NCBI RefSeq assembly: GCF_000373245.1
Contig: NZ_KB890741.1
Coordinates: 1 to 64,000 of the forward strand
Origin: Echinicola pacifica DSM 19836
GTDB lineage: Bacteria > Bacteroidota > Bacteroidia > Cytophagales > Cyclobacteriaceae
Direction: 5' to 3'
Length of the DNA: 64,000 nucleotides
A program made the position numbers and the translations under genes. The notes beneath the pieces were generated by a model that was not told the origin of the DNA, did not search any database, and saw nothing but the letters and a program-made list of their open reading frames with translations. Position 1 is the first letter of the stretch. Each line of letters begins with the position of its first letter. Positions 1 through 64,000 of the stretch are shown in pieces.

Positions 1-336
1 GACTCTAAGGAATCTGGACTGATCAGCTATATGGAGGGAATCAATGGTGCGACTTCCTCTCCTGGTACAACCACCAATGGAAATGGGACCGATGCGACTT
101 CTAATACCACTTTAGAAATAGAAGGAGCAATAGTAGGAACGGGAACTCCTGTCGATTATGGAGAAAATGGTTTCTATAACCTTATAGAAACCTTGGATGA
201 TCAGGATGCGGCCTATTCTGGAATTTATACCTATACCTACGCCATTGATGATGCAGAGAGCGTAGGCTGCGTAGCTACCATCCGCAAAATATATTCTAAC
301 CCTGCCATGCGCTCTATCAAGGGCAAGAAACAGTAA
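1..336 (+). CDS. C-terminal part of an unidentified protein (5' end outside window)
   Basis: The reading frame is open from base 1 and stops at 334-336, so this is the last 111 codons of a gene that begins before the window. I do not recognise the family. The visible part is rich in Gly, Thr, Ser and Asn at first (low-complexity, linker-like). A more ordered segment follows with several Tyr and acidic residues, and the protein ends in a short basic tail (RSIKGKKQ). This composition would suit an exported or surface protein, but no signal or anchor can be seen in the fragment. A strong bidirectional hairpin lies about 80 bases downstream. The ATG at 31 is internal and need not be the start. 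Confidence 0.6.
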   Translation, partial: DSKESGLISYMEGINGATSSPGTTTNGNGTDATSNTTLEIEGAIVGTGTPVDYGENGFYNLIETLDDQDAAYSGIYTYTYAIDDAESVGCVATIRKIYSNPAMRSIKGKKQ

Positions 337-412
337 ACATTTCTGGAGAATATAGAACGAGCATTTTTTTTAATAACTGGAAAAAATAGCCGATTAAGAC
401 TTAGTATAAAGT

Positions 413-455
413 AAAAAAGCAGTCCCGGAATATAGATCCGGGACTGCTTTTTTTT
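413..455. terminator. Bidirectional Rho-independent terminator
   Basis: The stem GCAGTCCCGG / CCGGGACTGC has a 9-base loop, with A6 before and T8 after it. It therefore gives a stem plus T-run on both strands. It sits between the convergent 3' ends of the first partial CDS and the minus-strand gene that stops at 454. Confidence 0.9.
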
Positions 456-828
456 AGTCGTTGGGGTAGGGGATATATACAAAACTTGTGAAATCCTCAT
501 CCACCACAAATAAACAACAATACTCATCGGGGTCTTTATAGGATTTTTTGAAATCCTCCAGAGAATCCTCCGTAACCAGCTTACGCTGGATAAATTCATC
601 CAAATACGTGATATAATAATTCCAATCCACTTTTATATCCGTATTCCCTATCAATAATTGCCCTATAGGCTGGGCCGTTTTACAAACGGGAAACACCGGG
701 AATTGGGAAAATTTCCGGCTGCGGACCTGGTAGGAAGCTTCTTTTAAAGTATCTGAGACTTTGATAAAGTCCTTGGTAATCGTGCCAAGGTACTTGCCAT
801 TCAATTCCGGATCATTATCTTCTCTCAT
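454..828 (-). CDS. Conserved hypothetical protein downstream of rlmD
   Basis: A 124-residue protein of unrecognised family. It starts with ATG at 828, four bases after the rlmD stop, so it is very likely translated from the rlmD transcript. It has no signal peptide or membrane segment. It has a mixed charged N-terminus (MREDNDPELNGKY), one Cys near the middle and a CC pair in the last third, and it ends in an aromatic and proline-rich tail (VYIPYPND). The sequence looks like a compact soluble cytoplasmic protein. Position suggests a link with rRNA modification or simple co-transcription, but no function can be assigned. Its stop codon touches the bidirectional terminator. Confidence 0.75.
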   Translation of the reverse strand: MREDNDPELNGKYLGTITKDFIKVSDTLKEASYQVRSRKFSQFPVFPVCKTAQPIGQLLIGNTDIKVDWNYYITYLDEFIQRKLVTEDSLEDFKKSYKDPDEYCCLFVVDEDFTSFVYIPYPND

Positions 829-832
829 ATTA

Positions 833-2239
833 TTATTTATTTAAAGTCAATAATACTACATTTTCTACGTGATAGGTCTGCGGAAACATATCCACCGGCT
901 GCACGATATCCAATTTGTATTTCTCACCTAGTAAGGCTACATCACGGGCCTGAGTGGCAGGATTGCAGCTAACATACACGATTTTTGGTGCTTCGAGTTT
1001 CAGCAGCATATTCACCACATCCTCATGCATACCCGCTCGAGGGGGATCAGTGATGATCACATCCGGCGCAGCATGAGAAGCGATAAACTCATCATTCAAC
1101 ATGTCTTTCATATCCCCTGCATAGAAGAGGGTATTCTCCAGCCCGTTGACCTTCGCATTTACCTTCGCATCCTCAATCGCCGCTTCCACATACTCTATAC
1201 CGATGACCTGCTTAGCATTTTTGGCCACAAAATTCGCGATCGTGCCTGTGCCGGTGTACAAATCATAAACCACTTCTTCCCCGGTAAGACCCGCAAACTC
1301 CCTCGCGACCTTATACAGCTCATAGGCTTGAAGGGAGTTGGTCTGGTAAAAAGACTTAGGCCCGATTCTAAACTCCAGCCCCTCCATCTCCTCTACGATA
1401 TAATCACGACCCATAAACGTATGAATGTCCTGATCATGGAAGGTTTCGTTTTTCTTCAAGTTGATGATATAGAGCAAAGAAGTGAGTTCAGGGAATCGTC
1501 CACTGAGAAACTCCATTACTTTTTGGATATTTTCGGGCTGATCCTCACCAAACTGCACGATCACCATTATTTCTCCAGTAGTACTGGTCCTAATGATAAG
1601 ATTACGTAGGAGCCCTTTTTGCTGGATCATATCAAAGAAACTAATGCCATTTTCAAGGGCAAAATCCCTGAGAGCATTTCTCACCTCGTTGGAGAGGTTT
1701 CCCTGAAGGTAGCAATGCTCCACATCCACGATCTTGTCAAATCGCTTAGGGATGTGAAAGCCTAAGGCATTTCGCTCAAATTCCTTTCCGGAATCTATTT
1801 CCTCACGGGTGAGCCAGCGGTTATTGGAAAAGGTGAAATCAAGCTTATTACGATAATATTGGGTATTGGCCGAGCCAATGATTGGCTGCACCTCAGGTAC
1901 AGGGAGTTTACCTATCCGCTGAAACTGGTCAATGACCTGCTGGCGCTTATAGGACATCTGTAGCTCATAGTTGATATGCTGCCACTTGCAGCCACCGCAT
2001 ACCCCAAAGTGGGAGCAAAAAGGCTCCACCCTATCGGGGGAATATTGATGGATCTTAATGGCCTCGCCTTCCATAAAAGTGCTTTTGCCACGGGTAATAC
2101 GTACGTCCACCACATCTCCCGGGGCCACGTTTTGTACGAAGACCACTTTCCCCTCATGGTGTGCGACGCTCTTGCCCTCAGTGGCTATTCTTTCGATAGT
2201 AAGGTTTTCTATGACCTTATTTTTCATCTTTCTTGACAT
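833..2239 (-). CDS. rlmD: 23S rRNA (uracil-5-)-methyltransferase RlmD
   Basis: SAM-dependent methyltransferase of the RumA/TrmA family, about 468 residues. Such enzymes methylate C5 of a uracil in 23S rRNA (U1939 in E. coli). An N-terminal TRAM domain (residues about 10-65) is followed by the iron-sulphur motif CSHFGVCGGC (Cys at about 75, 81 and 84), with a fourth Cys in the later VEHCYL segment. The SAM site is seen as DLYTGTGT, with the acidic loop IGIEYVE. The catalytic region contains TDPPRAG and the nucleophile motif VSCNP. ATG at 2239 is chosen over an in-frame TTG at 2248 because a promoter-like box covers 2246-2253. ATG at 2227 is also possible. RlmC or TrmA specificity cannot be excluded, but length and the Fe-S motif fit RlmD. 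Confidence 0.92.
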   Translation of the reverse strand: MSRKMKNKVIENLTIERIATEGKSVAHHEGKVVFVQNVAPGDVVDVRITRGKSTFMEGEAIKIHQYSPDRVEPFCSHFGVCGGCKWQHINYELQMSYKRQQVIDQFQRIGKLPVPEVQPIIGSANTQYYRNKLDFTFSNNRWLTREEIDSGKEFERNALGFHIPKRFDKIVDVEHCYLQGNLSNEVRNALRDFALENGISFFDMIQQKGLLRNLIIRTSTTGEIMVIVQFGEDQPENIQKVMEFLSGRFPELTSLLYIINLKKNETFHDQDIHTFMGRDYIVEEMEGLEFRIGPKSFYQTNSLQAYELYKVAREFAGLTGEEVVYDLYTGTGTIANFVAKNAKQVIGIEYVEAAIEDAKVNAKVNGLENTLFYAGDMKDMLNDEFIASHAAPDVIITDPPRAGMHEDVVNMLLKLEAPKIVYVSCNPATQARDVALLGEKYKLDIVQPVDMFPQTYHVENVVLLTLNK

Positions 2240-2245
2240 AGGCTG

Positions 2246-2253
2246 CAAAATTA
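2246..2253 (-). promoter_or_regulatory. Candidate -7 box for rlmD
   Basis: On the minus strand the sequence TAATTTTG matches the Bacteroidota -7 consensus TAnnTTTG. A TTGG lies about 22 bases upstream as a possible -33 element. Only six bases separate the box from the ATG at 2239, so the transcript would be leaderless or nearly so. Confidence 0.45.
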
Positions 2254-2624
2254 ATCATTAAAAATGGAATTTGACCAAGGATTGCAAGCTTAGAATCCTG
2301 ACTGCCCTATAATATAAAAATAAATATCCCTCATTCGGAAATTGTGCGCTCCAGCACTCCCCTTCCCTGGCAGCTAAATGGTCTTTGATAAGGGTATATA
2401 AATTGCTATGGGTATAAATGAGATCATGCTATCGATCAGTTTCCTTCTGGCAGACCGGGAGGGCAAAGGATATTCCGCCAGACTTAGGGAAACTATTTTG
2501 GCATATATCCCATTGTCAGGAAGAAGATTATGCTTTCTCGAATGATTTTTTTAATCAGGAAATGAGTATAGTTTTATCGGAATTGGTCGAATTCATTATA
2601 TTTAGGCTTAAAGAAAATTAGAAA
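2254..2624. other. Intergenic region between divergent rlmD and SDR genes
   Basis: About 370 bases without a convincing gene. A 67-codon frame at 2418-2621 has no recognisable content. A TATATTTA sequence at about 2598-2605 differs from the -7 consensus by one base and could serve the SDR gene. Nothing else stands out. Confidence 0.5.
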
Positions 2625-3437
2625 ATGAAATTTAAGGACAAGGTTGTATTGATTACAGGAGCCACGTCGGGAATTGGTAAGGCCTGCGCGATGGCTTTTG
2701 GTGAAGAAGGAGCAAAAGTGGCCATTACAGGAAGAAGCCAGGCCAATCTGGATAATACGTTGGTCTTATTACAGAAAAAAGGCATCGACTGCTTAGGGAT
2801 ATTGGCTGAAGCCTCCAGTGAGGAAGACAATAAAATGATGGCCGAAAAAGTCAGTTCTCATTTTGGTAAAATCGATATACTAATAAATAATGCAGGCATT
2901 TCCATGAGAGCATTATTTGAGGAGCTGGATACCAAGGTATTTCATGAGGTGATGAATATCAACTTCTGGGGAACCGTCTATGCTACTAAATATTGCCTGC
3001 CTGAAATACTAAAATCCAAGGGCTCGGTGATTGGGGTAAGCTCCATCAATGGGTTTCGTGGTACCCCAGCTCGCACTGCCTATACCGCAAGTAAGTTTGC
3101 GATGAATGGATTTATGGAATCCCTTCGTACCGAGGTGATGAAGCGGGGCGTCCATGTATTGGTGGCCTGTCCCGGCTTTACCGCTTCCAATATCCGAAAC
3201 AAGGCCTTGACCGCAGATGGAAGCAGCCAAGGGGAATCACCCCGAAATGAAACCGCCATGATGACCGCAGAAGAGGTCGCCGCTCATATCCTAAAAGCCA
3301 CCCTCAAAAAGAAACGCGATATCGTATTGACCCGAGAAGGAAAATTGGCGGTGTTTTTGAATAAATGGATTCCTGGGATAATGGATGGAATTGTGTATAA
3401 CCATATGGCGAAGGAGGCCGACTCTCCATTTAAATAA
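2625..3437 (+). CDS. SDR-family oxidoreductase (NAD(P)-dependent)
   Basis: Classical short-chain dehydrogenase/reductase of 270 residues. The cofactor motif TGATSGIG is at residues 11-18 and NNAG at about 87-90. The catalytic Ser lies in VSSING (about 139), with YTASK giving Tyr about 153 and Lys about 157. The PG motif follows the active site (ACPGF). The GRS after beta-2 (residues 36-38) leans to NADP(H). The C-terminal third is longer than in the shortest members and may form a lid or membrane-associating helix, as in the DHRS7-like group. The substrate is unknown. The gene is followed six bases later by the large helicase, so they are probably co-transcribed, although a functional link is not obvious. 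Confidence 0.88.
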   Translation: MKFKDKVVLITGATSGIGKACAMAFGEEGAKVAITGRSQANLDNTLVLLQKKGIDCLGILAEASSEEDNKMMAEKVSSHFGKIDILINNAGISMRALFEELDTKVFHEVMNINFWGTVYATKYCLPEILKSKGSVIGVSSINGFRGTPARTAYTASKFAMNGFMESLRTEVMKRGVHVLVACPGFTASNIRNKALTADGSSQGESPRNETAMMTAEEVAAHILKATLKKKRDIVLTREGKLAVFLNKWIPGIMDGIVYNHMAKEADSPFK

Positions 3438-3443
3438 ATAGTA

Positions 3444-6400
3444 ATGGCAAAGAAAATATTTCAAGCTTATAGGAATAGATTGGTGGACCTGTCTTCCAAA
3501 AACAAATCCATCTTCCTGCCCAAGCTTACCATCAATCAAATGGTGAGCCTGGCCGAGCTTGAAGGTTTTCACCATGCCAAACCTTTTTTATATATCTCAG
3601 ATATTCTGGGTCGGAAAAAAAAGATACCCTTTCTACCTTCTGAGGACCCCAGAGATAAAGACCTAAACCTGCTCTCCGCCAGAGTCCAAAGAATCAGCCA
3701 ATCGGTAAAGATTGCAGAAGAGGAATCTGGCGAGCAAAGCCTGTATCTCGGCTGGCCCTTTGTGGAAGGAATGCTGATGAATGGGCAAGTGATCCGCTGT
3801 CCTTTGGTCTTATTCCCCCTTAATCTAGCGAAAGAAGGAAAAAAATGGGTGCTGAAGAAGGATGCCGGAGATCAGCCCATCCTTAATAAGAGCTTTTTGC
3901 TGGCCTATTCCCACTCCTTGGGGGAGCCTTTTAAGGAGGATTGGTGGGAAAATCCCCTGGATCAGTTTCCTCGCGAGCCGACACCCTTCCGGACCGAATT
4001 ATACCAATACCTAAAAAAGGAGCTTAGCGTCAATTTTACCGGAGAACTTTTCGAGGATAAGATCATTGACATTCCTCCCATAAGTCTGGCAGAAGCTCAG
4101 CAGGAATATAAGCCAGGACTGCTAAAGCTGAAGCCCTATGCCGTCTTGGGACAGTTTTCTCAAAAAAGCTCCTTTCTTATTAATGATTATGAAAAACTCA
4201 TCGCCACCTCCGGAGAGACGGATTTGGAGGCTTTGTTTTCTGAGCGCTTCAGGCCCGACGAAGATACCGTCCAAACTGCAGACGCCAATTTACTGAATAC
4301 CTTACCTCTGGATGCGAGTCAGGAAGAAGTGATGAGAATGGTAAGGGAAGGCGGTTCTTGTGTGGTAGAGGGCCCTCCCGGCTCAGGCAAGTCCCAATTG
4401 ATCTCCAATCTGGTGTCTGACTTCATCAGCCGTGGAAAGAAAGTCCTAGTGGTCTCTCAAAAGAAAGCTGCCCTTGATGTGGTCTCCCAAAGGCTAGGAT
4501 CTCTGGGATATGGCGCTTTTTTGGCTCCTGTGCATGATTTTCGAGCGGATAGAGGTGTCGTCTTTGCGCAGCTGGAAAGCCAGATCCAATCCCTGGAATC
4601 TTACCAGGAACTGAATCGGGGACTGGATGCGATTCAGCTCGAAAGGGAGTTTAGCCAGACGGTCCGTAGGATCGAAAACCACGCCGAGATTCTTGAGGAT
4701 TATAGACATGCACTCTTTAATACGGAGGAATGTGGCGTTCCCGTGAAAGAATTATACATGAGCTCTTCTGTTGGGGAGGAGCATATCAACCTAACGCAGT
4801 ATTATAAATATTTTCATTGGAATGATCTGGATGAATTCCTGAGGGATTTGAAGGATTACCTTTATTTCTACCCTAAGTATGAGCAGGCGGATTCATTTTG
4901 GCTGCACCGGGTGGATTTCTCTGAATTTACAGCCAATGCTATTTATCGATTCAAGGAAAACCTGGAGGAGATCAAAGAACTGAAGAACACCGCAGAAATG
5001 ATTCTGGGGGATTTACTCTTTCAGCCGTTTGAATTTCCTCTTGTATATCAATCCTTCGAATATAAGGACCGCCTGCAAAGCCTGCAGTCCTTAATACGGA
5101 ATGAGGAGATCTTTGAGGCCTTGAAGGAGCTTATGAAATACCCCATCGGCGAACTGGATGTTTTGTGGCTCGAGAATAAGGAGGATATTATCAAGAAGCT
5201 CTTTTCGGAGGAGGGAATAGAGTGGTCCGTAAAGGACGAGGAAGTGGAGTCCACCTACCAGAAAGTCCTTCACGTTATCGGTATGAAGGATTCCTGGTGG
5301 AAGTCTCTTTCCCTGAAGCTTTATAAGAAGGAGTATAAGCAGGTCTGGAATCTGCTCAATCATAATGAGCTTCCACATGACCGTAATGGCCTTTCCACCT
5401 TGCGGAAGATGCTGGAAAATCGGCTCAATATAAATCATCAATATACCCTGCTGGATAGGAAACCCTGGGTGGATTTACCCGAAAAACCATTTGGTTTTAC
5501 TGAATTTAACCATAAGTTTCATGTGCTTCAGGAGGCCGTAAAGGCCCGGTTTGCCTTGGAGGACTTAGGGGTTTTGACTCCCTATCTGATTTTCGAAAGA
5601 GCCGATTACGATCAGTTCAGGCAGATTATCCATGAGCTGATCGGAATCAATGAGCTGATTGCTTTCAAATCCGCAGTGTGGAGGCAGTATTTTAGCGATA
5701 TTCAGATCAAACACCTGCTGACCACCAATGATAAGCATCGCCTGGACCTGATAAGAGATACCATTACCTCTAATTTTACCGAAATAGTGGCCTTAGATCG
5801 TCTGAAAAGAAAACTTAGAGCAGTGGATTTGGAGGTGATCAGAAAACTGTTGGATGAATTTCCCGATAAATCCTTTGAAGAATTAAAAGGGATCTTTCTG
5901 GCAGGGCTAAAACTCAGCTGGATAGAGCATATAGAAGCGAAGTACCCCGTATTGCAGGAGGTAAGCCTTCCTCGTCTGAAGGATATCATTGATGAATTTG
6001 GAAAGGCGGTGGATGAGAAGCTGGCGGCAACTAAGTTTTTGGCCGAATTAAGGCTTCGTGAGAACACCTTCTCCCGCTTAGAATACAACCGCCTCAATCA
6101 CTTGGTGACTTATCGGGAGCTCCTTCATCAGGTGACCAAGAAGAAACGACTGTGGAGCCTGAGGAAATTGATGGAGAGTTTTGATGAAGAGGTGCTGCGC
6201 TTGGTGCCTTGCTGGTTGGCATCACCAGAGACGGTTTCTGCGGTATTCCCACTGGAGACGAAGTTTGATTTGGTGGTTTTTGATGAGTCGTCTCAGTGTT
6301 TTGCAGAGCGAGGCCTGCCGGCCATGTTACGAGGAAAGCAGGTAGTGATCGCTGGAGATAGTCAGCAGCTTTCTCCTTACGATCTGTATGCTACAAGGCT

Positions 6401-7424
6401 GGATGCTCCAGAGGAATCCATAGAGCTGGAGACGGAGTCCTTATTGGATTTGGCTTCGCTTTATTTTAAGAAAATTATCCTTGAAGGCCATTACCGAAGC
6501 AAGTACTTTTCATTAATTGCTTTTTCGAACCAGCATTTTTATAATAATAAACTGGCGATGGTGCCTGATATTTCTCAGGTCCAGTCTCAGGCGGAGGTTT
6601 ATAAATATGTGAAGACCACAGGGGTATGGGATAAGCAGATGAATCAGGTGGAGGCAGAGGAGGTTTTGCATCAGCTTAAGATTATTCTTAGCGAGGATCC
6701 GGAGGCCAGCATAGGGGTGGTAACCTTTAATTATTTCCAGATGGATCTGCTAGCTGGCTTGATAGCAGCGCATAGAGATTTGCAGAAGGCAAGGGTGAAG
6801 GTGAAGAATATCGAAAATGTGCAAGGTGATGAATTTGATACTGTGATATTTTCCATTGGCTATGCCAAAAATAAAGCGGGGAAATTGGTGGCTAACTTTG
6901 GCTTATTGTCCAAGGCGGGAGGCATAAACAGGTTAAATGTAGCGATCACGCGAGCCAAGCAAAAAATCGTGGTGGTCACAAGTATTGAGCCAGAGGATTT
7001 TAAACCCAGACAGCTGCTCAATCCGGGGGTGAAAATGCTGTCCGATTATTTGGGCTTTGCTCGTAATATCAGTGAAGGCATGCAAGCCTCGATTCAGGAG
7101 CAGTCTCCTAGTGGGTTTGAGGTGTCATGGTATTTGAAGAATAAGCTGGAGGGGAAATATGGCGCTCACCTTGTCCAAAGTGCAAAGCATTCCAGGATTA
7201 TTGATCTTGAATTAGTAAAAGAGGATGGAGGCTTGGTGGCGGCCATTCTTACGGATGATGATCGGCTGTTTAATGCCCGATCGGCCAAGGAGGCATTTGT
7301 TTATCATCCGCGTTTATTGAGGTCCAAAGGCTGGTCAGTGATTCAGGTATTCAGCCGCCAATATTGGTTGGATAAGGAAGACTTGATGCAAACAAAACTT
7401 TCCCCTAAAGAAAATCACCATTAA
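3444..7424 (+). CDS. Large superfamily 1 (UPF1/DNA2-like) helicase, DUF4011 type
   Basis: A 1326-residue protein. The N-terminus (YRNRLVDLSSKNKSIFL) resembles the start of DUF4011-type helicases. The helicase core is split by a long insertion. Walker A GPPGSGKS is at about 309-316. After about 600 residues of charged, helical, coiled-coil-like sequence, motif II FDESS (about 945) and motif III GDSQQLSP follow. Motif VI is RLNVAITRAKQ at about 1162-1172. The last 100 residues resemble a Vsr/DUF559-like nuclease domain (IDLELV ... SKGWSVIQVFSRQYW), but the usual acidic active-site segment reads ILTDD. The enzyme probably translocates on DNA or RNA using ATP. Relatives occur both in general nucleic-acid metabolism and in defence loci. 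No defence partner is visible here, only an upstream SDR gene. Confidence 0.85.
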   Translation: MAKKIFQAYRNRLVDLSSKNKSIFLPKLTINQMVSLAELEGFHHAKPFLYISDILGRKKKIPFLPSEDPRDKDLNLLSARVQRISQSVKIAEEESGEQSLYLGWPFVEGMLMNGQVIRCPLVLFPLNLAKEGKKWVLKKDAGDQPILNKSFLLAYSHSLGEPFKEDWWENPLDQFPREPTPFRTELYQYLKKELSVNFTGELFEDKIIDIPPISLAEAQQEYKPGLLKLKPYAVLGQFSQKSSFLINDYEKLIATSGETDLEALFSERFRPDEDTVQTADANLLNTLPLDASQEEVMRMVREGGSCVVEGPPGSGKSQLISNLVSDFISRGKKVLVVSQKKAALDVVSQRLGSLGYGAFLAPVHDFRADRGVVFAQLESQIQSLESYQELNRGLDAIQLEREFSQTVRRIENHAEILEDYRHALFNTEECGVPVKELYMSSSVGEEHINLTQYYKYFHWNDLDEFLRDLKDYLYFYPKYEQADSFWLHRVDFSEFTANAIYRFKENLEEIKELKNTAEMILGDLLFQPFEFPLVYQSFEYKDRLQSLQSLIRNEEIFEALKELMKYPIGELDVLWLENKEDIIKKLFSEEGIEWSVKDEEVESTYQKVLHVIGMKDSWWKSLSLKLYKKEYKQVWNLLNHNELPHDRNGLSTLRKMLENRLNINHQYTLLDRKPWVDLPEKPFGFTEFNHKFHVLQEAVKARFALEDLGVLTPYLIFERADYDQFRQIIHELIGINELIAFKSAVWRQYFSDIQIKHLLTTNDKHRLDLIRDTITSNFTEIVALDRLKRKLRAVDLEVIRKLLDEFPDKSFEELKGIFLAGLKLSWIEHIEAKYPVLQEVSLPRLKDIIDEFGKAVDEKLAATKFLAELRLRENTFSRLEYNRLNHLVTYRELLHQVTKKKRLWSLRKLMESFDEEVLRLVPCWLASPETVSAVFPLETKFDLVVFDESSQCFAERGLPAMLRGKQVVIAGDSQQLSPYDLYATRLDAPEESIELETESLLDLASLYFKKIILEGHYRSKYFSLIAFSNQHFYNNKLAMVPDISQVQSQAEVYKYVKTTGVWDKQMNQVEAEEVLHQLKIILSEDPEASIGVVTFNYFQMDLLAGLIAAHRDLQKARVKVKNIENVQGDEFDTVIFSIGYAKNKAGKLVANFGLLSKAGGINRLNVAITRAKQKIVVVTSIEPEDFKPRQLLNPGVKMLSDYLGFARNISEGMQASIQEQSPSGFEVSWYLKNKLEGKYGAHLVQSAKHSRIIDLELVKEDGGLVAAILTDDDRLFNARSAKEAFVYHPRLLRSKGWSVIQVFSRQYWLDKEDLMQTKLSPKENHH

Positions 7425-7466
7425 AATCTGGCAGTCAGCAGACCACGTAAGCGTAGTTTAGAGCAA

Positions 7467-7504
7467 ATAGAAAAAGGGATGAATCAATTCATCCCTTTTT
7501 CTAT
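7467..7504. terminator. Bidirectional Rho-independent terminator
   Basis: A nearly perfect palindrome: AAAAAGGGATGAA, loop TCAA, TTCATCCCTTTTT. The A/T arms provide a T-run on both strands. It lies between the convergent helicase and gldH genes and includes the gldH stop codon. Confidence 0.9.
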
Positions 7505-7966
7505 TTTTATTCCTAAAGACTCTATTCCGTCCAGGGCATTACTTCTCATGTATTGAATAAACTGCATTTTTGAGTTTTGCAGTGCCGTCGCTTTTAGACT
7601 AGGCAGGGTGTCCACCACGGTGAAGCTATTGCCATATCCACTGCCCAGTGGCTTGCCTGATTTAGGGTCAAAAAGCTTCAAATAGATCAGCTTATTGGTT
7701 TGGATACTGCCAGTGCTATCCCTGAGTATATATCGGAGGTATAGATTGTGATAATCGTATTCCTCATTATATTTCACACGGAGGGTCGCCAGAGCACCTT
7801 CATTTGGGATGGCCGGGACCATAAATGAGAGCGTGTCCTCAGCTGGCCAGGATAACTCTTCGAAGCTTTGGTACTCTTCCACTAGCCTGGCTTGATCGCA
7901 GGAGATCATTAGACCTCCTGTAATCAGCCACAGGCATATTCTGCCAAGGGTATGCTTAACTTTCAT
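7484..7966 (-). CDS. gldH: Gliding motility lipoprotein GldH
   Basis: A 160-residue exported lipoprotein. ATG at 7966 gives a hydrophobic signal peptide (MKVKHTLGRICLWLITGG) and a lipobox ending LMISC, with Cys at about 23. The rest is a beta-rich domain (RVKYNEEYDYHNLYLRY, VVDTLPS) typical of GldH. In Flavobacterium johnsoniae GldH is needed for gliding and is linked to the type IX secretion machinery. The start overlaps the end of the RicT-like gene by 11 bases, which matches the usual neighbourhood of gldH in this phylum. The frame continues upstream without a stop for about 100 codons, but that extension lies over the RicT tail and is not coding. The ID rests on context plus the lipobox and domain pattern. 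Confidence 0.85.
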   Translation of the reverse strand: MKVKHTLGRICLWLITGGLMISCDQARLVEEYQSFEELSWPAEDTLSFMVPAIPNEGALATLRVKYNEEYDYHNLYLRYILRDSTGSIQTNKLIYLKLFDPKSGKPLGSGYGNSFTVVDTLPSLKATALQNSKMQFIQYMRSNALDGIESLGIKIEKGMN

Positions 7967-9407
7967 TAGTTGACGGTCCGTTATTTTGGTTTCCACGCGG
8001 GCCTTTTTTACGGTTATTATTATTTCGTCTCTTATTAGGTTTAGGCTTTGCGCCAGCTCCATTACCAGCATTTGCCGCTGGATTGCCACCGGTTTTTGGT
8101 GCTTGCGGCTGCTTTGGCGCATTAGCGGCATTGGGATTGGGCCTCGCTCCAGCACTTCCCGCAGGCTTATTGGCGTCGTTTCTCCTTCTGTTAGGATTAT
8201 TTCTTCGCTTTTGATTTTTATCCCTATTCCCTGGAGTTCCAGTATTTTGAGGATTTTGAGGTCTGGCCTGAGCTTCGCCTCCATTGTTTTCCAATGGCTT
8301 TGGTCTAGGCTTACGCTTTTTCTTTCTTTTATTCTTGGTGCTGAATTTCTTATCCAGTACTTCGAGGTCTAGGTTTGAGCTTTCTTTTTCGTCCTCCAGA
8401 TCCATCATTTCGTTGGATTCGAGGCTGAAAGGCTTCAGTCCTTGCTCATTCATGGCGATGATTTCCTTCACCCTAACACAGTCGATGGAGTGCCAGTTGT
8501 TTTCATTATTATAGCTAAACCACATCAGCTTACGGAAGATATCTGTCTTCTGCAATTTTGCCTGACCTGCTTCGGTCAGCAATGGTTTTTCGACATTTGG
8601 CACATCCTCCAAGGCATTCATATAGGTGTCTAATTCATAATTTAGACAACATTTCAGTCTTCCGCACTGCCCAGATAGCTTGGTAGGATTGAGGGATAGG
8701 TTTTGATACCTCGCTGCGGAGGTACTCACGCTCTTGAAGTCGTGGATCCAGGTGGAGCAGCAGAGTTCCCTGCCGCAGACCCCAATACCACCAAGGCGTC
8801 CAGCCTCCTGACGAAGACTGATTTGGCGCATTTCTACCCGGATTTTAAATTCCGAGGCCAGCACTTTTATCAATTCCCGAAAATCGACCCGGTCTTCGGC
8901 AGAGTAGAAAAAGGTAGCTTTGGAGTTATCTGCTTGGTATTCCACATCAGATAGCTTCATTTGCAGGCTTACCTCATCGATGATCTGCTTGGTACGATAC
9001 AGGGTAGGTACCTCCCTGTTTTTCGCTTCCTCCCATTTTTCTATATCTTTTGGGGAGGCTACACGGTAAATTTTGGTGATATTATCGTCGTTTTTGATCT
9101 TTCTCTTCTGCATTTGCAGACGGACTAGCTCTCCCTGTAAGGAGACATATCCGATATGATGTCCATTAGGTACATCCACCACCACAGGGTCTCCTGTGTG
9201 TAATTTCAGGTGGTTTACATTTCGGAAATAATCTTTTCGTCCTCCTTTGAATTTTATCTCGACAAAATCAAAATTATCCACTGTTGGGATTCCCATATGA
9301 GAAAGCCAATCAAAGGAATTCATTTTATTACAATCGCTCGTTCCGCAGGTGCCATTATTTTGACACCCTCCACCACTGGTGGTCGAGCAGCTACTACATC
9401 CTGCCAT
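7956..9407 (-). CDS. ricT: PSP1/RicT-like Cys-rich protein with low-complexity tail
   Basis: A 483-residue protein. The N-terminus carries five cysteines within 26 residues (C4, C7, C15, C20, C26 region), typical of Bacteroidota RicT homologues. The PSP1 domain follows, with GGIGVCGRELCCSTWI and GQCGRLKCCLNYE near residues 205-255. In Bacillus, RicT (YaaT) works with RicA and RicF in mRNA processing, and the complex binds Fe-S clusters. The last about 130 residues are an unusual disordered tail rich in Lys, Arg, Asn, Pro and Ala, plausibly RNA-binding. It sits between purD and gldH in the recQ-purD-ricT-gldH operon and overlaps gldH by 11 bases. ATG at 9407 fits well. Confidence 0.85.
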   Translation of the reverse strand: MAGCSSCSTTSGGGCQNNGTCGTSDCNKMNSFDWLSHMGIPTVDNFDFVEIKFKGGRKDYFRNVNHLKLHTGDPVVVDVPNGHHIGYVSLQGELVRLQMQKRKIKNDDNITKIYRVASPKDIEKWEEAKNREVPTLYRTKQIIDEVSLQMKLSDVEYQADNSKATFFYSAEDRVDFRELIKVLASEFKIRVEMRQISLRQEAGRLGGIGVCGRELCCSTWIHDFKSVSTSAARYQNLSLNPTKLSGQCGRLKCCLNYELDTYMNALEDVPNVEKPLLTEAGQAKLQKTDIFRKLMWFSYNNENNWHSIDCVRVKEIIAMNEQGLKPFSLESNEMMDLEDEKESSNLDLEVLDKKFSTKNKRKKKRKPRPKPLENNGGEAQARPQNPQNTGTPGNRDKNQKRRNNPNRRRNDANKPAGSAGARPNPNAANAPKQPQAPKTGGNPAANAGNGAGAKPKPNKRRNNNNRKKGPRGNQNNGPSTNES

Positions 9408-9428
9408 ATCACATTATCTATATTTTAG

Positions 9429-9450
9429 GGAGGCCGGATTTCCGGCTTCC
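9429..9450. other. GC-rich hairpin in the purD-ricT spacer
   Basis: The stem GGAGGCCGG / CCGGCTTCC (9 pairs, one G-T) has a 4-base loop. There is no T-run on the minus strand, so a full terminator is unlikely. It may be an RNA-processing or stability element within the operon. Confidence 0.45.
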
Positions 9451-9469
9451 TCGTATAAGAATTATGACT

Positions 9470-10759
9470 TTATTTGCCATAATTTATGATGTCCTGACCG
9501 ATATCTTTTCGGTAGTACACATCCTTCCAGGTGATCTGTTCCACCCGGGTATAGGCATTGGAAAGTGCTTCCTCTATCGAGTGCCCCTTACCGGTGATGC
9601 CCATTACGCGCCCTCCATTGGTGACCACTTTATCCTCTTTGGAAGTGGTGCCCGCATGGAAAGTGATGCTTTCACTTGTTGATGATTCCAGCCCTTCTAT
9701 CGGGAGGTTTTTCTCATAAGCGCCTGGATATCCTCCCGCCACCATCACTATCGTGGTGGTGTAGAAGTCCTCCAATTCTATTTTATATTGATCCAGGGTG
9801 CCTGTGCCCATTGCATATAGTAAGTCCACAAAATCACTTTTGATTCTTGGAAGTACCGCTTGAGTTTCAGGATCTCCCATTCTCACATTGTACTCGATCA
9901 CATAAGGTTCTCCCTCCATATTCATCAATCCGATGAATACAAATCCCTTATAATCGATATTCTCCTTAGTAAGTCCATTGATGGTGGGGATCACCACCTT
10001 TTCTTCTACCTTCTGGAGGAAATCTCCCTTGGCAAAAGGTACCGGGCTTACCGCTCCCATTCCACCGGTGTTGAGGCCCGTGTCTTGTTCGCCGATGCGC
10101 TTATAGTCTTTGGCCTCCGGCAATATCTTATAGCTTTTGCCATCTGTAGCGACGAATACCGACAGTTCGATCCCTTTCAGGAATTCCTCAACGACTACTT
10201 TGTCTGAGGCTGAGCCAAATTTACTTTCCAGCAACATCTCATTAAAAGACTGCTCGGCATCTTCCAGCGTTTCGCAGATCAATACCCCTTTTCCTGCAGC
10301 CAGGCCATCAGCCTTCAATACCACAGGTAAGCGTTGCTGTCTAATAAAGTCTAATCCCTCCTCAATAGTTTCCTTGGTGAATGTCGCTGATGCCGCAGTA
10401 GGCACATTATTTCTTTGCATGAACTGCTTAGAAAAGTCCTTGCTGCCTTCCAGTGTAGCGCCCAATTGCTGAGGCCCCACCACGGGCAAGTTCTTTGTTT
10501 CTTCCTCTGCTGCGAAGTAATCAGCTACTCCCTTTACCAAAGGCTCCTCAGGCCCCACCACTAGCATATCAATGGAGTGTTTCAGTATAAATTCCTTGAT
10601 CGCTGGAAAGTCGGTGATTCCCAAGTCCACATTGGTGGCTATCGCTGCGGTACCGGCATTTCCCGGGGCCACATATAATTGGTTACATTTAGGACTGTTG
10701 GTGATTTTATGGGCGAAAGCGTGTTCTCTTCCGCCGCTTCCTAATAATAATATATTCAT
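9470..10759 (-). CDS. purD: Phosphoribosylamine-glycine ligase (GAR synthetase)
   Basis: A 429-residue ATP-grasp enzyme that joins 5-phosphoribosylamine and glycine to form GAR, the second step of de novo purine synthesis. The N-terminus MNILLLGSGGREHAFA is diagnostic. It is followed by VGPEEPL, the ATP-grasp segment VLKADGLAAGKGV (about residues 148-160), and EYNVRMGDPETQ in the catalytic part. The length is normal for a single-domain PurD, with no PurM or PurN fusion. It starts 18 bases after recQ and precedes the RicT-like gene, so it is probably in the same transcript. There is no purine riboswitch in front of it, and other pur genes are not in the window. Confidence 0.96.
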   Translation of the reverse strand: MNILLLGSGGREHAFAHKITNSPKCNQLYVAPGNAGTAAIATNVDLGITDFPAIKEFILKHSIDMLVVGPEEPLVKGVADYFAAEEETKNLPVVGPQQLGATLEGSKDFSKQFMQRNNVPTAASATFTKETIEEGLDFIRQQRLPVVLKADGLAAGKGVLICETLEDAEQSFNEMLLESKFGSASDKVVVEEFLKGIELSVFVATDGKSYKILPEAKDYKRIGEQDTGLNTGGMGAVSPVPFAKGDFLQKVEEKVVIPTINGLTKENIDYKGFVFIGLMNMEGEPYVIEYNVRMGDPETQAVLPRIKSDFVDLLYAMGTGTLDQYKIELEDFYTTTIVMVAGGYPGAYEKNLPIEGLESSTSESITFHAGTTSKEDKVVTNGGRVMGITGKGHSIEEALSNAYTRVEQITWKDVYYRKDIGQDIINYGK

Positions 10760-10776
10760 GAATTTAACGCTAAATT

Positions 10777-12954
10777 TTAATTGGCATGATCTGATATAAA
10801 CTTGATTCTATAGACCCGGATCTCTTCCTCACCAAAGTCATCATCTTCAAGTTCGTTTAATGCCTCTCTGATTTTGTCACTGTCTGCAGACATAAAATAG
10901 TCATGAAGGATGTCCTCTCGTTCATCATCCATGATATTTTCTATATAGTAATTTATGTTCAGCTTGGTACCGCTGTATATAATTTGCTCGATTTCATGCA
11001 GCAACTCAGACATATCTATATTGAGGTTGCTGGCGATTTCATCCAAATCGATTTTTCGATCGATCTGCTGAATGATAGAAATCTTTACTTTTGATCGGGT
11101 GCCTGCAGTCTTGACCACAACGTCTGAGGCGGTAATAATTTCGTTCTCCTCTACATAAGTGGTAATTAGCTTAAGGAACGGCGCCCCAAATTTAGTGACT
11201 TTTCCCATTCCCACCCCATTTATTTGGGCGAGTTCTTCACGACTGGTAGGATATACTGTCGCCATCTCCTCCAATGAAGGGTCTTGGAAGATCACATAGG
11301 GAGGCAGCCCTTTTGACTTCGCCACCTTTTTTCGCTCCACTTTCAGCAGGTCAAAGAGCTTCTCGTCATATGCCTTACCCGTATTGCTGAGTACCTCGGC
11401 CTCATCATTTTCGATCATCTCCTCGAAATTATGATCCTTGGTCAGGGTTACCTCGTAGGGAGAATCCATATATTCCTCACTCTTGGGAGATAGCCTGATG
11501 ACACCATAGTTCTCGATGTCCTTGCTTAGTAGTCCCATGATCATGGCTTGGCGAAGGACGGATTTCCAATGCCGTTCATCCTTGTCTTTTCCCATCCCAA
11601 AGATCTTGAGCCCATCATGCTTATAGCTCTCCATATACTCATTTTGCTCCCCTCGGATTACATTGACTATATGCTCCAGGTTGAATCGCTGATGGGTTTC
11701 CTTCACCGCTTCGATAGCGATGAGGATATCATCTTTCCCGGGAAACTCCTCTCTTTTCTTCTTGCAGTTATCGCAGTATCCACAGTCATCTTTTAGACTT
11801 TCGCCAAAATAATGAAGTAGTACCTTGCGACGGCAAACGGAGCTTTCGGCATAAGCGGCCATTTCCTGAAGGAGAACTTTCGCATTCTCCCTTTCATTGA
11901 CTGGCTTATCTTTATTGAACTTCTCGAGTTTTAGAATATCGTCATATTTGTAAAACATCAGACAGTGACCTTCGAGGCCATCTCTTCCTGCCCGTCCAGT
12001 TTCCTGATAGTATCCCTCGAGGGATTTTGGTACATCATAGTGAATCACATAGCGGACATCAGGCTTGTCAATCCCCATCCCAAAGGCAATGGTGGCGACT
12101 ACCACGTCCAGCTCCTCATTGAGGAAGTCATCCTGGTTTTTGATCCGAACCGCTGAGTCCAGGCCTGCATGATAAGGCGCAGCATTGATGCCGTTTACCC
12201 GGAGGAGTTCGGCGATCTCTTCTACTTTCTTCCTGCTGAGGCAGTAAATAATACCAGATTTTCCTTTATGATGTTTTACGTATTTGATGAGCTGCTTCTT
12301 GGTGTCCGTCTTTACCTTTGGCCGAACCTCATAGAATAAATTGGTTCTGTTAAAGGATGACTTGAACAAGTCAGCTTCTTCCATATTCAAATTGCGCTGA
12401 ATATCCTGCTGTACCTTAGGGGTAGCAGTGGCTGTAAGCGCGATTATGGGTAGGTTTTCACCTATCTGACCGATGATCTGTTTGATTTTTCGGTATTCTG
12501 GACGGAAGTCATGCCCCCATTCTGAGATACAGTGCGCCTCATCTATGGCTACAAAACTGAGTTGAGCAGTTTTCAGGAACTCCATATTCTCCTCTTTGGT
12601 AAGAGACTCAGGAGCGACATAGAGTAGTTTGGTGTCCCCACTTAAGACTTCTTTCTTCACCCTATTGGATTCAGACTTGCTCAAAGTGGAGTTTAGAAAG
12701 TGGGCATTGATGCCAAATGCATTCAATTGATCCACTTGATTTTTCATCAAAGCGATCAAGGGGGATATGACAATAGCCGTCCCACCAATGGTGACGGCTG
12801 GCAGTTGATAGCATAGGGATTTTCCTGCCCCTGTGGGCATGATCACAAAGGTGTTATTGCCTTTGAGTATGTTATCAACGATTAATTCCTGGTTTCCTCT
12901 AAACTGACTGAAACCAAAAATCTTTTTGAGGTTTTCTTTTATTTTTATATCCAC
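10777..12954 (-). CDS. recQ: ATP-dependent DNA helicase RecQ
   Basis: A 725-residue RecQ helicase unwinding DNA 3' to 5' in recombination and repair. Walker A MPTGAGKS is at residues 39-46 and the box DEAHCISEWGHDFRPEY at about 138. The Zn-binding domain has Cys at 374, 391, 394 and 397, followed by the winged-helix RQC region. The HRDC domain is at about 517-595 (GLPPYVIF, INGVGMGK). A further C-terminal region resembles the helix-turn-helix extension seen in Bacteroidota RecQ proteins and ends in an acidic stretch (LEDDDFGEEE). The start is GTG at 12954: the frame upstream meets a stop without an ATG, and the next internal ATG would remove the helicase start. It leads the recQ-purD-ricT-gldH set. 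Confidence 0.95.
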   Translation of the reverse strand: MDIKIKENLKKIFGFSQFRGNQELIVDNILKGNNTFVIMPTGAGKSLCYQLPAVTIGGTAIVISPLIALMKNQVDQLNAFGINAHFLNSTLSKSESNRVKKEVLSGDTKLLYVAPESLTKEENMEFLKTAQLSFVAIDEAHCISEWGHDFRPEYRKIKQIIGQIGENLPIIALTATATPKVQQDIQRNLNMEEADLFKSSFNRTNLFYEVRPKVKTDTKKQLIKYVKHHKGKSGIIYCLSRKKVEEIAELLRVNGINAAPYHAGLDSAVRIKNQDDFLNEELDVVVATIAFGMGIDKPDVRYVIHYDVPKSLEGYYQETGRAGRDGLEGHCLMFYKYDDILKLEKFNKDKPVNERENAKVLLQEMAAYAESSVCRRKVLLHYFGESLKDDCGYCDNCKKKREEFPGKDDILIAIEAVKETHQRFNLEHIVNVIRGEQNEYMESYKHDGLKIFGMGKDKDERHWKSVLRQAMIMGLLSKDIENYGVIRLSPKSEEYMDSPYEVTLTKDHNFEEMIENDEAEVLSNTGKAYDEKLFDLLKVERKKVAKSKGLPPYVIFQDPSLEEMATVYPTSREELAQINGVGMGKVTKFGAPFLKLITTYVEENEIITASDVVVKTAGTRSKVKISIIQQIDRKIDLDEIASNLNIDMSELLHEIEQIIYSGTKLNINYYIENIMDDEREDILHDYFMSADSDKIREALNELEDDDFGEEEIRVYRIKFISDHAN

Positions 12955-13017
12955 TCCATTCTGTCTTTTTAATGATATGCCGAACGCTTTTCATTAAATT
13001 TTTAAAGCAAATAATTT

Positions 13018-13025
13018 TACCTTTG
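13018..13025 (+). promoter_or_regulatory. Candidate -7 box for kdsD-manC
   Basis: TACCTTTG matches the TAnnTTTG consensus exactly and lies about 30 bases before the kdsD start, in the divergent recQ/kdsD spacer. A clear -33 element is not seen. Confidence 0.6.
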
Positions 13026-13054
13026 TACAAATTTAATTAATAACCTCGGTAAAA

Positions 13055-14023
13055 TTGAAGATAATAAAAAATATTAGAAATAGCGCCATCAAAGTTCTGC
13101 AAACGGAAGCAGACGCTCTTCAAAATCTTATCCCCAACATCGATAGCGATTTTGAATCCTGTGTGGAAGAGATTCTCAACACCAAAGGAAGGGTGGTGAT
13201 TACCGGGGTTGGCAAAAGCGCCATTGTGGCCACTAAAATCGTCGCAACCCTCAATTCTACCGGAACTCCCGCTTTATTTATGCATGCCGCAGATGCTATT
13301 CATGGAGATTTAGGTATGATTCAAAAAGAAGATTTTGTAATTTGTATTTCTAAAAGTGGAAATACTCCAGAGGTAAAGGTTTTAGTGCCTATGCTCAAAA
13401 GAATGGGGTCCCGTCTAGCAGCTCTGGTAAGTAATACCAGTAGCTTTCTAGCCCAACAGGCAGATTTTGTGCTCAATGCGACCATCGCCGAGGAAGCATG
13501 CCCACTTAATCTGGCTCCCACCACCAGCACCACCGCCCATATGGCGATGGGTGATGCTCTTGCCGTTTGCCTCTTGGAAGCGAGAGGATTTAGTAGTGAT
13601 GATTTTGCAAAATACCATCCAGGTGGTGCCTTGGGCAAACAACTCTACCTGACCGTCGGAGATATCGCCATCAAAGACCAGTTGCCAGTAGTTTCTATGG
13701 ACGCTTCCCTGGCGGAGGTGATTATAGAAATAAGTGGTAAAAGACTTGGGGCTACAGCCGTCTGGAATCAGGAATTCCTCCTGCAGGGTATCGTGACCGA
13801 TGGAGATCTACGGAGAATGCTTGAAAATCATACCGAGTTAAAAGGCCTAACCGCCAAAGATATAATGACAAAAAACCCAAAAACAATACAAAAATCAGAA
13901 TATGCCGTCAGAGCGCTTAATCTGATGAAACAATATAATATCACCCAATTGGTCGTCATGGACCAATCCAAAGTGGCTGGATTTATCCATATTCACGATA
14001 TAATGAAAGAGGGGATTGTCTAA
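13055..14023 (+). CDS. kdsD: Arabinose-5-phosphate isomerase (KpsF/GutQ family)
   Basis: A 322-residue protein with an N-terminal SIS sugar-isomerase domain (VVITGVGKSA, residues about 46-56; ISKSGNTPEVK at about 98-108; HGDLGMI) and two C-terminal CBS domains from about 205. This is the KdsD/KpsF/GutQ architecture. The enzyme converts ribulose-5-P to arabinose-5-P for KDO in lipopolysaccharide. The catalytic-loop segment AEEACPLNLAPTTST is intact. The start is TTG at 13055, because no ATG occurs before the SIS domain and an exact promoter box lies 30 bases upstream. The gene is followed seven bases later by manC, so both would feed cell-surface glycan precursors. Other KDO genes are absent from the window. 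Confidence 0.92.
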   Translation: MKIIKNIRNSAIKVLQTEADALQNLIPNIDSDFESCVEEILNTKGRVVITGVGKSAIVATKIVATLNSTGTPALFMHAADAIHGDLGMIQKEDFVICISKSGNTPEVKVLVPMLKRMGSRLAALVSNTSSFLAQQADFVLNATIAEEACPLNLAPTTSTTAHMAMGDALAVCLLEARGFSSDDFAKYHPGGALGKQLYLTVGDIAIKDQLPVVSMDASLAEVIIEISGKRLGATAVWNQEFLLQGIVTDGDLRRMLENHTELKGLTAKDIMTKNPKTIQKSEYAVRALNLMKQYNITQLVVMDQSKVAGFIHIHDIMKEGIV

Positions 14024-14030
14024 ACTAAAC

Positions 14031-15101
14031 ATGCAAAATAAACCATATATCGTTATTCTTGCGGGAGGAATAGGCTCCAAATTTTGGCCTTATAGCCGGA
14101 ATGAATATCCCAAACAGTTTCTCGATCTCCTGGGGACCGGACGGACATTGCTCCAGATGACCTATGACCGCTACGTGAAAATGACTCGACCAGAGCGGAT
14201 TTATGTAGTCACCAACCAAGCTTATGTGGGACTGGTGAGCGAGCAGCTGCCGGACTTGCTGCCCGAGCAGGTACTAGGAGAGCCCCTTCGGAGAAATACC
14301 GCCACCTGCATCGCTTATGCCAGCTACGTCATTCAGAAAAAAGATGAAAACGCACGGGTTATCGTGAGCCCTTCAGATCACCTGATCATGGATGAAGTGG
14401 CCTTCCATAGAACCATGGCCCTTGCCCTTGCCGAAGCCGAAACCGACGACCACCTTATAAATATCGGCATCAAACCCGTAAGGCCTGATACCGCCTATGG
14501 CTATGTGCAATATATTGATCAGGATAAACCCGTCAAAAAAGTAAAAACCTTTACCGAAAAACCCGATGCCAAACTGGCCAAGGCTTTCCTGGATAGTGGG
14601 GATTTTGCATGGAATAGCGGGACTTTTGTATGGAAAAATAAAGCCATCATCCAGGCTTTCGAAAAGTACCTGCCTGAAATGGCCGAGGTATTTGAAGAAG
14701 GAACCGCCTATTTTTTCTCCCAGGATCAAGAGGAGTTTGTCAAAAGAGCCTATTCCCTAGTCAAAAATATAACCATCGACCTTGGGATCATGGAGAAGTC
14801 CGATAGCGTGTACCTTATTCTTGGCGATTATGGCTGGTCCGACCTGGGCTCCTGGCTGAGTATCCATAAACTCAAAGACAGAGACAATGCCAATAATGTG
14901 GTGGAAGCCAATGCCATGCTATATGATACCACCAATAGTTTCATAAAAGTCTCCCCCCAAAAACTCGTGGTAGTCCATGGATTGGACAATTACCTCGTGA
15001 CAGAATCAGATAATGTGCTGCTGATCTGTAAATTGGACGCGGAGAAAAAATTCAAGGAATTCGTGGCGGATGCCAAAAACAAAGGTGAGGACTTTATATA
15101 G
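14031..15101 (+). CDS. manC: Mannose-1-phosphate guanylyltransferase
   Basis: A 356-residue nucleotidyltransferase making GDP-mannose from mannose-1-P and GTP for surface polysaccharides. The N-terminal signature is GGIGSKFWPYSR, with KQF after it (family form GGxGTRLWPLSR...KQF, here with conservative changes). Further conserved segments are VSPSDHLI, FTEKPD, WNSGTFVW and YGWSDLGSW. There is no C-terminal phosphomannose isomerase domain, so it is a monofunctional form. ATG at 14031 is preferred over a TTG at 14016 that overlaps the kdsD stop. It forms an operon with kdsD and ends in a strong terminator. Confidence 0.93.
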   Translation: MQNKPYIVILAGGIGSKFWPYSRNEYPKQFLDLLGTGRTLLQMTYDRYVKMTRPERIYVVTNQAYVGLVSEQLPDLLPEQVLGEPLRRNTATCIAYASYVIQKKDENARVIVSPSDHLIMDEVAFHRTMALALAEAETDDHLINIGIKPVRPDTAYGYVQYIDQDKPVKKVKTFTEKPDAKLAKAFLDSGDFAWNSGTFVWKNKAIIQAFEKYLPEMAEVFEEGTAYFFSQDQEEFVKRAYSLVKNITIDLGIMEKSDSVYLILGDYGWSDLGSWLSIHKLKDRDNANNVVEANAMLYDTTNSFIKVSPQKLVVVHGLDNYLVTESDNVLLICKLDAEKKFKEFVADAKNKGEDFI

Positions 15102-15120
15102 CCCTCACCTTTGTTTCTTT
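15077..15120. terminator. Rho-independent terminator after manC
   Basis: The stem AAACAAAGGTGAGG / CCTCACCTTTGTTT (14 perfect pairs) has a 12-base loop holding the manC stop, and TTT follows. The A-rich left arm could also terminate the minus-strand OsmC gene. Confidence 0.85.
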
Positions 15121-15133
15121 GCCCTGACCTAGA

Positions 15134-15631
15134 TTAGGAATTAGTGAAGGATTGCTTCTTATTCGCGATCCTGATCACAGGTTTTTGCTTAATAGGGAAA
15201 TTACAGCTGTTGGCAATGAAACAGTGCTCATGGGCTCCTTTATGGATCTCCATTGCCTTATGCTTCATGTCTTCGGATTCTACCGTCACCACGGGGTATA
15301 ATACCACCTCGGAAAACTGCCCCGATCCGTTTTTATTTTCTGTCATGATCCCTTCTGCATGGTCCTCATAATGAACCACGCTCACTCCCGCTTCCGCACA
15401 CAGATGCAAATACCATAACATATGGCAGGATGCTATGCTGGAAAGGAATAGCTCTTCCGGATTGTGGCGGCTAGCATCACCCCTGAATTGAGGGTCTGAA
15501 CTGCCCATTAGCTTCGCTTTTCCTTCTGTTTTTACTTCAAAATTCCTTTGATAGGCCATATAGCCACGAGTGCCCATGCCGGTATTCCCGGTCCACTCGA
15601 TCAAGGTTTGGTAGTGATGAAATCTAGACAT
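15134..15631 (-). CDS. OsmC family peroxide-detoxifying protein
   Basis: A 165-residue OsmC/Ohr superfamily protein. These proteins reduce organic or inorganic hydroperoxides through a Cys pair. The first Cys lies in SSIASCHMLWYLHLC (C69) and the second in HEHCFIANSCNFPI (C137). The N-terminal region has the strand pattern and the RGDASRHNPEELF segment of the OsmC group. Additional cysteines at 78 and 143 are typical of the YhfA/OsmC-like branch. The protein is cytosolic, with no signal peptide. It is a single-gene unit converging with manC, and no OhrR-type regulator is nearby. The exact peroxide substrate cannot be inferred. Confidence 0.88.
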   Translation of the reverse strand: MSRFHHYQTLIEWTGNTGMGTRGYMAYQRNFEVKTEGKAKLMGSSDPQFRGDASRHNPEELFLSSIASCHMLWYLHLCAEAGVSVVHYEDHAEGIMTENKNGSGQFSEVVLYPVVTVESEDMKHKAMEIHKGAHEHCFIANSCNFPIKQKPVIRIANKKQSFTNS

Positions 15632-16118
15632 ACGTTTAAGTTAGGGAAAATTGATTGATCCTAAAATTAAAATTTAGTAAAAGTATATGGCTTAAACAAA
15701 AATGTAAGGGACTGACTGCTTAGGGCTTTATTTCAATTTTTGGTTCCTCTAGCCCTTTCTGTTCTTTTGAAAAGAATTCCCTGGAGGTCCCCTTTTTACT
15801 AATACCCTGCCTATCTGTCTAGTAATTAATGAATTGGTTAGGGTGGGTCCTGTGCCTTATCTATGTATTCTTAGCCGAGCTCCCTAGCGGAGTGGAAGTG
15901 TAAAAAAATGCAATTTTATTTTTCTTTAATACAAAAAAAATATCAAATGGCTAGATCCTAAAATTCTTTTATTGCTGCGCTACAGTCACCTTAATAATAA
16001 GGGTTCTGTCTATATCTCCTCCTACAGTCAATCGACTGGTGCGATAGCTGATGATAAATAGAAACGAGGGTAGCTATAAGTTAGGATAAAAGTGTTTTTA
16101 AAATCTAGCCACCTTTAC
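15632..16118. other. 487-base non-coding gap
   Basis: No frame of useful length and no RNA gene that I can recognise. A 12-base direct repeat, GATCCTAAAATT, occurs at 15657-15668 and 15954-15965. The rest is AT-rich and full of stops in all frames, possibly decayed sequence. Confidence 0.5.
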
Positions 16119-17204
16119 TTATAGGTTGTCGAAATTAAAATCGACACCAAATTTTTCTCCTAGCGAGGCGAGATCTTTTTGGACAGGCTCCAATAAGGGG
16201 ATGCCATTCGCCATTCTTTCGGTTTCCAGGGCTCTTTCGGGATCGCCTGGGATAAGCACCTTATCATTTCCGGGAGTGGTCTCTGCGCTTCTGAACCTAC
16301 GGATCCAGTTGTCCATATGACTTTTAAATTCGTCTGCCGGTCTAAAAGCGTCCACTCTCATCGCGCCAAAGAAGTGGCCTATTCCTTCCCCAACAGGGTT
16401 AGGGTCGGGCTCCAGGAAGGCGACAAATGGAGGTACCCAAGGTCCGTAATTGGCTCCAGAGAGCACAGCAGAAAAGATATCGACGATAGATCCCAGTGCG
16501 TAGCCTTTGTGAGAGCCATGCTCTCGGTCTCCACCCAAGGGGAGGAGGGCACCGCCTTCTTTTACCCCATAAGCATTGGTGGTGGGCTTGCCTTCTTTAT
16601 CCTGGATCCAGCCTTCTGGCGCATCCTGATTTTTTCTTTGTAAAATCTCTAGTTTTCCGTTGGCAGCAGTGGTGGTGGCCATATCTGCTACGAATGGCGG
16701 CTCTTCTCCCGCAGGGATAGCCACAGCGATCGGGTTAGTACCCAGTAGTCTCTCCTTAGAGAAAGTAGGGCTCACCAGTGGGCTGGCATTGGTCATGGAC
16801 ATGCCGATCATGTCTTCACTTACGGCTTTCAGGGCATGATGTCCAGCGATTCCGTAGTGATTGGAGTTTTTTACGGATACCCAGCCCGTCCCTGCAATGC
16901 GTGCCTTTTCGATGGCTACCTGCATGGCGATGGGGGCCACGACTAGGCCTAAACCTCCGTCACCGTCGATCACCGCCGTGCTTGGGGTCTCATGGACGGT
17001 TTTTACTTTTGGATTGGTATTGATTCGCCCTGCTTCCCAGAGACGTACATAGCCAGAGAGCCTGGCCACCCCGTGGGAATCGACCCCTCTTAAGTCTGCC
17101 GAAAGCAATACTTCCGTGGCTGATTGGGCGTCTTCCTCAGGACAGCCCATTTTTAGAAAAATATTCTTAGTAAATGCAAATAGTTTATTGAATTCAAATA
17201 CCAT
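16119..17204 (-). CDS. Malate/L-lactate/ureidoglycolate-type dehydrogenase (Ldh_2 family)
   Basis: A 361-residue NAD(P)-dependent 2-hydroxyacid dehydrogenase of the AllD/ComC/YbiC family, which is unrelated to the classical Rossmann LDH. Family motifs seen are DLRGVDSHGVARL (residues 38-49), the catalytic His segment NSNHYGIAGHHA (His at about 116), LLGTNPIAVAIP, ADMATTTAANGKLE and GSHKGYALGSIVDIFSAVLSG. Members oxidise malate, lactate, sulpholactate or ureidoglycolate, and the motifs do not tell these apart. It is transcribed alone, about 90 bases downstream of ppx on the same strand. ATG at 17204 gives the normal family N-terminus. Confidence 0.9.
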   Translation of the reverse strand: MVFEFNKLFAFTKNIFLKMGCPEEDAQSATEVLLSADLRGVDSHGVARLSGYVRLWEAGRINTNPKVKTVHETPSTAVIDGDGGLGLVVAPIAMQVAIEKARIAGTGWVSVKNSNHYGIAGHHALKAVSEDMIGMSMTNASPLVSPTFSKERLLGTNPIAVAIPAGEEPPFVADMATTTAANGKLEILQRKNQDAPEGWIQDKEGKPTTNAYGVKEGGALLPLGGDREHGSHKGYALGSIVDIFSAVLSGANYGPWVPPFVAFLEPDPNPVGEGIGHFFGAMRVDAFRPADEFKSHMDNWIRRFRSAETTPGNDKVLIPGDPERALETERMANGIPLLEPVQKDLASLGEKFGVDFNFDNL

Positions 17205-17292
17205 GATTTCTTTAAAATGTGAACTCCGTATTATTATATCTTATTGATTCAAGGATGATTTGAGGCGATGTTATTTGCCTGTTTTTATTGGC

Positions 17293-18258
17293 TTAGGTCT
17301 TTACCATTGAGGGTGCAGAAATGATCGCTTCATTACGCATGATTTTAGAAATCACACCTTCTTTTAATGCATAATTGGAGCAGATTAGTTCGGGAGCATC
17401 CACAAATTTCAAAATATATTTGATCAGACAAGAAGCGACCACAATCATATCCACTCTCATTGGGATCATGCCGGGGATCAGCAGGCGCTCTTGTTTATTG
17501 AGCGAGATTACCTGCTGGGAAAGGTGCTGAAAAGCCTCTTTTGGAAGATGGAATACCGTGTCTGTTTTTTTCTTGGACTGATGGGAGGAGGCAAAATACA
17601 TGTCCGTAAGCGTGTCAAAGGTCCCTGAGGCACCCACCAAGCGACTAGGCTTGTACTTCATTATGGCGGAAATAAGTGGGCTTAATCGCTCTTCTAGGTA
17701 ACTATTGAGATTGTCGATTTCCTCTAGGTGGATGGGGTCATGATAGTGGAATAGATCAAGCATACGCTGTCCGCCGATTTCGAAACTCTTTCTCCATAGG
17801 GCCTTGTCCTGATCTCCGATGATAAACTCTACCGAGCCTCCACCGATATCCATCATCAGGCTGACCTCATCATTGAGCGAGCCGCTGTAGCGGATACCTT
17901 CGTAGATCAGCAGCGCCTCTTGGTCTCCATCAATGACATTGACCTCTATATCGAAATTTTCTTTGATCGTTTGGACCAGCTCATTGCCATTATGGGCATT
18001 GCGCACAGCGCTGGTAGCAAAAGCATGGATGTCTTTGATCCCTTCGCCGTCGATCAGATTCCTGAAATGGCCCATAGTATGGAGTGCCCTTTTCCTGGCA
18101 TCTGGATGAATTTCGTTTTTTGTAATCCCTTTTTGGCCCACTTTTACAGGAATCTTCTCCTTAAAAAGTACCTCAAATTGATTTTCTCCTAATTCAACCA
18201 ATAACAGGTGAAAGGTATTGGTACCCATATCTATGATGGCTGCTTTGTCTCGTATCAT
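17293..18258 (-). CDS. Ppx/GppA phosphatase family protein (exopolyphosphatase-like)
   Basis: A 321-residue member of the sugar kinase/actin-like superfamily. The phosphate-1 motif is IDMGTNTFHLLLVE (residues 9-22), ATSAVRNAHNG is the Ppx signature, and the phosphate-2 motif is MDIGGGSVEFIIG (about 140-152). A later GASGTFDTL supports the ASKHA fold. It is a short form without the C-terminal HD domain of E. coli Ppx, as in many Bacteroidota proteins. It may hydrolyse polyphosphate or pppGpp; which one cannot be decided from sequence. No ppk is present in the window. Confidence 0.88.
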   Translation of the reverse strand: MIRDKAAIIDMGTNTFHLLLVELGENQFEVLFKEKIPVKVGQKGITKNEIHPDARKRALHTMGHFRNLIDGEGIKDIHAFATSAVRNAHNGNELVQTIKENFDIEVNVIDGDQEALLIYEGIRYSGSLNDEVSLMMDIGGGSVEFIIGDQDKALWRKSFEIGGQRMLDLFHYHDPIHLEEIDNLNSYLEERLSPLISAIMKYKPSRLVGASGTFDTLTDMYFASSHQSKKKTDTVFHLPKEAFQHLSQQVISLNKQERLLIPGMIPMRVDMIVVASCLIKYILKFVDAPELICSNYALKEGVISKIMRNEAIISAPSMVKT

Positions 18259-18463
18259 CTAGCCCCCTTTTTTAGTTGTGCGAATATAAAAAGTTTATTT
18301 AAAATGCCTTATGATATTCACCAGTTATGTGCGGTCTTAAGTAGATATGAGTAGATATAAGTAGCTCTACGTAGGTGAGTAGGATTATAATTTAGAATTT
18401 AAATATTTCTTTGCTTAAGGACTGATCCTTATATTGTACTAAATAACCGATACCAAAAGACCC

Positions 18464-20047
18464 ATGAAAAGCCCAACCAAAGGCATCTATACTCTGCCTG
18501 GAAATAGCGAAAAACAAGCCTTACTGGAACGTAAAAATGCCGAGGCTCTGCAAGGCGGCGGCCCTCTCCGGGTCCAGGCACAACATGATAAAGGAAAGCT
18601 CACCGCTCGCGAACGGCTGGAACTCCTGCTCGATGAGGGGTCTTTTCAGGAAATTGACAGGTTTAAGATGCACCGATGCAAAGACTTCGGCCTGGATAAA
18701 GAATACTATTTGGGGGATGGAGTGGTGACCGGGTATGGTGAGATCCATGGCCGCTTGGTATATGTTTATTCCCAGGATTTTACGGTCTTTGGAGGATCCT
18801 TGTCAGAAACCCACGCGGAGAAAATCTGTAAAATAATGGATATGGCCATGAAAAATGGCGCACCGATTATCGGATTGAATGATTCTGGCGGGGCGAGAAT
18901 TCAGGAAGGGGTAAACTCTCTGGGGGGCTATGCGGATATTTTTTATAGAAATACCAGAGCTTCGGGTGTCATCCCGCAGCTCTCCGCCATCATGGGGCCA
19001 TGTGCCGGAGGGGCAGTGTACTCTCCCGCCATTACCGATTTTATTTTTATGGTCGAGGGCACCAGCTATATGTTTGTGACGGGGCCCAATGTGGTCAAGA
19101 CGGTCACCCAGGAGAATGTCAGCGCGGAGGACCTCGGCGGTGCAAGCGCCCACAGCGTCAAAAGTGGGGTGACTCATTTCTCCTGCGGCAATGAGGCCAT
19201 TTGTATTCAGCATATCAAATCACTGCTCAGCTATATTCCCCAAAACTGTGAGGACGAGGTGCCCTTATTAGATTATGACCTGGGTCAAAATGAATTGCGG
19301 CCCAAATTAGATACTATTATCCCGGATAATCCTAACCATCCCTATGATATGAAAATGGTGGTGGCGGAGCTCGCCGATAATGGGACCTTCCTGGAGGTTC
19401 ATCAGAAGTTCGCTGAAAATATTATTACTGGATTTGTCCGTATTGCGGGGAGAAGTATCGGCGTGGTGGGGAATCAGCCCCAGTCATTAGCGGGAGTTTT
19501 GGACAATGATGCCTCGGTCAAAGCCGCAAGGTTTGTGAGATTTTGCGATAGCTTTAATATTCCCTTGCTGGTGCTCGTGGATGTGCCGGGATTTCTGCCT
19601 GGAACTGATCAGGAGTGGAATGGAATTATCACCAATGGGGCCAAGTTGCTGTATGCTTTTTCGGAGGCGACCGTACCTAGACTTACCGTCATCACCCGTA
19701 AAGCCTACGGGGGAGCCTATGATGTGATGAATTCTAAACATATCGGGGCGGACCTGAATTTTGCCTGGCCAGGGGCCGAAATCGCCGTGATGGGCGCACA
19801 AGGAGCCGCGCAGATTATCTTCAAAAAAGAAATCGCCGCCGCAGACGATCCGCAGGAAAAACTTCAAGAGAAAATAGATGCCTATACCCGGAAATTTGCC
19901 AATCCCTATAAAGCCGCCCATCGAGGATATATTGATGAGGTAATAAAGCCCTCCGAAACCCGAGAAAAACTCATCAAAGCTTATAAGATGCTAGCCAATA
20001 AAGTAGATAGCCTTCCTCGAAAAAAACATGGCAATATTCCTTTATAA
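18464..20047 (+). CDS. pccB: Acyl-CoA carboxylase carboxyltransferase (beta) subunit, propionyl-CoA type
   Basis: A 527-residue biotin-dependent carboxyltransferase with the two crotonase-like halves of PccB/AccD5. Motifs include KLTARERLELLLDEGSF near residues 46-62, QDFTVFGGSLSE, GLNDSGGARIQEGV, the oxyanion-hole segment GPCAGGAVYSPA and, in the C-terminal half, VDVPGFLPGTDQE, followed by ITRKAYGGAYDVM. It transfers CO2 from carboxybiotin to propionyl- or another acyl-CoA. The biotin carboxylase/BCCP alpha subunit is not in the window, so it must be encoded elsewhere. The gene stands alone between ppx and an M42 peptidase gene. Start ATG at 18464. Confidence 0.92.
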   Translation: MKSPTKGIYTLPGNSEKQALLERKNAEALQGGGPLRVQAQHDKGKLTARERLELLLDEGSFQEIDRFKMHRCKDFGLDKEYYLGDGVVTGYGEIHGRLVYVYSQDFTVFGGSLSETHAEKICKIMDMAMKNGAPIIGLNDSGGARIQEGVNSLGGYADIFYRNTRASGVIPQLSAIMGPCAGGAVYSPAITDFIFMVEGTSYMFVTGPNVVKTVTQENVSAEDLGGASAHSVKSGVTHFSCGNEAICIQHIKSLLSYIPQNCEDEVPLLDYDLGQNELRPKLDTIIPDNPNHPYDMKMVVAELADNGTFLEVHQKFAENIITGFVRIAGRSIGVVGNQPQSLAGVLDNDASVKAARFVRFCDSFNIPLLVLVDVPGFLPGTDQEWNGIITNGAKLLYAFSEATVPRLTVITRKAYGGAYDVMNSKHIGADLNFAWPGAEIAVMGAQGAAQIIFKKEIAAADDPQEKLQEKIDAYTRKFANPYKAAHRGYIDEVIKPSETREKLIKAYKMLANKVDSLPRKKHGNIPL

Positions 20048-20371
20048 GTTGACAATGGTAATTCGCTGATTTAGGATTAGTTATCTAAATCCATGCTTTC
20101 TCCCTGATCAAGTAGTATGTTTTTCATCGAAAAAGGAATATATTTTGTGAGAAATGGAGAATCCCAATCCTGCTATTTTTAGCCTTAGGTAGCTATGGCG
20201 AAGAATATTCTTACATTCTGCAAGGCTAAGGCCTAATATCACTATACAGGGTCGATGATATTCGCCTCTGCGGGATATTTAATTTGATGTTTGGAGGTAG
20301 GTTTTGTGTGTAAGTAAGAGAATTAAAAGTCAGGGCTTGGGGACAGGAATTTAGTTTTACAACAAAAAATA
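20048..20371 (+). other. Intergenic region upstream of the M42 peptidase gene
   Basis: A 324-base gap without a gene. It has a perfect 12-base palindrome, AAGAATATTCTT, at 20201-20212 and an imperfect inverted repeat, AGCCTTAG (20181-20188) against CTAAGGCC (20226-20233). These may be parts of a weak terminator or operator. No exact -7 box was found. Confidence 0.4.
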
Positions 20372-21454
20372 ATGGAAAATATAATGATGCAAGATCACGA
20401 GAAATTTCTTTATAAATACCTTAATAATGCCTCACCGACTGGTTTTGAGGCTTCTGGTCAGCAGATATGGCTAGACTATATCCGGCCCTATGCGGACGAA
20501 TACTTTACAGACAGCTATGGCACCGCGGTGGGCGTGGTAAATCCGGGAGCGGCCTTCAAAGTGGTGATAGAAGCTCATGCAGATGAGATTAGCTGGTTTG
20601 TAAATTATATCACCCCGGAAGGCTATATCTATGTGCGGCGAAACGGTGGCTCAGATCATATGATCGCGCCATCCATGAGGGTGAATATTCATACAGATGA
20701 GAAGATCATCCCTGGAGTATTTGGATGGCCTGCCATCCATGTGCGCAAAGGAGATAAGGAAGAAAAGCCAAGTTTGGAGAACATATTCATAGACGTGGGC
20801 GCCCGATCAAAGGATGAAGTGGAGACCCTGGGGATTCATGTCGGCTGCGTGGTGACTTTCAAAGATGACCTGATGGAGCTCAACGGTAAGTTCTATGCCG
20901 GCAGAGCCTTGGATAATAGGATCGGCGGCTATATGATCGCTGAGGTGCTTCGCAAATTACATGAAACGGGCAAGAAACTCCCCTTTGCCTTATACGTGGT
21001 GAATGCTGTACAGGAGGAGATAGGACTAAAAGGTGCAGGAATGATCGCCAATCGCATCAAACCAAATGTGGCCGTGATCACGGATGTCTGCCATGATACC
21101 ACCGCTCCGATGTATAATAAAATCACGAGCGGAGAGCAGGTCGCCGGTAAAGGCCCCGTGCTTACCTATGGGGCTTCGGTTCATAAGAAACTTCTCGATC
21201 TTATTATTGATTCAGCTAAGAAACATAAGATCGACTTTCAGCGTGCAGCAGCCTCCCGTGCCACTGGTACCGATACGGATGCTTTTGCCTATTCCAATGA
21301 CGGCGTGCCCTCAGCGCTTATCTCGCTGCCACTAAAATACATGCATACCACCGTGGAGACAGCCAGTAAGCAGGATATCACGGCCGTCATCGACCTGATC
21401 TATTCATTTTTGACGGACCTTGACCCCAATTATAACTTTAAGTATATAGAATAA
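20372..21454 (+). CDS. M42 family metallopeptidase (aminopeptidase)
   Basis: A 360-residue cytosolic di-zinc peptidase of the glutamyl aminopeptidase/FrvX/TET family. Ligands and catalytic residues can be placed: His in EAHADEI (about 69), bridging Asp in GRALDNR (about 181), Glu-Glu in QEEIGLKGA (about 215), Asp in TDVCHD (about 238) and His in LKYMHTTVE (about 324). The usual GGTDA stretch reads ATGTDTDAF. Such enzymes form dodecameric shells and trim peptides. It has its own terminator and no partner genes. ATG at 20372 is used; ATGs at 20384 and 20387 are alternatives. Confidence 0.9.
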   Translation: MENIMMQDHEKFLYKYLNNASPTGFEASGQQIWLDYIRPYADEYFTDSYGTAVGVVNPGAAFKVVIEAHADEISWFVNYITPEGYIYVRRNGGSDHMIAPSMRVNIHTDEKIIPGVFGWPAIHVRKGDKEEKPSLENIFIDVGARSKDEVETLGIHVGCVVTFKDDLMELNGKFYAGRALDNRIGGYMIAEVLRKLHETGKKLPFALYVVNAVQEEIGLKGAGMIANRIKPNVAVITDVCHDTTAPMYNKITSGEQVAGKGPVLTYGASVHKKLLDLIIDSAKKHKIDFQRAAASRATGTDTDAFAYSNDGVPSALISLPLKYMHTTVETASKQDITAVIDLIYSFLTDLDPNYNFKYIE

Positions 21455-21492
21455 TAGCACTTATTTGTTCATCAGAAATAGTATGCTTTTAT

Positions 21493-21523
21493 AAAGGCCA
21501 GTGGGATTCCAGTGGCCTTTTTT
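21493..21523 (+). terminator. Rho-independent terminator after the M42 peptidase gene
   Basis: The stem AAAGGCCA-TGG / CCA-TGGCCTTT has a single internal G-G mismatch, a GATT loop and a T6 run. Confidence 0.82.
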
Positions 21524-21647
21524 ATTGGGAAAAATAGGGCTGAAAAAAGCAATGCTCCCTGGTGACTATAATTTAGCGCTTGAGCTGAAGGTCGTTTTTA
21601 TCCTAAAAGAAGTGAAAAAATATTAAAAAAATGAAGTGAAGGTTTTT

Positions 21648-21693
21648 AGTTTTCGTTTTATTTCGTTTAATTTGATTAGTAACAAAACGAAAG
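21648..21693 (+). promoter_or_regulatory. DeoR-type operator candidate upstream of agaS
   Basis: TTTCGTTT occurs twice in direct orientation exactly 10 bases apart (21651-21658 and 21661-21668), followed by a degenerate TTTGATTA. An inverted copy, AAACGAAA, lies at 21685-21692. Direct repeats of TTTC(G/A)TTT are typical of DeoR-family operators, including those of AgaR. A TTAATTTG sequence at 21667-21674, one base off the -7 consensus, overlaps the repeats. No DeoR-family gene lies in the window. Confidence 0.5.
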
Positions 21694-21723
21694 TAGTGGA
21701 GTGGTTTTAAAAAACGTTAACTC

Positions 21724-22893
21724 ATGATAGAGACAAGTTATTTAAATTTAGGAGTAGAGGAAGTTCGGAAATCTGGGGCAGAGCATACTGCAAGGGAGAT
21801 TTCTGGCCAACCGGCACTTTGGGAAGACGTCTATGAATTGGTACTATCTCAGTCCAACGCACTGGATGGCTTCATGGACAATTTTTTATCTAAGGCTAAG
21901 GCTAGGGTGATTTTGACAGGCGCAGGATCCTCCGCTTTCATTGGTGAATCTGCCCAAGGCCCATTCCAGAAGATGACGGGTGTGTTGACTCAGGCGATTG
22001 CGACTACAGATTTGGTGACGCATCCAGAGTTATTTTTCATTAAAGATGCGCCCACGCTCTTAGTTTCTTTTGCGCGATCAGGCAATAGCCCCGAAAGTGT
22101 GGAGGCGGTAAGATTGGCAGATCAGCATATTAGCGATATCTATCATCTGATTATTACCTGCAACCCAGAAGGAAAGCTGGCAGAATATGCCAGCGAATGT
22201 GGGGGCAATTGTCATGCAGTGGTTCTGCCAAAAGAGGCAAATGATGTGAGTTTGGCGATGACGGGGAGTTTTACTTCCATGCTTTTGACAGCCCTCTTGG
22301 TGTCCGCAGGCAAGGAAAGAGCTCAGTTGAAAGGTTCCTTAGAAGCGGCGATTGCCGTGACGGACGATATGCTGACCAATAGATTAGGGGACTTTCTTGC
22401 GGTCGCTCAGCGCGAATTCAAGCGAGTGATCTTCTTAGGTTCCGGACCTATGCTCGGGATCGCAAGAGAATGCCATTTGAAACTTCAAGAGCTTACCGAT
22501 GGAGAAGTGGTCTGTAAGCACGATTCCTTTTTGGGATTCAGGCATGGTCCTAAGGCAGTGGCCAATGAAGAATCCATCGTGGTGTATTTATTATCCTCGG
22601 ACCCTCATGTGGCAAAATACGAGGAAGACTTGGTGGGGAATATCGCCGCTGACAAAAGGTCCATTGCGACCATAAGCTTTGGGGCTACCAATGGGGCTAC
22701 GCCGCACTCGATATTGAAAATCGATTCAGAAAAACAAAATTCAACAGGGTATTTTAACGTACTTCCTGCTACCTTAATGGGCCAATTATTAGGTTTCTAT
22801 AAATGCTTAGAAATGGGCTTGCAGCCGGATAATCCTTCCACCAGCGGGGCCATTTCCAGGGTAGTTCAAGGAGTGAAAATTTATTCAAAATAA
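21724..22893 (+). CDS. agaS: AgaS-family SIS-domain sugar isomerase/deaminase
   Basis: A 389-residue protein with two SIS domains, as in AgaS. AgaS converts galactosamine-6-phosphate to tagatose-6-phosphate and ammonia in bacterial GalNAc use. Visible motifs are ILTGAGSSAFIGES (residues about 63-76), SFARSGNSPESVEA (about 117-130), FLGSGPMLGIARECHLKLQELTDG (second SIS) and the downstream HDSFLGFRHGPKA. These fit the ketose-aldose isomerase branch and not GlmS, because no glutaminase domain is present. It is the first gene of a tight cluster with kinase and aldolase genes, which supports a tagatose-type pathway. DeoR-type repeats lie just upstream. The substrate (GalN-6-P, or a related amino sugar) is inferred. 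Confidence 0.88.
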   Translation: MIETSYLNLGVEEVRKSGAEHTAREISGQPALWEDVYELVLSQSNALDGFMDNFLSKAKARVILTGAGSSAFIGESAQGPFQKMTGVLTQAIATTDLVTHPELFFIKDAPTLLVSFARSGNSPESVEAVRLADQHISDIYHLIITCNPEGKLAEYASECGGNCHAVVLPKEANDVSLAMTGSFTSMLLTALLVSAGKERAQLKGSLEAAIAVTDDMLTNRLGDFLAVAQREFKRVIFLGSGPMLGIARECHLKLQELTDGEVVCKHDSFLGFRHGPKAVANEESIVVYLLSSDPHVAKYEEDLVGNIAADKRSIATISFGATNGATPHSILKIDSEKQNSTGYFNVLPATLMGQLLGFYKCLEMGLQPDNPSTSGAISRVVQGVKIYSK

Positions 22894-22899
22894 GATATA

Positions 22900-23823
22900 A
22901 TGGTTATTTCAGTCTGTCCAAACCTTTCGGTTGATACCTACGCCAGCCTAGATTCCATGGAGCTGGGGAAAGTCAATAGGATGAACAGCGTTCAGGAGTT
23001 TCCCGGTGGCAAAGGAACCCACGTAGCCCTGGCTATCGCGGAGTTTGCTGGTGAAAGTAGCTTGCTGGCCTTTTGGGGCGGAGCGACAGGCCAGTGGATG
23101 CGTCAAGCCTGCGAAGCCTATGGCGTGAGCACGGCCGGGCCGGTGCTGGCAGCGAATAACCGAAAGAGCTATACCTTTATTTCCGCAAATCCGTCCCTGC
23201 ATCATACCGAGCTTTTGGAGCCTGGACCTTCTATTTCTAAGTCGGAGTTTGACCAATTAATAGCAGACATCCTGAAGTCCCAGTCTCAAGGGGATGTGGT
23301 GGTGATCTCTGGATCATGGCCAAAAGACAGTCCTGAAAATGCCTATCAATTGGCAGTAGCCGCCTCTGCTGATGCAGGTGGAAAAGTGATCGTGGACTGC
23401 TCTGGTAAGCACCTTTCCAAAGCCCTCGAGTCAAAAGTGTTTGGCATGCATCTAAATGCCCACGAGGCTGAGGATATTTGCGGATCAGGAGAAGTGGAGA
23501 AGGTGATGGGCAAATTAAGTACCAAGGTCGATCTAATAGCCTATACCAAAGGAGCAGAAGGATTATATTTAAGTTATTTAGGGAAGATATTCCATGCCAG
23601 ATTGCATTTGGATGAAGTGATCAGCACCGTGGGTTGCGGAGACTGCCTCACTGCTGGCATTGCTTATGCCTTGGATCGTGGACTTTCGGTCGCTGAGATC
23701 GCCCGCTACGGGGTGGCTTTTGGCGCAGCCAACTGCCTGAGACCCGAACTCGGGATGCTCCATAAATCAGATGTACAAAAACTCCTCCCCATGGTGGAGA
23801 TTAATGAATTGAAATATGCGTAA
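22900..23823 (+). CDS. 1-phosphofructokinase/LacC-type hexose kinase (PfkB superfamily)
   Basis: A 307-residue kinase beginning ISVCPNLSVDTY and containing FPGGKGTHVALAI (residues about 34-46), as in FruK, LacC and PfkB. The anion-hole and catalytic-base motif near residue 247 reads VGCGDCLTAG in place of the common VGAGDSMVAG, and the catalytic Asp is kept. In this context the likely job is phosphorylating tagatose-6-P to tagatose-1,6-bisphosphate. Fructose-6-P or fructose-1-P are alternatives. It starts six bases after agaS and overlaps the next kinase gene by eight bases, which points to translational coupling. Confidence 0.85.
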   Translation: MVISVCPNLSVDTYASLDSMELGKVNRMNSVQEFPGGKGTHVALAIAEFAGESSLLAFWGGATGQWMRQACEAYGVSTAGPVLAANNRKSYTFISANPSLHHTELLEPGPSISKSEFDQLIADILKSQSQGDVVVISGSWPKDSPENAYQLAVAASADAGGKVIVDCSGKHLSKALESKVFGMHLNAHEAEDICGSGEVEKVMGKLSTKVDLIAYTKGAEGLYLSYLGKIFHARLHLDEVISTVGCGDCLTAGIAYALDRGLSVAEIARYGVAFGAANCLRPELGMLHKSDVQKLLPMVEINELKYA

Positions 23824-24760
23824 TAAGGACTTGTTTGTGGTTGGAGAATTGAATGTGGATTTAATCCTCAATCATATAGATGGTTTTCCTGAGATGGGCT
23901 CCGAAAAAGTGGCTTCAGATATGACCATTACCTTGGGGAGCTCATCCGCAATTTTTGCCTCCAATATTTCGGTATTAGGCACCGGCACCGCCTTCTGCGG
24001 GAAGATCGGTAAGGATGATTTCGGGAAATTAGTGATCGATTCCCTTTCGGATAAATCCGTGGATACCTCCAGCATAGTGGAGGCGACGGCTTCCAAAACC
24101 GGCCTTACTGTGGTGATGAATTACGATCAGGACCGGGCAAATGTCACCTATTGTGGAGCAATGTCTGAGATGAGCCTAGAGGATATAGACTGGGAGGAAG
24201 CCTCAAAGTATAAGCATTTTCACCTGTCCAATTACTTTCTGCAAAAAGGACTGCAAAAGGATATTGTCAAGATTTTTGCCACAGCAAAAGAATATGGCTT
24301 ATCCACTTCCCTGGACCTACAAGTGGACCCTGACGGGCAATGGGATTTTGACTATAAAGCCTGTTTGCCTCATGTGGATGTATTTATGCCCAATAAGTCA
24401 GAGCTTCTTGGTCTTAGTCATGCGGCCAGCGTGGAAGAGGGGATTGCCGTATTGGAGCCTTACGCAAAGGCCATTGCGGTAAAGATGGGAACGGAAGGCT
24501 CACTGCTCGCCCAAAATGGCGAGCGGATCACTGCCCCCGTTTATTCTCATAAGCACTTTGTGGATGCTATCGGAGCAGGAGACTCCTTCAATGCCGGCTT
24601 TATTTGCAAATATATTCAGGGATCCTCCTGGGAGGAATCACTGAAATACGGCAACCTGATGGGAGCACTGAATACAACAGGTCATGGGGGCACGGGAGCA
24701 TTCTCCTCCTTCAGCGACCTGAAAACAAATGCACAAAAAATTTTCAAAGAAGATATCTAA
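23816..24760 (+). CDS. PfkB/ribokinase-family sugar kinase
   Basis: A 314-residue ribokinase-like kinase. The N-terminus is VVGELNVDLIL with a Gly-rich segment LGSSSAIFASN in place of the usual GGAxxN, and the catalytic signature near residues 249-259 is DAIGAGDSFNAGF. It is clearly different from the preceding LacC-type kinase (DTxGxGD context, different N-terminal motif). Two kinases in one short cluster would fit two phosphorylation steps. A plausible role is making GalNAc-6-P or another sugar-6-phosphate for AgaS, but this is inference only. It overlaps the previous gene by eight bases and ends nine bases before the aldolase ATG. Confidence 0.85.
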   Translation: MRNKDLFVVGELNVDLILNHIDGFPEMGSEKVASDMTITLGSSSAIFASNISVLGTGTAFCGKIGKDDFGKLVIDSLSDKSVDTSSIVEATASKTGLTVVMNYDQDRANVTYCGAMSEMSLEDIDWEEASKYKHFHLSNYFLQKGLQKDIVKIFATAKEYGLSTSLDLQVDPDGQWDFDYKACLPHVDVFMPNKSELLGLSHAASVEEGIAVLEPYAKAIAVKMGTEGSLLAQNGERITAPVYSHKHFVDAIGAGDSFNAGFICKYIQGSSWEESLKYGNLMGALNTTGHGGTGAFSSFSDLKTNAQKIFKEDI

Positions 24761-24769
24761 TCAATCGTG

Positions 24770-25594
24770 ATGAAATTAAAAAGTAAATTACAGGAATTCC
24801 AACAGCATAAACGTGGGCTATTGGCAACCAACTTTTATAATTACGAAACCTTAAACGGCGTGCTTACTGCAGCATCCAACCTCGGTGAGCCAGTAATCCT
24901 ACAGCTCACCAAAAGCTCCATTGACTATATGGGGCTGAATACAGCGGTGGCCTTGGGACGCGCGGCTTTGGCCGAGCATGGGGTAGAAGGTTGGATTCAT
25001 TTGGACCATGGCGGAAGTGTGGATCTCGCACAGGCATGCCTGGATGCGGGTTTCGATTCAGTCATGATAGATGGGAGCGAGCTGCCATTTGAGGAGAATG
25101 TAAAAATCACCTCAGAAGTGGTGAAGAGGGCCCATAAATATGGTGCTAATGTGGAGGCCGAACTTGGCTATGTCGCCAAATTGGGGCAGTCTCATGAGCA
25201 TGCTGGATTTACCACAGCTGACGAAGCCAAAGCCTTTGTAGAAGCTACCGGTGTAGATGCTTTGGCAATTTCTATTGGCACAGCCCATGGTTTTTATAAA
25301 GAGGAGCCTAAATTGCAGTTTGATAGGCTAAGTGCCATCGCAGAAGTGACAGAGGCCACCTTGGTGTTACATGGAAGCTCTGGGGTGCCCGAAAGCCAGC
25401 TGAGAGAGGCCATCTCCCGAGGAATCGTGAAAGTAAACCTGGCCACAGAAATCAAAAATATCTTCATGAAAACCTTGCAGCAACAGCTGAGAGATAATGA
25501 GGAAATTGACCTGCGTAAAGTGTTCCCATTCGCAACCAAGGCGGTTACCGAACTCGTGGAATACAAGCTTAATATAATGAAAAACAAAAAATAA
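24770..25594 (+). CDS. Class II tagatose/fructose-bisphosphate aldolase (GatY/KbaY/FbaA family)
   Basis: A 274-residue zinc-dependent aldolase splitting a ketose bisphosphate to DHAP and glyceraldehyde-3-P. Zn and catalytic residues can be seen: HLDHG at 77-81 (catalytic Asp and Zn His), Glu in EAELGYV (about 130), His in GTAHGFYK (about 173) and His in LHGSSG (about 201). The short length fits the GatY/KbaY/YdjI group. E. coli KbaY and GatY need the KbaZ or GatZ partner for full activity, and none is encoded here. ATG at 24770 is used; a GTG at 24767 is adjacent. Its neighbours favour tagatose-1,6-bisphosphate as substrate. Confidence 0.9.
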   Translation: MKLKSKLQEFQQHKRGLLATNFYNYETLNGVLTAASNLGEPVILQLTKSSIDYMGLNTAVALGRAALAEHGVEGWIHLDHGGSVDLAQACLDAGFDSVMIDGSELPFEENVKITSEVVKRAHKYGANVEAELGYVAKLGQSHEHAGFTTADEAKAFVEATGVDALAISIGTAHGFYKEEPKLQFDRLSAIAEVTEATLVLHGSSGVPESQLREAISRGIVKVNLATEIKNIFMKTLQQQLRDNEEIDLRKVFPFATKAVTELVEYKLNIMKNKK

Positions 25595-25601
25595 TACCTT
25601 C

Positions 25602-26588
25602 ATGATTCGTCCTTTTATTGATGCACATGTGCACTTAAATAGCCTCTCTGAGGAAAAGATGAAATTAGCGGAAAGGTATAATGCGGGCTTCCTTTCGATC
25701 AATACCCAAATCCCGCATTTCGATAGCGTGGAGAAGCAAGGAGAAACTGCCCGGGCAATAGAGGAGAAGTATCCGGGTCGGGTTAGGTTTATTACCTCAT
25801 TTGATGCGGAAGGTATGCATGAGGACGGATGGGCCCAAAAGGCCATTCATCAAATCCAAAAAGGCTTGGATAATGGCGCTGCAGGTGTGAAAATCTGGAA
25901 GAATATCGGAATGGACGTCAAGGATGCTCAGGGGAATTATATTATGATCGATGACCTTAGGCTGAAGCCCGTACTTGATTTTCTGGAACAAAACCAGATT
26001 TTGCTAATTGGCCATCAGGGAGAACCCAAGAATTGCTGGCTGCCCTTGGAGGAGATGACCGTTAATTCGGATAGAGATTATTTTTCTAAACATCCCCAAT
26101 ACCATATGCATCTGCATCCGGAATGTCCCTCTTATCAGAGACAAATGGAGGCACGCGATGCTATCCTCCAGCGCCACCCTAAGCTGCGATTTGTAGGTTT
26201 ACACTTGCTGAGCATGGAGTGGAGTATAGAGGAAGTAGCGCAGCGCATGGATCGATATCCTCAGCTGCTTACTGACCTGGCCGAGCGCGTTTGCCACCTG
26301 CAGCTGCAGGCTCAAACCAACTGGGAGGATGTACGGGAATTTATGATTAAGTACCAGGATAGAATCATGTACGGTACCGACCTGATCGATGATGGATCAA
26401 TGCCTGCCGTGGAGGTCGCCCAGCGATTTAAGCACCTTTGGGAATTTCATTGGGCTTTCTTTGCCGGAAAAGAAGAGTTGGAAGCCCCGGAATTTTCGGG
26501 GACTTTCAAGGGGCTCGACTTGCCGGATTCAGTATTGGAAAAGATCTTCTATTCCAATGCTAAGGAGGTTTATGGATTTACATTTTGA
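25602..26588 (+). CDS. Metal-dependent amidohydrolase (TIM-barrel, COG2159-like)
   Basis: A 328-residue cytosolic protein of the amidohydrolase superfamily. Likely metal ligands are the HxH of FIDAHVHLN (residues 8-10), Lys in GVKIWKN, His in LIGHQGE, His in FVGLHLLSMEW and Asp in MYGTDLIDDG. Family members carry out hydrolysis, deacetylation, lactone opening or decarboxylation. The cluster lacks a NagA/AgaA-type GalNAc-6-P deacetylase, so this enzyme is the best positional candidate for that step, but its sequence belongs to a different branch and the role is unproven. It follows the aldolase by seven bases and would be co-transcribed. ATG at 25602. Confidence 0.82.
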   Translation: MIRPFIDAHVHLNSLSEEKMKLAERYNAGFLSINTQIPHFDSVEKQGETARAIEEKYPGRVRFITSFDAEGMHEDGWAQKAIHQIQKGLDNGAAGVKIWKNIGMDVKDAQGNYIMIDDLRLKPVLDFLEQNQILLIGHQGEPKNCWLPLEEMTVNSDRDYFSKHPQYHMHLHPECPSYQRQMEARDAILQRHPKLRFVGLHLLSMEWSIEEVAQRMDRYPQLLTDLAERVCHLQLQAQTNWEDVREFMIKYQDRIMYGTDLIDDGSMPAVEVAQRFKHLWEFHWAFFAGKEELEAPEFSGTFKGLDLPDSVLEKIFYSNAKEVYGFTF

Positions 26589-26699
26589 TCTCCATAAACT
26601 TTATTTTAATGAATGAATGAATGGAAGTTTAGTGGCTGCAGAAGTTTTGACAAAGAATAATCTGTATTTCGCTGCTCCTGACCATAATGTGACACTTTA

Positions 26700-26707
26700 T
26701 AATTTTG
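26700..26707 (+). promoter_or_regulatory. Candidate -7 box upstream of the GH109 gene
   Basis: TAATTTTG fits TAnnTTTG and lies about 49 bases before the GH109 start, in a 167-base gap. No good -33 element was found, so the gene might instead be read through from the agaS operon. Confidence 0.35.
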
Positions 26708-26755
26708 AATAATAAGATACTTATAGATATATAGCAATAATAAACAAAAGGGATT

Positions 26756-28165
26756 ATGAGTAATAATAGAAGAGATTTTCTTAAGCTTTCCGGACTCGCC
26801 GGAATGGGATTAGTTGGTTCAGGCTTGACTGGTTTCAATCAAAAAGAACTCGACAAGGTGTTGGTTCAAAGCAAGCGTGGCCATGAGCAGCGCTTCAATA
26901 TGTCAGGCTATTCAGCACCAAAACTCGATGTGGTTCGTGCTGGCTTTATAGGTCTGGGTATGCGTGGCCCAGGTCATGTAGAGCGAATGAGTAAAATCCA
27001 AGGCGTGGAGATTAAAGCAATCTGTGATTTGCTGCCCGACAATGTCGCCAAAGTAAAAGAATCTCTGAAAGGAACTGACCATAATCCTGAGACCTATTCA
27101 GGCTCTGCCTATGCATGGAAGCAGATGGTGGACCGCGATGATCTCGACATTATTTTTATCCTTACCCCTTGGGATTGGCACGTTCCAATGGCTGTATATG
27201 CCATGGAAGCGGGTAAGCACGTGGCCATAGAAGTGCCTGCGGCTAAGACCTTAGAGGAATGCTGGGAGCTGGTAGAGACTTCTGAGCGTACCAAAAAGCA
27301 CTGCATGATGATGGAAAACTGCTGCTATGACTTCTTTGAGATGATGACACTCAACATGGCTAGAGATGGCTTCTTTGGGGATGTTATCCATGGAGAAGGT
27401 GCTTACCTCCATGATTTGCTTGGGCTAAACTTCAGCAAGAAGGGCTACCAAGACATGTGGAGATTGAAGGAAAATGCTACCAGAGATGGTAATCTATATG
27501 CCACCCATGGCCTGGGACCGATCTGCCAGATTATGGATATCAACAGAGGAGATCAAATGGATTACCTTACTTCCTTGTCCAGCAATGATTTTATGATGAG
27601 AAGTCATGCTCAGGACCTGGCCAAAGAGGATGATTTCTTTGCCTCCTATGCCAATATGGATTTCCGTGGAAATATGAATACCACTATGGTGAAAACCAAA
27701 AAAGGTAAGTCCATCATGATTCAGCATGATGTGACCTCGCCACGCCCGTATTCTAGAATTCACCTGGTAAGCGGTACCAAGGGAATTGCTCAGAAATGGC
27801 CAAAACAAGGAGTCGCTACAGGCCATCAGTGGTTTACTGATGAGCAAATGAAAGACCTTGAAGAAAAATATACCCCGGAAATCACCAAAAAAGTAGGTGA
27901 GATGGCCAAGCAAATTGGTGGTCACGGTGGGATGGACTTTATGATGACCTGGAGACTGGTGGATTGCCTGAGAAATGGCCTGCCATTAGACCAGGATGTC
28001 TATGATGCCGCATTGTGGAGCGCGATATCGCCACTTTCTGAGTGGTCTGTCGCTAACCGCGCCACTTCTATCGATGTGCCTGATTTCACTGGCGGTTCAT
28101 GGAAAACCAACGCTCCGGTAAGTATCACCCTCGAAGGTGGTGGAACTACTAAAGTGGTGGTTTAA
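26756..28165 (+). CDS. GH109-type alpha-N-acetylgalactosaminidase (Gfo/Idh/MocA fold, Tat-exported)
   Basis: A 469-residue NAD-dependent glycosidase-like protein. The N-terminus NRRDFLKLSGLAGMG is a Tat signal, as expected for a protein exported with bound NAD. A Rossmann segment (AGFIGLGMRGPGH) follows. Sequence blocks agree with the characterised Elizabethkingia GH109 enzyme as I remember it: TPWDWH, TLEECWELV, the Glu-containing MMENCCY, LYATHGLGP, MDINRGD, GHGGMDF, ISPLSEWS and PDFTGGSWK. These include the blocks that hold its active-site Tyr/His residues. GH109 hydrolyses terminal alpha-GalNAc, for example blood group A, through oxidation and elimination. It ends the agaS cluster, which suggests a supply of GalNAc to it. 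A plain oxidoreductase role is less likely. Confidence 0.85.
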   Translation: MSNNRRDFLKLSGLAGMGLVGSGLTGFNQKELDKVLVQSKRGHEQRFNMSGYSAPKLDVVRAGFIGLGMRGPGHVERMSKIQGVEIKAICDLLPDNVAKVKESLKGTDHNPETYSGSAYAWKQMVDRDDLDIIFILTPWDWHVPMAVYAMEAGKHVAIEVPAAKTLEECWELVETSERTKKHCMMMENCCYDFFEMMTLNMARDGFFGDVIHGEGAYLHDLLGLNFSKKGYQDMWRLKENATRDGNLYATHGLGPICQIMDINRGDQMDYLTSLSSNDFMMRSHAQDLAKEDDFFASYANMDFRGNMNTTMVKTKKGKSIMIQHDVTSPRPYSRIHLVSGTKGIAQKWPKQGVATGHQWFTDEQMKDLEEKYTPEITKKVGEMAKQIGGHGGMDFMMTWRLVDCLRNGLPLDQDVYDAALWSAISPLSEWSVANRATSIDVPDFTGGSWKTNAPVSITLEGGGTTKVVV

Positions 28166-28945
28166 TTGATGACACTATAAACCCTTCCTTTTGCGATCGG
28201 TGGAGGAGCTCAGGGAAGCTTGGAGACCTCAGGTAGTGGAGTCCAATTCGGACTAGCCTACCCGAAGTCCCCGTATTCCAGGCCCCTGCTGCTGGCCTGA
28301 GCTCGTGGAAGCGGAGGATAAGTAATAAGCCTCTTTTGTTTATTGTTGATTTGCCATTGTAAGCGGCTGATGAATAATCTATCATGCAAGATTATCATCA
28401 GCTTCCCTGCAATGGCATTTTTTTTTGATTACCTAGGCGGAAGCTTGTCCTGTGAACTTGATTATTTTTGCCGAAGGCTGAATAAAAACTACCGCACTCA
28501 AGCCAAAAGATGCATTAATGATTTGGCTCAGCCTGAGCAGGTATTAGATTCGGAAATTTAGCTAAGCCTGGATTAATTTTTGCGAGGGACGTGGTGTGTT
28601 TTTTTAAGGAATATTGCCCCGTGGGGAAGACATGGTCTGCAAGCCCACTTCTGTGATGAAGATCCTCGTTTTCTTTTAGGTAAAATTTGGACTTATAATT
28701 TCAAGAGACTTGGTAGGAAATAAAGAGGATCAGAGTGTTAAATATAATTTATAGAGAAGATATATTTTCAAAAGATGATATATTTACAGTATCTTTCTCA
28801 CCAATTCATAGCGTTATAGCTAATTGGTGGTCATCCATTTGTGCACAAATCTGATGGGCCTGAAATATTGAAATAGGGTTAAAAACCCTAATTGAGGGCT
28901 TTTACACCAGAGCCTAAAAAATAAAGTAAAATATTTGTTATTTTT
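28166..28945. other. Long intergenic region with a GC-rich structured island
   Basis: No supported gene in this stretch. Between about 28190 and 28320 the base composition turns GC-rich and holds nested inverted repeats. The outer pair is GAGCTCAGG (28206-28214) with CCTGAGCTC (28296-28304). The inner pair is AGTCC (28240-28244) with GGACT (28250-28254), flanked by GGTAG and CTACC. A local hairpin, CAGGCC (28279-28284) / GGCCTG (28294-28299), competes with the outer pair. It may be the 3' end structure of the GH109 transcript or an unknown RNA. The rest is AT-rich and leads to the FadR-type promoter. Confidence 0.45.
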
Positions 28946-28946
28946 T

Positions 28947-28978
28947 TTTGGTGGAAGTGAATTTTTTGCTTAAAATTG
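28947..28978 (+). promoter_or_regulatory. Candidate promoter of the FadR-type regulator gene
   Basis: TTTG at 28947-28950 as -33 and TAAAATTG at 28971-28978 as -7 (one mismatch to TAnnTTTG) are separated by 20 bases. The -7 box runs into the first palindromic operator. Confidence 0.5.
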
Positions 28979-29002
28979 GTCAACCAAAAATTGGTTAACC
29001 AA
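28976..29002 (+). promoter_or_regulatory. Tandem FadR/GntR-type operators
   Basis: TTGGTCAACCAA (28976-28987) and TTGGTTAACCAA (28991-29002) are 12-base sites of the TTGGTnnACCAA form (the second a perfect palindrome), with centres 15 bases apart. This is the typical form of FadR-subfamily GntR operators. They cover the expected transcription start, which suggests that the regulator represses its own gene. Confidence 0.75.
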
Positions 29003-29009
29003 AACACCT

Positions 29010-29705
29010 ATGGAAGCATTAAACAATTTTAAGGAGATTAAACTTGAGCATCCCGTAGATGTGATTATAAGTCAGATCCGTGATTTAATTCTTTCAGGCG
29101 AGCTGAATCCGGGAGATAAGCTACCTCCCGAGCGCAAGTTATCCGAAAAATTAGGTATCAGCAGAACCTATGTGCGTGAAGCGATCAAGAAATTGGAGTT
29201 TTATGGCATAGTAAGAACGCAACCTCAGAGTGGGACGGTGATTGCCGGTTTGGGCATCACGGCCTTGGAGGGCTTGATTACGGATGTGTTGAAGATGGAA
29301 GGCAGCGATTTTCATTCATTGATTGAGACGCGACTTATCCTTGAGTCCCAGACGGTGCGTTTAGCAGCTGAAAGGAGAACGGCCGAGGATGTGATCGCCA
29401 TGGAGGAGGCCTTGGAGCTCTATGAGAGCAAGGTTAAATCCGGAGCTCAGGGGATTGATGAGGATCTGTTGTTTCACATTAAGATCGCTGAGGCAAGTAA
29501 GAACAACGTTCTGAAATCGCTAATGCTGGTCGTGACACCCGATATTCTGACGCACTTCACCAAGCATAATGTATGCGGAGGAGGAAAGCCATTCGGAGCA
29601 TTGCTGGAACACAAGGAGATTTTGAAGCACATTATCCATCAGGATGCATCTGCAGCTGAAGCTGCAATGAAAAACCATTTATCAGATATCATTTCTAAAA
29701 AGTAA
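29010..29705 (+). CDS. FadR-subfamily GntR transcriptional regulator
   Basis: A 231-residue repressor-type regulator. The N-terminal winged helix-turn-helix (GELNPGDKLPPERKLSEKLGISRTYVREAIKKLE, residues about 31-64, split here for reading) is followed by an all-helical FCD ligand domain. Likely metal ligands are Asp/His in DLLFHIKIAEAS, His in LEHKEIL and His in MKNHLSDI. FCD regulators sense sugar acids or other carboxylates. FadR-type regulators occur in other alginate loci, for example AusR of Zobellia, so an unsaturated uronate-derived ligand is plausible. Two palindromic operators lie within 35 bases of the ATG at 29010. It heads the alginate utilisation locus, 216 bases before susC. Confidence 0.9.
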   Translation: MEALNNFKEIKLEHPVDVIISQIRDLILSGELNPGDKLPPERKLSEKLGISRTYVREAIKKLEFYGIVRTQPQSGTVIAGLGITALEGLITDVLKMEGSDFHSLIETRLILESQTVRLAAERRTAEDVIAMEEALELYESKVKSGAQGIDEDLLFHIKIAEASKNNVLKSLMLVVTPDILTHFTKHNVCGGGKPFGALLEHKEILKHIIHQDASAAEAAMKNHLSDIISKK

Positions 29706-29717
29706 AATGCCTATGAT

Positions 29718-29751
29718 AAAAAAAAATGGTGGATAGAATCCACCAAGTTTT
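29718..29751 (+). terminator. Possible terminator after the FadR-type gene
   Basis: A run of A, then the stem TGGTGGAT / ATCCACCA with a 3-base loop (29727-29745), then AGTTTT. The T-run is short, so termination may be partial. Confidence 0.45.
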
Positions 29752-29921
29752 ACCATCAGGAATGTAAGAGCTACTCTTAAAGATTGTCGAGGTCCTTCAT
29801 TGTAGTTTCCCTAATAGATATTCAAAAGTACAAAAAAAATAGGAATATCAATTTCGCCCTCTTTACCATTCCTGGTTCCTCTCATACAAACTAATTTTAT
29901 TTAAACAATTTCATACCCAAA

Positions 29922-32900
29922 ATGAGAAAACCATTACCATCAGAAAAACGGAATGGGCAGGTGAATTATATAGCCGTCGTTTCATTAATAATTGGCCTGT
30001 TTTTTAGCCAATTAGCCCAAGGGTTTGCTTTCCAAACCGCCAATACCTCGCCTATTTCAGGCCAAGTTACAGACAATACAGGGGAGTCCATTCCTGGTGC
30101 CAACGTTATTGTCAAAGGCACTTCAAATGTCACAGTTACAGACCTTGAAGGTAATTTTAAGATCAATGCAGCGCCAACAGATATTCTTATTTTTTCTTTT
30201 ATCGGCTATGCAACCCAAGAAATTCCAGTAGGAAACAAAAATCAATTCAACGTAGTGCTTGAGGAGGACCTGAAGCAGCTGGATGAGTTTGTGGTAGTAG
30301 GGTATGGTACCCAGAAAAAATCTCACGTTACCGGTGCAGTATCAAAATTGCAGGATGAGCGTCTAGGGGAGATCCCGGTAACTCAAGCTGACCAAGCACT
30401 GCAAGGTAAAATCGCCGGCGTGCAAATTCAAAACACGACTTCTGAAGCGGGCGTATCCCCCTCCATCCGGGTGCGTGGCAATGCCTCCATTGGAGCAAGT
30501 AATGAGCCCTTAGTAGTTGTGGATGGCTATCCTACTCCTGATGGCTTGTCCTTTATCAATCCCAATGATATAGAATCCATCGAAGTGCTTAAAGATGCTG
30601 CTTCTGCTGCCATCTATGGGTCTAGAGGTGCAAATGGTGTGATCATCGTCACCACCAAAAGTGGCGTAGTAGATAAGCCTAAGTTCAACTTCAAGATGTA
30701 TGCCGGGGTAAAGAACCCATATAAGGTCCATGATATGCTGACCTCTACGGAATATACCGAGATGCTGTGGGCAGAAGAGGCGCTGGGCGGAGTCGGTCCT
30801 ACCTCCCATGAGGAAGCCGCTTGGTCTGTAGGTGATAATACCGACTGGCAGCAAGAAGGTCTCCGTCAGGGAGTTATCAGCAGCTATCAGCTAAGTGCCT
30901 CTGGAGGCAAAAAGGATGTGACCTATATGATCTCTGGTGGCTATAATGATGAGAAGGGCATGCTAATCAATAACGATTACCAACGCTTCAACGCTCGTCT
31001 GAAACTGGATGCCAGACTTAATAAAATATTGAAAATCGGGGTCAATGTAAACCCTTCTTATACGAAGAATATCCTTCCGGCGTCTAATTTTACAGATTAT
31101 TTCAGAACGCCCTCTTTCATGCCGGTACGACATACAGCAGAAACTTCTGCCCTTACAGGAATCCCTGAAGGAGATTGGGCTCACGGCCGCCACTTTAATA
31201 ACTTGACTTATGTCTATACCACTCCCGCGGGAGAGGATATGTCCGTCGTGGCCAGACCTTGGAATACTTCCAATAATAACCCACGCTTCATCAGCGATAA
31301 TGATAGCCGTACCAAAAATCAATATCGCCTGATGGGATCCACCTATTTCCAGTTGGACTTCAACAAGAACTTATTCTTCAAAGCCACTCAAGGTGCATAT
31401 GTCACCAATACCGTAGGGGAGGAGTACAGAAATGAAGGAACAAACCGGGCGGGTGATCCTAATCGCGGGGCTTATGAAAGCAGATTGCGAATCGATTTGT
31501 TGTCAGAAAATATCCTGAACTACGCCAAAACCTTTGGTGAGCATGACTTCTCGGCCTTGGCAGGCTTCACGGCTCAGCGTGTGACCAATACTTATGCAAG
31601 CATTGTGGGTACCAATTTCCCTACAGACTATGTGCCAACCTTGAATGGCGCCACTGTCCTGGATCTTGGTGATACCTATACCCTTAAGGACGAAAACCTG
31701 CTCTTATCTTATCTTGCGAGGGTGACCTATTCCTTCAAAAACAGGTATTTGTTCTCCGCAAGTACACGTACTGATGGTAGTTCAGTATTTGGTCCGGAAA
31801 ATCGATGGGGCTGGTTCCCTTCTGTTTCCGCAGGCTGGGTGCTGTCTGAGGAAGACTTCCTGAAGTCCAGCCAGGTGATCGATATGTTGAAGCTTAGAGG
31901 TAGTTACGGGGTGACGGGAAATAATGATATTGAAAATTATGCCTCTGTAAACCGACTTTATTCGAATAACTACAGCTTCGGCTCTGGTACTGGAGTTCTC
32001 GTACCGGGCTTAGCACAGTCTGGCGAAACGCTGGCAAATAAGGCTATTGCCTGGGAAAGAACCTTCTCTTATAATATAGGAATGGATCTTGGGTTTTTAA
32101 GTAACCGATTCTTCCTTTCTGCTGAATTTTATAATTCTGTTACCGACCAATTATTGCTGAAACAACCGACCTTGGCTTTTACCGGCTATAATGAGTTCTG
32201 GAATAATATCGGTAAGGTAGAAAACAATGGTTTCGAATTGGAGTTGAGCCTTAATAATATCAATACCAGTAATTTCCAGTGGCAAACCTCCTTCAATTTT
32301 GCAAGGGTTAAGAATAAGCTCGTGGAATTCAGCGGTGAGGATCGTTTGCTAAGTTATGGTGAAAGACAGGAAGTTTACCTCGCCCAGGTAGGTCAGCCGT
32401 ATATCCAGTTTTTTGGATACAAGACGATCGGGGTATGGAATTCTCAGGAGGAAATAGACGCCAATGCCAGCAACAGTCTGGACCGTCCAGGAGGCCTGAG
32501 GCTTTCGGATGAAAATGGTGACGGAGTAATCGATGATGATGATCGCGTGGTATTAGGAAATCCTTTTCCAGATTTTACCTGGGGTATAACTAACTCATTT
32601 AACTTCTTCAATTTTGACCTAAGTATCTTAGTTCAGGGTGTACAAGGACTCGATGTGTTCAACGGTGATGGCCACTATAACGAATCAAAAAGGATGAATC
32701 GTGCTTATGTCGAAAACAGATGGATCTCTGCTGAGCACCCAGGTGATGGTAAGACCCCTTATAGCACCAACGGTATAGGCTGGCAGTTTACGGATTATAT
32801 GATAGAAGATGGATCATATGTGTCTGTACGTGATATTATCCTTGGGTACACCTTACCGAAATCACTGGTGGAGCGGATCAAACTGCAGAATATAAGGGTG

Positions 32901-33071
32901 TATGGCTCTGCTCAGAATGCTCTATACTTCACCTCCAAAGGCTACAGAGGCATTAACCCTGAGGCAAGATCTACAAGTGGATCTTATGAATCCCCTCTCG
33001 TGAGTGGATATCAGCGGGGAGCTTTCCCGGTACCTAGAGCATTTGTGTTCGGTTTAGACATTAGCTTTTAA
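29922..33071 (+). CDS. SusC/RagA-type TonB-dependent outer membrane transporter
   Basis: A 1049-residue outer membrane importer. A long N-terminal hydrophobic signal (IAVVSLIIGLFFSQLAQGFA) is followed by a CarboxypepD_reg-like domain (SGQVTDNTGESIPGANV, residues about 47-120). The SusC signature VVVGYGTQKKSHVTGAVS comes next, and then the plug domain (GVQIQ, IRVRGNASIG, NPNDIESIEVLKDAAS, AIYGSRGANGVIIVTTK). The rest is a beta-barrel ending in the C-terminal Phe (LDISF). It imports oligosaccharides bound by the SusD-like partner that starts 11 bases later. With the downstream PL6 and PL17 genes the cargo is most likely alginate oligosaccharide. Energy comes from TonB-ExbBD, which is encoded elsewhere. 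Confidence 0.95.
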   Translation: MRKPLPSEKRNGQVNYIAVVSLIIGLFFSQLAQGFAFQTANTSPISGQVTDNTGESIPGANVIVKGTSNVTVTDLEGNFKINAAPTDILIFSFIGYATQEIPVGNKNQFNVVLEEDLKQLDEFVVVGYGTQKKSHVTGAVSKLQDERLGEIPVTQADQALQGKIAGVQIQNTTSEAGVSPSIRVRGNASIGASNEPLVVVDGYPTPDGLSFINPNDIESIEVLKDAASAAIYGSRGANGVIIVTTKSGVVDKPKFNFKMYAGVKNPYKVHDMLTSTEYTEMLWAEEALGGVGPTSHEEAAWSVGDNTDWQQEGLRQGVISSYQLSASGGKKDVTYMISGGYNDEKGMLINNDYQRFNARLKLDARLNKILKIGVNVNPSYTKNILPASNFTDYFRTPSFMPVRHTAETSALTGIPEGDWAHGRHFNNLTYVYTTPAGEDMSVVARPWNTSNNNPRFISDNDSRTKNQYRLMGSTYFQLDFNKNLFFKATQGAYVTNTVGEEYRNEGTNRAGDPNRGAYESRLRIDLLSENILNYAKTFGEHDFSALAGFTAQRVTNTYASIVGTNFPTDYVPTLNGATVLDLGDTYTLKDENLLLSYLARVTYSFKNRYLFSASTRTDGSSVFGPENRWGWFPSVSAGWVLSEEDFLKSSQVIDMLKLRGSYGVTGNNDIENYASVNRLYSNNYSFGSGTGVLVPGLAQSGETLANKAIAWERTFSYNIGMDLGFLSNRFFLSAEFYNSVTDQLLLKQPTLAFTGYNEFWNNIGKVENNGFELELSLNNINTSNFQWQTSFNFARVKNKLVEFSGEDRLLSYGERQEVYLAQVGQPYIQFFGYKTIGVWNSQEEIDANASNSLDRPGGLRLSDENGDGVIDDDDRVVLGNPFPDFTWGITNSFNFFNFDLSILVQGVQGLDVFNGDGHYNESKRMNRAYVENRWISAEHPGDGKTPYSTNGIGWQFTDYMIEDGSYVSVRDIILGYTLPKSLVERIKLQNIRVYGSAQNALYFTSKGYRGINPEARSTSGSYESPLVSGYQRGAFPVPRAFVFGLDISF

Positions 33072-33082
33072 CCCAAATTTCC

Positions 33083-34543
33083 ATGAAAAATATAAATAAA
33101 CATATCTATACATTTCTGATTTCGGTAGGCCTGATCACCAGCTGTGATATGTCCTTAGATCTTCAGCCGATTTCGGAAATAGGTGAGGGGTCTTTTTATC
33201 AGACCGATGCCGATTTTGTGACCGCCATGGTTGCTTGTTATAATGGATTGCAGGCACCACTGGCCAATGAATGGGCCCTGACGGAACTGCGATCTGACAA
33301 TACCCGTCTGCATAATTCTCAGACTTCCAGTAATACTTATATCCCCCTGCGGGAGCTGGATCTTATGACCTTTACCTCTGAGCATCTTCATATCTATAAT
33401 TACTGGGCAGACACTTATCAGAATATATCCAGAATCAACACGGTGACTGACCGTCTCCAGGATATAGAAAGTCCAAGCCTTCGTGACCAATTGGAAGGCG
33501 AAGCTTCTTTCCTCAGAGCCTATCATTATTTCAATTTGGTAAGGTTATTTGGTGAGGTGTTTTTGGTGGACAGAAGAATATCCGCTCAGGAAGCTACCCA
33601 GATGAATGTAGCCAGCACGGAATCATTGTATCAGTTTATCATCGAGGACCTTACGAAGGCGGTGGATTTATTGCCCACTAGCTATGGTTCTTCTGATATC
33701 GGGAAAGCTACTTCCTGGTCAGCCAAGGCCTTATTGGCTAAGGTATATAGGGATCTCAAAGATTACGATGCGGCGATCCCGCTATTCGAGGACCTAATTC
33801 AGAATAGTGGTGCGCAACTGCTCACTGGTACTAATGCCTTCCAGCAGGTATTCTCTATCAATAATGAGATGAATAATGAAATCCTATTTGCCGTTCGCTA
33901 TAAGGCGGGAGGTCTGGGAATCGGTTCTCCATTTGCAAATTACTTTGCACCCTTAAATAGTGGTTCTTTTGTGGTCAACGGCGATGGAGATCACTTCAAT
34001 CGTCCTACAGATGAGTTGCTAAGCCAATACACTGATTTTGATCTTCGTAAAGAAACTACTTTCAAAACCGGTTATCTCGGTGGAAATGGCTCTTTCATAG
34101 CCGATCCATATGTTTATAAATTCTTCTCTGATGTTGCCATTAGTGAAGATGGAGAAAATGACTTCCCGATTATTCGTTTTGCAGATATCCTATTATTATA
34201 TGCAGAGGCGCTCAATGAGGTTGGAAGAACCTCCGAGGCACTTCCTTACCTCAACCAGGTAAGAGTAAGAGCCGGCTTGGAGGCTTATCAGGCTTCTGAA
34301 ATTGTTTCCGCAGATGATTTTACTGATAAATTATTGCAGGAACGTCGCTTGGAACTGGCCTTCGAAAACCAAAGATGGTATGATCTCCTCCATTATGGAT
34401 TGGTAGAGCAAACCCTGGACGAGCAGTTTCAGACGGAAGCATTCTATTCAGAATACACCTTCGGAATAGACGCTGTTCAATCCGACAAACTATACCTCCC
34501 ACTTCCTCAAAGAGAGGTGGATATATTTAACCAGACACCGTAA
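33083..34543 (+). CDS. SusD/RagB-family surface glycan-binding lipoprotein
   Basis: A 486-residue lipoprotein. The signal peptide ends in the lipobox LITSC (Cys at about 21), followed by acidic residues (DMSLDLQP) that favour surface export in this phylum. The SusD fold is supported by TPR-like helices (SFLRAYHYFNLVRLFGEVFLVD; YNDRY-like parts absent), the late motif FADILLLYAEALNEVGR with YLNQVRVRAGL, and the terminal RRLELAFENQRWYDLLHYG. It caps the SusC barrel and captures the glycan. It follows susC by 11 bases. A weak hairpin terminator lies 15 bases after the stop. Confidence 0.95.
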   Translation: MKNINKHIYTFLISVGLITSCDMSLDLQPISEIGEGSFYQTDADFVTAMVACYNGLQAPLANEWALTELRSDNTRLHNSQTSSNTYIPLRELDLMTFTSEHLHIYNYWADTYQNISRINTVTDRLQDIESPSLRDQLEGEASFLRAYHYFNLVRLFGEVFLVDRRISAQEATQMNVASTESLYQFIIEDLTKAVDLLPTSYGSSDIGKATSWSAKALLAKVYRDLKDYDAAIPLFEDLIQNSGAQLLTGTNAFQQVFSINNEMNNEILFAVRYKAGGLGIGSPFANYFAPLNSGSFVVNGDGDHFNRPTDELLSQYTDFDLRKETTFKTGYLGGNGSFIADPYVYKFFSDVAISEDGENDFPIIRFADILLLYAEALNEVGRTSEALPYLNQVRVRAGLEAYQASEIVSADDFTDKLLQERRLELAFENQRWYDLLHYGLVEQTLDEQFQTEAFYSEYTFGIDAVQSDKLYLPLPQREVDIFNQTP

Positions 34544-34558
34544 TTATTTGGAGTTGGG

Positions 34559-34604
34559 AAAGCCGGCCTGGATGTTTTGGGTTTACTGGGCCGGCACCCT
34601 TTTC
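34559..34604 (+). terminator. Possible terminator after susD
   Basis: The stem GCCGGCC (34562-34568) / GGCCGGC (34589-34595) has a 20-base loop and is followed by ACCCTTTT. The T-run is imperfect, so partial read-through into the lyase genes is likely. Confidence 0.45.
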
Positions 34605-34902
34605 CTATATTAATGAGGCTTTTGATCCCTCTGATTACCGCTTTAGTGCGCAGCACTTTCATCTTACCCTATACCAATATCAAGCATCCCGCAGCATAGC
34701 GAATAGATCATAAGATCTGATTTGACCTCAACTCTGCCCGATCGCTTTACCATCGACATTTCCATAGCCTTGCTATGCCCCTGTCTCCATCCGAATTGAT
34801 TTAAGCACATTATAAGGCCTTCGGTATTTTAAACCGAAACTTGCGAATACGATTCCAACTACTAATCCATGTTGAACCCTCATCTTTATTATTGTTGAGT
34901 TA
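34605..34902 (+). other. Spacer between susD and the lyase genes
   Basis: About 300 bases without an open frame or RNA gene. I see no exact TAnnTTTG box and no copy of the FadR-type palindrome. It separates the transport pair from the three lyase genes, so a separate promoter is possible but not shown. Confidence 0.4.
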
Positions 34903-37176
34903 ATGAAATATTACGTCCTTTTTATAGCTCTTTTCGCCCTCCATCTAGGTTTTGTTGCCCAGGCACAGACTGAAACCTACGATATACCTATGCCCAGTGA
35001 GCAGGCTTTTTTTGAGGGACTGCCGAGCACCATTCCCAATGCCCAAGCGATTAAAGAATTGTATGCTAGCGGTGACCGCGCAGGTGCCATTGATAAACTG
35101 GCGAATTATTTTAAAGAGAAATCTAGCGAACGATTTTATTTTTCATGGAAGAATATAGCTTCCCGAATGGCCGAATATGACAGCATTTACCCTTCCGCTG
35201 CCAAAAGCCATGCAAAAGATGCCTCTTCCTATTTTAATGATTTTACTGCTCCCACGGCCTGGAAATTGCCTTTTACTAATAAGGCAGGAGTGGAGATGAA
35301 TGCCTATGCCATCCGACACCTATTCAGACAACATAAAGCAGGAGACTTGGCTTTTGCCTATTATTTACAAGACAAGAAGGAGCTTTTAGGGTATTTTGTG
35401 GAGCAAGTGAAGGGGCTAAATGCCGCCTATCAAGGCCATGAAATTGAGATAATTGCAGATGGAAATGGCGCTTATGAGGCTTTCAGGGGAGGGAATAGAA
35501 TGGAAAATTGGCTCCTTGCCCATCATCTGTTTCTAGGCTCAGAGGATTATCTTCCGGAAGATCAGATCACCCTTATCCGTACATTCCTGCATCATGCAGA
35601 GGTCCTTTATCAGACGAATACGGATTTTCAATATGGCAATCATCAGACCAAAGGCATGGTGGCACTAGCCTCAATTGCCATGCTATATTCTGAGTTTGAT
35701 GCGGATACGAAATACTTTGACCGGGCTATTGACCTTTTAGGACAGCACTTGCAAGAGGAAATCAATGAGGATGGATTCCAATTTGAGCGTTCATATCATT
35801 ACCATATTGGGGATATTGACAATTATTTCCGAGTATATAAACTGGCTCAGCTGACCCATAGCCCCATCTCCAAAACCTGGGAGGCGAAGCTGGAAGATAT
35901 GTTCAAGGCGATTAGTTTGATTGCTTTTCCCAATGGAGAAGCTCCAGTCATTCAGGATGATACCGATCAGCCGATGGCCACGACCAATGTCCTCAATGAA
36001 ACCATGGCCTTGGGCTATACCTTATTTCAGGATGAAGTTTTTGGTTATTTTGCCTCCTCTGTTCCTTCCGAGGAATATTATTGGCTCATGAGCCAAAAAG
36101 ACATCGCCCAGCTGCAGCACAAAAAGACGAAGAAGCCTACTTATAAGTCCAGCGCGCTGACTTCCACCGGATATTACGTGTTCAGAGATGGCTGGAATGA
36201 TGATTCCTTCTATATGCTCATCAGTACTGGACTGTCCGATACTAAGCCCGATCACCAACATGGGGATGCTCTGGGATTTCAGATTTATGCCAATGGAAAC
36301 ACCGTACTTCCAAACTATCAAGTTCGATATCCACTTCCGGAATATGAGTTTTTCAAAAATTCTTGGGTGAAAAATGTGGCCCTAGTGGACTCCATTCCTC
36401 AAGGTTTGGAGTGGAGTGGAAATCAGGGAGGAAGTGGATTTGGGAAGTTTAATAAACTACCTCGCTCCACGGTGTCCGTCTGGGAACCTAAAGGGAATGT
36501 TCAGGCTTTTAGCGCCACTCATGATGGTTATGCAGATTTGGGAGTCAGTTATCAGCGTACTATTTACTTTTTCCCGGGCGAATTTTGGTTGGTCAAAGAC
36601 GTCTTTGAAGGGGGAGAGCCTCATCAGTTTTATCAGAATTTCCAAGGGAATTATACCTTGGAAGATGCGCCGTATATAGCGCGGGCTAATTATATGGATG
36701 CTTCAGGTTTAGATATTATACAGCTTAATAATAATAGAATTCAAGCGCTAATAGGTGGTGACAAAGGTAAAAATAGACTTACCTATCAGTCTGAGCCCAT
36801 GAAGGAATTTGATTTTGTGTCCATCATCCGTCCTTATGGCAAATATGATGAGCGCACTTCTATCTCTACTGAGGGAGAAGCCATGCAATTGGGAGATTGG
36901 GATCTCCATTATCAATCCTTGAGCCTGCGGCAATTGTCGGTACAGGCAGATTATATTTTCATCAAAGGAAAGCAGCTCTGTGTGATAGGTTTGAAGGTGC
37001 TTAAGCTTGGTGATGATGAATTTATTCCTGAAAATACATTTGATCTATTGATAGAAATTGATGATCAAACATTAACTCTTAAATCATTCGATTCTAAACC
37101 AATTAGCCTGACAGGCGCTGATCGAGCGCTGTCGCTAAAGCCCTTAGAATCACAAAAATTAAACCCAAACCAATGA
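34903..37176 (+). CDS. Heparinase II/III-fold polysaccharide lyase, probable alginate lyase
   Basis: A 757-residue exported enzyme with a Sec signal (MKYYVLFIALFALHLGFVAQA). The N-terminal half is an alpha/alpha toroid, with RGGNRMENW, FQYGNHQTKGM (Asn/His typical of the catalytic region) and FERSYHYHIGDIDNYF. The C-terminal half is the heparinase II/III beta-sandwich (PDHQHGDALGFQIYANGN). It is only distantly like the PL17 gene product two genes on. The architecture fits the PL39/PL12/PL21-like set, and PL39 includes alginate lyases. No lipobox is present, so it is a periplasmic or secreted protein. It overlaps the next lyase gene by four bases (ATGA). Confidence 0.8.
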   Translation: MKYYVLFIALFALHLGFVAQAQTETYDIPMPSEQAFFEGLPSTIPNAQAIKELYASGDRAGAIDKLANYFKEKSSERFYFSWKNIASRMAEYDSIYPSAAKSHAKDASSYFNDFTAPTAWKLPFTNKAGVEMNAYAIRHLFRQHKAGDLAFAYYLQDKKELLGYFVEQVKGLNAAYQGHEIEIIADGNGAYEAFRGGNRMENWLLAHHLFLGSEDYLPEDQITLIRTFLHHAEVLYQTNTDFQYGNHQTKGMVALASIAMLYSEFDADTKYFDRAIDLLGQHLQEEINEDGFQFERSYHYHIGDIDNYFRVYKLAQLTHSPISKTWEAKLEDMFKAISLIAFPNGEAPVIQDDTDQPMATTNVLNETMALGYTLFQDEVFGYFASSVPSEEYYWLMSQKDIAQLQHKKTKKPTYKSSALTSTGYYVFRDGWNDDSFYMLISTGLSDTKPDHQHGDALGFQIYANGNTVLPNYQVRYPLPEYEFFKNSWVKNVALVDSIPQGLEWSGNQGGSGFGKFNKLPRSTVSVWEPKGNVQAFSATHDGYADLGVSYQRTIYFFPGEFWLVKDVFEGGEPHQFYQNFQGNYTLEDAPYIARANYMDASGLDIIQLNNNRIQALIGGDKGKNRLTYQSEPMKEFDFVSIIRPYGKYDERTSISTEGEAMQLGDWDLHYQSLSLRQLSVQADYIFIKGKQLCVIGLKVLKLGDDEFIPENTFDLLIEIDDQTLTLKSFDSKPISLTGADRALSLKPLESQKLNPNQ

Positions 37177-39383
37177 TTAACAACATTAAAGTAAGCTCTT
37201 GTTATTTTCTCCTATTGGCACTCTTGGTGATGCCTTTTAGTTGTCAGAGTAAAGATGAGGGGAGGATCGTTCATAATGTGGAGGAATTCGAAAAGGCATT
37301 AGGAGAGCTCAGGCCTGGAGATACACTGAAACTCGCCAATGGGGTGTGGAAAGATGCCGAATTGGTGTTTCAAGGAACGGGGACTGCAGAAGCACCCATT
37401 GTCCTGATGGCTGAAGAGCCGGGCAAGGTCAGTATGGAGGGCAACTCCAATCTAAGCCTTAGCGGACAGTATTTGGTGGTGAAAGGTCTGATATTTAAAA
37501 ATGGCTTTACCCAAACTGGCGAGGTGATTTCCTTCCGTAAAGACAGCAAAAATCTGGCTTTCAACTCCCGGGTGACCGAGTGTGTGATCGATAATTATAA
37601 TAAGCCGAATAGAAATGATCAGGATTCCTGGGTAATGATGTACGGTCAGAATAATCGATTTGACCATAATCACCTGGAAGGAAAAAGAAATCAAGGCGTG
37701 ACCATGGCGGTTCGTCTAAATTCTGAGGACAGCCAAAATAACCACCACCGCATCGATCATAATTATTTTGGTCCAAGACCAGTTCTGGGTTCCAATGGTG
37801 GTGAAACCTTGCGAGTGGGCACGAGTCAGTATTCTCTGACAGAATCTCATACGGTAATTGAGAATAACTATTTCGAAAAATGTAATGGTGAAACAGAGAT
37901 TGTTTCCATCAAGTCAGGTAAAAATATTATCCGTGGCAATGTGTTTTTAGAGTCAAAGGGCTCCCTTACTCTTCGTCATGGCAATGGAAATCTGATTGAA
38001 AGAAATATTTTTTTGGGCAATAATGTGCCCGAAACAGGTGGGGTGCGGATCATCAATGCCGAACATAAAGTCGTGGAAAACTATTTCCAGGATTTGGAAG
38101 GAGATAAATTCCGCGCTGGTATTGCTATTATGAATGGGATCTACGATTCACCCATCAACAGGTACCATCAGGTAAAAAATGCAACCATCGCCCGCAATTC
38201 ATTCATTAATGTGGCCCATATGGAGTTGGCAGTGGGAAGTGATGAGGAGCGGACGGCTACTCCAGAGGGATGTTTATTTACACATAATCTGATCCTTAAT
38301 AAAGATGGGAAGAGTCCTTTTAAGGCTTATGATAAGATTGATGGAATTTCCTTTGAGGATAATAGTGCGAATGTTTCCACCCCACTAATCCCTTCTGGGA
38401 TTGCAATCGCTGAAATACCTTTGGAGAAAGCTGAAAATGGACTTTATTATCCTAAATCAGCGGGTCAGGATAGGGGAGCACCGAGAGATTTGGTGATGCT
38501 GGACAAGTCCTTAACCGGAGTATCTTGGTACCCAAAGACCAATCAGGAAATGGTTTTCTCTACAGGCACGCAGATCGAGGTGGTGCCAGGCTTAAATAGC
38601 ATCTCGGAAGCACTAAAAGAGGCCAACCCTGGGGATATTCTACATCTGACAGAAGGTGAATATAACCAAAATAGAGTGCTGAATATTAGTTTCCCAATTA
38701 CCATCAAAGGAGATTCTCCGGCGGACAGCCGTATTAGCTTTGAGGGAACCCACCTATTTGAAATCCTTAATGGTGGAGGCTTACAATTGGAAAATCTTCA
38801 GGTTTCGGGAAGGCAGGCGGCGGATGCAGCGGGCAATGCCGTGATCAAGGTGACACCTGCGGGAACCCTTAAGAACTATAAAGTCAAGGTCCTCAATAGT
38901 GAGTTTGTGGATATGACCATCAATCATTCCTTTAATTTCTTAGAAGCCTCCAAAGGAAGTTTTGCTGATACTATAATGATCGAAAACTCCGCTTTTAAGC
39001 AGTTTACCGGGTCCATTCTTAGTTTGGAAAAGGAAACCGACGATCTGGGAAAATACAATGCGGAATATGTCATTATGAATGGAAATTCCTTTGACAAAAT
39101 AGGGGATAAGGTAATTGATATTTACCGTGGAGGAACGGATGAGAGTACCTTTGGTCCCTATGTATATGCCAAAGGCAACGAACTAAGCGAAGTGGGCAAT
39201 AGCTCTCGTAATCTACACGAGACCTCGTTTTACTTTTATGGGGTTCAGTGGTTGTCGTTTGAGGACAATTCTCTGACCAAGTCTAAGCCAGTGATGGTGA
39301 CGCATACGGTGGGTGAGCCAGTGGTTTTATTCTCTAATAATACCAGCGACTTGCCCGAGCTCAGGTTGACACCCAAAAATTAA
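37173..39383 (+). CDS. PL6 family alginate lyase (chondroitinase B-like), lipoprotein
   Basis: A 736-residue lyase lipoprotein (signal peptide ending in the lipobox PFSC, Cys about 24). The N-terminal parallel beta-helix has the PL6 catalytic pair: Lys in VSIKSGKN (about 247) and Arg in LTLRHGNG (about 268). This is the same spacing as Lys250/Arg271 of chondroitinase B. Metal-binding NGETE precedes it. A second beta-helix domain starts near residue 465 (VVPGLNSISEALKEANPGD), as in the two-domain PL6 members. These enzymes cleave polyMG or mannuronate blocks. It is translationally coupled to the heparinase-fold gene upstream and followed nine bases later by the PL17 gene. Confidence 0.92.
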   Translation: MINNIKVSSCYFLLLALLVMPFSCQSKDEGRIVHNVEEFEKALGELRPGDTLKLANGVWKDAELVFQGTGTAEAPIVLMAEEPGKVSMEGNSNLSLSGQYLVVKGLIFKNGFTQTGEVISFRKDSKNLAFNSRVTECVIDNYNKPNRNDQDSWVMMYGQNNRFDHNHLEGKRNQGVTMAVRLNSEDSQNNHHRIDHNYFGPRPVLGSNGGETLRVGTSQYSLTESHTVIENNYFEKCNGETEIVSIKSGKNIIRGNVFLESKGSLTLRHGNGNLIERNIFLGNNVPETGGVRIINAEHKVVENYFQDLEGDKFRAGIAIMNGIYDSPINRYHQVKNATIARNSFINVAHMELAVGSDEERTATPEGCLFTHNLILNKDGKSPFKAYDKIDGISFEDNSANVSTPLIPSGIAIAEIPLEKAENGLYYPKSAGQDRGAPRDLVMLDKSLTGVSWYPKTNQEMVFSTGTQIEVVPGLNSISEALKEANPGDILHLTEGEYNQNRVLNISFPITIKGDSPADSRISFEGTHLFEILNGGGLQLENLQVSGRQAADAAGNAVIKVTPAGTLKNYKVKVLNSEFVDMTINHSFNFLEASKGSFADTIMIENSAFKQFTGSILSLEKETDDLGKYNAEYVIMNGNSFDKIGDKVIDIYRGGTDESTFGPYVYAKGNELSEVGNSSRNLHETSFYFYGVQWLSFEDNSLTKSKPVMVTHTVGEPVVLFSNNTSDLPELRLTPKN

Positions 39384-39392
39384 TAATAAACT

Positions 39393-41504
39393 ATGCACTA
39401 TGCTGTTGCCTGGACGCTATTGCTTTGGCTATCGATAGGGGCGAGCTTTGGTCAGGGAGCTATTCCTTCAGCGGAAAGTCACTTGCTTTTGACGCAATCT
39501 GGGCGGGACTTATATACCGAATTGGCTAAGCGCTCGCCCAAGGCCCTGACTCAGATCGAGAAGATGAAGAGGAACTTGGCCGAGCTGATAGCTCAGCCCC
39601 TCCAGGTTCCTTTACCCAAAGATGCTGGTGGAGGCTATACTCATGAGCAGCATAAAGCAAACCAAAAGGCGATTTTTGAGGCAGGAGTGCTCTATAAGCT
39701 TACGGGCGAAGATAAATATGCGGAGCATTGCAAGCAATTATTGGATGCCTATGCCGCTATGTATAAAAGCCTGCCTTTGCACCCTGAGAAAAAAGAGCAA
39801 ACGCCGGGCAAGCTATTTTGGCAGAGCCTGAATGATGCGGTTTGGTTGGTGTACTCTGTTCAAGGTTTTGATGCGATCAAGTCGTACCTAAGCCCTGTGG
39901 AAAGAGAATATCTAAAGACCGAGCTTTTTGAGCCCTATGTTCACTTTCTTTCTGTGGATGGTGAGGAGACTTTTAATAAGATCCATAACCATGGAACCTG
40001 GGCGCTGGCGGCTGTGGGGATGGCAGGGTATAGCTTAGAGGAGGACGATTGGGTACAAATGGCACTCAAGGGCAGCGCCGCAGATGGTTCAGGAGGTTTT
40101 CTGAATCAGCTCAATCAGCTATTTTCACCGGATGGATATTATACTGAAGGGCCCTACTATCAGCGATATGCGCTTATGCCTTTTGTGGTTTTTGCTCAGG
40201 CTATCGCTAATAATAATCCCGATCTGGAAATATTTGAATATAGAAATGGAATTTTGATCAAAGCCATCTACGCGGCGATTGATCTTACGTATAATGGTCA
40301 TTTCTTTCCTATCAATGATGCGCTAAAGGAAAAGAATCTTACAACTTCGGAGATGGTTTTTGGGATAGATATTGCCTATAAGGAAACTGGAGATCCGAGA
40401 TTACTTTCCATTGCCGCTTATCAGGGGAGTTTTGCTCCCATAGATGCTGGATTTGAGACGATGGCAGCACTTACGAAGTCGGAGGCCATTCCTTATGATT
40501 ATAATTCGATCCGATTTAGAGATGGAAAAGAAGGCGAAGAAGGAGGATTAGCCATTTTCCGGCCATATTCAGCCAATAGTAAGGACGATGCCGCCTTGAT
40601 CTATAAGTACACTTCTCAGGGTATGGGGCATGGGCATTTTGATAAGCTTACCTGGCTTTTTTATGACAATGGCAATGAGGTGATTCGTGATTATGGAGCC
40701 GCTCGGTTCTTGAATATTGAGGCAAAATACGGCGGCCATTACTTGAAGGAGAACAACACCTGGGCAAAGCAATCCATTGCCCATACTACCGTGGTGGTGG
40801 ATGAGAAAAGTCACTTTGAAGGGAAATATAAGGTCGCCTCTGCGGCCTATCCTACCGAGATTCTTTATGATGTATCTGAGCCCAATTTACAGGTCGCCAG
40901 CGCTGAGCTTGCGGAAGTTTACCCTGGAGTGAAGTTTATTCGGACCATGGCCTTGGTGCAGGATGAGGCCTTTGAATATCCACTGGTTCTGGATTTATTT
41001 GAAGTGGAATCAGAAGAAGCGCATCAATATGACTTGCCCTTGTACTTTAATGGCCAATTCATTCATCTGAATAGCCCAATTCAGGCGCACCAAAATCAGC
41101 TTAAACCTTTAGGAAATGCTGAGGGTTATGAGCATTTATGGAATTTGGGTGAGGCACAGGCCAATGCTGAATTGACTCAGTTTACTTGGTTATTGAATGA
41201 TCGATTTTATACCTGGAGCAGCCAGACGGACAGCGATGATAAGTTGATACTTGTGGAGCTGGGGGCACATGATCCAGATTTCAGCCTGAGGAATGAAAGG
41301 GGGCTGGTCCTTAGGACTCAAAGTGAGGGTAAACACTATTTCCTTTCCGCCTTGGAAACTCATGGTACTTTCGATGCAAAGAATGAGGTCACCGTCAATG
41401 CCTCCAATCAGATTTTGGAATTGAAGTTGATCACCAGAGGAGCTGAAAAAATCATCCAAGTAATGACTAAAGATTCTGGAATTCGGGAGTTTAAAATCAA
41501 TTAA
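39393..41504 (+). CDS. PL17 oligoalginate lyase
   Basis: A 703-residue exported exo-type lyase releasing unsaturated uronate monomers from alginate oligomers. Residues equivalent to the Alg17c active site can be placed: Asn199-His200 in IHNHGTW, Tyr255/256 in GYYTEGPYYQRY, His413 in GMGHGHFDKL and Tyr450 in GGHYLKENNTW. The domain order is signal peptide, alpha/alpha toroid (about 25-345) and heparinase II/III beta-sandwich (about 380-620). There is no lipobox, so it probably acts in the periplasm on oligomers imported by SusCD. It ends the alginate locus, and the unsaturated uronate (DEH) processing genes are not present downstream. Confidence 0.94.
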   Translation: MHYAVAWTLLLWLSIGASFGQGAIPSAESHLLLTQSGRDLYTELAKRSPKALTQIEKMKRNLAELIAQPLQVPLPKDAGGGYTHEQHKANQKAIFEAGVLYKLTGEDKYAEHCKQLLDAYAAMYKSLPLHPEKKEQTPGKLFWQSLNDAVWLVYSVQGFDAIKSYLSPVEREYLKTELFEPYVHFLSVDGEETFNKIHNHGTWALAAVGMAGYSLEEDDWVQMALKGSAADGSGGFLNQLNQLFSPDGYYTEGPYYQRYALMPFVVFAQAIANNNPDLEIFEYRNGILIKAIYAAIDLTYNGHFFPINDALKEKNLTTSEMVFGIDIAYKETGDPRLLSIAAYQGSFAPIDAGFETMAALTKSEAIPYDYNSIRFRDGKEGEEGGLAIFRPYSANSKDDAALIYKYTSQGMGHGHFDKLTWLFYDNGNEVIRDYGAARFLNIEAKYGGHYLKENNTWAKQSIAHTTVVVDEKSHFEGKYKVASAAYPTEILYDVSEPNLQVASAELAEVYPGVKFIRTMALVQDEAFEYPLVLDLFEVESEEAHQYDLPLYFNGQFIHLNSPIQAHQNQLKPLGNAEGYEHLWNLGEAQANAELTQFTWLLNDRFYTWSSQTDSDDKLILVELGAHDPDFSLRNERGLVLRTQSEGKHYFLSALETHGTFDAKNEVTVNASNQILELKLITRGAEKIIQVMTKDSGIREFKIN

Positions 41505-41575
41505 CTAATCTGTGGCTTAAGGGTAGGATCCTCAAAGTCAGTGATTCTGATGAGAAGAAAATTGTCGAAAGTCAA

Positions 41576-42244
41576 TCATTCTTCCACAAGTTCTTGTCCC
41601 AAAGTGTTGACATCTGCGATCAGCTGTTGGATAGAAGCGGTATTAAGGCCATTATAGATCCCTCTGATATGCCTTTCTGTATCTATCAAGACGAAATTTT
41701 CGGTATGAAGAAATTCTGTGGAGGATTTTTCTAAGCCTAAATCTTCCTCCACAAAATAGGACTGCCTTCCCAGCTGATATATTTCCTGTTGATCCCCCGT
41801 GAGTAAGCTCCACTTCTCGGCGAGAATTCCATTTCTTTCTGCATATTCCTTAAGTACGGGTACTGAATCCATTTCGGGGGTTACCGAATGAGACAATAGA
41901 TATACCCTAGGGTCAGCGAGGAATTTCTCTTGTAAAATGGCCATATTGGAGGTCATCTTTGGGCATATTCCCGGGCAGCTGGTAAAGAAGAAATCCACGA
42001 TATAGATTTTTCCTACCATGTCTTTTTCGCTGATAGTATCTCCATTTTGATTAGTGAAACTAAATTCCGGGATACGATGCAATTGGTTCACTGCAGGATC
42101 GTCGGAGTCCAGCCAGATAGGGGTGAAGCTGGCTTCCGAATAGTAGGGAAGTGTATTTTTGGGATTACTGGCTTCCTTTTTAGAAGGGCTGCTGCAAGAT
42201 AGACAGACCATAATAAGTAGTAGCGTTGCGGTATGTTTTATCAT
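41576..42244 (-). CDS. SCO1/SenC-type copper chaperone lipoprotein
   Basis: A 222-residue lipoprotein with a signal peptide and lipobox (MVCLSC, Cys about 17). The thioredoxin-like fold has the SCO copper site: C90 and C94 in SCPGICPKM and His180 in FLHTENF. SCO proteins deliver copper to the CuA site of cytochrome oxidase or act in redox sensing. It is the last gene of the minus-strand sigma-factor operon and overlaps the upstream MORN gene by four bases, so it is translationally coupled. No cytochrome oxidase genes are close by. Confidence 0.92.
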   Translation of the reverse strand: MIKHTATLLLIMVCLSCSSPSKKEASNPKNTLPYYSEASFTPIWLDSDDPAVNQLHRIPEFSFTNQNGDTISEKDMVGKIYIVDFFFTSCPGICPKMTSNMAILQEKFLADPRVYLLSHSVTPEMDSVPVLKEYAERNGILAEKWSLLTGDQQEIYQLGRQSYFVEEDLGLEKSSTEFLHTENFVLIDTERHIRGIYNGLNTASIQQLIADVNTLGQELVEE

Positions 42245-42828
42245 AAATCAGCGAGTTCACCATCTTTTAATTGGAAACATAATTTAGATCGTTTGAGTCC
42301 GAAAATACGCCCATCTTTCACTTCATAGTTATTGTAGATTTTGCCATTTTCTCTCCATGATTGCTGTAAACCTAGTTCCTTCCCGTCTTGAATTTGAATG
42401 ACTTTAAATTTTGCTCCGGAGGCATACCATTGTCTCTGGGTGCCATTGGCTATTCCTTCTTTGAAATGTGAAGAGGAGCGCATCTGGCCATTGCGCCACC
42501 AGGTATGGGATGCTCCATTTTTTTTGCCTTGGCTATAATTCGCCTCATAGCTCAATAAGGAATTTTCGAACCAACGATATTCTTTTCCTTCTTTTTTGCC
42601 CTCACTGTATTCGATGGAAACGGCCTTGGTTCCGTCAGGATAATAAGCAACCGAAATGCCCGAGAATGGCGCTCCCTGATAATATACCAAGCCTTCATTG
42701 GCATATAGCTGCAGCGAGTCTGCCACTACTTCCTGCGACGCCTCTGGACTGCCGGATCCCAGATATCCAGGATCCGAGCAGCCAAAGGCTAGGAGGATTA
42801 AAATCAATATTAATCTATTGAATTGCAT
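42241..42828 (-). CDS. MORN-repeat lipoprotein (YwqK-like)
   Basis: A 195-residue lipoprotein (signal and lipobox LAFGC, Cys about 17) with about five MORN-like repeats of the type YxxGKKxGxxxxWxxNG (for example EGKKEGKEYRWFEN, QGKKNGASHTWWRNG, EGIANGTQRQWYASG). It ends GLKRSKLCFQLKDGE. Automated pipelines often call such proteins YwqK-type antitoxins, but nothing here supports a toxin partner. It overlaps YHYH upstream by 14 bases and SCO1 downstream by four. The role is unknown, with a periplasmic or outer membrane location likely. Confidence 0.8.
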   Translation of the reverse strand: MQFNRLILILILLAFGCSDPGYLGSGSPEASQEVVADSLQLYANEGLVYYQGAPFSGISVAYYPDGTKAVSIEYSEGKKEGKEYRWFENSLLSYEANYSQGKKNGASHTWWRNGQMRSSSHFKEGIANGTQRQWYASGAKFKVIQIQDGKELGLQQSWRENGKIYNNYEVKDGRIFGLKRSKLCFQLKDGELADL

Positions 42829-43630
42829 TAGGTGTTCCTTGATAGTTGCCCGGGAATAATAAATAGAATGATCCTAAGAAAAGCTCATTTTGGATATGGT
42901 AATGATATTCCGCCACTTCTGCATGCTGCGTGGTGGAGATATGCCCTCCTGATTCATCCAAGTCGCTGGGATAAGTTGCGGTAGAATGGCACTTTCTACC
43001 ATAAAGGAAAAAGCCGTCTGACATGATCCCGATCAATGTGTCATCATCCTCAGACCAGGCGTGTGGCTCCAGATGATAGTGATAACTCTGAGGGCCTGTA
43101 TGTGCGGCAGAATAATCTAGAGAAGGCACAGCGTCGTTTAAAGGTACATTGGGGCCTTCTTCGTCATTATAAATCATGGCACCGCTGATAGCTATCCCGA
43201 TTGGACCTAGGCCGGTGGAGGAGCTGGAGCTTGCCAGGGCGGGCGTGGCAGGCACTCGTAAGGTATAGGATCCATTGAAATCATCAATATTGCCAGGGGC
43301 CATACTGGCAAAGGAAGTCACGGTGGGCTCCACAAATAGCGGGTGGTTTTCTGCCTTTGCTTCAGTGACCATCTGATTTCCCATTGGATCTGTCGTGGAT
43401 CTTTCCGTAGTATTTGACCAGTAGGGCGAGGTGTGGTTTGGCATTCCGTTGGATTCGATGACCACATTATTTCCATCGAGATAAATGGTGAAATTTTCCT
43501 GGTCAAATTCCGCAAAAGCTGGATGTAGCTCACCTGAATTATCCATTTCTGCATTATTGTCAGTATCACATGCACACATGCTAAGACTCACTTGGAGCAG
43601 GATCAAAAGGGATGCTTTAGAAAGGTTCAT
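42815..43630 (-). CDS. YHYH domain protein
   Basis: A 271-residue exported protein with the family signature seen twice: SYHYHLEP (about 181-188) and EYHYHIQN (about 246-253), plus further His (KCHSTAT, TTQHAEVAE). A signal peptide runs into SMCAC, so it may be a lipoprotein. The paired YHYH motifs and acidic N-terminal segment suggest metal binding, though YHYH proteins have no settled function. It lies between a Spy-like and a MORN gene. An 8-base inverted repeat (43634-43658) sits directly before its ATG at 43630. Confidence 0.85.
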   Translation of the reverse strand: MNLSKASLLILLQVSLSMCACDTDNNAEMDNSGELHPAFAEFDQENFTIYLDGNNVVIESNGMPNHTSPYWSNTTERSTTDPMGNQMVTEAKAENHPLFVEPTVTSFASMAPGNIDDFNGSYTLRVPATPALASSSSSTGLGPIGIAISGAMIYNDEEGPNVPLNDAVPSLDYSAAHTGPQSYHYHLEPHAWSEDDDTLIGIMSDGFFLYGRKCHSTATYPSDLDESGGHISTTQHAEVAEYHYHIQNELFLGSFYLLFPGNYQGTPNAIQ

Positions 43631-43633
43631 AAA

Positions 43634-43658
43634 AGAAATTATTAGGTTAGTAATTTCT
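43634..43658 (-). promoter_or_regulatory. Inverted repeat just before the YHYH start
   Basis: AGAAATTA (43634-43641) and TAATTTCT (43651-43658) are separated by nine bases, three bases ahead of the ATG on the minus strand. It could be an operator or an mRNA hairpin affecting translation. Confidence 0.35.
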
Positions 43659-43676
43659 CCTTTAGACCTTCATCAT

Positions 43677-44147
43677 TTAAAAATCCTTCGGTGGGGCAGG
43701 GTTTTTATGTTGATTTCCTAAAATAATTTGTAGAACCTGATCCATGAATTCAGGGAAAATCGCCTTCTGATCCTCATTGAGGATGGATTTTACCTCCTCT
43801 AAGTGTTGGAAAGTTTTTTTAGTTTTTTGGCCTTCTATTTCTTTTATATGAGATAAAAGCGCCTCTGATGATGCCTCATCTTTGGTATTGAGCGTGGCGA
43901 AATACTGCTTAAGTAGTTCCCGTTTTTCTCCATCCAGCTCACGCATTAGTTGTTGATGGCTTTTTGCTAGCGTCAGAAATTCCTGATTTTGGCTTTCGGA
44001 TAAATGGAGGATATCCACGGCATTGGTACCATGGCCCATTGGCATAGGGGGCGCGCTTGGTCGAGTGATGAAAAAGAAGCTTATCATCAGGATATTAATG
44101 ATCAATAAGCCGATAGCTCCATATTTATATAGTTGATATTGAGTCAT
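43677..44147 (-). CDS. Spy/CpxP-like periplasmic protein with N-terminal membrane anchor
   Basis: A 156-residue protein. One N-terminal transmembrane segment (residues about 8-28) is followed by a His/Met-containing linker (PMPMGHG) and a long helical domain with repeated Leu, Glu and Lys (LSESQNQEFLTLAKSHQQLMREL, shortened here). This resembles the CpxP/Spy/zinc-resistance-associated fold known to sense envelope stress or metals. It overlaps the start of the preceding small gene by one base (TAATG), so the two are coupled. It is a likely sensing part of the ECF operon. Confidence 0.72.
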   Translation of the reverse strand: MTQYQLYKYGAIGLLIINILMISFFFITRPSAPPMPMGHGTNAVDILHLSESQNQEFLTLAKSHQQLMRELDGEKRELLKQYFATLNTKDEASSEALLSHIKEIEGQKTKKTFQHLEEVKSILNEDQKAIFPEFMDQVLQIILGNQHKNPAPPKDF

Positions 44148-44437
44148 TATTCGTAATAATTATAATTTGAAATTAGCGATTGTTCCTCAGTATTGGAGGG
44201 GCTCGTATTGGTGACTTTTGCTTGGTCAATGCTTTGGATAAAGGCAAAAGTATTCATGATTATGATTGCTGCGGCAGCCGCTACAGAGGCCTTCCACTGA
44301 AAAGGACTGAGTTTCCTTTCAGGGGTAAAGCACTGCTCGCTGATCTTGTCAAATAGCTCTGGGCTGGGCTGGGCCCTTTGGCTGCCTTCCATACTTGAAA
44401 AGACCGATTCAATCCATTTTTCTTTATCGTTTTCCAT
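44147..44437 (-). CDS. Small single-span membrane protein, candidate anti-sigma factor
   Basis: A 96-residue protein with a charged N-terminal cytoplasmic part (about 45 residues, MENDKEKWIESVFSSMEGS), one transmembrane helix (VAAAAAIIIMNTFAF at about 51-65) and a short Asn/Tyr-rich periplasmic tail. The layout fits a compact anti-sigma factor or a membrane partner, although no ZAS Zn motif is visible. It lies 38 bases downstream of the sigma factor gene and overlaps the Spy-like gene by one base. The function is inferred from position. Confidence 0.7.
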   Translation of the reverse strand: MENDKEKWIESVFSSMEGSQRAQPSPELFDKISEQCFTPERKLSPFQWKASVAAAAAIIIMNTFAFIQSIDQAKVTNTSPSNTEEQSLISNYNYYE

Positions 44438-44475
44438 GATTACCTATAGTCATTTGTTTCCTTAGACAGCGCTAA

Positions 44476-45072
44476 TTAATTTTTCCTTCGGTTGGGGTAG
44501 ATTTTTTCCAATACCGGCCTCATATTTTTCTTTGCCCGCTGTAATAGAGACTCCACAGCCTTCAGGCTTAGATCCATTATATCGGCGACTTCTTGCCTCG
44601 GAAGCTCTTCTATAAAGCTAAGAATAAAGGCCGTTTTTTGTTTCTCCGGTAAGGTATCCATTGCCTTAAAGAGGAATTTAGATAAATCTTTATTTTCCAG
44701 ACGAACGCCGGGATGCTCAAAGTCAATCTTATCCTTCTCCTTAAGTTCGGTCCTGAAAAAAGAGAACCTTTTGTTCTTTTTGAGATGATTGAGGGCGGTA
44801 TTGACCGTGATGCGGTAGATCCATGTGGAGAGGCTGGACTCGCCCTTAAATTGCCTGGCGTTCTTATAAATCTTCATAAATACATCCTGACAGACTTCCT
44901 CCGCAGCCTCCTTGCTTTTGGTATAACTTAGGGCGGTATTATATACCTTGGGAGAATAATCATGGTATAGCAGTTGGAACGATTTCTCGTCTCCTTCTCT
45001 GATATTATTGATGATTTCTAATTCCCCCTTCAAGACTAAATATTTTTTTGATAAAAGTAATACATCTTCCAT
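44476..45072 (-). CDS. ECF-type RNA polymerase sigma factor
   Basis: A 198-residue sigma-70 family factor of the extracytoplasmic function group. Region 2 is seen as FQLLYHDYSPKVYNTAL with EEVCQDVFMKIYKN and the DNA-melting part FKGESSLSTWIYRITVN. Region 4 is seen as LPEKQKTAFILSFIEELPRQEVADIMDLSLKAVESLLQRAKKNM (shortened here; residues about 140-185). It heads the operon that runs through a candidate anti-sigma factor, Spy-like, YHYH, MORN and SCO1. ATG at 45072 is preferred over the upstream TTG at 45087. No -7 box of the standard form was found upstream, which would suit autoregulation by the ECF factor. Confidence 0.92.
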   Translation of the reverse strand: MEDVLLLSKKYLVLKGELEIINNIREGDEKSFQLLYHDYSPKVYNTALSYTKSKEAAEEVCQDVFMKIYKNARQFKGESSLSTWIYRITVNTALNHLKKNKRFSFFRTELKEKDKIDFEHPGVRLENKDLSKFLFKAMDTLPEKQKTAFILSFIEELPRQEVADIMDLSLKAVESLLQRAKKNMRPVLEKIYPNRRKN

Positions 45073-45328
45073 TACAATAACAAGCAATGCCGAAATGCAC
45101 TTTCAGGCAGGCTTTTTTCGAGCTTTTTTAGCCGTGATTTTAAAAGTAATGAGGAAAAGCTATAATAGATAGATTAGGTTTAAGACATAGATTTGTGATG
45201 ACTGATTTTGAGAATCAGGTTGAGAAATGGCCTGGGAGGTATGAGTATGGAATTGGCTAAGGATATTTTTTTTCCAAATATAATTTCGAAATTTTTGGGT
45301 TGCGCTTTTCCATTAATGTAAGTGTGAT

Positions 45329-45336
45329 TACCTTTG
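45329..45336 (+). promoter_or_regulatory. -7 box directly before guaA
   Basis: TACCTTTG is an exact TAnnTTTG match and ends only three bases before the guaA ATG. TTG at 45300-45302 is a possible -33 element, with a longer than usual spacer. The layout predicts transcription starting at or near the ATG. Confidence 0.55.
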
Positions 45337-45339
45337 CGC

Positions 45340-46869
45340 ATGGCAGAACAGATACTCATTCTTGACTTTGGTTCGCAATACACACAGCTCATCGCACGGA
45401 GAGTTAGAGAACTCGACGTTTATTGTGAAATCCACCCTTATAATAACATTCCTGAAATCACCTCAGACATCAAAGGAGTAATCCTTTCGGGCAGCCCATG
45501 CTCGGTAAAAGATGATGGTGCTCCAGACCTTGACCTTGATCAATTCAGAGGCAAACTCCCTCTTTTGGGCGTATGTTATGGCTCTCAGCTTCTCGCACAG
45601 AAGTATGGTGGAGCAGTAGCTCCTTCAGAAATCCGAGAATATGGCCGCGCCAATCTGAATTTTATAGATAAGCATAATGATTTGTTTCATGAAGTGACGC
45701 ATGGCTCCCAGGTATGGATGTCCCATGGTGACACGATCAAAGAACTTCCTGAGGGATGGGAAGTGATCTCCAGTACTTCATCGGTAAAGGTTGCCTCTTT
45801 TAAGGTGCCAAATGAGCATACTTATGGGATTCAATTTCACCCTGAGGTGACGCACTCTGTAGAAGGTAAAAACCTGATAAGAAACTTCGTAGTCCAGATA
45901 TGTGGCTGTAGCCAGGACTGGACCTCTGATGTATTTATAGATGCCACCATCGCCGAGCTCAAAGAAAAGCTGGGTAATGATAAGGTGGTTATGGGGCTTT
46001 CCGGAGGTGTAGATTCCTCTGTTGCTGCGACCCTGATTCACCGAGCCATAGGCGAAAACCTCGTTTGTGTGTTTGTGGACAATGGGTTATTGAGAAAGAA
46101 TGAATACGAAGAAGTGCTTCATTCCTATAAGGACCTGGGACTTAATGTGATTGGAGTCGATGCTGCTCAGCGTTTTTATGATGCCTTGGCAGGGAAAACC
46201 GACCCTGAAGATAAGCGCAAGGCCATAGGAAACACCTTTATCGAGGTGTTTGATGATGAAGCACATAAGATTGAAGGCGTGAAGTGGTTAGGGCAGGGTA
46301 CGATTTATCCCGATGTGATCGAGTCAGTATCCGTAAATGGACCTTCAGCGACCATCAAATCTCACCATAATGTGGGCGGCCTTCCAGATTTTATGAAGTT
46401 GAAAGTGGTGGAGCCTTTGAATACCTTGTTTAAAGATGGAGTAAGGGAAGTGGGGCGTGCCTTGCAGATTCCTGAAGCCATTGTTGGAAGACATCCTTTC
46501 CCGGGACCGGGATTAGCGATTCGGATTTTGGGGGATATTACTCCGGAGAAAGTGTCCACACTTCAGCAAGTGGATCATATCTTCATCCAAGGCTTGAAAG
46601 ATGATAAGTTATATGATGAGGTATGGCAAGCCGGAGCGATCTTACTGCCTGTACAATCTGTAGGGGTTATGGGAGACGAAAGGACCTATGAGAAAGTGGT
46701 GGCCTTAAGGGCTGTAGCTTCCGTGGATGGCATGACCGCTGACTGGGTGCATCTGCCGTATGAGTTTTTAGGTAAGATTTCTAATGAAATTATCAATAAA
46801 GTAAAAGGGGTAAATAGAGTAGTATATGATATTAGCTCTAAGCCACCGGCTACTATCGAATGGGAATAA
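45340..46869 (+). CDS. guaA: GMP synthase (glutamine-hydrolysing)
   Basis: A 509-residue two-domain enzyme converting XMP to GMP. The N-terminal class I glutaminase domain has catalytic Cys in LGVCYGSQ (C79) and His/Glu in FHPEVTHS (about 167). The ATP-PPase loop is [12 protein letters not shown] (about 221-232). The C-terminal dimerisation part has [16 protein letters not shown] and ends PPATIEWE, as in all GuaA proteins. ATG at 45340 gives the normal start [16 protein letters not shown]; an in-frame TTG two codons upstream lies in the promoter box and is rejected. It is a single gene with its own terminator. Confidence 0.97.
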
Positions 46870-46875
46870 TGAATT

Positions 46876-46902
46876 AAGCCTGATGTAAATCAGGCTTTTT
46901 TT
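46876..46902 (+). terminator. Rho-independent terminator after guaA
   Basis: The stem AAGCCTGAT / ATCAGGCTT has a GTAA loop followed by a T7 run, seven bases after the stop. Confidence 0.92.
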
Positions 46903-47082
46903 ATGGGCTTTTGAGTCAAAATCATTTAAATTCGTAGTCCATCTGAAAAAAGGAATAAAATTTGAATTGTCCCTCAGGAATAGGCTCCGTATCGGATTCT
47001 TTGGACGCTCCACGGTGGAGGTGATCTTGAAGATTAGACAGCAAGGATCTTTTCTGACTTTAAAATGATTGTAGATATACTT

Positions 47083-48759
47083 ATGAAAAAAATACATTTT
47101 CTTTTCTTCGCTTGCATGATCTTCTTTGCTACTGCAGCTTCGGCGCAGCAGACGGGTAAGGGCTATAGTTCCGCTGTAAGACTAATCGATAGCGGGCAGA
47201 CCCAGCAGGCTATGGAAGAGTTGAGACCCTATCTTGATTACAAGAATTATGGTCAATTGGCCCTTTATGCTCGTTATCACTTTGCGCGAGCAGCCTATAA
47301 GAATAACCAATACCAACTGGCTCAGGCAACCCTCCAGGAGTTGATCGATAATTATAAATGGGAAAAGGAAGATGATGCTTATTTCCTATTGGCTCAATCT
47401 TATTTTGCCCAAAACAAGGCCATAGATGGACTAAAACAAATCAATCAGATCAAATCTCCGGAGGTCCAAGAAGAAGCCTCGAAGGCTTCTTATCAATACC
47501 TCAGTCAAAATGCCAGTGTGAGCCTTTTAGTGGCCAATTTCCCCTCATACCAGTCCAATAAGGGATATAGCTTGGCTTTGAAAGAATTACTACTGAAACA
47601 ATCCTCTCTTACCACCAACGAAAAGCAGATTCTTAATGACCTTAATCAAAGGGACCTGGCGGGTGATGGAAGCACAGAGCAAACTTGGCAGAAAGTGGAG
47701 AATAATACCCTAGATATTGCCGTGGTTTTGCCATTTAATTATCAAGGTGGATCGGGAGTGAAAAGATTGAAGTCTAATAACTTTGTGTTTGAACTTTACC
47801 AAGGGATAGAACTAGCGGTGAAAGAAGCCAAAGCTAAAGGGCTCCAAATCAATGTTCGTACTTTTGACACGGAGAGAAAAGATGATGTGGTCAGAAAAGT
47901 ACTTCAGGATCCATTTTTTAAACAGGCTAATATAATTATTGGCCCGATATATCCGGAGGAAACAGAGCTGGTGGCCACCTTTGCAGATATGCATCAGATT
48001 CCCTTTATCAATCCCCTTTCTAATATCAGTACCACATTAGGATCTAGTGAATACGCTTACTTATTTAGACCTTCCACCGAAATTATTGTGGACAAGATTT
48101 TGGCTCATTCCAAATCGCACCTGAAAGGTAATCGCATAGCTTTGGCCTACTCAGCCTCCTCAAGAGATGAGTTGATGGCTAGCCAGTTTGCAGATGAGGC
48201 GCGGAAAAAAGGCTACCAGGTTATCTTGAACCAGAAAGTGACTTCCAGCAATATTCGAGGCTTCCTAGAAAGTGCGGGCATGAAACCTGGGATGACCGCC
48301 AAAGTGGATCAAGTGGTGATCTTCTCAGATGATCCTTATATCGCATCTCCTTCACTTGCGCTAATGGAATCTCTCAGCACCACCGTTCCCATCTTTGTGA
48401 TGGACAGCTGGTTGTATTTTAATTTTGCCAATTTCGAGATGCTTGATGATGCCAATATTAATTATTTAGGTAATAATATGGTGAATTTTGATAATCCAGA
48501 AACAGAGGAGTTTAGAGCCAAATTCTACGAACAATATAAATCCTATCCTGGTCCGAACACTTATATCGGATACGATGTGACCTCATGGGTGGCAAGCACC
48601 ATAAACCCGAACAAAGGCTTTGATTTCCAAAAGAACTTAAACCAGAGGGGCTATTCTACTGGTGGCCTAGGCTATGGGGTGGATTTTGGAAACAGCCATT
48701 CCAATCGCTATGTGCCGGTATTGAAAATGGAAAAAGGAAAACTCATCGAAATAAAATAA
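47083..48759 (+). CDS. Exported TPR protein fused to a type 1 periplasmic binding protein domain
   Basis: A 558-residue protein with a Sec signal (MKKIHFLFFACMIFFATAASAQ); ATG at 47083 is chosen over 47065 for this reason. Residues about 25-200 form TPR-like helical repeats (ALYARYHFARAAYKNNQYQLAQ, shortened; DDAYFLLAQSYFAQNKAIDGL). From about 210 the protein resembles the receptor ligand-binding fold (LDIAVVLPF, YQGIELAVKEAK, IIGPIYPEE, GYDVTSWVAS). This domain order is like LpoA, the activator of PBP1A, but no lipobox is present. The ligand is unknown. It starts the hemL operon, nine bases upstream of hemL. Confidence 0.8.
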   Translation: MKKIHFLFFACMIFFATAASAQQTGKGYSSAVRLIDSGQTQQAMEELRPYLDYKNYGQLALYARYHFARAAYKNNQYQLAQATLQELIDNYKWEKEDDAYFLLAQSYFAQNKAIDGLKQINQIKSPEVQEEASKASYQYLSQNASVSLLVANFPSYQSNKGYSLALKELLLKQSSLTTNEKQILNDLNQRDLAGDGSTEQTWQKVENNTLDIAVVLPFNYQGGSGVKRLKSNNFVFELYQGIELAVKEAKAKGLQINVRTFDTERKDDVVRKVLQDPFFKQANIIIGPIYPEETELVATFADMHQIPFINPLSNISTTLGSSEYAYLFRPSTEIIVDKILAHSKSHLKGNRIALAYSASSRDELMASQFADEARKKGYQVILNQKVTSSNIRGFLESAGMKPGMTAKVDQVVIFSDDPYIASPSLALMESLSTTVPIFVMDSWLYFNFANFEMLDDANINYLGNNMVNFDNPETEEFRAKFYEQYKSYPGPNTYIGYDVTSWVASTINPNKGFDFQKNLNQRGYSTGGLGYGVDFGNSHSNRYVPVLKMEKGKLIEIK

Positions 48760-48767
48760 TTGACTTC

Positions 48768-50063
48768 ATGAATATCAGTAAAAGTAAGACGTTATTTTCC
48801 CAAGCTCAGCATTCTATTCCTGGAGGGGTTAATTCCCCCGTTAGGGCTTTCAAGGCCGTAGGGGGTGATCCCCTGTTTATCAAGCGGGCAGATGGAGCCT
48901 ATTTATATGATGAAGATGATAATGCCTTCATTGAGCTGATCAATAGCTGGGGGCCCATGATCCTTGGTCATAATCATCCTGAAATTAAGGAAGCCATAAT
49001 CAAAGCCATGGAAAATGGAACTTCTTTTGGCGCGCCAACAGCAAGAGAGGTGCATATCGCTGAGAGAATCGTCCAGATGGTGCCATCCATAGAAAAAGTA
49101 AGAATGGTAAACTCGGGTACAGAAGCGACGATGTCTGCCGTTCGCCTTGCCCGTGGATATACAGGTAGGGATAAATTCGTCAAATTTGAAGGTAACTACC
49201 ATGGCCATGGAGATGCATTTTTGATCGCTGCCGGCTCGGGTGCGATTACCATGGGAGCTCCCAATTCCCCAGGGGTCACCACTGGCACGGCAAAGGACAC
49301 TTTGCTCGCTCCTTATAATGACCTTGAAGCAGTAAAGCAGCTTGCTGAGGCTAATAAGGGGGAAATTGCTGCAATAATCTTAGAGCCTGTTCCAGGGAAT
49401 ATGGGTTTGGTTTTGCCAAAAGAGGGTTTTCTGGAAGGCTTACGAAGCCTGTGCGACAAAGAAGGAATCCTATTGATATTTGATGAGGTGATGACAGGTT
49501 TCCGCCTTGCTGCAGGAGGTGCTCAAGAGCGTTTTGGCGTTATTCCTGACCTTACTACCATGGGGAAAATTATCGGTGGAGGAATGCCTGTCGGCGCATA
49601 TGGAGGCAAAAAGGAAATTATGGATTATGTATCTCCGGTTGGACCCGTTTACCAAGCAGGTACCTTGTCCGGGAATCCCATTGCTATGGCTGCCGGGATG
49701 GCGATGCTAGACCATCTTAACGACCACCCAGAGGTGTATGAGCAGCTGGAGACCATCGGTACACGCTTAGTGACTGGCGTAAAAAAATCGTTGGAGAAGC
49801 TAGGCTTAAGCTATACTATGACTCATCTGGGAAGTATGTATAGCCTGTTTTTTACGGATCAGGAAGTGATAGATTTCGAAACCGCAAAATCCTCAAATAC
49901 AGAGTTGTTTGGAAAGTATTTTCAGGCCATGCTTAAAAGAGGCGTTTACCTTCCTCCTTCTCAGTTTGAAAGTCTCTTCCTTAGCACTGCATTGAAAGAT
50001 AAAGAGATCAATCATATTCTTCAGGCGAATGAAGAATCCCTAAAAGAGATCTTATCTCTTTAA
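48768..50063 (+). CDS. hemL: Glutamate-1-semialdehyde 2,1-aminomutase
   Basis: A 431-residue PLP enzyme making 5-aminolevulinate in the C5 haem pathway. The N-terminal signature is SIPGGVNSPVRAF. The other conserved motifs are NSWGPMILGHNHP, MVNSGTEATMSAVRLARG, FEGNYHGH and FDEVMTGFR. The PLP-binding Lys267 lies in TTMGKIIGGGMPVGAYGG, in line with Lys265 of E. coli. Length and spacing are standard. It lies between the TPR-binding protein gene and the small ArsC-like gene with short gaps, suggesting one operon. Confidence 0.97.
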   Translation: MNISKSKTLFSQAQHSIPGGVNSPVRAFKAVGGDPLFIKRADGAYLYDEDDNAFIELINSWGPMILGHNHPEIKEAIIKAMENGTSFGAPTAREVHIAERIVQMVPSIEKVRMVNSGTEATMSAVRLARGYTGRDKFVKFEGNYHGHGDAFLIAAGSGAITMGAPNSPGVTTGTAKDTLLAPYNDLEAVKQLAEANKGEIAAIILEPVPGNMGLVLPKEGFLEGLRSLCDKEGILLIFDEVMTGFRLAAGGAQERFGVIPDLTTMGKIIGGGMPVGAYGGKKEIMDYVSPVGPVYQAGTLSGNPIAMAAGMAMLDHLNDHPEVYEQLETIGTRLVTGVKKSLEKLGLSYTMTHLGSMYSLFFTDQEVIDFETAKSSNTELFGKYFQAMLKRGVYLPPSQFESLFLSTALKDKEINHILQANEESLKEILSL

Positions 50064-50076
50064 TTATGGAATTTAT

Positions 50077-50448
50077 GTGTCATCCCTAAAGCCGAAGACT
50101 GTGCTCAAAGTATATGGAATCAAAAATTGCGACACCATGAAAAAGACTTTTCGTCTTTTGGAAGAAAATGATGTGGCCTACGAATTTATTGATTATAAGA
50201 AAAATCCTCCCTCTGAAGAACTGATCAATGGTTTTTTGGATTCGATAGCCCTGGAGAAAGTGGTGAATAAAAGAGGCACCACCTTCCGGAAGTTATCCGA
50301 GGAAGAAAAAGTGCACTTGGAGGATGCTAAGACCGCTGTGCCTCTTCTGGCAAGCCATAGCAGTATGATCAAAAGACCTTTGATTGTTTATCCTAGTGGA
50401 ATGATATCTGTGGGCCTTGATCCGGAAGTTATCCTTCAGAGCAAATAA
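50077..50448 (+). CDS. ArsC/Spx-family thioredoxin-fold protein (YffB-like)
   Basis: A 123-residue protein with the conserved start VYGIKNCDTMKKTF, carrying a single Cys in the place of the CxxC, and EFIDYKKNPPSEELI, FRKLSEEEK, IKRPLIVYPSG. It belongs to the arsenate reductase-like group without clear Spx regulatory features. YffB-type members may be glutathione-dependent thiol reductases. No ars genes are nearby. The start is uncertain: GTG at 50077 or GTG at 50101 (the latter gives the closest match to the family N-terminus). It is 13 bases downstream of hemL. Confidence 0.85.
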   Translation: MSSLKPKTVLKVYGIKNCDTMKKTFRLLEENDVAYEFIDYKKNPPSEELINGFLDSIALEKVVNKRGTTFRKLSEEEKVHLEDAKTAVPLLASHSSMIKRPLIVYPSGMISVGLDPEVILQSK

Positions 50449-50467
50449 TACATAGATCTTTAGTCAA

Positions 50468-50514
50468 AAATCAAAAAAGGAGAACCATCTATTGGTTCTC
50501 CTTTTTTGATTTTA
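50468..50514. terminator. Bidirectional Rho-independent terminator
   Basis: The long stem AAAAAAGGAGAACCA / TGGTTCTCCTTTTTT has a TCTAT loop. It lies between the ArsC-like gene and the convergent NlpE-like gene. Confidence 0.9.
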
Positions 50515-50551
50515 TCACGAGATGAAAAATGTTTTTCTAGACTTATATTTG

Positions 50552-51049
50552 TTATTTAATCAATACCAAGCTATAGTTCAATTCGGATTCTATCGGCATA
50601 CCTTCCTGGTCCAATTGAGTTAATTTATTGGTATCATTTTCTTGCATGAAGTGTCTGATTTTTTGGCCCTGGTCATCCAAAAGGCTGATCACCATTGCGC
50701 CAGGGTGTCCTTCCAGGCCATAGCTGACCTCATATTTACCTGTGGATTGAAATTTACGATTTCCATCAGCCGTTTCCATATATACTTCCTCCAGAATGTA
50801 CTCCCTAGAAGTCTTACCGGGACTATTCTCCAGTTGCAAGGTAGTCTTGATAGCGCTGCAGTCGGCGCAAGGGAGGTTCCCCTCATAGTTGTACCACTTT
50901 GCTGACTCGGTTTCTAAGGCCTTGTCTGCGGGTTCAGCGGGGGCATCGGCCGTGCTGACTCCTTCATTGGTAGTCTCAGAAGTGGGAGAGTCACAGCTCC
51001 AGATTAGCAAGCTGAAGAGGATCAGGATAGTTGGAAAACGATTGCTCAT
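50552..51049 (-). CDS. NlpE-like lipoprotein
   Basis: A 165-residue lipoprotein (lipobox LLIWSC, Cys about 19) with an acidic and Ala-rich linker. The NlpE N-terminal domain follows with the CxxC signature in GNLPCADCSAIKTTLQL (Cys about 60 and 63), as in E. coli NlpE, where the motif relates to copper and envelope stress signalling through Cpx. Later strands (STGKYEV, VISLLDDQ) fit the lipocalin-like fold. It lies six bases downstream of the tdh-like gene on the same strand, though this may only reflect compact packing. No Cpx system is visible. Confidence 0.85.
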   Translation of the reverse strand: MSNRFPTILILFSLLIWSCDSPTSETTNEGVSTADAPAEPADKALETESAKWYNYEGNLPCADCSAIKTTLQLENSPGKTSREYILEEVYMETADGNRKFQSTGKYEVSYGLEGHPGAMVISLLDDQGQKIRHFMQENDTNKLTQLDQEGMPIESELNYSLVLIK

Positions 51050-51055
51050 ATTAGT

Positions 51056-52012
51056 TTATTTGAAATGTGCCAATTGAGCAGGCAAATTAGCTAAAATTTC
51101 CTTAGTCATTGTTTCCAAATCGAATTTATGCTTCCATCCCCAGTCTTTCTGAGCGATGCTATCATCAATGCTATCCGGCCAGGTATCGGCGATTTTTTGT
51201 CTAAAATCCGGATGGTATGAAATACTGAGATTTGGATGATGAACTTTGATTGCCTGATAAAGATCATCCGGGGTGAAGCTTATACCACCAAGATTATAGC
51301 TGGAGCGCACCGTGACCTGAGAAGCCGGGGCTTGCATAAGCTGAATCGTCGCTTGGATTGCGTCTTCCATATACATCATCGGAAGGGAGGTGTCTTCCTC
51401 CAAGAAGCATTCAAAATGCTCATCAGCTAAGGCTTTATGGAAAATTTCCACGGCATAATCGGTCGTGCCGCCACCAGGCAGAGACTTATATCCTATTAAA
51501 CCCGGGTACCTAATACTCCTCACATCCACCCCATATTTTTCGAAGTAGTATTGACACCATCTTTCTCCTGCAAGTTTCGAGATGCCATATACGGTGTTAG
51601 GATCCATGATACAGTCTTGCGGAGTATTGACTGCGGGAGTATTGGGGCCAAAGACGGCAATGGAGGAAGGCCAATAGATTTTGTTTAAGCCGCTGGTTCG
51701 AGCGAGTTCCAATATGCTCAATAAGCTGTCAATATTCAGCTTCCAGGCCATCAGAGGGTTCTTCTCGCTAGTAGCTGAGAGCATCGCTGCCAAGTGATAT
51801 ACCTGGGTGATTTTTTCAGTCTCCACCATACTAGCTATAGCCTCTTTGTCCATTACGTCCAAGGTCCTAAATTGGCAATAGTCAAATTTATGAGCGGACT
51901 TGGCATTGATATCAGTGGCGACTACCTGCTCTCCACCATAGATATCTGCCAAAGTTCTGGTAAGCTCGGAGCCCAATTGGCCAGCAGCTCCTGTGATGAG
52001 TATTCTTTCCAT
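51056..52012 (-). CDS. L-threonine 3-dehydrogenase-like (SDR/epimerase type)
   Basis: A 318-residue extended SDR enzyme. The NAD motif GAAGQLGSEL lies at about 8-17. The catalytic Ser/Thr segment WPSSIAVFGP and the YGISKLAGE motif (Tyr about 137, Lys about 141) are also present. It closely resembles the epimerase-type L-threonine 3-dehydrogenases that make 2-amino-3-ketobutyrate. The divergent neighbouring gene encodes the next enzyme, 2-amino-3-ketobutyrate CoA ligase, which supports threonine-to-glycine conversion. Start ATG at 52012 is chosen, because an earlier GTG at 52039 adds an unlikely tail. Confidence 0.88.
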   Translation of the reverse strand: MERILITGAAGQLGSELTRTLADIYGGEQVVATDINAKSAHKFDYCQFRTLDVMDKEAIASMVETEKITQVYHLAAMLSATSEKNPLMAWKLNIDSLLSILELARTSGLNKIYWPSSIAVFGPNTPAVNTPQDCIMDPNTVYGISKLAGERWCQYYFEKYGVDVRSIRYPGLIGYKSLPGGGTTDYAVEIFHKALADEHFECFLEEDTSLPMMYMEDAIQATIQLMQAPASQVTVRSSYNLGGISFTPDDLYQAIKVHHPNLSISYHPDFRQKIADTWPDSIDDSIAQKDWGWKHKFDLETMTKEILANLPAQLAHFK

Positions 52013-52318
52013 AATCTCTGTAAACCTCAAGTTATGCACTTCAGGACTTTCTTATATTTGGGGATGTCTAAATGAATATAGATTTACTATTTTCCTAACT
52101 ATGAAATGCTCCTAAGCAATGAACTCATGCTGAATCATGAGCTTTTACTTTATATAATTGTAACTCCTGGACTTTCCTCCTTATTAGGCGACCAATAATG
52201 TCTTATTCAGTGTAAAACAAAATTAGTAAATTCATTTTTACCAATTGTAAATATTTTGGACTACTTTTATATGAAAGCTTTTCAGCTATAATGATACGAA
52301 TTAAAATCCAAATATGCT
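52013..52318. other. Divergent regulatory region of tdh-like and kbl genes
   Basis: About 300 AT-rich bases between divergent starts, expected to hold both promoters. I found no exact TAnnTTTG box on either strand, and no clear inverted repeat that would indicate an operator. Confidence 0.4.
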
Positions 52319-53515
52319 ATGTACGAAAGTTTAAAACCTAGATTAGAAAAGGAACTGAAAGAAATTAAAGAGGCTGGTTTGTATAAAAACGAGCGCGTAA
52401 TTACCTCTCCCCAAGGTGCAGAAATTACCACTGAAGCGGGTTTGGAGGTCCTAAACTTCTGCGCTAACAATTATTTGGGGCTTTCTAGTCACCCCAAGGT
52501 AATAGAGGCGGCCAAAGCCGCGATCGATAGCCATGGTTACGGGATGTCTTCCGTTCGATTTATCTGTGGTACTCAGGATATTCACAAGGAACTAGAAGAG
52601 AAGATATCTAAGTTTCTAGGGACTGAGGATACTATTTTGTATGCTGCCGCCTTTGATGCCAATGGTGGTGTATTTGAGCCATTATTAGGGCCTGATGACG
52701 CGATTATTTCTGACGCTTTAAATCATGCTTCCATTATTGATGGCGTTCGTCTATGTAAGGCCATGCGATTTAGATATAAGCATAATGATATGGCGGACCT
52801 AGAAGCACAACTGCAGGAGGCTAATACTAAAGGTGCAAAAGTGAAGATAATTGTGACTGATGGGGCTTTCTCTATGGATGGTACCGTTGCTCAATTGGAT
52901 AAAATAGTGGAACTGGCTGAGAAATATGATGCGCTGGTCATGTCTGATGAATGCCATAGTACAGGTTTTGTTGGTAAGACTGGCAGAGGTGTCCATGAGC
53001 TCAAAGGAGTGATGGGGAAGATGGATATCATCACTGGCACCCTGGGTAAGGCCCTAGGCGGAGCTTCTGGAGGATTTACCTCAGGGAGAAAAGAGATTAT
53101 TGATATTTTGCGCCAGCGTTCCAGACCTTATTTATTTTCTAATACCCTAGCTCCTTCCATTACTGGTGCTTCAATTAAGGTGTTTGATTTGCTTTCCGAA
53201 ACCACTGAGCTCCGAGACAAATTGGAGGAAAATACCCTTTATTTTAGAAAAGAAATGACTGCAGCTGGGTTTGATATTAAGCCAGGGGAGCACCCGATAG
53301 TGCCTATTATGCTCTATGACGCAGCGCTTTCGCAGAAAATGGCGGAGAAGTTATTGGAAAAAGGGGTGTATGTGATTGGCTTTTATTATCCAGTAGTCCC
53401 TAAAGGGCAGGCAAGGATAAGAGTTCAGATTTCTGCTGCCCATGAGCAAAAACACCTTGATACCGCTATCAAGGCATTTGTGGAAGTTGGCAAGGAGTTA
53501 GGAGTAATCAATTAA
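52319..53515 (+). CDS. kbl: Glycine C-acetyltransferase (2-amino-3-ketobutyrate CoA ligase)
   Basis: A 398-residue PLP enzyme of the alpha-oxoamine synthase family, converting 2-amino-3-ketobutyrate and CoA to glycine and acetyl-CoA. Diagnostic segments are [50 protein letters not shown] and the PLP-Lys in [13 protein letters not shown] (Lys244, the same number as in E. coli Kbl). [11 protein letters not shown] is also typical. It forms a divergent pair with the threonine dehydrogenase-like gene. BioF or serine palmitoyltransferase are less likely given this neighbour and the match. Confidence 0.95.
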
Positions 53516-53575
53516 GAATTAGCAGATCATGATTCAGCAGCTTAGCAATACTGAGGTATCATTCTGAATAAAAAG

Positions 53576-53617
53576 AAAGCAGGCCTTCCATCATCAAATG
53601 ATAGAAGGCCTGCTTTT
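53576..53617. terminator. Bidirectional Rho-independent terminator
   Basis: The stem AAAGCAGGCCTTC / GAAGGCCTGCTTT (13 pairs) has a 16-base loop that itself holds TCAT/ATGA. It lies between the convergent kbl and cdaA genes. Confidence 0.88.
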
Positions 53618-53642
53618 AATGTTTTAGCAGCCTGTCTTTTAT

Positions 53643-54509
53643 TTAGGCTTCCGCTGGCCTTTGCTTAAATTTCTTGCTTTCAAAGGGACTGAGAAAGTCA
53701 AATTTCTCGTCAATATCCTGTCCAGTAAGGTAGTTATTCAGGATTTCACGGACCTCCTGAAAGGATAGGTTGTGAAGTATATTTCCATTTTTAGCCATAG
53801 ATACCTGCCCTGTCTCTTCGGATACGATAAGTACCAAGGTGTCGGTAGCTTCTGACATGCCTATAGCTGCGCGGTGACGAAGGCCAAATTGAGCAGGCAC
53901 TTCTTTTTCGGTAACGGGCAAGATACACCTTGCTGCTTTGACTTTGCCATTATAGATGATTACGGCGCCATCATGGAGCGGGCTGTATTTATTGAAGATG
54001 CTTATCAAAAGCCTCTTAGAAACCATCCCATCAATAAGATCACCACTTTCTGCATAGAATTTTAGCTCTGAATTTCTAGACATCACCATCAATGCGCCGG
54101 TACTGGTACCGGATAGACTTTTGCAGGCGTCAATGATCGGAGTGATATTAAAGGCATTGGATTCTTTTTTTCTCCAAAAAAGGAGCTCTTGAAGAACATT
54201 TTCATTTGATAAAATCGAACTTCTACCGATGATGAGGAGAAACTTCCTGATTTCAGGGGCAAATAGAATAATAGCTGCGATCACCCCAACGCCCATAAAC
54301 TGCCCAAGAATACTGGATAAAAGCTCCATCTTGGCGGCATTTACTACGAGGTAAACCAGGTAAATTGACAAAAAACCTAAGAAAATCTTGATGGCCACAC
54401 TTCCACGCATCAACTTATAGACCTGATAAATCAGCACGCTTACCAGCGAAATGTCTATTATGTTGACCATCGAAATGTCAAGGAATCCTATTTTAAAAAG
54501 TAGATTCAA
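53643..54509 (-). CDS. cdaA: Diadenylate cyclase CdaA
   Basis: A 288-residue membrane enzyme making cyclic di-AMP from two ATP. Three N-terminal transmembrane helices (residues about 10-95) precede the DAC domain, whose DGA motif lies in SPLHDGAVI (about 180) and RHR motif in FGLRHRAAIG (about 211-213). ALMVMSRNSELK and LVIVSEETG (first residues LVL) are also typical of DAC. The gene overlaps the preceding folP by four bases. In Firmicutes cdaA sits beside glmM and cdaR; here folP is the partner, as in several Bacteroidota. c-di-AMP normally controls potassium and osmolyte balance. Confidence 0.95.
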   Translation of the reverse strand: MNLLFKIGFLDISMVNIIDISLVSVLIYQVYKLMRGSVAIKIFLGFLSIYLVYLVVNAAKMELLSSILGQFMGVGVIAAIILFAPEIRKFLLIIGRSSILSNENVLQELLFWRKKESNAFNITPIIDACKSLSGTSTGALMVMSRNSELKFYAESGDLIDGMVSKRLLISIFNKYSPLHDGAVIIYNGKVKAARCILPVTEKEVPAQFGLRHRAAIGMSEATDTLVLIVSEETGQVSMAKNGNILHNLSFQEVREILNNYLTGQDIDEKFDFLSPFESKKFKQRPAEA

Positions 54510-55390
54510 GGGTAAATTTGTTTATATAGTTTAATAGTTTCTAACGCTTGTTTTACATCATGTACTCTCAATATGGAAGCCCCATTTATCAGTGCAGCCA
54601 TATTCAGTGCAGTAGTACCATTTAAGGCTTCATCAGGAGTGATCTCCAAAACTTTGTAAATCATAGATTTCCTTGATACTCCTGCTAATATAGGGCATTT
54701 AATATTCTTAAAATAAGATAAATTTTTAAGAATCCTATAGTTTTGATCTAGAGATTTAGCAAAGCCAAAACCTGGGTCAAGTATTACATCTTTAATGCCA
54801 GCTTGTCGACATTGGTTCAGTTTTTTGTTAAAAAAGAATAAAATTTCTTTTTCCAGGTCTATATAGTCCGTTTTCTCATGCATGTCCTGGGGATTGCCTT
54901 TCATATGCATGCATACATAAGGGACCTCCATTTTGCCTACGGTAGGGATCATCTCCGGATCCAATTCGCCGCCAGAAATATCATTGATGATATCGGCACC
55001 TGCGCTGACCGCCTCTCCAGCCACCTGGTGGCGGAAAGTGTCGATGGATAGAAGGGCCTCGGGAAATTCTTTTTTTAGCAGCTTCACAGCCGGTATGATC
55101 CTATGCAGCTCATCCGCTGTACTGACGTCCTTTGCACCTGGGCGACTGCTGTAGCCTCCTAAATCCAAAATCTTTGCTCCTTCCAGCAGCTGCTTCTCCG
55201 CACTGCGTAATAGTTGCTCAGTGTGTGGGTTTACCCTGCTGCCCGCATAGAAGGAGTCAGGGGTAATATTAATTATTCCCATTACCCAAGGTTCATCGAG
55301 CAGAAATAGCTTTCCTTTCGATTGAAGTGTTATTTTTGTGGGAAATAAGCTATCTTCGATCTGGGAAGTATCGCTGGGAATATTATTCAT
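54506..55390 (-). CDS. folP: Dihydropteroate synthase
   Basis: A 294-residue TIM-barrel enzyme of folate synthesis, joining p-aminobenzoate to 6-hydroxymethyl dihydropterin diphosphate. Signature segments are VMGIINITPDSFYAGS (residues about 36-51), GAKILDLGGYSSRPGA, LSIDTFRHQVA, INDISGGELD, DPGFGFAKSLDQNY and GVSRKSMIYKVL. A loop N-terminal extension of about 25 residues precedes the domain. It overlaps cdaA by four bases and starts only 19 bases from the divergent DUF1599 gene. Confidence 0.95.
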   Translation of the reverse strand: MNNIPSDTSQIEDSLFPTKITLQSKGKLFLLDEPWVMGIINITPDSFYAGSRVNPHTEQLLRSAEKQLLEGAKILDLGGYSSRPGAKDVSTADELHRIIPAVKLLKKEFPEALLSIDTFRHQVAGEAVSAGADIINDISGGELDPEMIPTVGKMEVPYVCMHMKGNPQDMHEKTDYIDLEKEILFFFNKKLNQCRQAGIKDVILDPGFGFAKSLDQNYRILKNLSYFKNIKCPILAGVSRKSMIYKVLEITPDEALNGTTALNMAALINGASILRVHDVKQALETIKLYKQIYP

Positions 55391-55409
55391 CTAAAAACCA
55401 TTTATTGCT

Positions 55410-55952
55410 TTGAAAACGCAAACTGTAAGCGAATATAATCAAGTTATCACCCTTTGTAAAGAACTTTTTAAGAAGAAAACCATTGACTATGGTACAGCCT
55501 GGCGAATTTTAAGGCTTCCGTCTATTACGGATCAGATTTTTATTAAAGCGCAGCGCATCAGGTCTATCCAAGAGAAAGGGACTCAAAAGGTCGAAGATCC
55601 CATTCAGGATGAGTTCATTGGCATCATCAACTACTGCCTCATGGCTCTTATTCAGATGGAGCTTTTGGGGGATGATCGTATGGAACTTACCTATGCCGAG
55701 CTGGAGCCTCTTTATGACCATTGGGTCGAGAATACTAGAAGTTTACTGGAGAATAAAAATCACGATTATGATGAAGCATGGCGAGATATGCGGGTTTCCT
55801 CCATGACCGATATTATCCTGATGAAGCTATATCGAGTAAAGCAAATCGAAGATAATAGCGGCAAAACTATAGTATCCGAAGGCTTAGACGCCAACTATCA
55901 GGATATGATCAATTATTCTGTGTTTTGTTTGATTAAGTTGAATTTTAAATAA
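55410..55952 (+). CDS. DUF1599 protein with internal duplication
   Basis: A 180-residue protein. The two halves are clearly repeats: LFKKKTIDYGTAWRILR with SITDQIFIKAQRI in the first half (residues about 18-50), and LLENKNHDYDEAWRDMR with SMTDIILMKLYRV in the second (about 108-140). Each ends in an INY-containing helix (IINYCLMALIQ; MINYSVFCLIK). DUF1599 is a Bacteroidota family possibly related to nucleotide-binding all-alpha enzymes, with Asp/Trp residues kept in both copies. The start is TTG at 55410, since no ATG precedes the domain and a stop lies 18 bases upstream. It begins an operon of envelope and shikimate genes. Confidence 0.85.
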   Translation: MKTQTVSEYNQVITLCKELFKKKTIDYGTAWRILRLPSITDQIFIKAQRIRSIQEKGTQKVEDPIQDEFIGIINYCLMALIQMELLGDDRMELTYAELEPLYDHWVENTRSLLENKNHDYDEAWRDMRVSSMTDIILMKLYRVKQIEDNSGKTIVSEGLDANYQDMINYSVFCLIKLNFK

Positions 55953-55959
55953 CCGATTG

Positions 55960-57042
55960 ATGAAGGTATTGCTCCATATTTTCCGCTATTTAGTGGGTGG
56001 CCTATTTGTTTTTTCTGGATTAATAAAAGTGAATGACCCTGTAGGAACCTCCATCAAGATGGAGGAATATTTTGAGGTATTCGCTCATGATATTGCGCCT
56101 GCCTTTGAGTGGTTGAAACCTTTTTCTCTATCGATTTCCGTCATACTTATCGTATTAGAGGTGGGCTTAGGAGTTATGCTGCTCCTTAATTATCGCAAAA
56201 AATTAACCTTAAGTCTCTTATTAGCATTGATCATCTTCTTTACTTTTCTGACTTTTTATTCCGCTTATTTTAATAAGGTGACAGATTGTGGCTGCTTTGG
56301 GGATGCTATAAAACTGACTCCCTGGGAGTCGTTTATCAAAGATATAATCCTTGTAGTGATGATTGGGGTATTATTTCTCCAGCAGAAAAAGTTGGCAGAC
56401 CATCAAGGGGGATTTAGAGGTGTGATCGTAGTTTCCTCTCTAGTATTATCTCTTATCTTATCCATTATTGCGATTCGTAATCTGCCTTTCATTGATTTTA
56501 GAGCCTATAAGAATGGAGTGAATATTCAGAAAGGAATGTTACCCTCTGGAGTTCTGGAATATAGCTATATCATGAAAAAAGAGGGGGAGGAGCTTATTCT
56601 GGATGAATACCCGACAGATGAAAGTTATGAGTTTGTAGATATGAAACTTAAAAACCCAGAGGCTTTACCAAAGATATCAGATTTTGCGATTTGGAATGAC
56701 GAGGGAGATTTTACTGAGCAGGCACTCCAAGGGAATAAGCTATTGGTATGTATCAGTAGTTTTGAGAAGATGAATCGGGATAAACTCGATGCCTTAGATG
56801 CACTGATGAATATTGATGGAATCGAGACTTGGGTAATAAGTGCCGCCTCGGCAGAGCAAACCAAAGCTTTGCTCCAGGAGCATGGGTGGCAGGTTCCATC
56901 GTTTTATGGTGATGCGACTGTCCTGAAGACTATGATCAGGTCAAACCCGGGTCTGATCGTCTTGGCGGAAGGTACCGTGATCGAGAAATATCATATTAAT
57001 AATGCACCTTCTCCGGAAGAAGTTCTTGATATAATAAAATAG
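55960..57042 (+). CDS. DoxX/MauE-like membrane protein with C-terminal thioredoxin-like domain
   Basis: A 360-residue protein. The N-terminal about 160 residues contain four transmembrane helices of the DoxX/MauE type (FRYLVGGLFVFSGLIKVNDPVG) with a conserved TDCGCFGDAIKLTPWE. The rest is soluble: a helix, then a thioredoxin-like fold (NKLLVCISSFEKMN; VPSFYGDATVLKTMIRSNPGLIVLAEG) without a CxxC. Such two-domain proteins are common in Bacteroidota (BT_3928 group) and could be quinone or thiol redox related. The start ATG 55960 follows a TTG at 55957. It is seven bases after the DUF1599 gene and directly abuts aroK. Confidence 0.82.
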   Translation: MKVLLHIFRYLVGGLFVFSGLIKVNDPVGTSIKMEEYFEVFAHDIAPAFEWLKPFSLSISVILIVLEVGLGVMLLLNYRKKLTLSLLLALIIFFTFLTFYSAYFNKVTDCGCFGDAIKLTPWESFIKDIILVVMIGVLFLQQKKLADHQGGFRGVIVVSSLVLSLILSIIAIRNLPFIDFRAYKNGVNIQKGMLPSGVLEYSYIMKKEGEELILDEYPTDESYEFVDMKLKNPEALPKISDFAIWNDEGDFTEQALQGNKLLVCISSFEKMNRDKLDALDALMNIDGIETWVISAASAEQTKALLQEHGWQVPSFYGDATVLKTMIRSNPGLIVLAEGTVIEKYHINNAPSPEEVLDIIK

Positions 57043-57573
57043 ATGATTGACGCAGTAAAGATAGTTTTGATGGGTATGCCCGGAAGTGGCAAATCCACCT
57101 TAGGAAGGGCCGTGGCCAGCCAGCTGGGCTTTGATTTTTATGACCTTGATGCCGAACTGGTCAAGGAGGAGGGAAGCGATATCCCAACCATCTTCATGGA
57201 AAAAGGTGAAGGGTATTTCAGGAATCTGGAAACCAAGGTTTTACAGAAACTTCTGGGCCTCCCTGGAGGGATGGTGCTTTCAACAGGAGGGGGAGCGCCC
57301 TGTTTCAATGATAATATTAACCTTATTAATGCCTCTGCTGTATCCGTTTACCTAGAGGTTAGTCTTGATGAACTATTAGCAAGGTTGACAAAGGATGAGA
57401 TTAGTAAGCGGCCAATGTTTAAGGGCCTAGATACAGCGGAAATTACCCTTAAATTGCAGGATCTGCTTACTGGAAGGGAAGAGTTTTACCGACAGGCAAA
57501 AATAATGCTCAGCGGAGATGATATATCCACTGAGCATCTTTCATCAGAAATGATGAGTTATTTTAGAAATTAA
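57043..57573 (+). CDS. aroK: Shikimate kinase
   Basis: A 176-residue P-loop kinase phosphorylating shikimate in aromatic amino acid synthesis. The P-loop GMPGSGKST is at 11-19, and the substrate-binding Asp lies in FYDLDAEL (about 33-36). Arg is in GYFRNLE, STGGGAP carries the Gly-rich part, and the lid is seen in KRPMF. The length is typical. It begins immediately after the DoxX-like gene. Its 3' end overlaps the convergent outer membrane protein gene by 11 bases. Confidence 0.94.
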   Translation: MIDAVKIVLMGMPGSGKSTLGRAVASQLGFDFYDLDAELVKEEGSDIPTIFMEKGEGYFRNLETKVLQKLLGLPGGMVLSTGGGAPCFNDNINLINASAVSVYLEVSLDELLARLTKDEISKRPMFKGLDTAEITLKLQDLLTGREEFYRQAKIMLSGDDISTEHLSSEMMSYFRN

Positions 57574-59062
57574 AGCCAAAGGTAAGTAGGCCTTGAATAT
57601 CGGTGTTTTCTGTAGTCAATAAGTCGGCAGTTGGATAGCTTCTATAGAAGGTATCAAACTGGCTATGAACGAATCCTAAGTCAATAGACATTTTCGCTAG
57701 CTTCACCCCGATACCACCAGAGTACTGCGTTTTGCTTCTATCATTAGCACTGTCTTTATAGGGATCAGCATAGAAGGCTGTTCCTGCTCGCAATCTGAAG
57801 ATATTGATTCTCCATTCTCCACCCACGCGGTAGTTGATCACGCTGGTAGCCGTGTTTTGTATGAATTGGTTTTCATCATTAAGGCTAAAAGACCTGGCAG
57901 AAAGGTGCATGGTAGAATAATCCAGATAATCTATATCAGCAGAAATGAAGCCATTTTTATTCAGAAAGAAAGCCGCTCCAGCACTCAATTTTAAGGGAGT
58001 TCTTAACTTATAGATTGGATTATAATAATTGCTATAGGCTTCTTCTCCATAGTCAAAGTTGCCATCCAGGTCATAAAAATCAGCGACAATATCAGAGTCA
58101 TAGCCTTCCTGGTATTGCATCCAGGTAGGAGAGCTAAAGGTGAAGCCGAGGTTTATCTGATCTATAGGCTTGTATATTAAGCCTATATTTAGATTCACCC
58201 CAGAACCGCTGTGATTTAGGTTCTCGCGAATATTGAAGGCGGTAGCTTGGAAATTATGATTATCTACAAAGTCCTCACCATAGGTTTTGTGAGAGGTGAA
58301 ATTGACAGAGGTAATACCCACAGAGCCACCAATGAATAACTTATTGTCATAATTGCCTCCATAAGCGAAGGTAAACTGGCTAGTATTTCCTTCAGTGATG
58401 ATCATCTCATCCTGATAGGGAGCGATGGGGCTATCAAAGTTTACGCTGCCGTCATCATTGATATTATAAGTATAATCTGAGGGTCTAAATATATTTCCGT
58501 CCTGAACAATCAGCCCGACATCCAGAGGCAAGCCTGCTGGATCACCTATTGGTGGTTCTTGAGTAGCATTATATTCTGCGGAATAGTAGTCTAAAATCGA
58601 GGTAGGGCTTTCGATATTGGAATAATAACCAAACTGATTGTTAAGATTGCTAGATCTATTATAGCTGATTCCAAAGGAATGACCTCTCCATGAATCGGTG
58701 TTCATGGGGTTTTTGGTTTTAGCAAATACGGCGCTTACATTCGGCAGGGAAAAGGTAAAGTCACTATCGGACTGTTTCTGCCCCATGAAATAGGAATCTG
58801 AATTCCAGTTTTCAAAATTAGTAGTGAAGCTAACCTGGGAATTTCTAAAGAATCCAAGACCTGCGGGGTTACCGGAGATATTGGAAACATCTCCGCCTAT
58901 GGCAAACTGCGTTCCGCCTATGCCCATGATTCTTGCGGATCCGGTGGCGTTATATTGGCTATATCGTAGTGCATCGTCGAAGGTCTGTCCTTGCGCTGAT
59001 ATCATCGCCAGGCCAGCCATAAATGGCAATGCTAGTAGGGTGACTTTAAAGGATTTCTTCAT
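57563..59062 (-). CDS. FadL-like outer membrane beta-barrel protein
   Basis: A 499-residue exported protein with a Sec signal (MKKSFKVTLLALPFMAGLA; ATG at 59062 chosen over 59083). The mature start, DDALRYSQYNATGSARIMGIGGTQFAIGGDVS (split here), followed by NPAGLGFF, matches the N-terminal hatch of the OMPP1/FadL/TodX group. Many amphipathic strands follow, and the protein ends in Phe (FGFNF) as expected for barrel insertion. Substrates in this family are hydrophobic molecules. It overlaps aroK at the 3' end. Upstream, a hairpin terminator separates it from the Ser/Arg-rich lipoprotein. Confidence 0.85.
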   Translation of the reverse strand: MKKSFKVTLLALPFMAGLAMISAQGQTFDDALRYSQYNATGSARIMGIGGTQFAIGGDVSNISGNPAGLGFFRNSQVSFTTNFENWNSDSYFMGQKQSDSDFTFSLPNVSAVFAKTKNPMNTDSWRGHSFGISYNRSSNLNNQFGYYSNIESPTSILDYYSAEYNATQEPPIGDPAGLPLDVGLIVQDGNIFRPSDYTYNINDDGSVNFDSPIAPYQDEMIITEGNTSQFTFAYGGNYDNKLFIGGSVGITSVNFTSHKTYGEDFVDNHNFQATAFNIRENLNHSGSGVNLNIGLIYKPIDQINLGFTFSSPTWMQYQEGYDSDIVADFYDLDGNFDYGEEAYSNYYNPIYKLRTPLKLSAGAAFFLNKNGFISADIDYLDYSTMHLSARSFSLNDENQFIQNTATSVINYRVGGEWRINIFRLRAGTAFYADPYKDSANDRSKTQYSGGIGVKLAKMSIDLGFVHSQFDTFYRSYPTADLLTTENTDIQGLLTFGFNF

Positions 59063-59155
59063 TTTTGTATAATACTTTTCCATTCAGCCAGAGATGGCTG
59101 CTGTTTCTTCCTGATAAGTGGTATGATTAATTAACGGTGAAGGTTGAAAAAGTGG

Positions 59156-59181
59156 TAAAAAAAGGGGGATTAATTCCCCCC
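59156..59181 (-). terminator. Rho-independent terminator of the Ser/Arg-rich lipoprotein gene
   Basis: On the minus strand GGGGGA / TCCCCC with a 5-base loop is followed by T7. It contains the stop codon of the upstream gene. Confidence 0.8.
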
Positions 59182-60456
59182 TCTTCTTGAACTTCCAGAA
59201 CTTCTGCTTACGCTTCCTGAGCTCCTGGAAGACGATGAAGATGAACTGCTGCTAGGCGTATAGCTTCTACTGCTACTGCTGCTGCTTCTGGATGGTGTAG
59301 TATAAGTATTAGTGCTTCTAGTAGGAGCGGTATAGCTGCTGCTTCTAGTGGTACTTCTTGTGTTATAAGATGGAGAAGTTGTTGCGCTTCTTGATCTGCT
59401 GTTTGCGTTGCTGGTAGAGGTTGAGCGAGTTGCATTGCTCGTGGCTCTGGTGCTGCTAGATGGGGTATAAGCACTTCTGCTGCGATCAGTACTGCTTCTA
59501 GGGCGAGACATGGTGGCAGAGTTGGTTGATCTTCTTGTGGTATTCGCTGAGGTTACTCGGCTACGACCATTGAGATAATCATTTTCCGATCTACTAAAAT
59601 CTCTGCTAGATCTGTTATTATCCACACGGCTCACGGCGCTATTTCTGGCGATTGCCCGTGAAGTGCTTGGGCTAGCTGCAGAGCGACTACTAATGGCTCT
59701 CGTAGGAGAAGCGGAACCTCTGCTTGATCTAGAGGCTTGTACGATTTGACGACCTTCTCCAGTGTAAATATTATTATTAATAATCACTGGGCTACCATAT
59801 CCATAATAACCACCACCATAGCCATATCTAGGGCCATAGAAAGGATCATAATAATAAGGAGAGTAAGGGCGACCCATACCGTATCCAAAACCAAATCCAA
59901 AACCAATGGACATGCTGAACCCAGGTCTATAACCCCATGATGGGCCAAAGAATGGATCATAAAATCCAAAACCCATGCTAGGATAGAATCCATAAGGGCT
60001 ATACATCATGCTAAACGATGGCATAAACCATGAGTTTGAAGCATAACTTGGGCCTGTAGGATTATTATAGCCGTAGAAATTATTATAGACATTCACATTG
60101 CCTTCGCCGGTGGTTTGTGTGGCGGAAGAGGCTACTGCATTTTCATCAAAATAAACGTAATCATCCTGAGGGACCGTATCATTTTGAACTTGATACTTGG
60201 CTACATACTCAGGGTTTACATTTTTGGCTGAAAAGCTTTCTTGCTGATATTGCGGAGTGCTCTGAACCTCAGTGTACTGGCTGAAGTTGTCCGGAGTGTT
60301 ATTGTTTACCGCATGGTTAGTTGGGATGGCGTCATCAGAGGCCATAAAGTAAAGGTCATCTGTTTCACCTTGCATGGCAGAGTAGCTGCTGCTACAAGAT
60401 GCCAGCCCCAGTACGGCAAGGACAGCCAGATAACGATATGTAGTATTTCTTTTCAT
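59170..60456 (-). CDS. Lipoprotein with Tyr/Gly-rich middle and Ser/Arg-rich tail
   Basis: A 428-residue lipoprotein (signal and lipobox LGLASC, Cys about 21). Three zones can be seen. An acidic, Asn-rich stalk spans about 22-130. A middle part (about 140-235) is rich in Phe, Gly, Pro and Tyr (for example FGFGFGYGMGR). The last about 190 residues are almost entirely Ser, Arg, Thr and Ala with short repeats (SSTRATSNATRSTST, RSSSSSSRS). The tail is strongly basic. I do not recognise a family. It may be an envelope or matrix-binding protein. ATG at 60456; the proS gene is divergent. Confidence 0.75.
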   Translation of the reverse strand: MKRNTTYRYLAVLAVLGLASCSSSYSAMQGETDDLYFMASDDAIPTNHAVNNNTPDNFSQYTEVQSTPQYQQESFSAKNVNPEYVAKYQVQNDTVPQDDYVYFDENAVASSATQTTGEGNVNVYNNFYGYNNPTGPSYASNSWFMPSFSMMYSPYGFYPSMGFGFYDPFFGPSWGYRPGFSMSIGFGFGFGYGMGRPYSPYYYDPFYGPRYGYGGGYYGYGSPVIINNNIYTGEGRQIVQASRSSRGSASPTRAISSRSAASPSTSRAIARNSAVSRVDNNRSSRDFSRSENDYLNGRSRVTSANTTRRSTNSATMSRPRSSTDRSRSAYTPSSSTRATSNATRSTSTSNANSRSRSATTSPSYNTRSTTRSSSYTAPTRSTNTYTTPSRSSSSSSRSYTPSSSSSSSSSRSSGSVSRSSGSSRRGGN

Positions 60457-60524
60457 AATAAATTAGTTTACAACTCGTAACACTATATACGTGCACTTGG
60501 GAGGAGGGTTATATTTTTTTGATT

Positions 60525-60532
60525 TATATTTG
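60525..60532 (+). promoter_or_regulatory. Candidate -7 box for proS
   Basis: TATATTTG is an exact TAnnTTTG match about 54 bases before the ATG at 60587. A TTG at 60497-60499 is a possible but distant -33 element. Confidence 0.5.
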
Positions 60533-60586
60533 CTCCCCAAACAAGTACGAAAGTTAAAGAGTTTTTTCATAACAACAAACATACTC

Positions 60587-62068
60587 ATGAGCAAAGGACT
60601 GCCAAAAAGGAGCGAAGATTACTCACTGTGGTACAACGAACTAGTAAAAAAAGCTGACCTTGCGGAGAATTCTGCCGTCCGTGGCTGTATGGTCATCAAA
60701 CCCTATGGCTATTCCATATGGGAAAATATGCAAAAAGAGCTTGACCGGATGTTCAAAGAAACAGGTCATTCTAATGCTTATTTCCCTTTATTTATTCCCA
60801 AATCCTACCTCAGCAAAGAGGCAAGCCATGTCGAGGGTTTTGCTAAAGAATGTGCCGTGGTGACCCATTACAGGCTGAAAAATAGTGAAGATGGTAAATC
60901 CGTAATCGTTGATCCAGAGGCGAAGCTGGAGGAGGAACTGATCGTAAGACCCACCTCTGAAACGGTGATTTGGAGTACATATAAAAACTGGATTCAATCT
61001 TACCGTGACCTTCCCCTTAAGATAAACCAGTGGGCCAATGTGGTGCGCTGGGAAATGCGTACTCGATTATTTTTGAGAACAGCAGAATTTCTTTGGCAGG
61101 AAGGGCATACTGCCCATGCTACCAAAGAAGAAGCCATTGAAGAAACCGAGCTGATGATGAATATCTATGCGCAGTTTGCTGAGGAATTTATGGGCTTACC
61201 AGTGGTGAAAGGGATCAAAAGTGAAAACGAGCGATTTGCAGGTGCTGTAGAAACCTATTGCATTGAAGCCCTGATGCAGGACGGTAAAGCTTTGCAAGCT
61301 GGTACTTCCCATTTCCTGGGGCAAAACTTTGCCAAGGCTTTTGATGTGAAGTTTGCCAGCAAAGAAGGGGGCTTAGAGCTAGTCTGGGGTACTTCCTGGG
61401 GCGTGAGTACCCGCCTAATGGGCGCCTTAATAATGGCTCATTCGGATGATAATGGCCTGGTACTTCCTCCAAAACTTGCACCTATTCAGGTGGTCATCGT
61501 ACCTATTTACAGAAGTAATGAGGAGCTGGATGCCATCGAAGCTAAAGCGCATGAGATATTGAATGCCCTGAAGCCTCTCGGCGTCTCTGTGCATTTTGAT
61601 CATCGCGATACCTACAAGCCAGGTTGGAAATTCGCTGAATACGAACTTAAAGGCGTTCCTGTCAGAATCGCTCTAGGACCACGTGACCTAGCCAATAATA
61701 CGATAGAAGTAGCCAGACGTGATACGCTCAGCAAGCAAATGGTCAACCTTAATGAGGTGGATTTGAAAACCTTTATCCCTGAGCTTTTGGAAGAAATCCA
61801 AACAGGGATCTATCAGAAAGCTTTTCAGTTTAGACAGGACAATACGACTTCTGTGGATACCTGGGATGATTTCCAAAAGGTATTGGAGGAAAAAGGTGGT
61901 TTTATTTCTGCTCATTGGGATGGAAGCTCTGAGACCGAGAATAAAATCAAGGAACTTACCAAAGCCACCATTCGCTGCATCCCTCTGGACCAGCAAAAAG
62001 AAGAAGGAAGCTGTGTATATAGCGGTAAACCTTCTAGTGGAAGAGTTTTGTTTGCCAAAGCCTATTAG
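60587..62068 (+). CDS. proS: Prolyl-tRNA synthetase (eukaryote/archaea-like class)
   Basis: A 493-residue class II aminoacyl-tRNA synthetase. There is no INS editing insertion between motifs 2 and 3, which places it in the archaeal/eukaryotic-like ProRS group. Class II motif 1 is seen near [17 protein letters not shown], motif 2 as [24 protein letters not shown], and motif 3 as [17 protein letters not shown]. The anticodon-binding domain follows ([29 protein letters not shown]), then a C-terminal Cys-containing zinc-like domain shortened to [11 protein letters not shown]. Start ATG at 60587; the frame continues upstream to 60491 but lies over the promoter. Confidence 0.95.
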
Positions 62069-62101
62069 GTAGGACCTAGAAAAATTTCTTTATACAGGAT
62101 A

Positions 62102-62158
62102 AAAAGCCTCCTTTTGGATCGCAGCGATTGATTCGCTTCGAACTGGAAGGAGGCTTTT
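62102..62158 (+). terminator. Terminator after proS
   Basis: The stem AAAAGCCTCCTT / AAGGAGGCTTTT has a long internal region, which can itself fold. T4 ends the right arm. Confidence 0.55.
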
Positions 62159-62253
62159 GGTTGGAGAGCGGGAGATTGCTGCATGGTGAAAAGAAATAAT
62201 TTCGTTTTGCCAAAAAATCTCTCTAATTTGAGCTATTAACTCTCTTACTAGAA

Positions 62254-62718
62254 ATGACCTTAACATTAATAATTGGATTTTTAGTGCTCGGATTGATATT
62301 GATGCTGCTGGAGGTGCTTTTTGTTCCCGGTACCACATTGGTTGGGATATTGGGATTGGCTTTTAGTGGTCTTGGCGTATTTCTGGGCTTTGTAAATTAT
62401 GATTCTTCCACTGCTTTCTTGGTTTTAGGACTAGCGACCTTAGCGAACGTTGCTGTGGTTTTCTATGGTTTTAAGTCAGGATTATGGAAGCGGTTTTCTC
62501 TAAAGTCAACCATCTCAAGTCGTTCTTATGATGATCGGCTGCTGGGCTTGCAGGTAGGATTGCGTGGTATGACGATTTCGGATATAAAGCCTTACGGCAA
62601 GGCTGAGTTTGGGGACACAATTTATGAAGTTAAATCAAACGATGGTTTTGTGTCAGCAGGGGTGCAAGTGGAGATTCATCAATTGGAAAATAATAGAATT
62701 ATAATAAAAGCAATATAA
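62254..62718 (+). CDS. NfeD-family membrane protein
   Basis: A 154-residue protein. The N-terminal two hydrophobic hairpins ([37 protein letters not shown]) are followed by a C-terminal OB-fold ([26 protein letters not shown], split here: [16 protein letters not shown]). It is the short NfeD form lacking the ClpP-like protease domain. NfeD proteins pair with flotillin-like scaffolds, and the next gene encodes one, two bases downstream. It probably acts in membrane microdomain organisation. Confidence 0.9.
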
Positions 62719-62719
62719 A

Positions 62720-63721
62720 ATGGAAATGTCTAATTCAGTGCTCATTTTAGTAGCGGCCTTCGGAGGTCTGATTCTACTATTTATTTTCTTGTACTTTGTT
62801 CCTGTAAATCTATGGATTACAGCTGTTTTTGCGAATGTGAAAGTGGGTATTGGCGAACTTATTGGTATGCGTATCAGGAAAGTTCCGCCAAGTGTGATTG
62901 TCAATTCACTGATTACGGCGACCAAGGCAGGGCTGGATCTCACCACCAATGAACTGGAAACTCACTACTTGGCTGGGGGCAATGTCCCGAATGTTATCCG
63001 AGCTCTGATTTCAGCAGATAAGGCGAATATTAACTTGACTTTCAAGCAGGCCACTGCCATTGATCTTGCTGGACGTGATGTGTTTGAGGCAGTGCAGATA
63101 TCTGTAAATCCTAAAGTGATCAATACGCCAAGTGTGGCGGCAGTTGCTGCTGATGGAATTCAGCTGATCGCTAAAGCTAGAGTTACCGTTCGTGCCAATA
63201 TCGCCCAACTGGTGGGTGGAGCTGGCGAGGAGACTATTCTCGCCCGTGTAGGGGAGGGAATCGTCACCTCTATTGGTTCTGCTTCCTCCCATAAGAGCGT
63301 GCTTGAAAACCCTGATAAAATCTCTAAACTAGTGCTTCAAAGAGGCCTTGATGCTGGAACTGCCTTTGAGATCCTTTCTATTGATATTGCTGATATCGAT
63401 GTTGGAACTAATATCGGCGCCAAATTGCAAATTGATCAAGCTTCTGCTGATTTGAAAGTGGCCGAAGCTAGAGCCGAGGAAAGAAGAGCTATGGCGGTTG
63501 CTTTAGAACAGGAAATGAAAGCCAGAAACGTGGAGATGCGTGCCAAGGTAATAGAAGCTGAAGCCGAAATACCAATGGCCCTTGCCGAAGCTTTCCGCTC
63601 TGGAAACTTAGGGGTTATGGATTATTACCGTATGGAAAATATCAAGTCTGATACTGAGATGCGTGAGTCTATCGCTAAACCAGAGGAAGGCAAAAATAAA
63701 AACGATAAAAATAAAGAATAG
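62720..63721 (+). CDS. floA: Flotillin-like protein FloA
   Basis: A 333-residue membrane scaffold of the FloA (former UPF0365) family. The N-terminal hydrophobic hairpin ([20 protein letters not shown]) is followed by the SPFH-like domain ([35 protein letters not shown]) and a C-terminal helical region with Glu/Ala-rich repeats ([23 protein letters not shown], split: [12 protein letters not shown]). It ends in a Lys/Asn-rich tail. FloA forms foci of ordered lipids in the cytoplasmic membrane. It follows nfeD by two bases, and together they form the usual pair. Confidence 0.94.
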
Positions 63722-64000
63722 AACAAAGAGGTAAATTACTTTGTTTCCATCAATGGGTCCAAATCCTGGTTTACCCTGGTTTATACTGAAATGATACCCT
63801 GTTCAGTTTTAATAAAAGTGGGACACTATTTTAAGGTTATAATTTCTCGGCTGTAATTTCCGAATCGAAACCTGAAGAGTCAAGGACACTGATAAATTGA
63901 AATTGGTACTTAGAGAATAAAAAGAAGCCTTGCATTAGCGGGGCTTTTTGTCGTTTTGCTGTAGGCTAGTGTAGATCGGACGGATTCCAAAGAGAAGGGA
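63722..64000 (+). other. Region downstream of floA
   Basis: No gene is seen up to the window edge. A terminator lies within it, about 200 bases after the floA stop. Confidence 0.4.
63925..63949 (+). terminator. Rho-independent terminator downstream of floA
   Basis: The stem AAGCCTTGC / GCGGGGCTT (9 pairs with two G-T) has loop ATTA and T5. Confidence 0.7.

Follow-up and report, generated by a model that had tools for sequence, protein, structure and literature searches.

The described routes of GalNAc catabolism, those of the E. coli aga/gam genes and of Shewanella, include a DeoR-type regulator, and known GalNAc pathways need a deacetylase of the NagA/AgaA type; the CE9 enzymes NagA/AgaA (TIGR00221) act on GlcNAc-6-phosphate and GalNAc-6-phosphate. 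NagA is a metal-dependent barrel of the amidohydrolase superfamily, and the CE9 enzymes have an N-terminal beta segment ahead of the strand that bears the HxH motif. Variation at the deacetylase step is already known, the prior art being Shewanella AgaAII, which was reportedly assayed by Leyn in 2012 as a novel variant of GalNAc-6-phosphate deacetylase. AgaAII is also listed in the portion of PMC2996990 considered here. The portion of PMC12017989 considered here describes a Glu/His/His active site in CE9, with the phosphate bound by an Arg from the partner subunit, and lists the carbohydrate deacetylase families CE4, CE9, CE11, CE14 and CE18, to which it adds OngB. This D-aminoacylase-like GlcNAc1A deacetylase is, within the same portion, a precedent for a new family of carbohydrate de-N-acetylases in the amidohydrolase superfamily.

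A published reconstruction relies on AgaA to tell users of GalNAc apart from users of galactosamine only (PMC5583593, in the portion considered). On this basis, AgaS-bearing Bacteroidota in which NagA is not found, including the Echinicola strain discussed below, would be classed as galactosamine-only.

Results

The window, by which we mean the whole 64,000-nucleotide stretch of Echinicola pacifica DSM 19836 DNA that was analysed, contains six consecutive open reading frames of a GalNAc-type cluster, all on the forward strand and assigned through Pfam and NCBIfam profile searches (Table 1). In agreement with the initial annotation, which described a one-strand run of genes with small gaps and without NagA/AgaA, agaS ends 6 bases before the hexose kinase gene, which overlaps the PfkB kinase gene by 8, the next two spacings are 6 and 7 bases, and no NagA/AgaA gene is among the six; the spacing between the amidohydrolase gene (hereafter AMH) and the GH109 gene is 167 bases.

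Table 1. Features of the GalNAc-type cluster, in positions of the window.
Feature	Position	Strand	Evidence or remark
Additional TTTCGTTT half-site	21651-21658	+	Adjacent to the operator-like site upstream of agaS
Palindromic operator-like site TTTCGTTT-n16-AAACGAAA	21661..21692	+	31 bases before the agaS start codon
agaS, SIS-domain putative galactosamine-6-phosphate deaminase/isomerase	21724..22893	+	TIGR02815, 374 bits
LacC/1-PFK-like hexose kinase, presumed tagatose-6-phosphate kinase	22900..23823	+	TIGR03168, 196 bits
PfkB/ribokinase-type kinase, presumed GalN or GalNAc kinase	23816..24760	+	PF00294, 158 bits
GatY/AgaY-type class II tagatose-1,6-bisphosphate aldolase, GTG start	24767..25594	+	PF01116, 289 bits
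AMH, cytosolic PF04909 amidohydrolase, proposed GalNAc de-N-acetylase	25602..26588	+	PF04909, 52.4 bits; invariant metal-site residues
GH109-type alpha-N-acetylgalactosaminidase	26756..28165	+	PF21252, 149 bits

The agaS product scores 374.4 bits on TIGR02815, under the curated cut-off of 529.2, which is very strict: it was passed by none of the genomes in the samples of 395 and 369 and by 1 of 14 controls. The AgaS name is accordingly based not on this cut-off but on full-length similarity to the nearest solved chains, 3odp, 3c3j and 3i0z, which are putative tagatose-6-phosphate ketose/aldose isomerases. The next gene, previously labelled a LacC-type kinase, does encode a hexose kinase (195.8 bits on the 1-PFK subfamily model TIGR03168, under its cut-off of 216.4), but the LacC label is loose, with 97 bits on TIGR01231 against a cut-off of 409.55. 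The solved chain nearest to the aldolase is AgaY (1gvf). The GH109 protein, which has a Tat-like N-terminus as judged by eye, is well above the gathering cut-off (149.1 versus 27 bits), and the GH109 enzymes 6t2b and 2ixa are its nearest solved chains.

The same gene order was found in all nine loci examined within the genus, and it recurs with exchanges across the phylum, so that the cluster is genuine and goes beyond a chance arrangement. It is a variation of the known GalNAc pathway, and the type of system itself is not new. AgaS and tagatose-bisphosphate aldolase are shared with the E. coli and Shewanella systems, and a permease and kinase in place of a PTS with Shewanella, as far as the portions of the descriptions considered here extend. 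In E. coli C, GalNAc enters through a PTS and arrives as GalNAc-6-phosphate. Unlike E. coli aga/gam, the window has a deacetylase candidate from a family other than that of AgaA, a PfkB kinase and GH109, often with SusCD partners in related clusters.

The site upstream of agaS is the sole exact match to TTTCGTTTN{14,20}AAACGAAA in the 5.44-Mb window genome. The operator 8-mer or its complement precedes agaS in 37 of 74 loci, compared to 2.3 expected from mononucleotide shuffling, with the loci not being independent. The count of matches per genome was rejected as evidence: when the pattern was reversed as a control, it matched each genome 0-2 times, just as often as the operator pattern does, and therefore only the location before agaS is informative.

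For AMH, PF04909 (Amidohydro_2) is the only Pfam match (cut-off 26.4 bits), and no NCBIfam model matched at E 0.001. The features that mark PF04909 proteins at the ends of the strands, an HxH motif, two more His and one Asp, are present as H9, H11, H138, H201 and D260, which are invariant in 19 AMHs and kept in divergent groups as well; E141 is also invariant, and AMH thus carries an invariant metal-site signature. The structure prediction proposed earlier gave a confident TIM barrel (pLDDT 92.3) with the HxH at residues 9-11, on the first strand (residues 5-12). The search among solved chains returned no sequence relative. Fold neighbours in Foldseek and VIA-align place AMH at the level of the superfamily only and are largely decarboxylases, lactonases and dihydroorotases; the uncharacterised 3irs (BB4693) aligns over 240 residues with Z 21.4, rmsd 3.0 and 20% identity. 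Solved NagA was not among the 50 matches listed by either program, but its absence there carries no weight.

Like CE9, AMH is predicted to be an amidohydrolase-superfamily barrel, but it matches neither TIGR00221 nor PF01979, and, in the model, the HxH motif is already on its opening strand, with no space ahead of it for the N-terminal beta segment. The Pfam match and overall fold are common to AMH and the characterised PF04909 proteins (ACMSD, dihydroxybenzoate decarboxylases, PDC hydrolase) as well as 3irs; the context is not, being amino-sugar catabolism for AMH and aromatic degradation for the characterised members. OngB, by the partial description considered, has a subtype V Cys/His/His site and a large insertion domain, and its substrate differs from the one proposed for AMH. 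No Amidohydro_2 GalNAc deacetylase is described in titles or abstracts among the matches listed from the open-licence PMC literature.

The possibility that NagA is hidden elsewhere in the window genome was rejected, because the best TIGR00221 match in the whole genome is partial and reaches 27.5 bits (cut-off 225.65). Of the 11 Echinicola genomes, four (G003, G004, G005 and G010) do have a NagA, and the operator 8-base half-site is absent from the NagA stretches examined in all four; in one of these stretches (L117) the gene follows, by eye, a sodium/solute-symporter-like gene. The search for a NagA/AgaA co-regulated with the cluster thus turned up none. Of the 65 genomes in which AgaS and AMH occur together, 37 have no NagA over 40 bits and 28, including three proteobacteria, encode it elsewhere. 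The absence of NagA is no signal by itself because it is equally common in AgaS-negative genomes of the phylum (308 of 374).

The occurrence of AMH tracks that of AgaS, and the occurrence of NagA does not. In 395 genomes of the phylum, AMH scoring above 430 bits was found in 17 of 21 AgaS genomes versus 1 of the 374 genomes without AgaS (p 3.9e-25 by Fisher's test, with no adjustment for relatedness), whereas NagA above 140 bits was found in 4 of 21 versus 66 of 374 (p 0.77). AMHs from held-out genera score at least 258 bits on the AMH model, and a score above 200 bits is reached by just two of the genomes that lack AgaS. The survey of agaS neighbourhoods for AMH instead of agaA showed that the arrangement is widespread: of 20 Bacteroidota loci from outside the genus of the window, 16 have AMH as part of the cluster around agaS, and AMH occurs in 7 of the 10 AgaS-bearing genera of the sample, with that genus counted. 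One Echinicola genome (G002) has neither AgaS nor AMH. The four AgaS genomes without AMH over the threshold are G067, G203, G214 and G337. In G024, the AgaS cluster has no AMH in the 15.8 kb examined, and two relatives are encoded on other contigs; in L175, L177 and L184, a more distant amidohydrolase follows GatY and a typical AMH is found elsewhere in the locus.

The genes for the other steps are exchangeable (LacC or GatZ; GatY or LacD; PfkB or BadF or ROK). The 20 phylum clusters contain LacC in seven cases, GatZ in eight, both in none and neither in five, with a PfkB kinase in 18; BadF or ROK kinases are found in proteobacterial clusters. The deacetylase slot seems to follow the same pattern. 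Three gammaproteobacterial clusters (L303, L304 and L305) combine AgaS, GatZ and DeoR with a NagA homologue and lack AMH, and three proteobacterial ones (L208, L215 and L218) combine AgaS, GatZ and a NagK-like BadF kinase with AMH, with no NagA in the stretch examined.

Discussion

Given that AMH co-occurs with agaS, that it and NagA replace each other in clusters of comparable make-up, and that the search of the window genome turned up no NagA, the putative deacetylase reading, which initially had been drawn from position alone, is now well supported beyond position. We consider it likely that AMH deacetylates GalNAc, free or phosphorylated, and that it probably does the missing acetyl-removing job in Bacteroidota GalNAc clusters; the GH109 gene in the operon implies an acetylated sugar. 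We infer each enzymatic step, and the regulator, as follows. The cluster would form an operon within a GalNAc regulon, the probable regulator being of the AgaR/DeoR type and one candidate being the DeoR protein encoded in the window genome at G000:C19:179868-180617; GalNAc would be freed by GH109, its acetyl group would be removed by AMH, and the PfkB kinase and the deacetylase together, in either order, would yield galactosamine-6-phosphate. AgaS would deaminate this compound to tagatose-6-phosphate, which the LacC-like kinase would convert to tagatose-1,6-bisphosphate, to be split by the GatY-type aldolase.

The initial annotation had proposed a non-orthologous GalNAc-6-phosphate deacetylase, and it is the choice of substrate, rather than the deacetylation, that did not hold up well. 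The window AMH itself is cytosolic, given that the HxH starts at residue 9 and the open frame permits at most 7 extra residues. However, in several lineages (L182 from Dyadobacter tibetensis, L189, L204 and L222) the slot after GatY is occupied by lipoprotein-like homologues, where no sugar phosphate is expected; moreover, 39 positions reach 95% conservation or more in each of the two forms, and there is no Lys or Arg at the seven positions that are specific to the cytosolic form. For these reasons, GalNAc-6-phosphate appears doubtful as the substrate over free GalNAc. If AMH is a deacetylase, we lean slightly toward deacetylation of free GalNAc as the first step. We tentatively suggest that AMH and its relatives could be carbohydrate de-N-acetylases of a new family, built on an ACMSD-like PF04909 barrel, that would act on unphosphorylated GalNAc, in the cytosol or as lipoproteins depending on the lineage, such that many GalNAc-using Bacteroidota would deacetylate first and then phosphorylate galactosamine via PfkB, the reverse of the textbook order.

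The other form of the deacetylase proposal, in which AMH would be a cytosolic GalNAc-6-phosphate deacetylase in the AgaA slot and the exported relatives would have another substrate, is rather doubtful given these shared features. It would agree with the cytosolic location and with the known pathways, in which, in the portions of the descriptions considered, phosphorylation comes first. It would also agree with the distribution of NagA: among 28 genomes whose AMH is cytosolic, the search did not find it in 17, compared to 1 among the 11 whose AMH is exported or uncertain (17 of 30 versus 1 of 9 when the uncertain L180 and L214 are moved to the cytosolic set), as if the cytosolic form alone replaced NagA. 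Lineage is a confounder here, though, and several genomes in the set are MAGs of uncertain completeness.

It is unlikely, although well worth considering, that AMH is no deacetylase at all but hydrolyses glycans with GalNAc at a different bond, or acts as a lactonase or isomerase, with the operon using galactosamine or being served by an unlinked deacetylase, such as the NagA encoded elsewhere in the 28 genomes. The decarboxylases and lactonases among the fold neighbours fit this interpretation, as do three AgaS genomes (G067, G203 and G337) with neither AMH nor NagA. Furthermore, in 37 AgaS-free loci, sulfatases recur as neighbours in 7 and SusC-like genes in 6, but GH109 in only 4. Against the deacetylase reading more generally, 34 of 80 relatives have no AgaS in the stretch examined. 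Exported AgaS-free relatives score 408-457 bits on the AMH model, level with the held-out AgaS-linked AMHs and above those of one genus, and hence AgaS partners are not set apart by this model. Nevertheless, the non-deacetylase interpretation would leave one GalNAc step empty and a nearly constant gene without a role, and it is at odds with the swap between AMH and NagA in proteobacterial clusters and with the acetylated sugar indicated by GH109. Finally, hitchhiking of AMH, possibly outside the pathway, in one old operon inherited within Bacteroidota is very improbable: the genomes are related and most of the AMHs that are linked to AgaS and lack a signal fall into a single clade (53 rows, SH-aLRT 100), but kinases, aldolases and transporters change across the phylum clusters while AMH is mostly retained, and AMH accompanies AgaS and other kinases in Massilia, Roseateles and Steroidobacter records.

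If AMH is indeed a deacetylase, there would be one further carbohydrate de-N-acetylase family, and GalNAc catabolism would be wider in marine and soil Bacteroidota than AgaA-based rules record, with the many organisms that carry such clusters being misread under the present annotation rules.

As for the surroundings of the cluster, the GntR-SusCD-lyase block at 29010-41504 was considered as a clue to the substrate and rejected, because its Pfam content (Chondroitinas_B, Alginate_lyase and Hepar_II_III) is that of an alginate-type locus. This block separates GH109 from guaA only in the window; in nine Echinicola loci examined, guaA is directly next to GH109.

Co-occurrence of the amidohydrolase with AgaS

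In a sample of 395 genomes of the phylum, the PF04909 amidohydrolase of the Echinicola cluster (AMH), rather than NagA, travels with AgaS, and the absence of NagA is common background. A profile of 19 AMHs matched 18 genomes over 430 bits, 17 of them within the 21 genomes that carry a true AgaS (over 150 bits; Fisher p 3.9e-25, uncorrected for relatedness); by genus, AMH is present in 7 of 10 AgaS genera. NagA (E at most 1e-40) was detected in 70 of the 395 genomes, namely 4 of the 21 with AgaS and 66 of the 374 others (p 0.77). Because the profile had been built from AgaS loci, whole genera were left out in turn, and all 19 held-out AMHs still scored at least 258 bits. Five AgaS-free relatives, four of them exported, reached 384-457 bits, level with the held-out members and above genus g152 (258-271), so the association belongs to the family and not to a separable AgaS-only group. 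Only two AgaS-negative genomes exceeded 200 bits, G249 (439, an exported form) and G191 (394), all others remaining at or below 186.

We read the neighbourhoods of the 20 AgaS loci outside the window by ORF clustering, Pfam and tblastn. AMH lies in the cluster at 16 of the 20 (L094-L101, L103, L104, L106, L108-L112). It was not found in clusters L102 (G067), L105 (G214), L107 (G337) and L113 (G203); the only amidohydrolase in L107 is a distant one with 23% identity to AMH, and L113 resembles the other clusters except for truncated AgaS and SSF matches, suggestive of a copy in decay. Other steps vary, including GatY or LacD, EamA or SSF permeases and the presence of SusCD, so that AMH ranks among the more constant parts of the cluster; PfkB is found at 18 loci. 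LacC occurs in 7 clusters, GatZ in 8 and neither in 5, the two never together, which fits GatZ/AgaZ acting at the tagatose-6-phosphate step. Three kinase families, PfkB, BadF and ROK, swap between AgaS clusters (L094-L113, L208, L215, L303).

Beyond this sample, a GTDB scan confirmed at least 516 relatives. Among the best 80, AgaS lies near AMH in 46 (10 kb either side where available), a share biased upward by ranking on similarity to an AgaS-linked query; some of the other 34 are cut contigs. NagA was not found beside AMH in these 80 loci (tblastn, E 1e-8, same span). The AgaS+AMH loci include Salegentibacter, Galbibacter, a Leeuwenhoekiella MAG, Belliella, Fodinibius and Chitinophagaceae MAGs, and, among proteobacteria, Massilia timonae, Roseateles depolymerans and Steroidobacter agaridevorans. 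A genome-wide search for 40 of the 46 loci, covering 39 genomes, several of them MAGs that may be incomplete, found NagA at 184 bits or more in 21 and none over 40 bits in 18. Altogether, there are 65 AgaS+AMH genomes: 10 from Echinicola, 16 more from the phylum sample and 39 from the GTDB relatives. Of these, 37 have no NagA over 40 bits.

In proteobacteria, AMH and NagA appear to replace each other in the slot. True AgaS (337 bits or more) is present in 4 of 369 gammaproteobacterial genomes. Loci L303-L305 combine AgaS, GatZ, DeoR and a NagA homologue without AMH, a ROK kinase sitting between AgaS and GatZ in L303. The fourth locus, that of Steroidobacter (L208), runs EamA, GatZ, AgaS, BadF kinase and AMH, an arrangement shared by Massilia (L215); the BadF kinase of L208 matches NagK_SO3507, a model for N-acetylglucosamine kinase, below its cut-off (72 of 370 bits). 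In Roseateles (L218), AMH is on the opposite strand, 5.8 kb from AgaS. All three genomes have NagA elsewhere (243-316 bits).

The Echinicola cluster and its putative regulation

All six genes of the initial annotation were located head to tail on one strand, with junctions of 6, -8, 6 and 7 bases among the first five and a gap of 167 before the GH109 gene. Two names need caution: agaS scores under its curated cut-off, which is very strict, and the "LacC-type" kinase falls short of the LacC model, hence the broader name LacC/1-PFK-like hexose kinase used here.

Features of the aga cluster in the window
Feature	Position	Strand	Evidence
operator-like palindrome TTTCGTTT-n16-AAACGAAA	21661-21692		just 5' of agaS
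agaS	21724-22893	+	TIGR02815, 374 of 529 bits; nearest solved chains AgaS-type isomerases
LacC/1-PFK-like hexose kinase	22900-23823	+	below the LacC model's cut-off
PfkB kinase	23816-24760	+	domain match
GatY/AgaY-type aldolase	24767-25594	+	nearest solved chain AgaY 1gvf
AMH, PF04909 amidohydrolase	25602-26588	+	domain match
GH109 gene	26756-28165	+	nearest solved chains GH109 enzymes 6t2b, 2ixa

The reported lack of NagA/AgaA extends to the whole genome (5.44 Mb, 99.99% complete), where the top TIGR00221 match has 27.5 bits against a cut-off of 225.65. AMH is present in 10 of 11 Echinicola genomes; the exception, G002, lacks AgaS too. In nine Echinicola loci besides the window, the same operon is flanked by an M42 peptidase gene on one side and guaA on the other. 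Four of the 11 genomes have NagA elsewhere (192-208 bits), and these stretches (match plus 1.5 kb either side) do not contain the half-site seen in the aga operator; thus the co-regulated NagA that would have spoken against the proposal was not encountered.

The pattern TTTCGTTTN{14,20}AAACGAAA has its sole exact match in the E. pacifica genome at the palindrome, one match each in G001, G003 and G007, directly before agaS, one before agaS and one elsewhere in G005, and none in G002. Because a reversed control pattern also gave 0-2 matches per genome, the count is at chance level and the position alone is informative. Of 74 AgaS loci, which are non-independent (ten from one genus), 37 have the operator 8-mer or its complement upstream, vs 2.3 expected under mononucleotide shuffling; its density is 1.73 per kb upstream of agaS vs 0.11 per kb across the loci overall. 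A DeoR-type regulator gene adjoins many AgaS clusters of the phylum. A DeoR protein encoded outside the cluster, 67-80% identical, is present in all six Echinicola genomes searched, including the cluster-less G002, and we infer that it binds the palindrome.

Fold, compartment and substrate of the amidohydrolase

AMH belongs to PF04909, not to CE9. It matched no NCBIfam model at E 0.001 in a profile search and no solved structure in a sequence search. Structure prediction yielded a confident TIM barrel (pLDDT 92.3, pTM 0.91) in which the HxH strand comes first. Structural comparison placed it nearest to 3irs (Z 21.4, 240 residues, rmsd 3.0), to 3cjp and to decarboxylases and lactonases of the PF04909 type; Foldseek ranked ACMSD top. 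Residues H9, H11, K97, H138, E141, H168, R185, H201, R229 and D260 are unchanged across 19 AMHs; by analogy with the amidohydrolase superfamily in general, the histidines and aspartate would bind metal and activate water.

Comparative genomics strongly supports a role of AMH like that of a GalNAc (or GalNAc-6-P) deacetylase. The deacetylase part of the earlier proposal is probable; the exact substrate, GalNAc-6-P, is not supported over free GalNAc. A tree built from 119 proteins of the family (a quick method, with long-branch warnings) contains one clade of 53 (SH-aLRT 100), none with an export signal (one unclassified), and 44 of these have AgaS in the locus. Around it, many proteins carry N-terminal hydrophobic stretches and a lipobox-like Cys, signals being called by hydropathy and eye. 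A lipoprotein-like form fills the AMH slot itself in L182, L189, L204 and L222, starting 14-41 bases past the end of the GatY match; L180 and L214 show no signal though they fall in the small clade of L182. Sugar phosphates would be unexpected beyond the cytosol, which makes unphosphorylated GalNAc, or a glycan ending in GalNAc, the more likely substrate common to the family. Cytosolic AgaS-linked (52) and exported (41) proteins share 39 positions at least 95% identical in both.

Alternatively, the cytosolic AMH may have taken over the phosphate substrate of NagA. This would fit the presence of NagA in 10 of 11 genomes with exported or uncertain AMH vs 11 of 28 with cytosolic AMH (p 0.005, confounded by lineage). 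However, lipoprotein-like forms occupy the same slot, and no Lys or Arg is among the seven positions that distinguish the cytosolic set (A8, N13, T35, F40, E228, I262, Y324).

The AgaAII of Shewanella, reportedly assayed, and OngB are genuine prior art for the proposal. PMC2996990 gives AgaAII as a novel assignment, and with OngB there is already one case of a new sugar deacetylase of the amidohydrolase type (PMC12017989). No description of a PF04909 GalNAc deacetylase was found in searches of open-access papers.

Additional observations

The picture is complicated by L175, L177 and L184, where GatY is followed by a distant amidohydrolase whose N-terminus is signal-like, the typical AMH being found at another place in the locus. 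The distant proteins belong to a second clade (L106 16717, L107 443, L177 5338, L184 5675, L175 17738), 21-25% identical to the AMH of L111, with the motif D(M/V)HSH, some signal-like N-termini and a place beside PfkB or after GatY; AgaS is present in four of the five loci, and L107 is a cluster without a typical AMH. In 37 of 46 AgaS-free loci (among L053-L062, L172-L221, L307 and L308), the AMH relatives are mostly exported, with sulfatases (7), SusC-like proteins (6) and GH109 (4) as recurring neighbours, which suggests a wider role in the breakdown of sulfated or amino-sugar glycans. L171, a contig attributed in its record to a Natrialbaceae archaeon MAG, encodes an AMH 50% identical to that of the window, adjoining an SSF transporter; mis-binning is possible. 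Within the window, a GntR-SusC-SusD block (29010-41504) with heparinase II/III-like, PL6-type (Chondroitinas_B) and Alginate_lyase+Hepar_II_III genes is probably an alginate locus; it separates GH109 from guaA, which directly follows GH109 in the nine other Echinicola loci.
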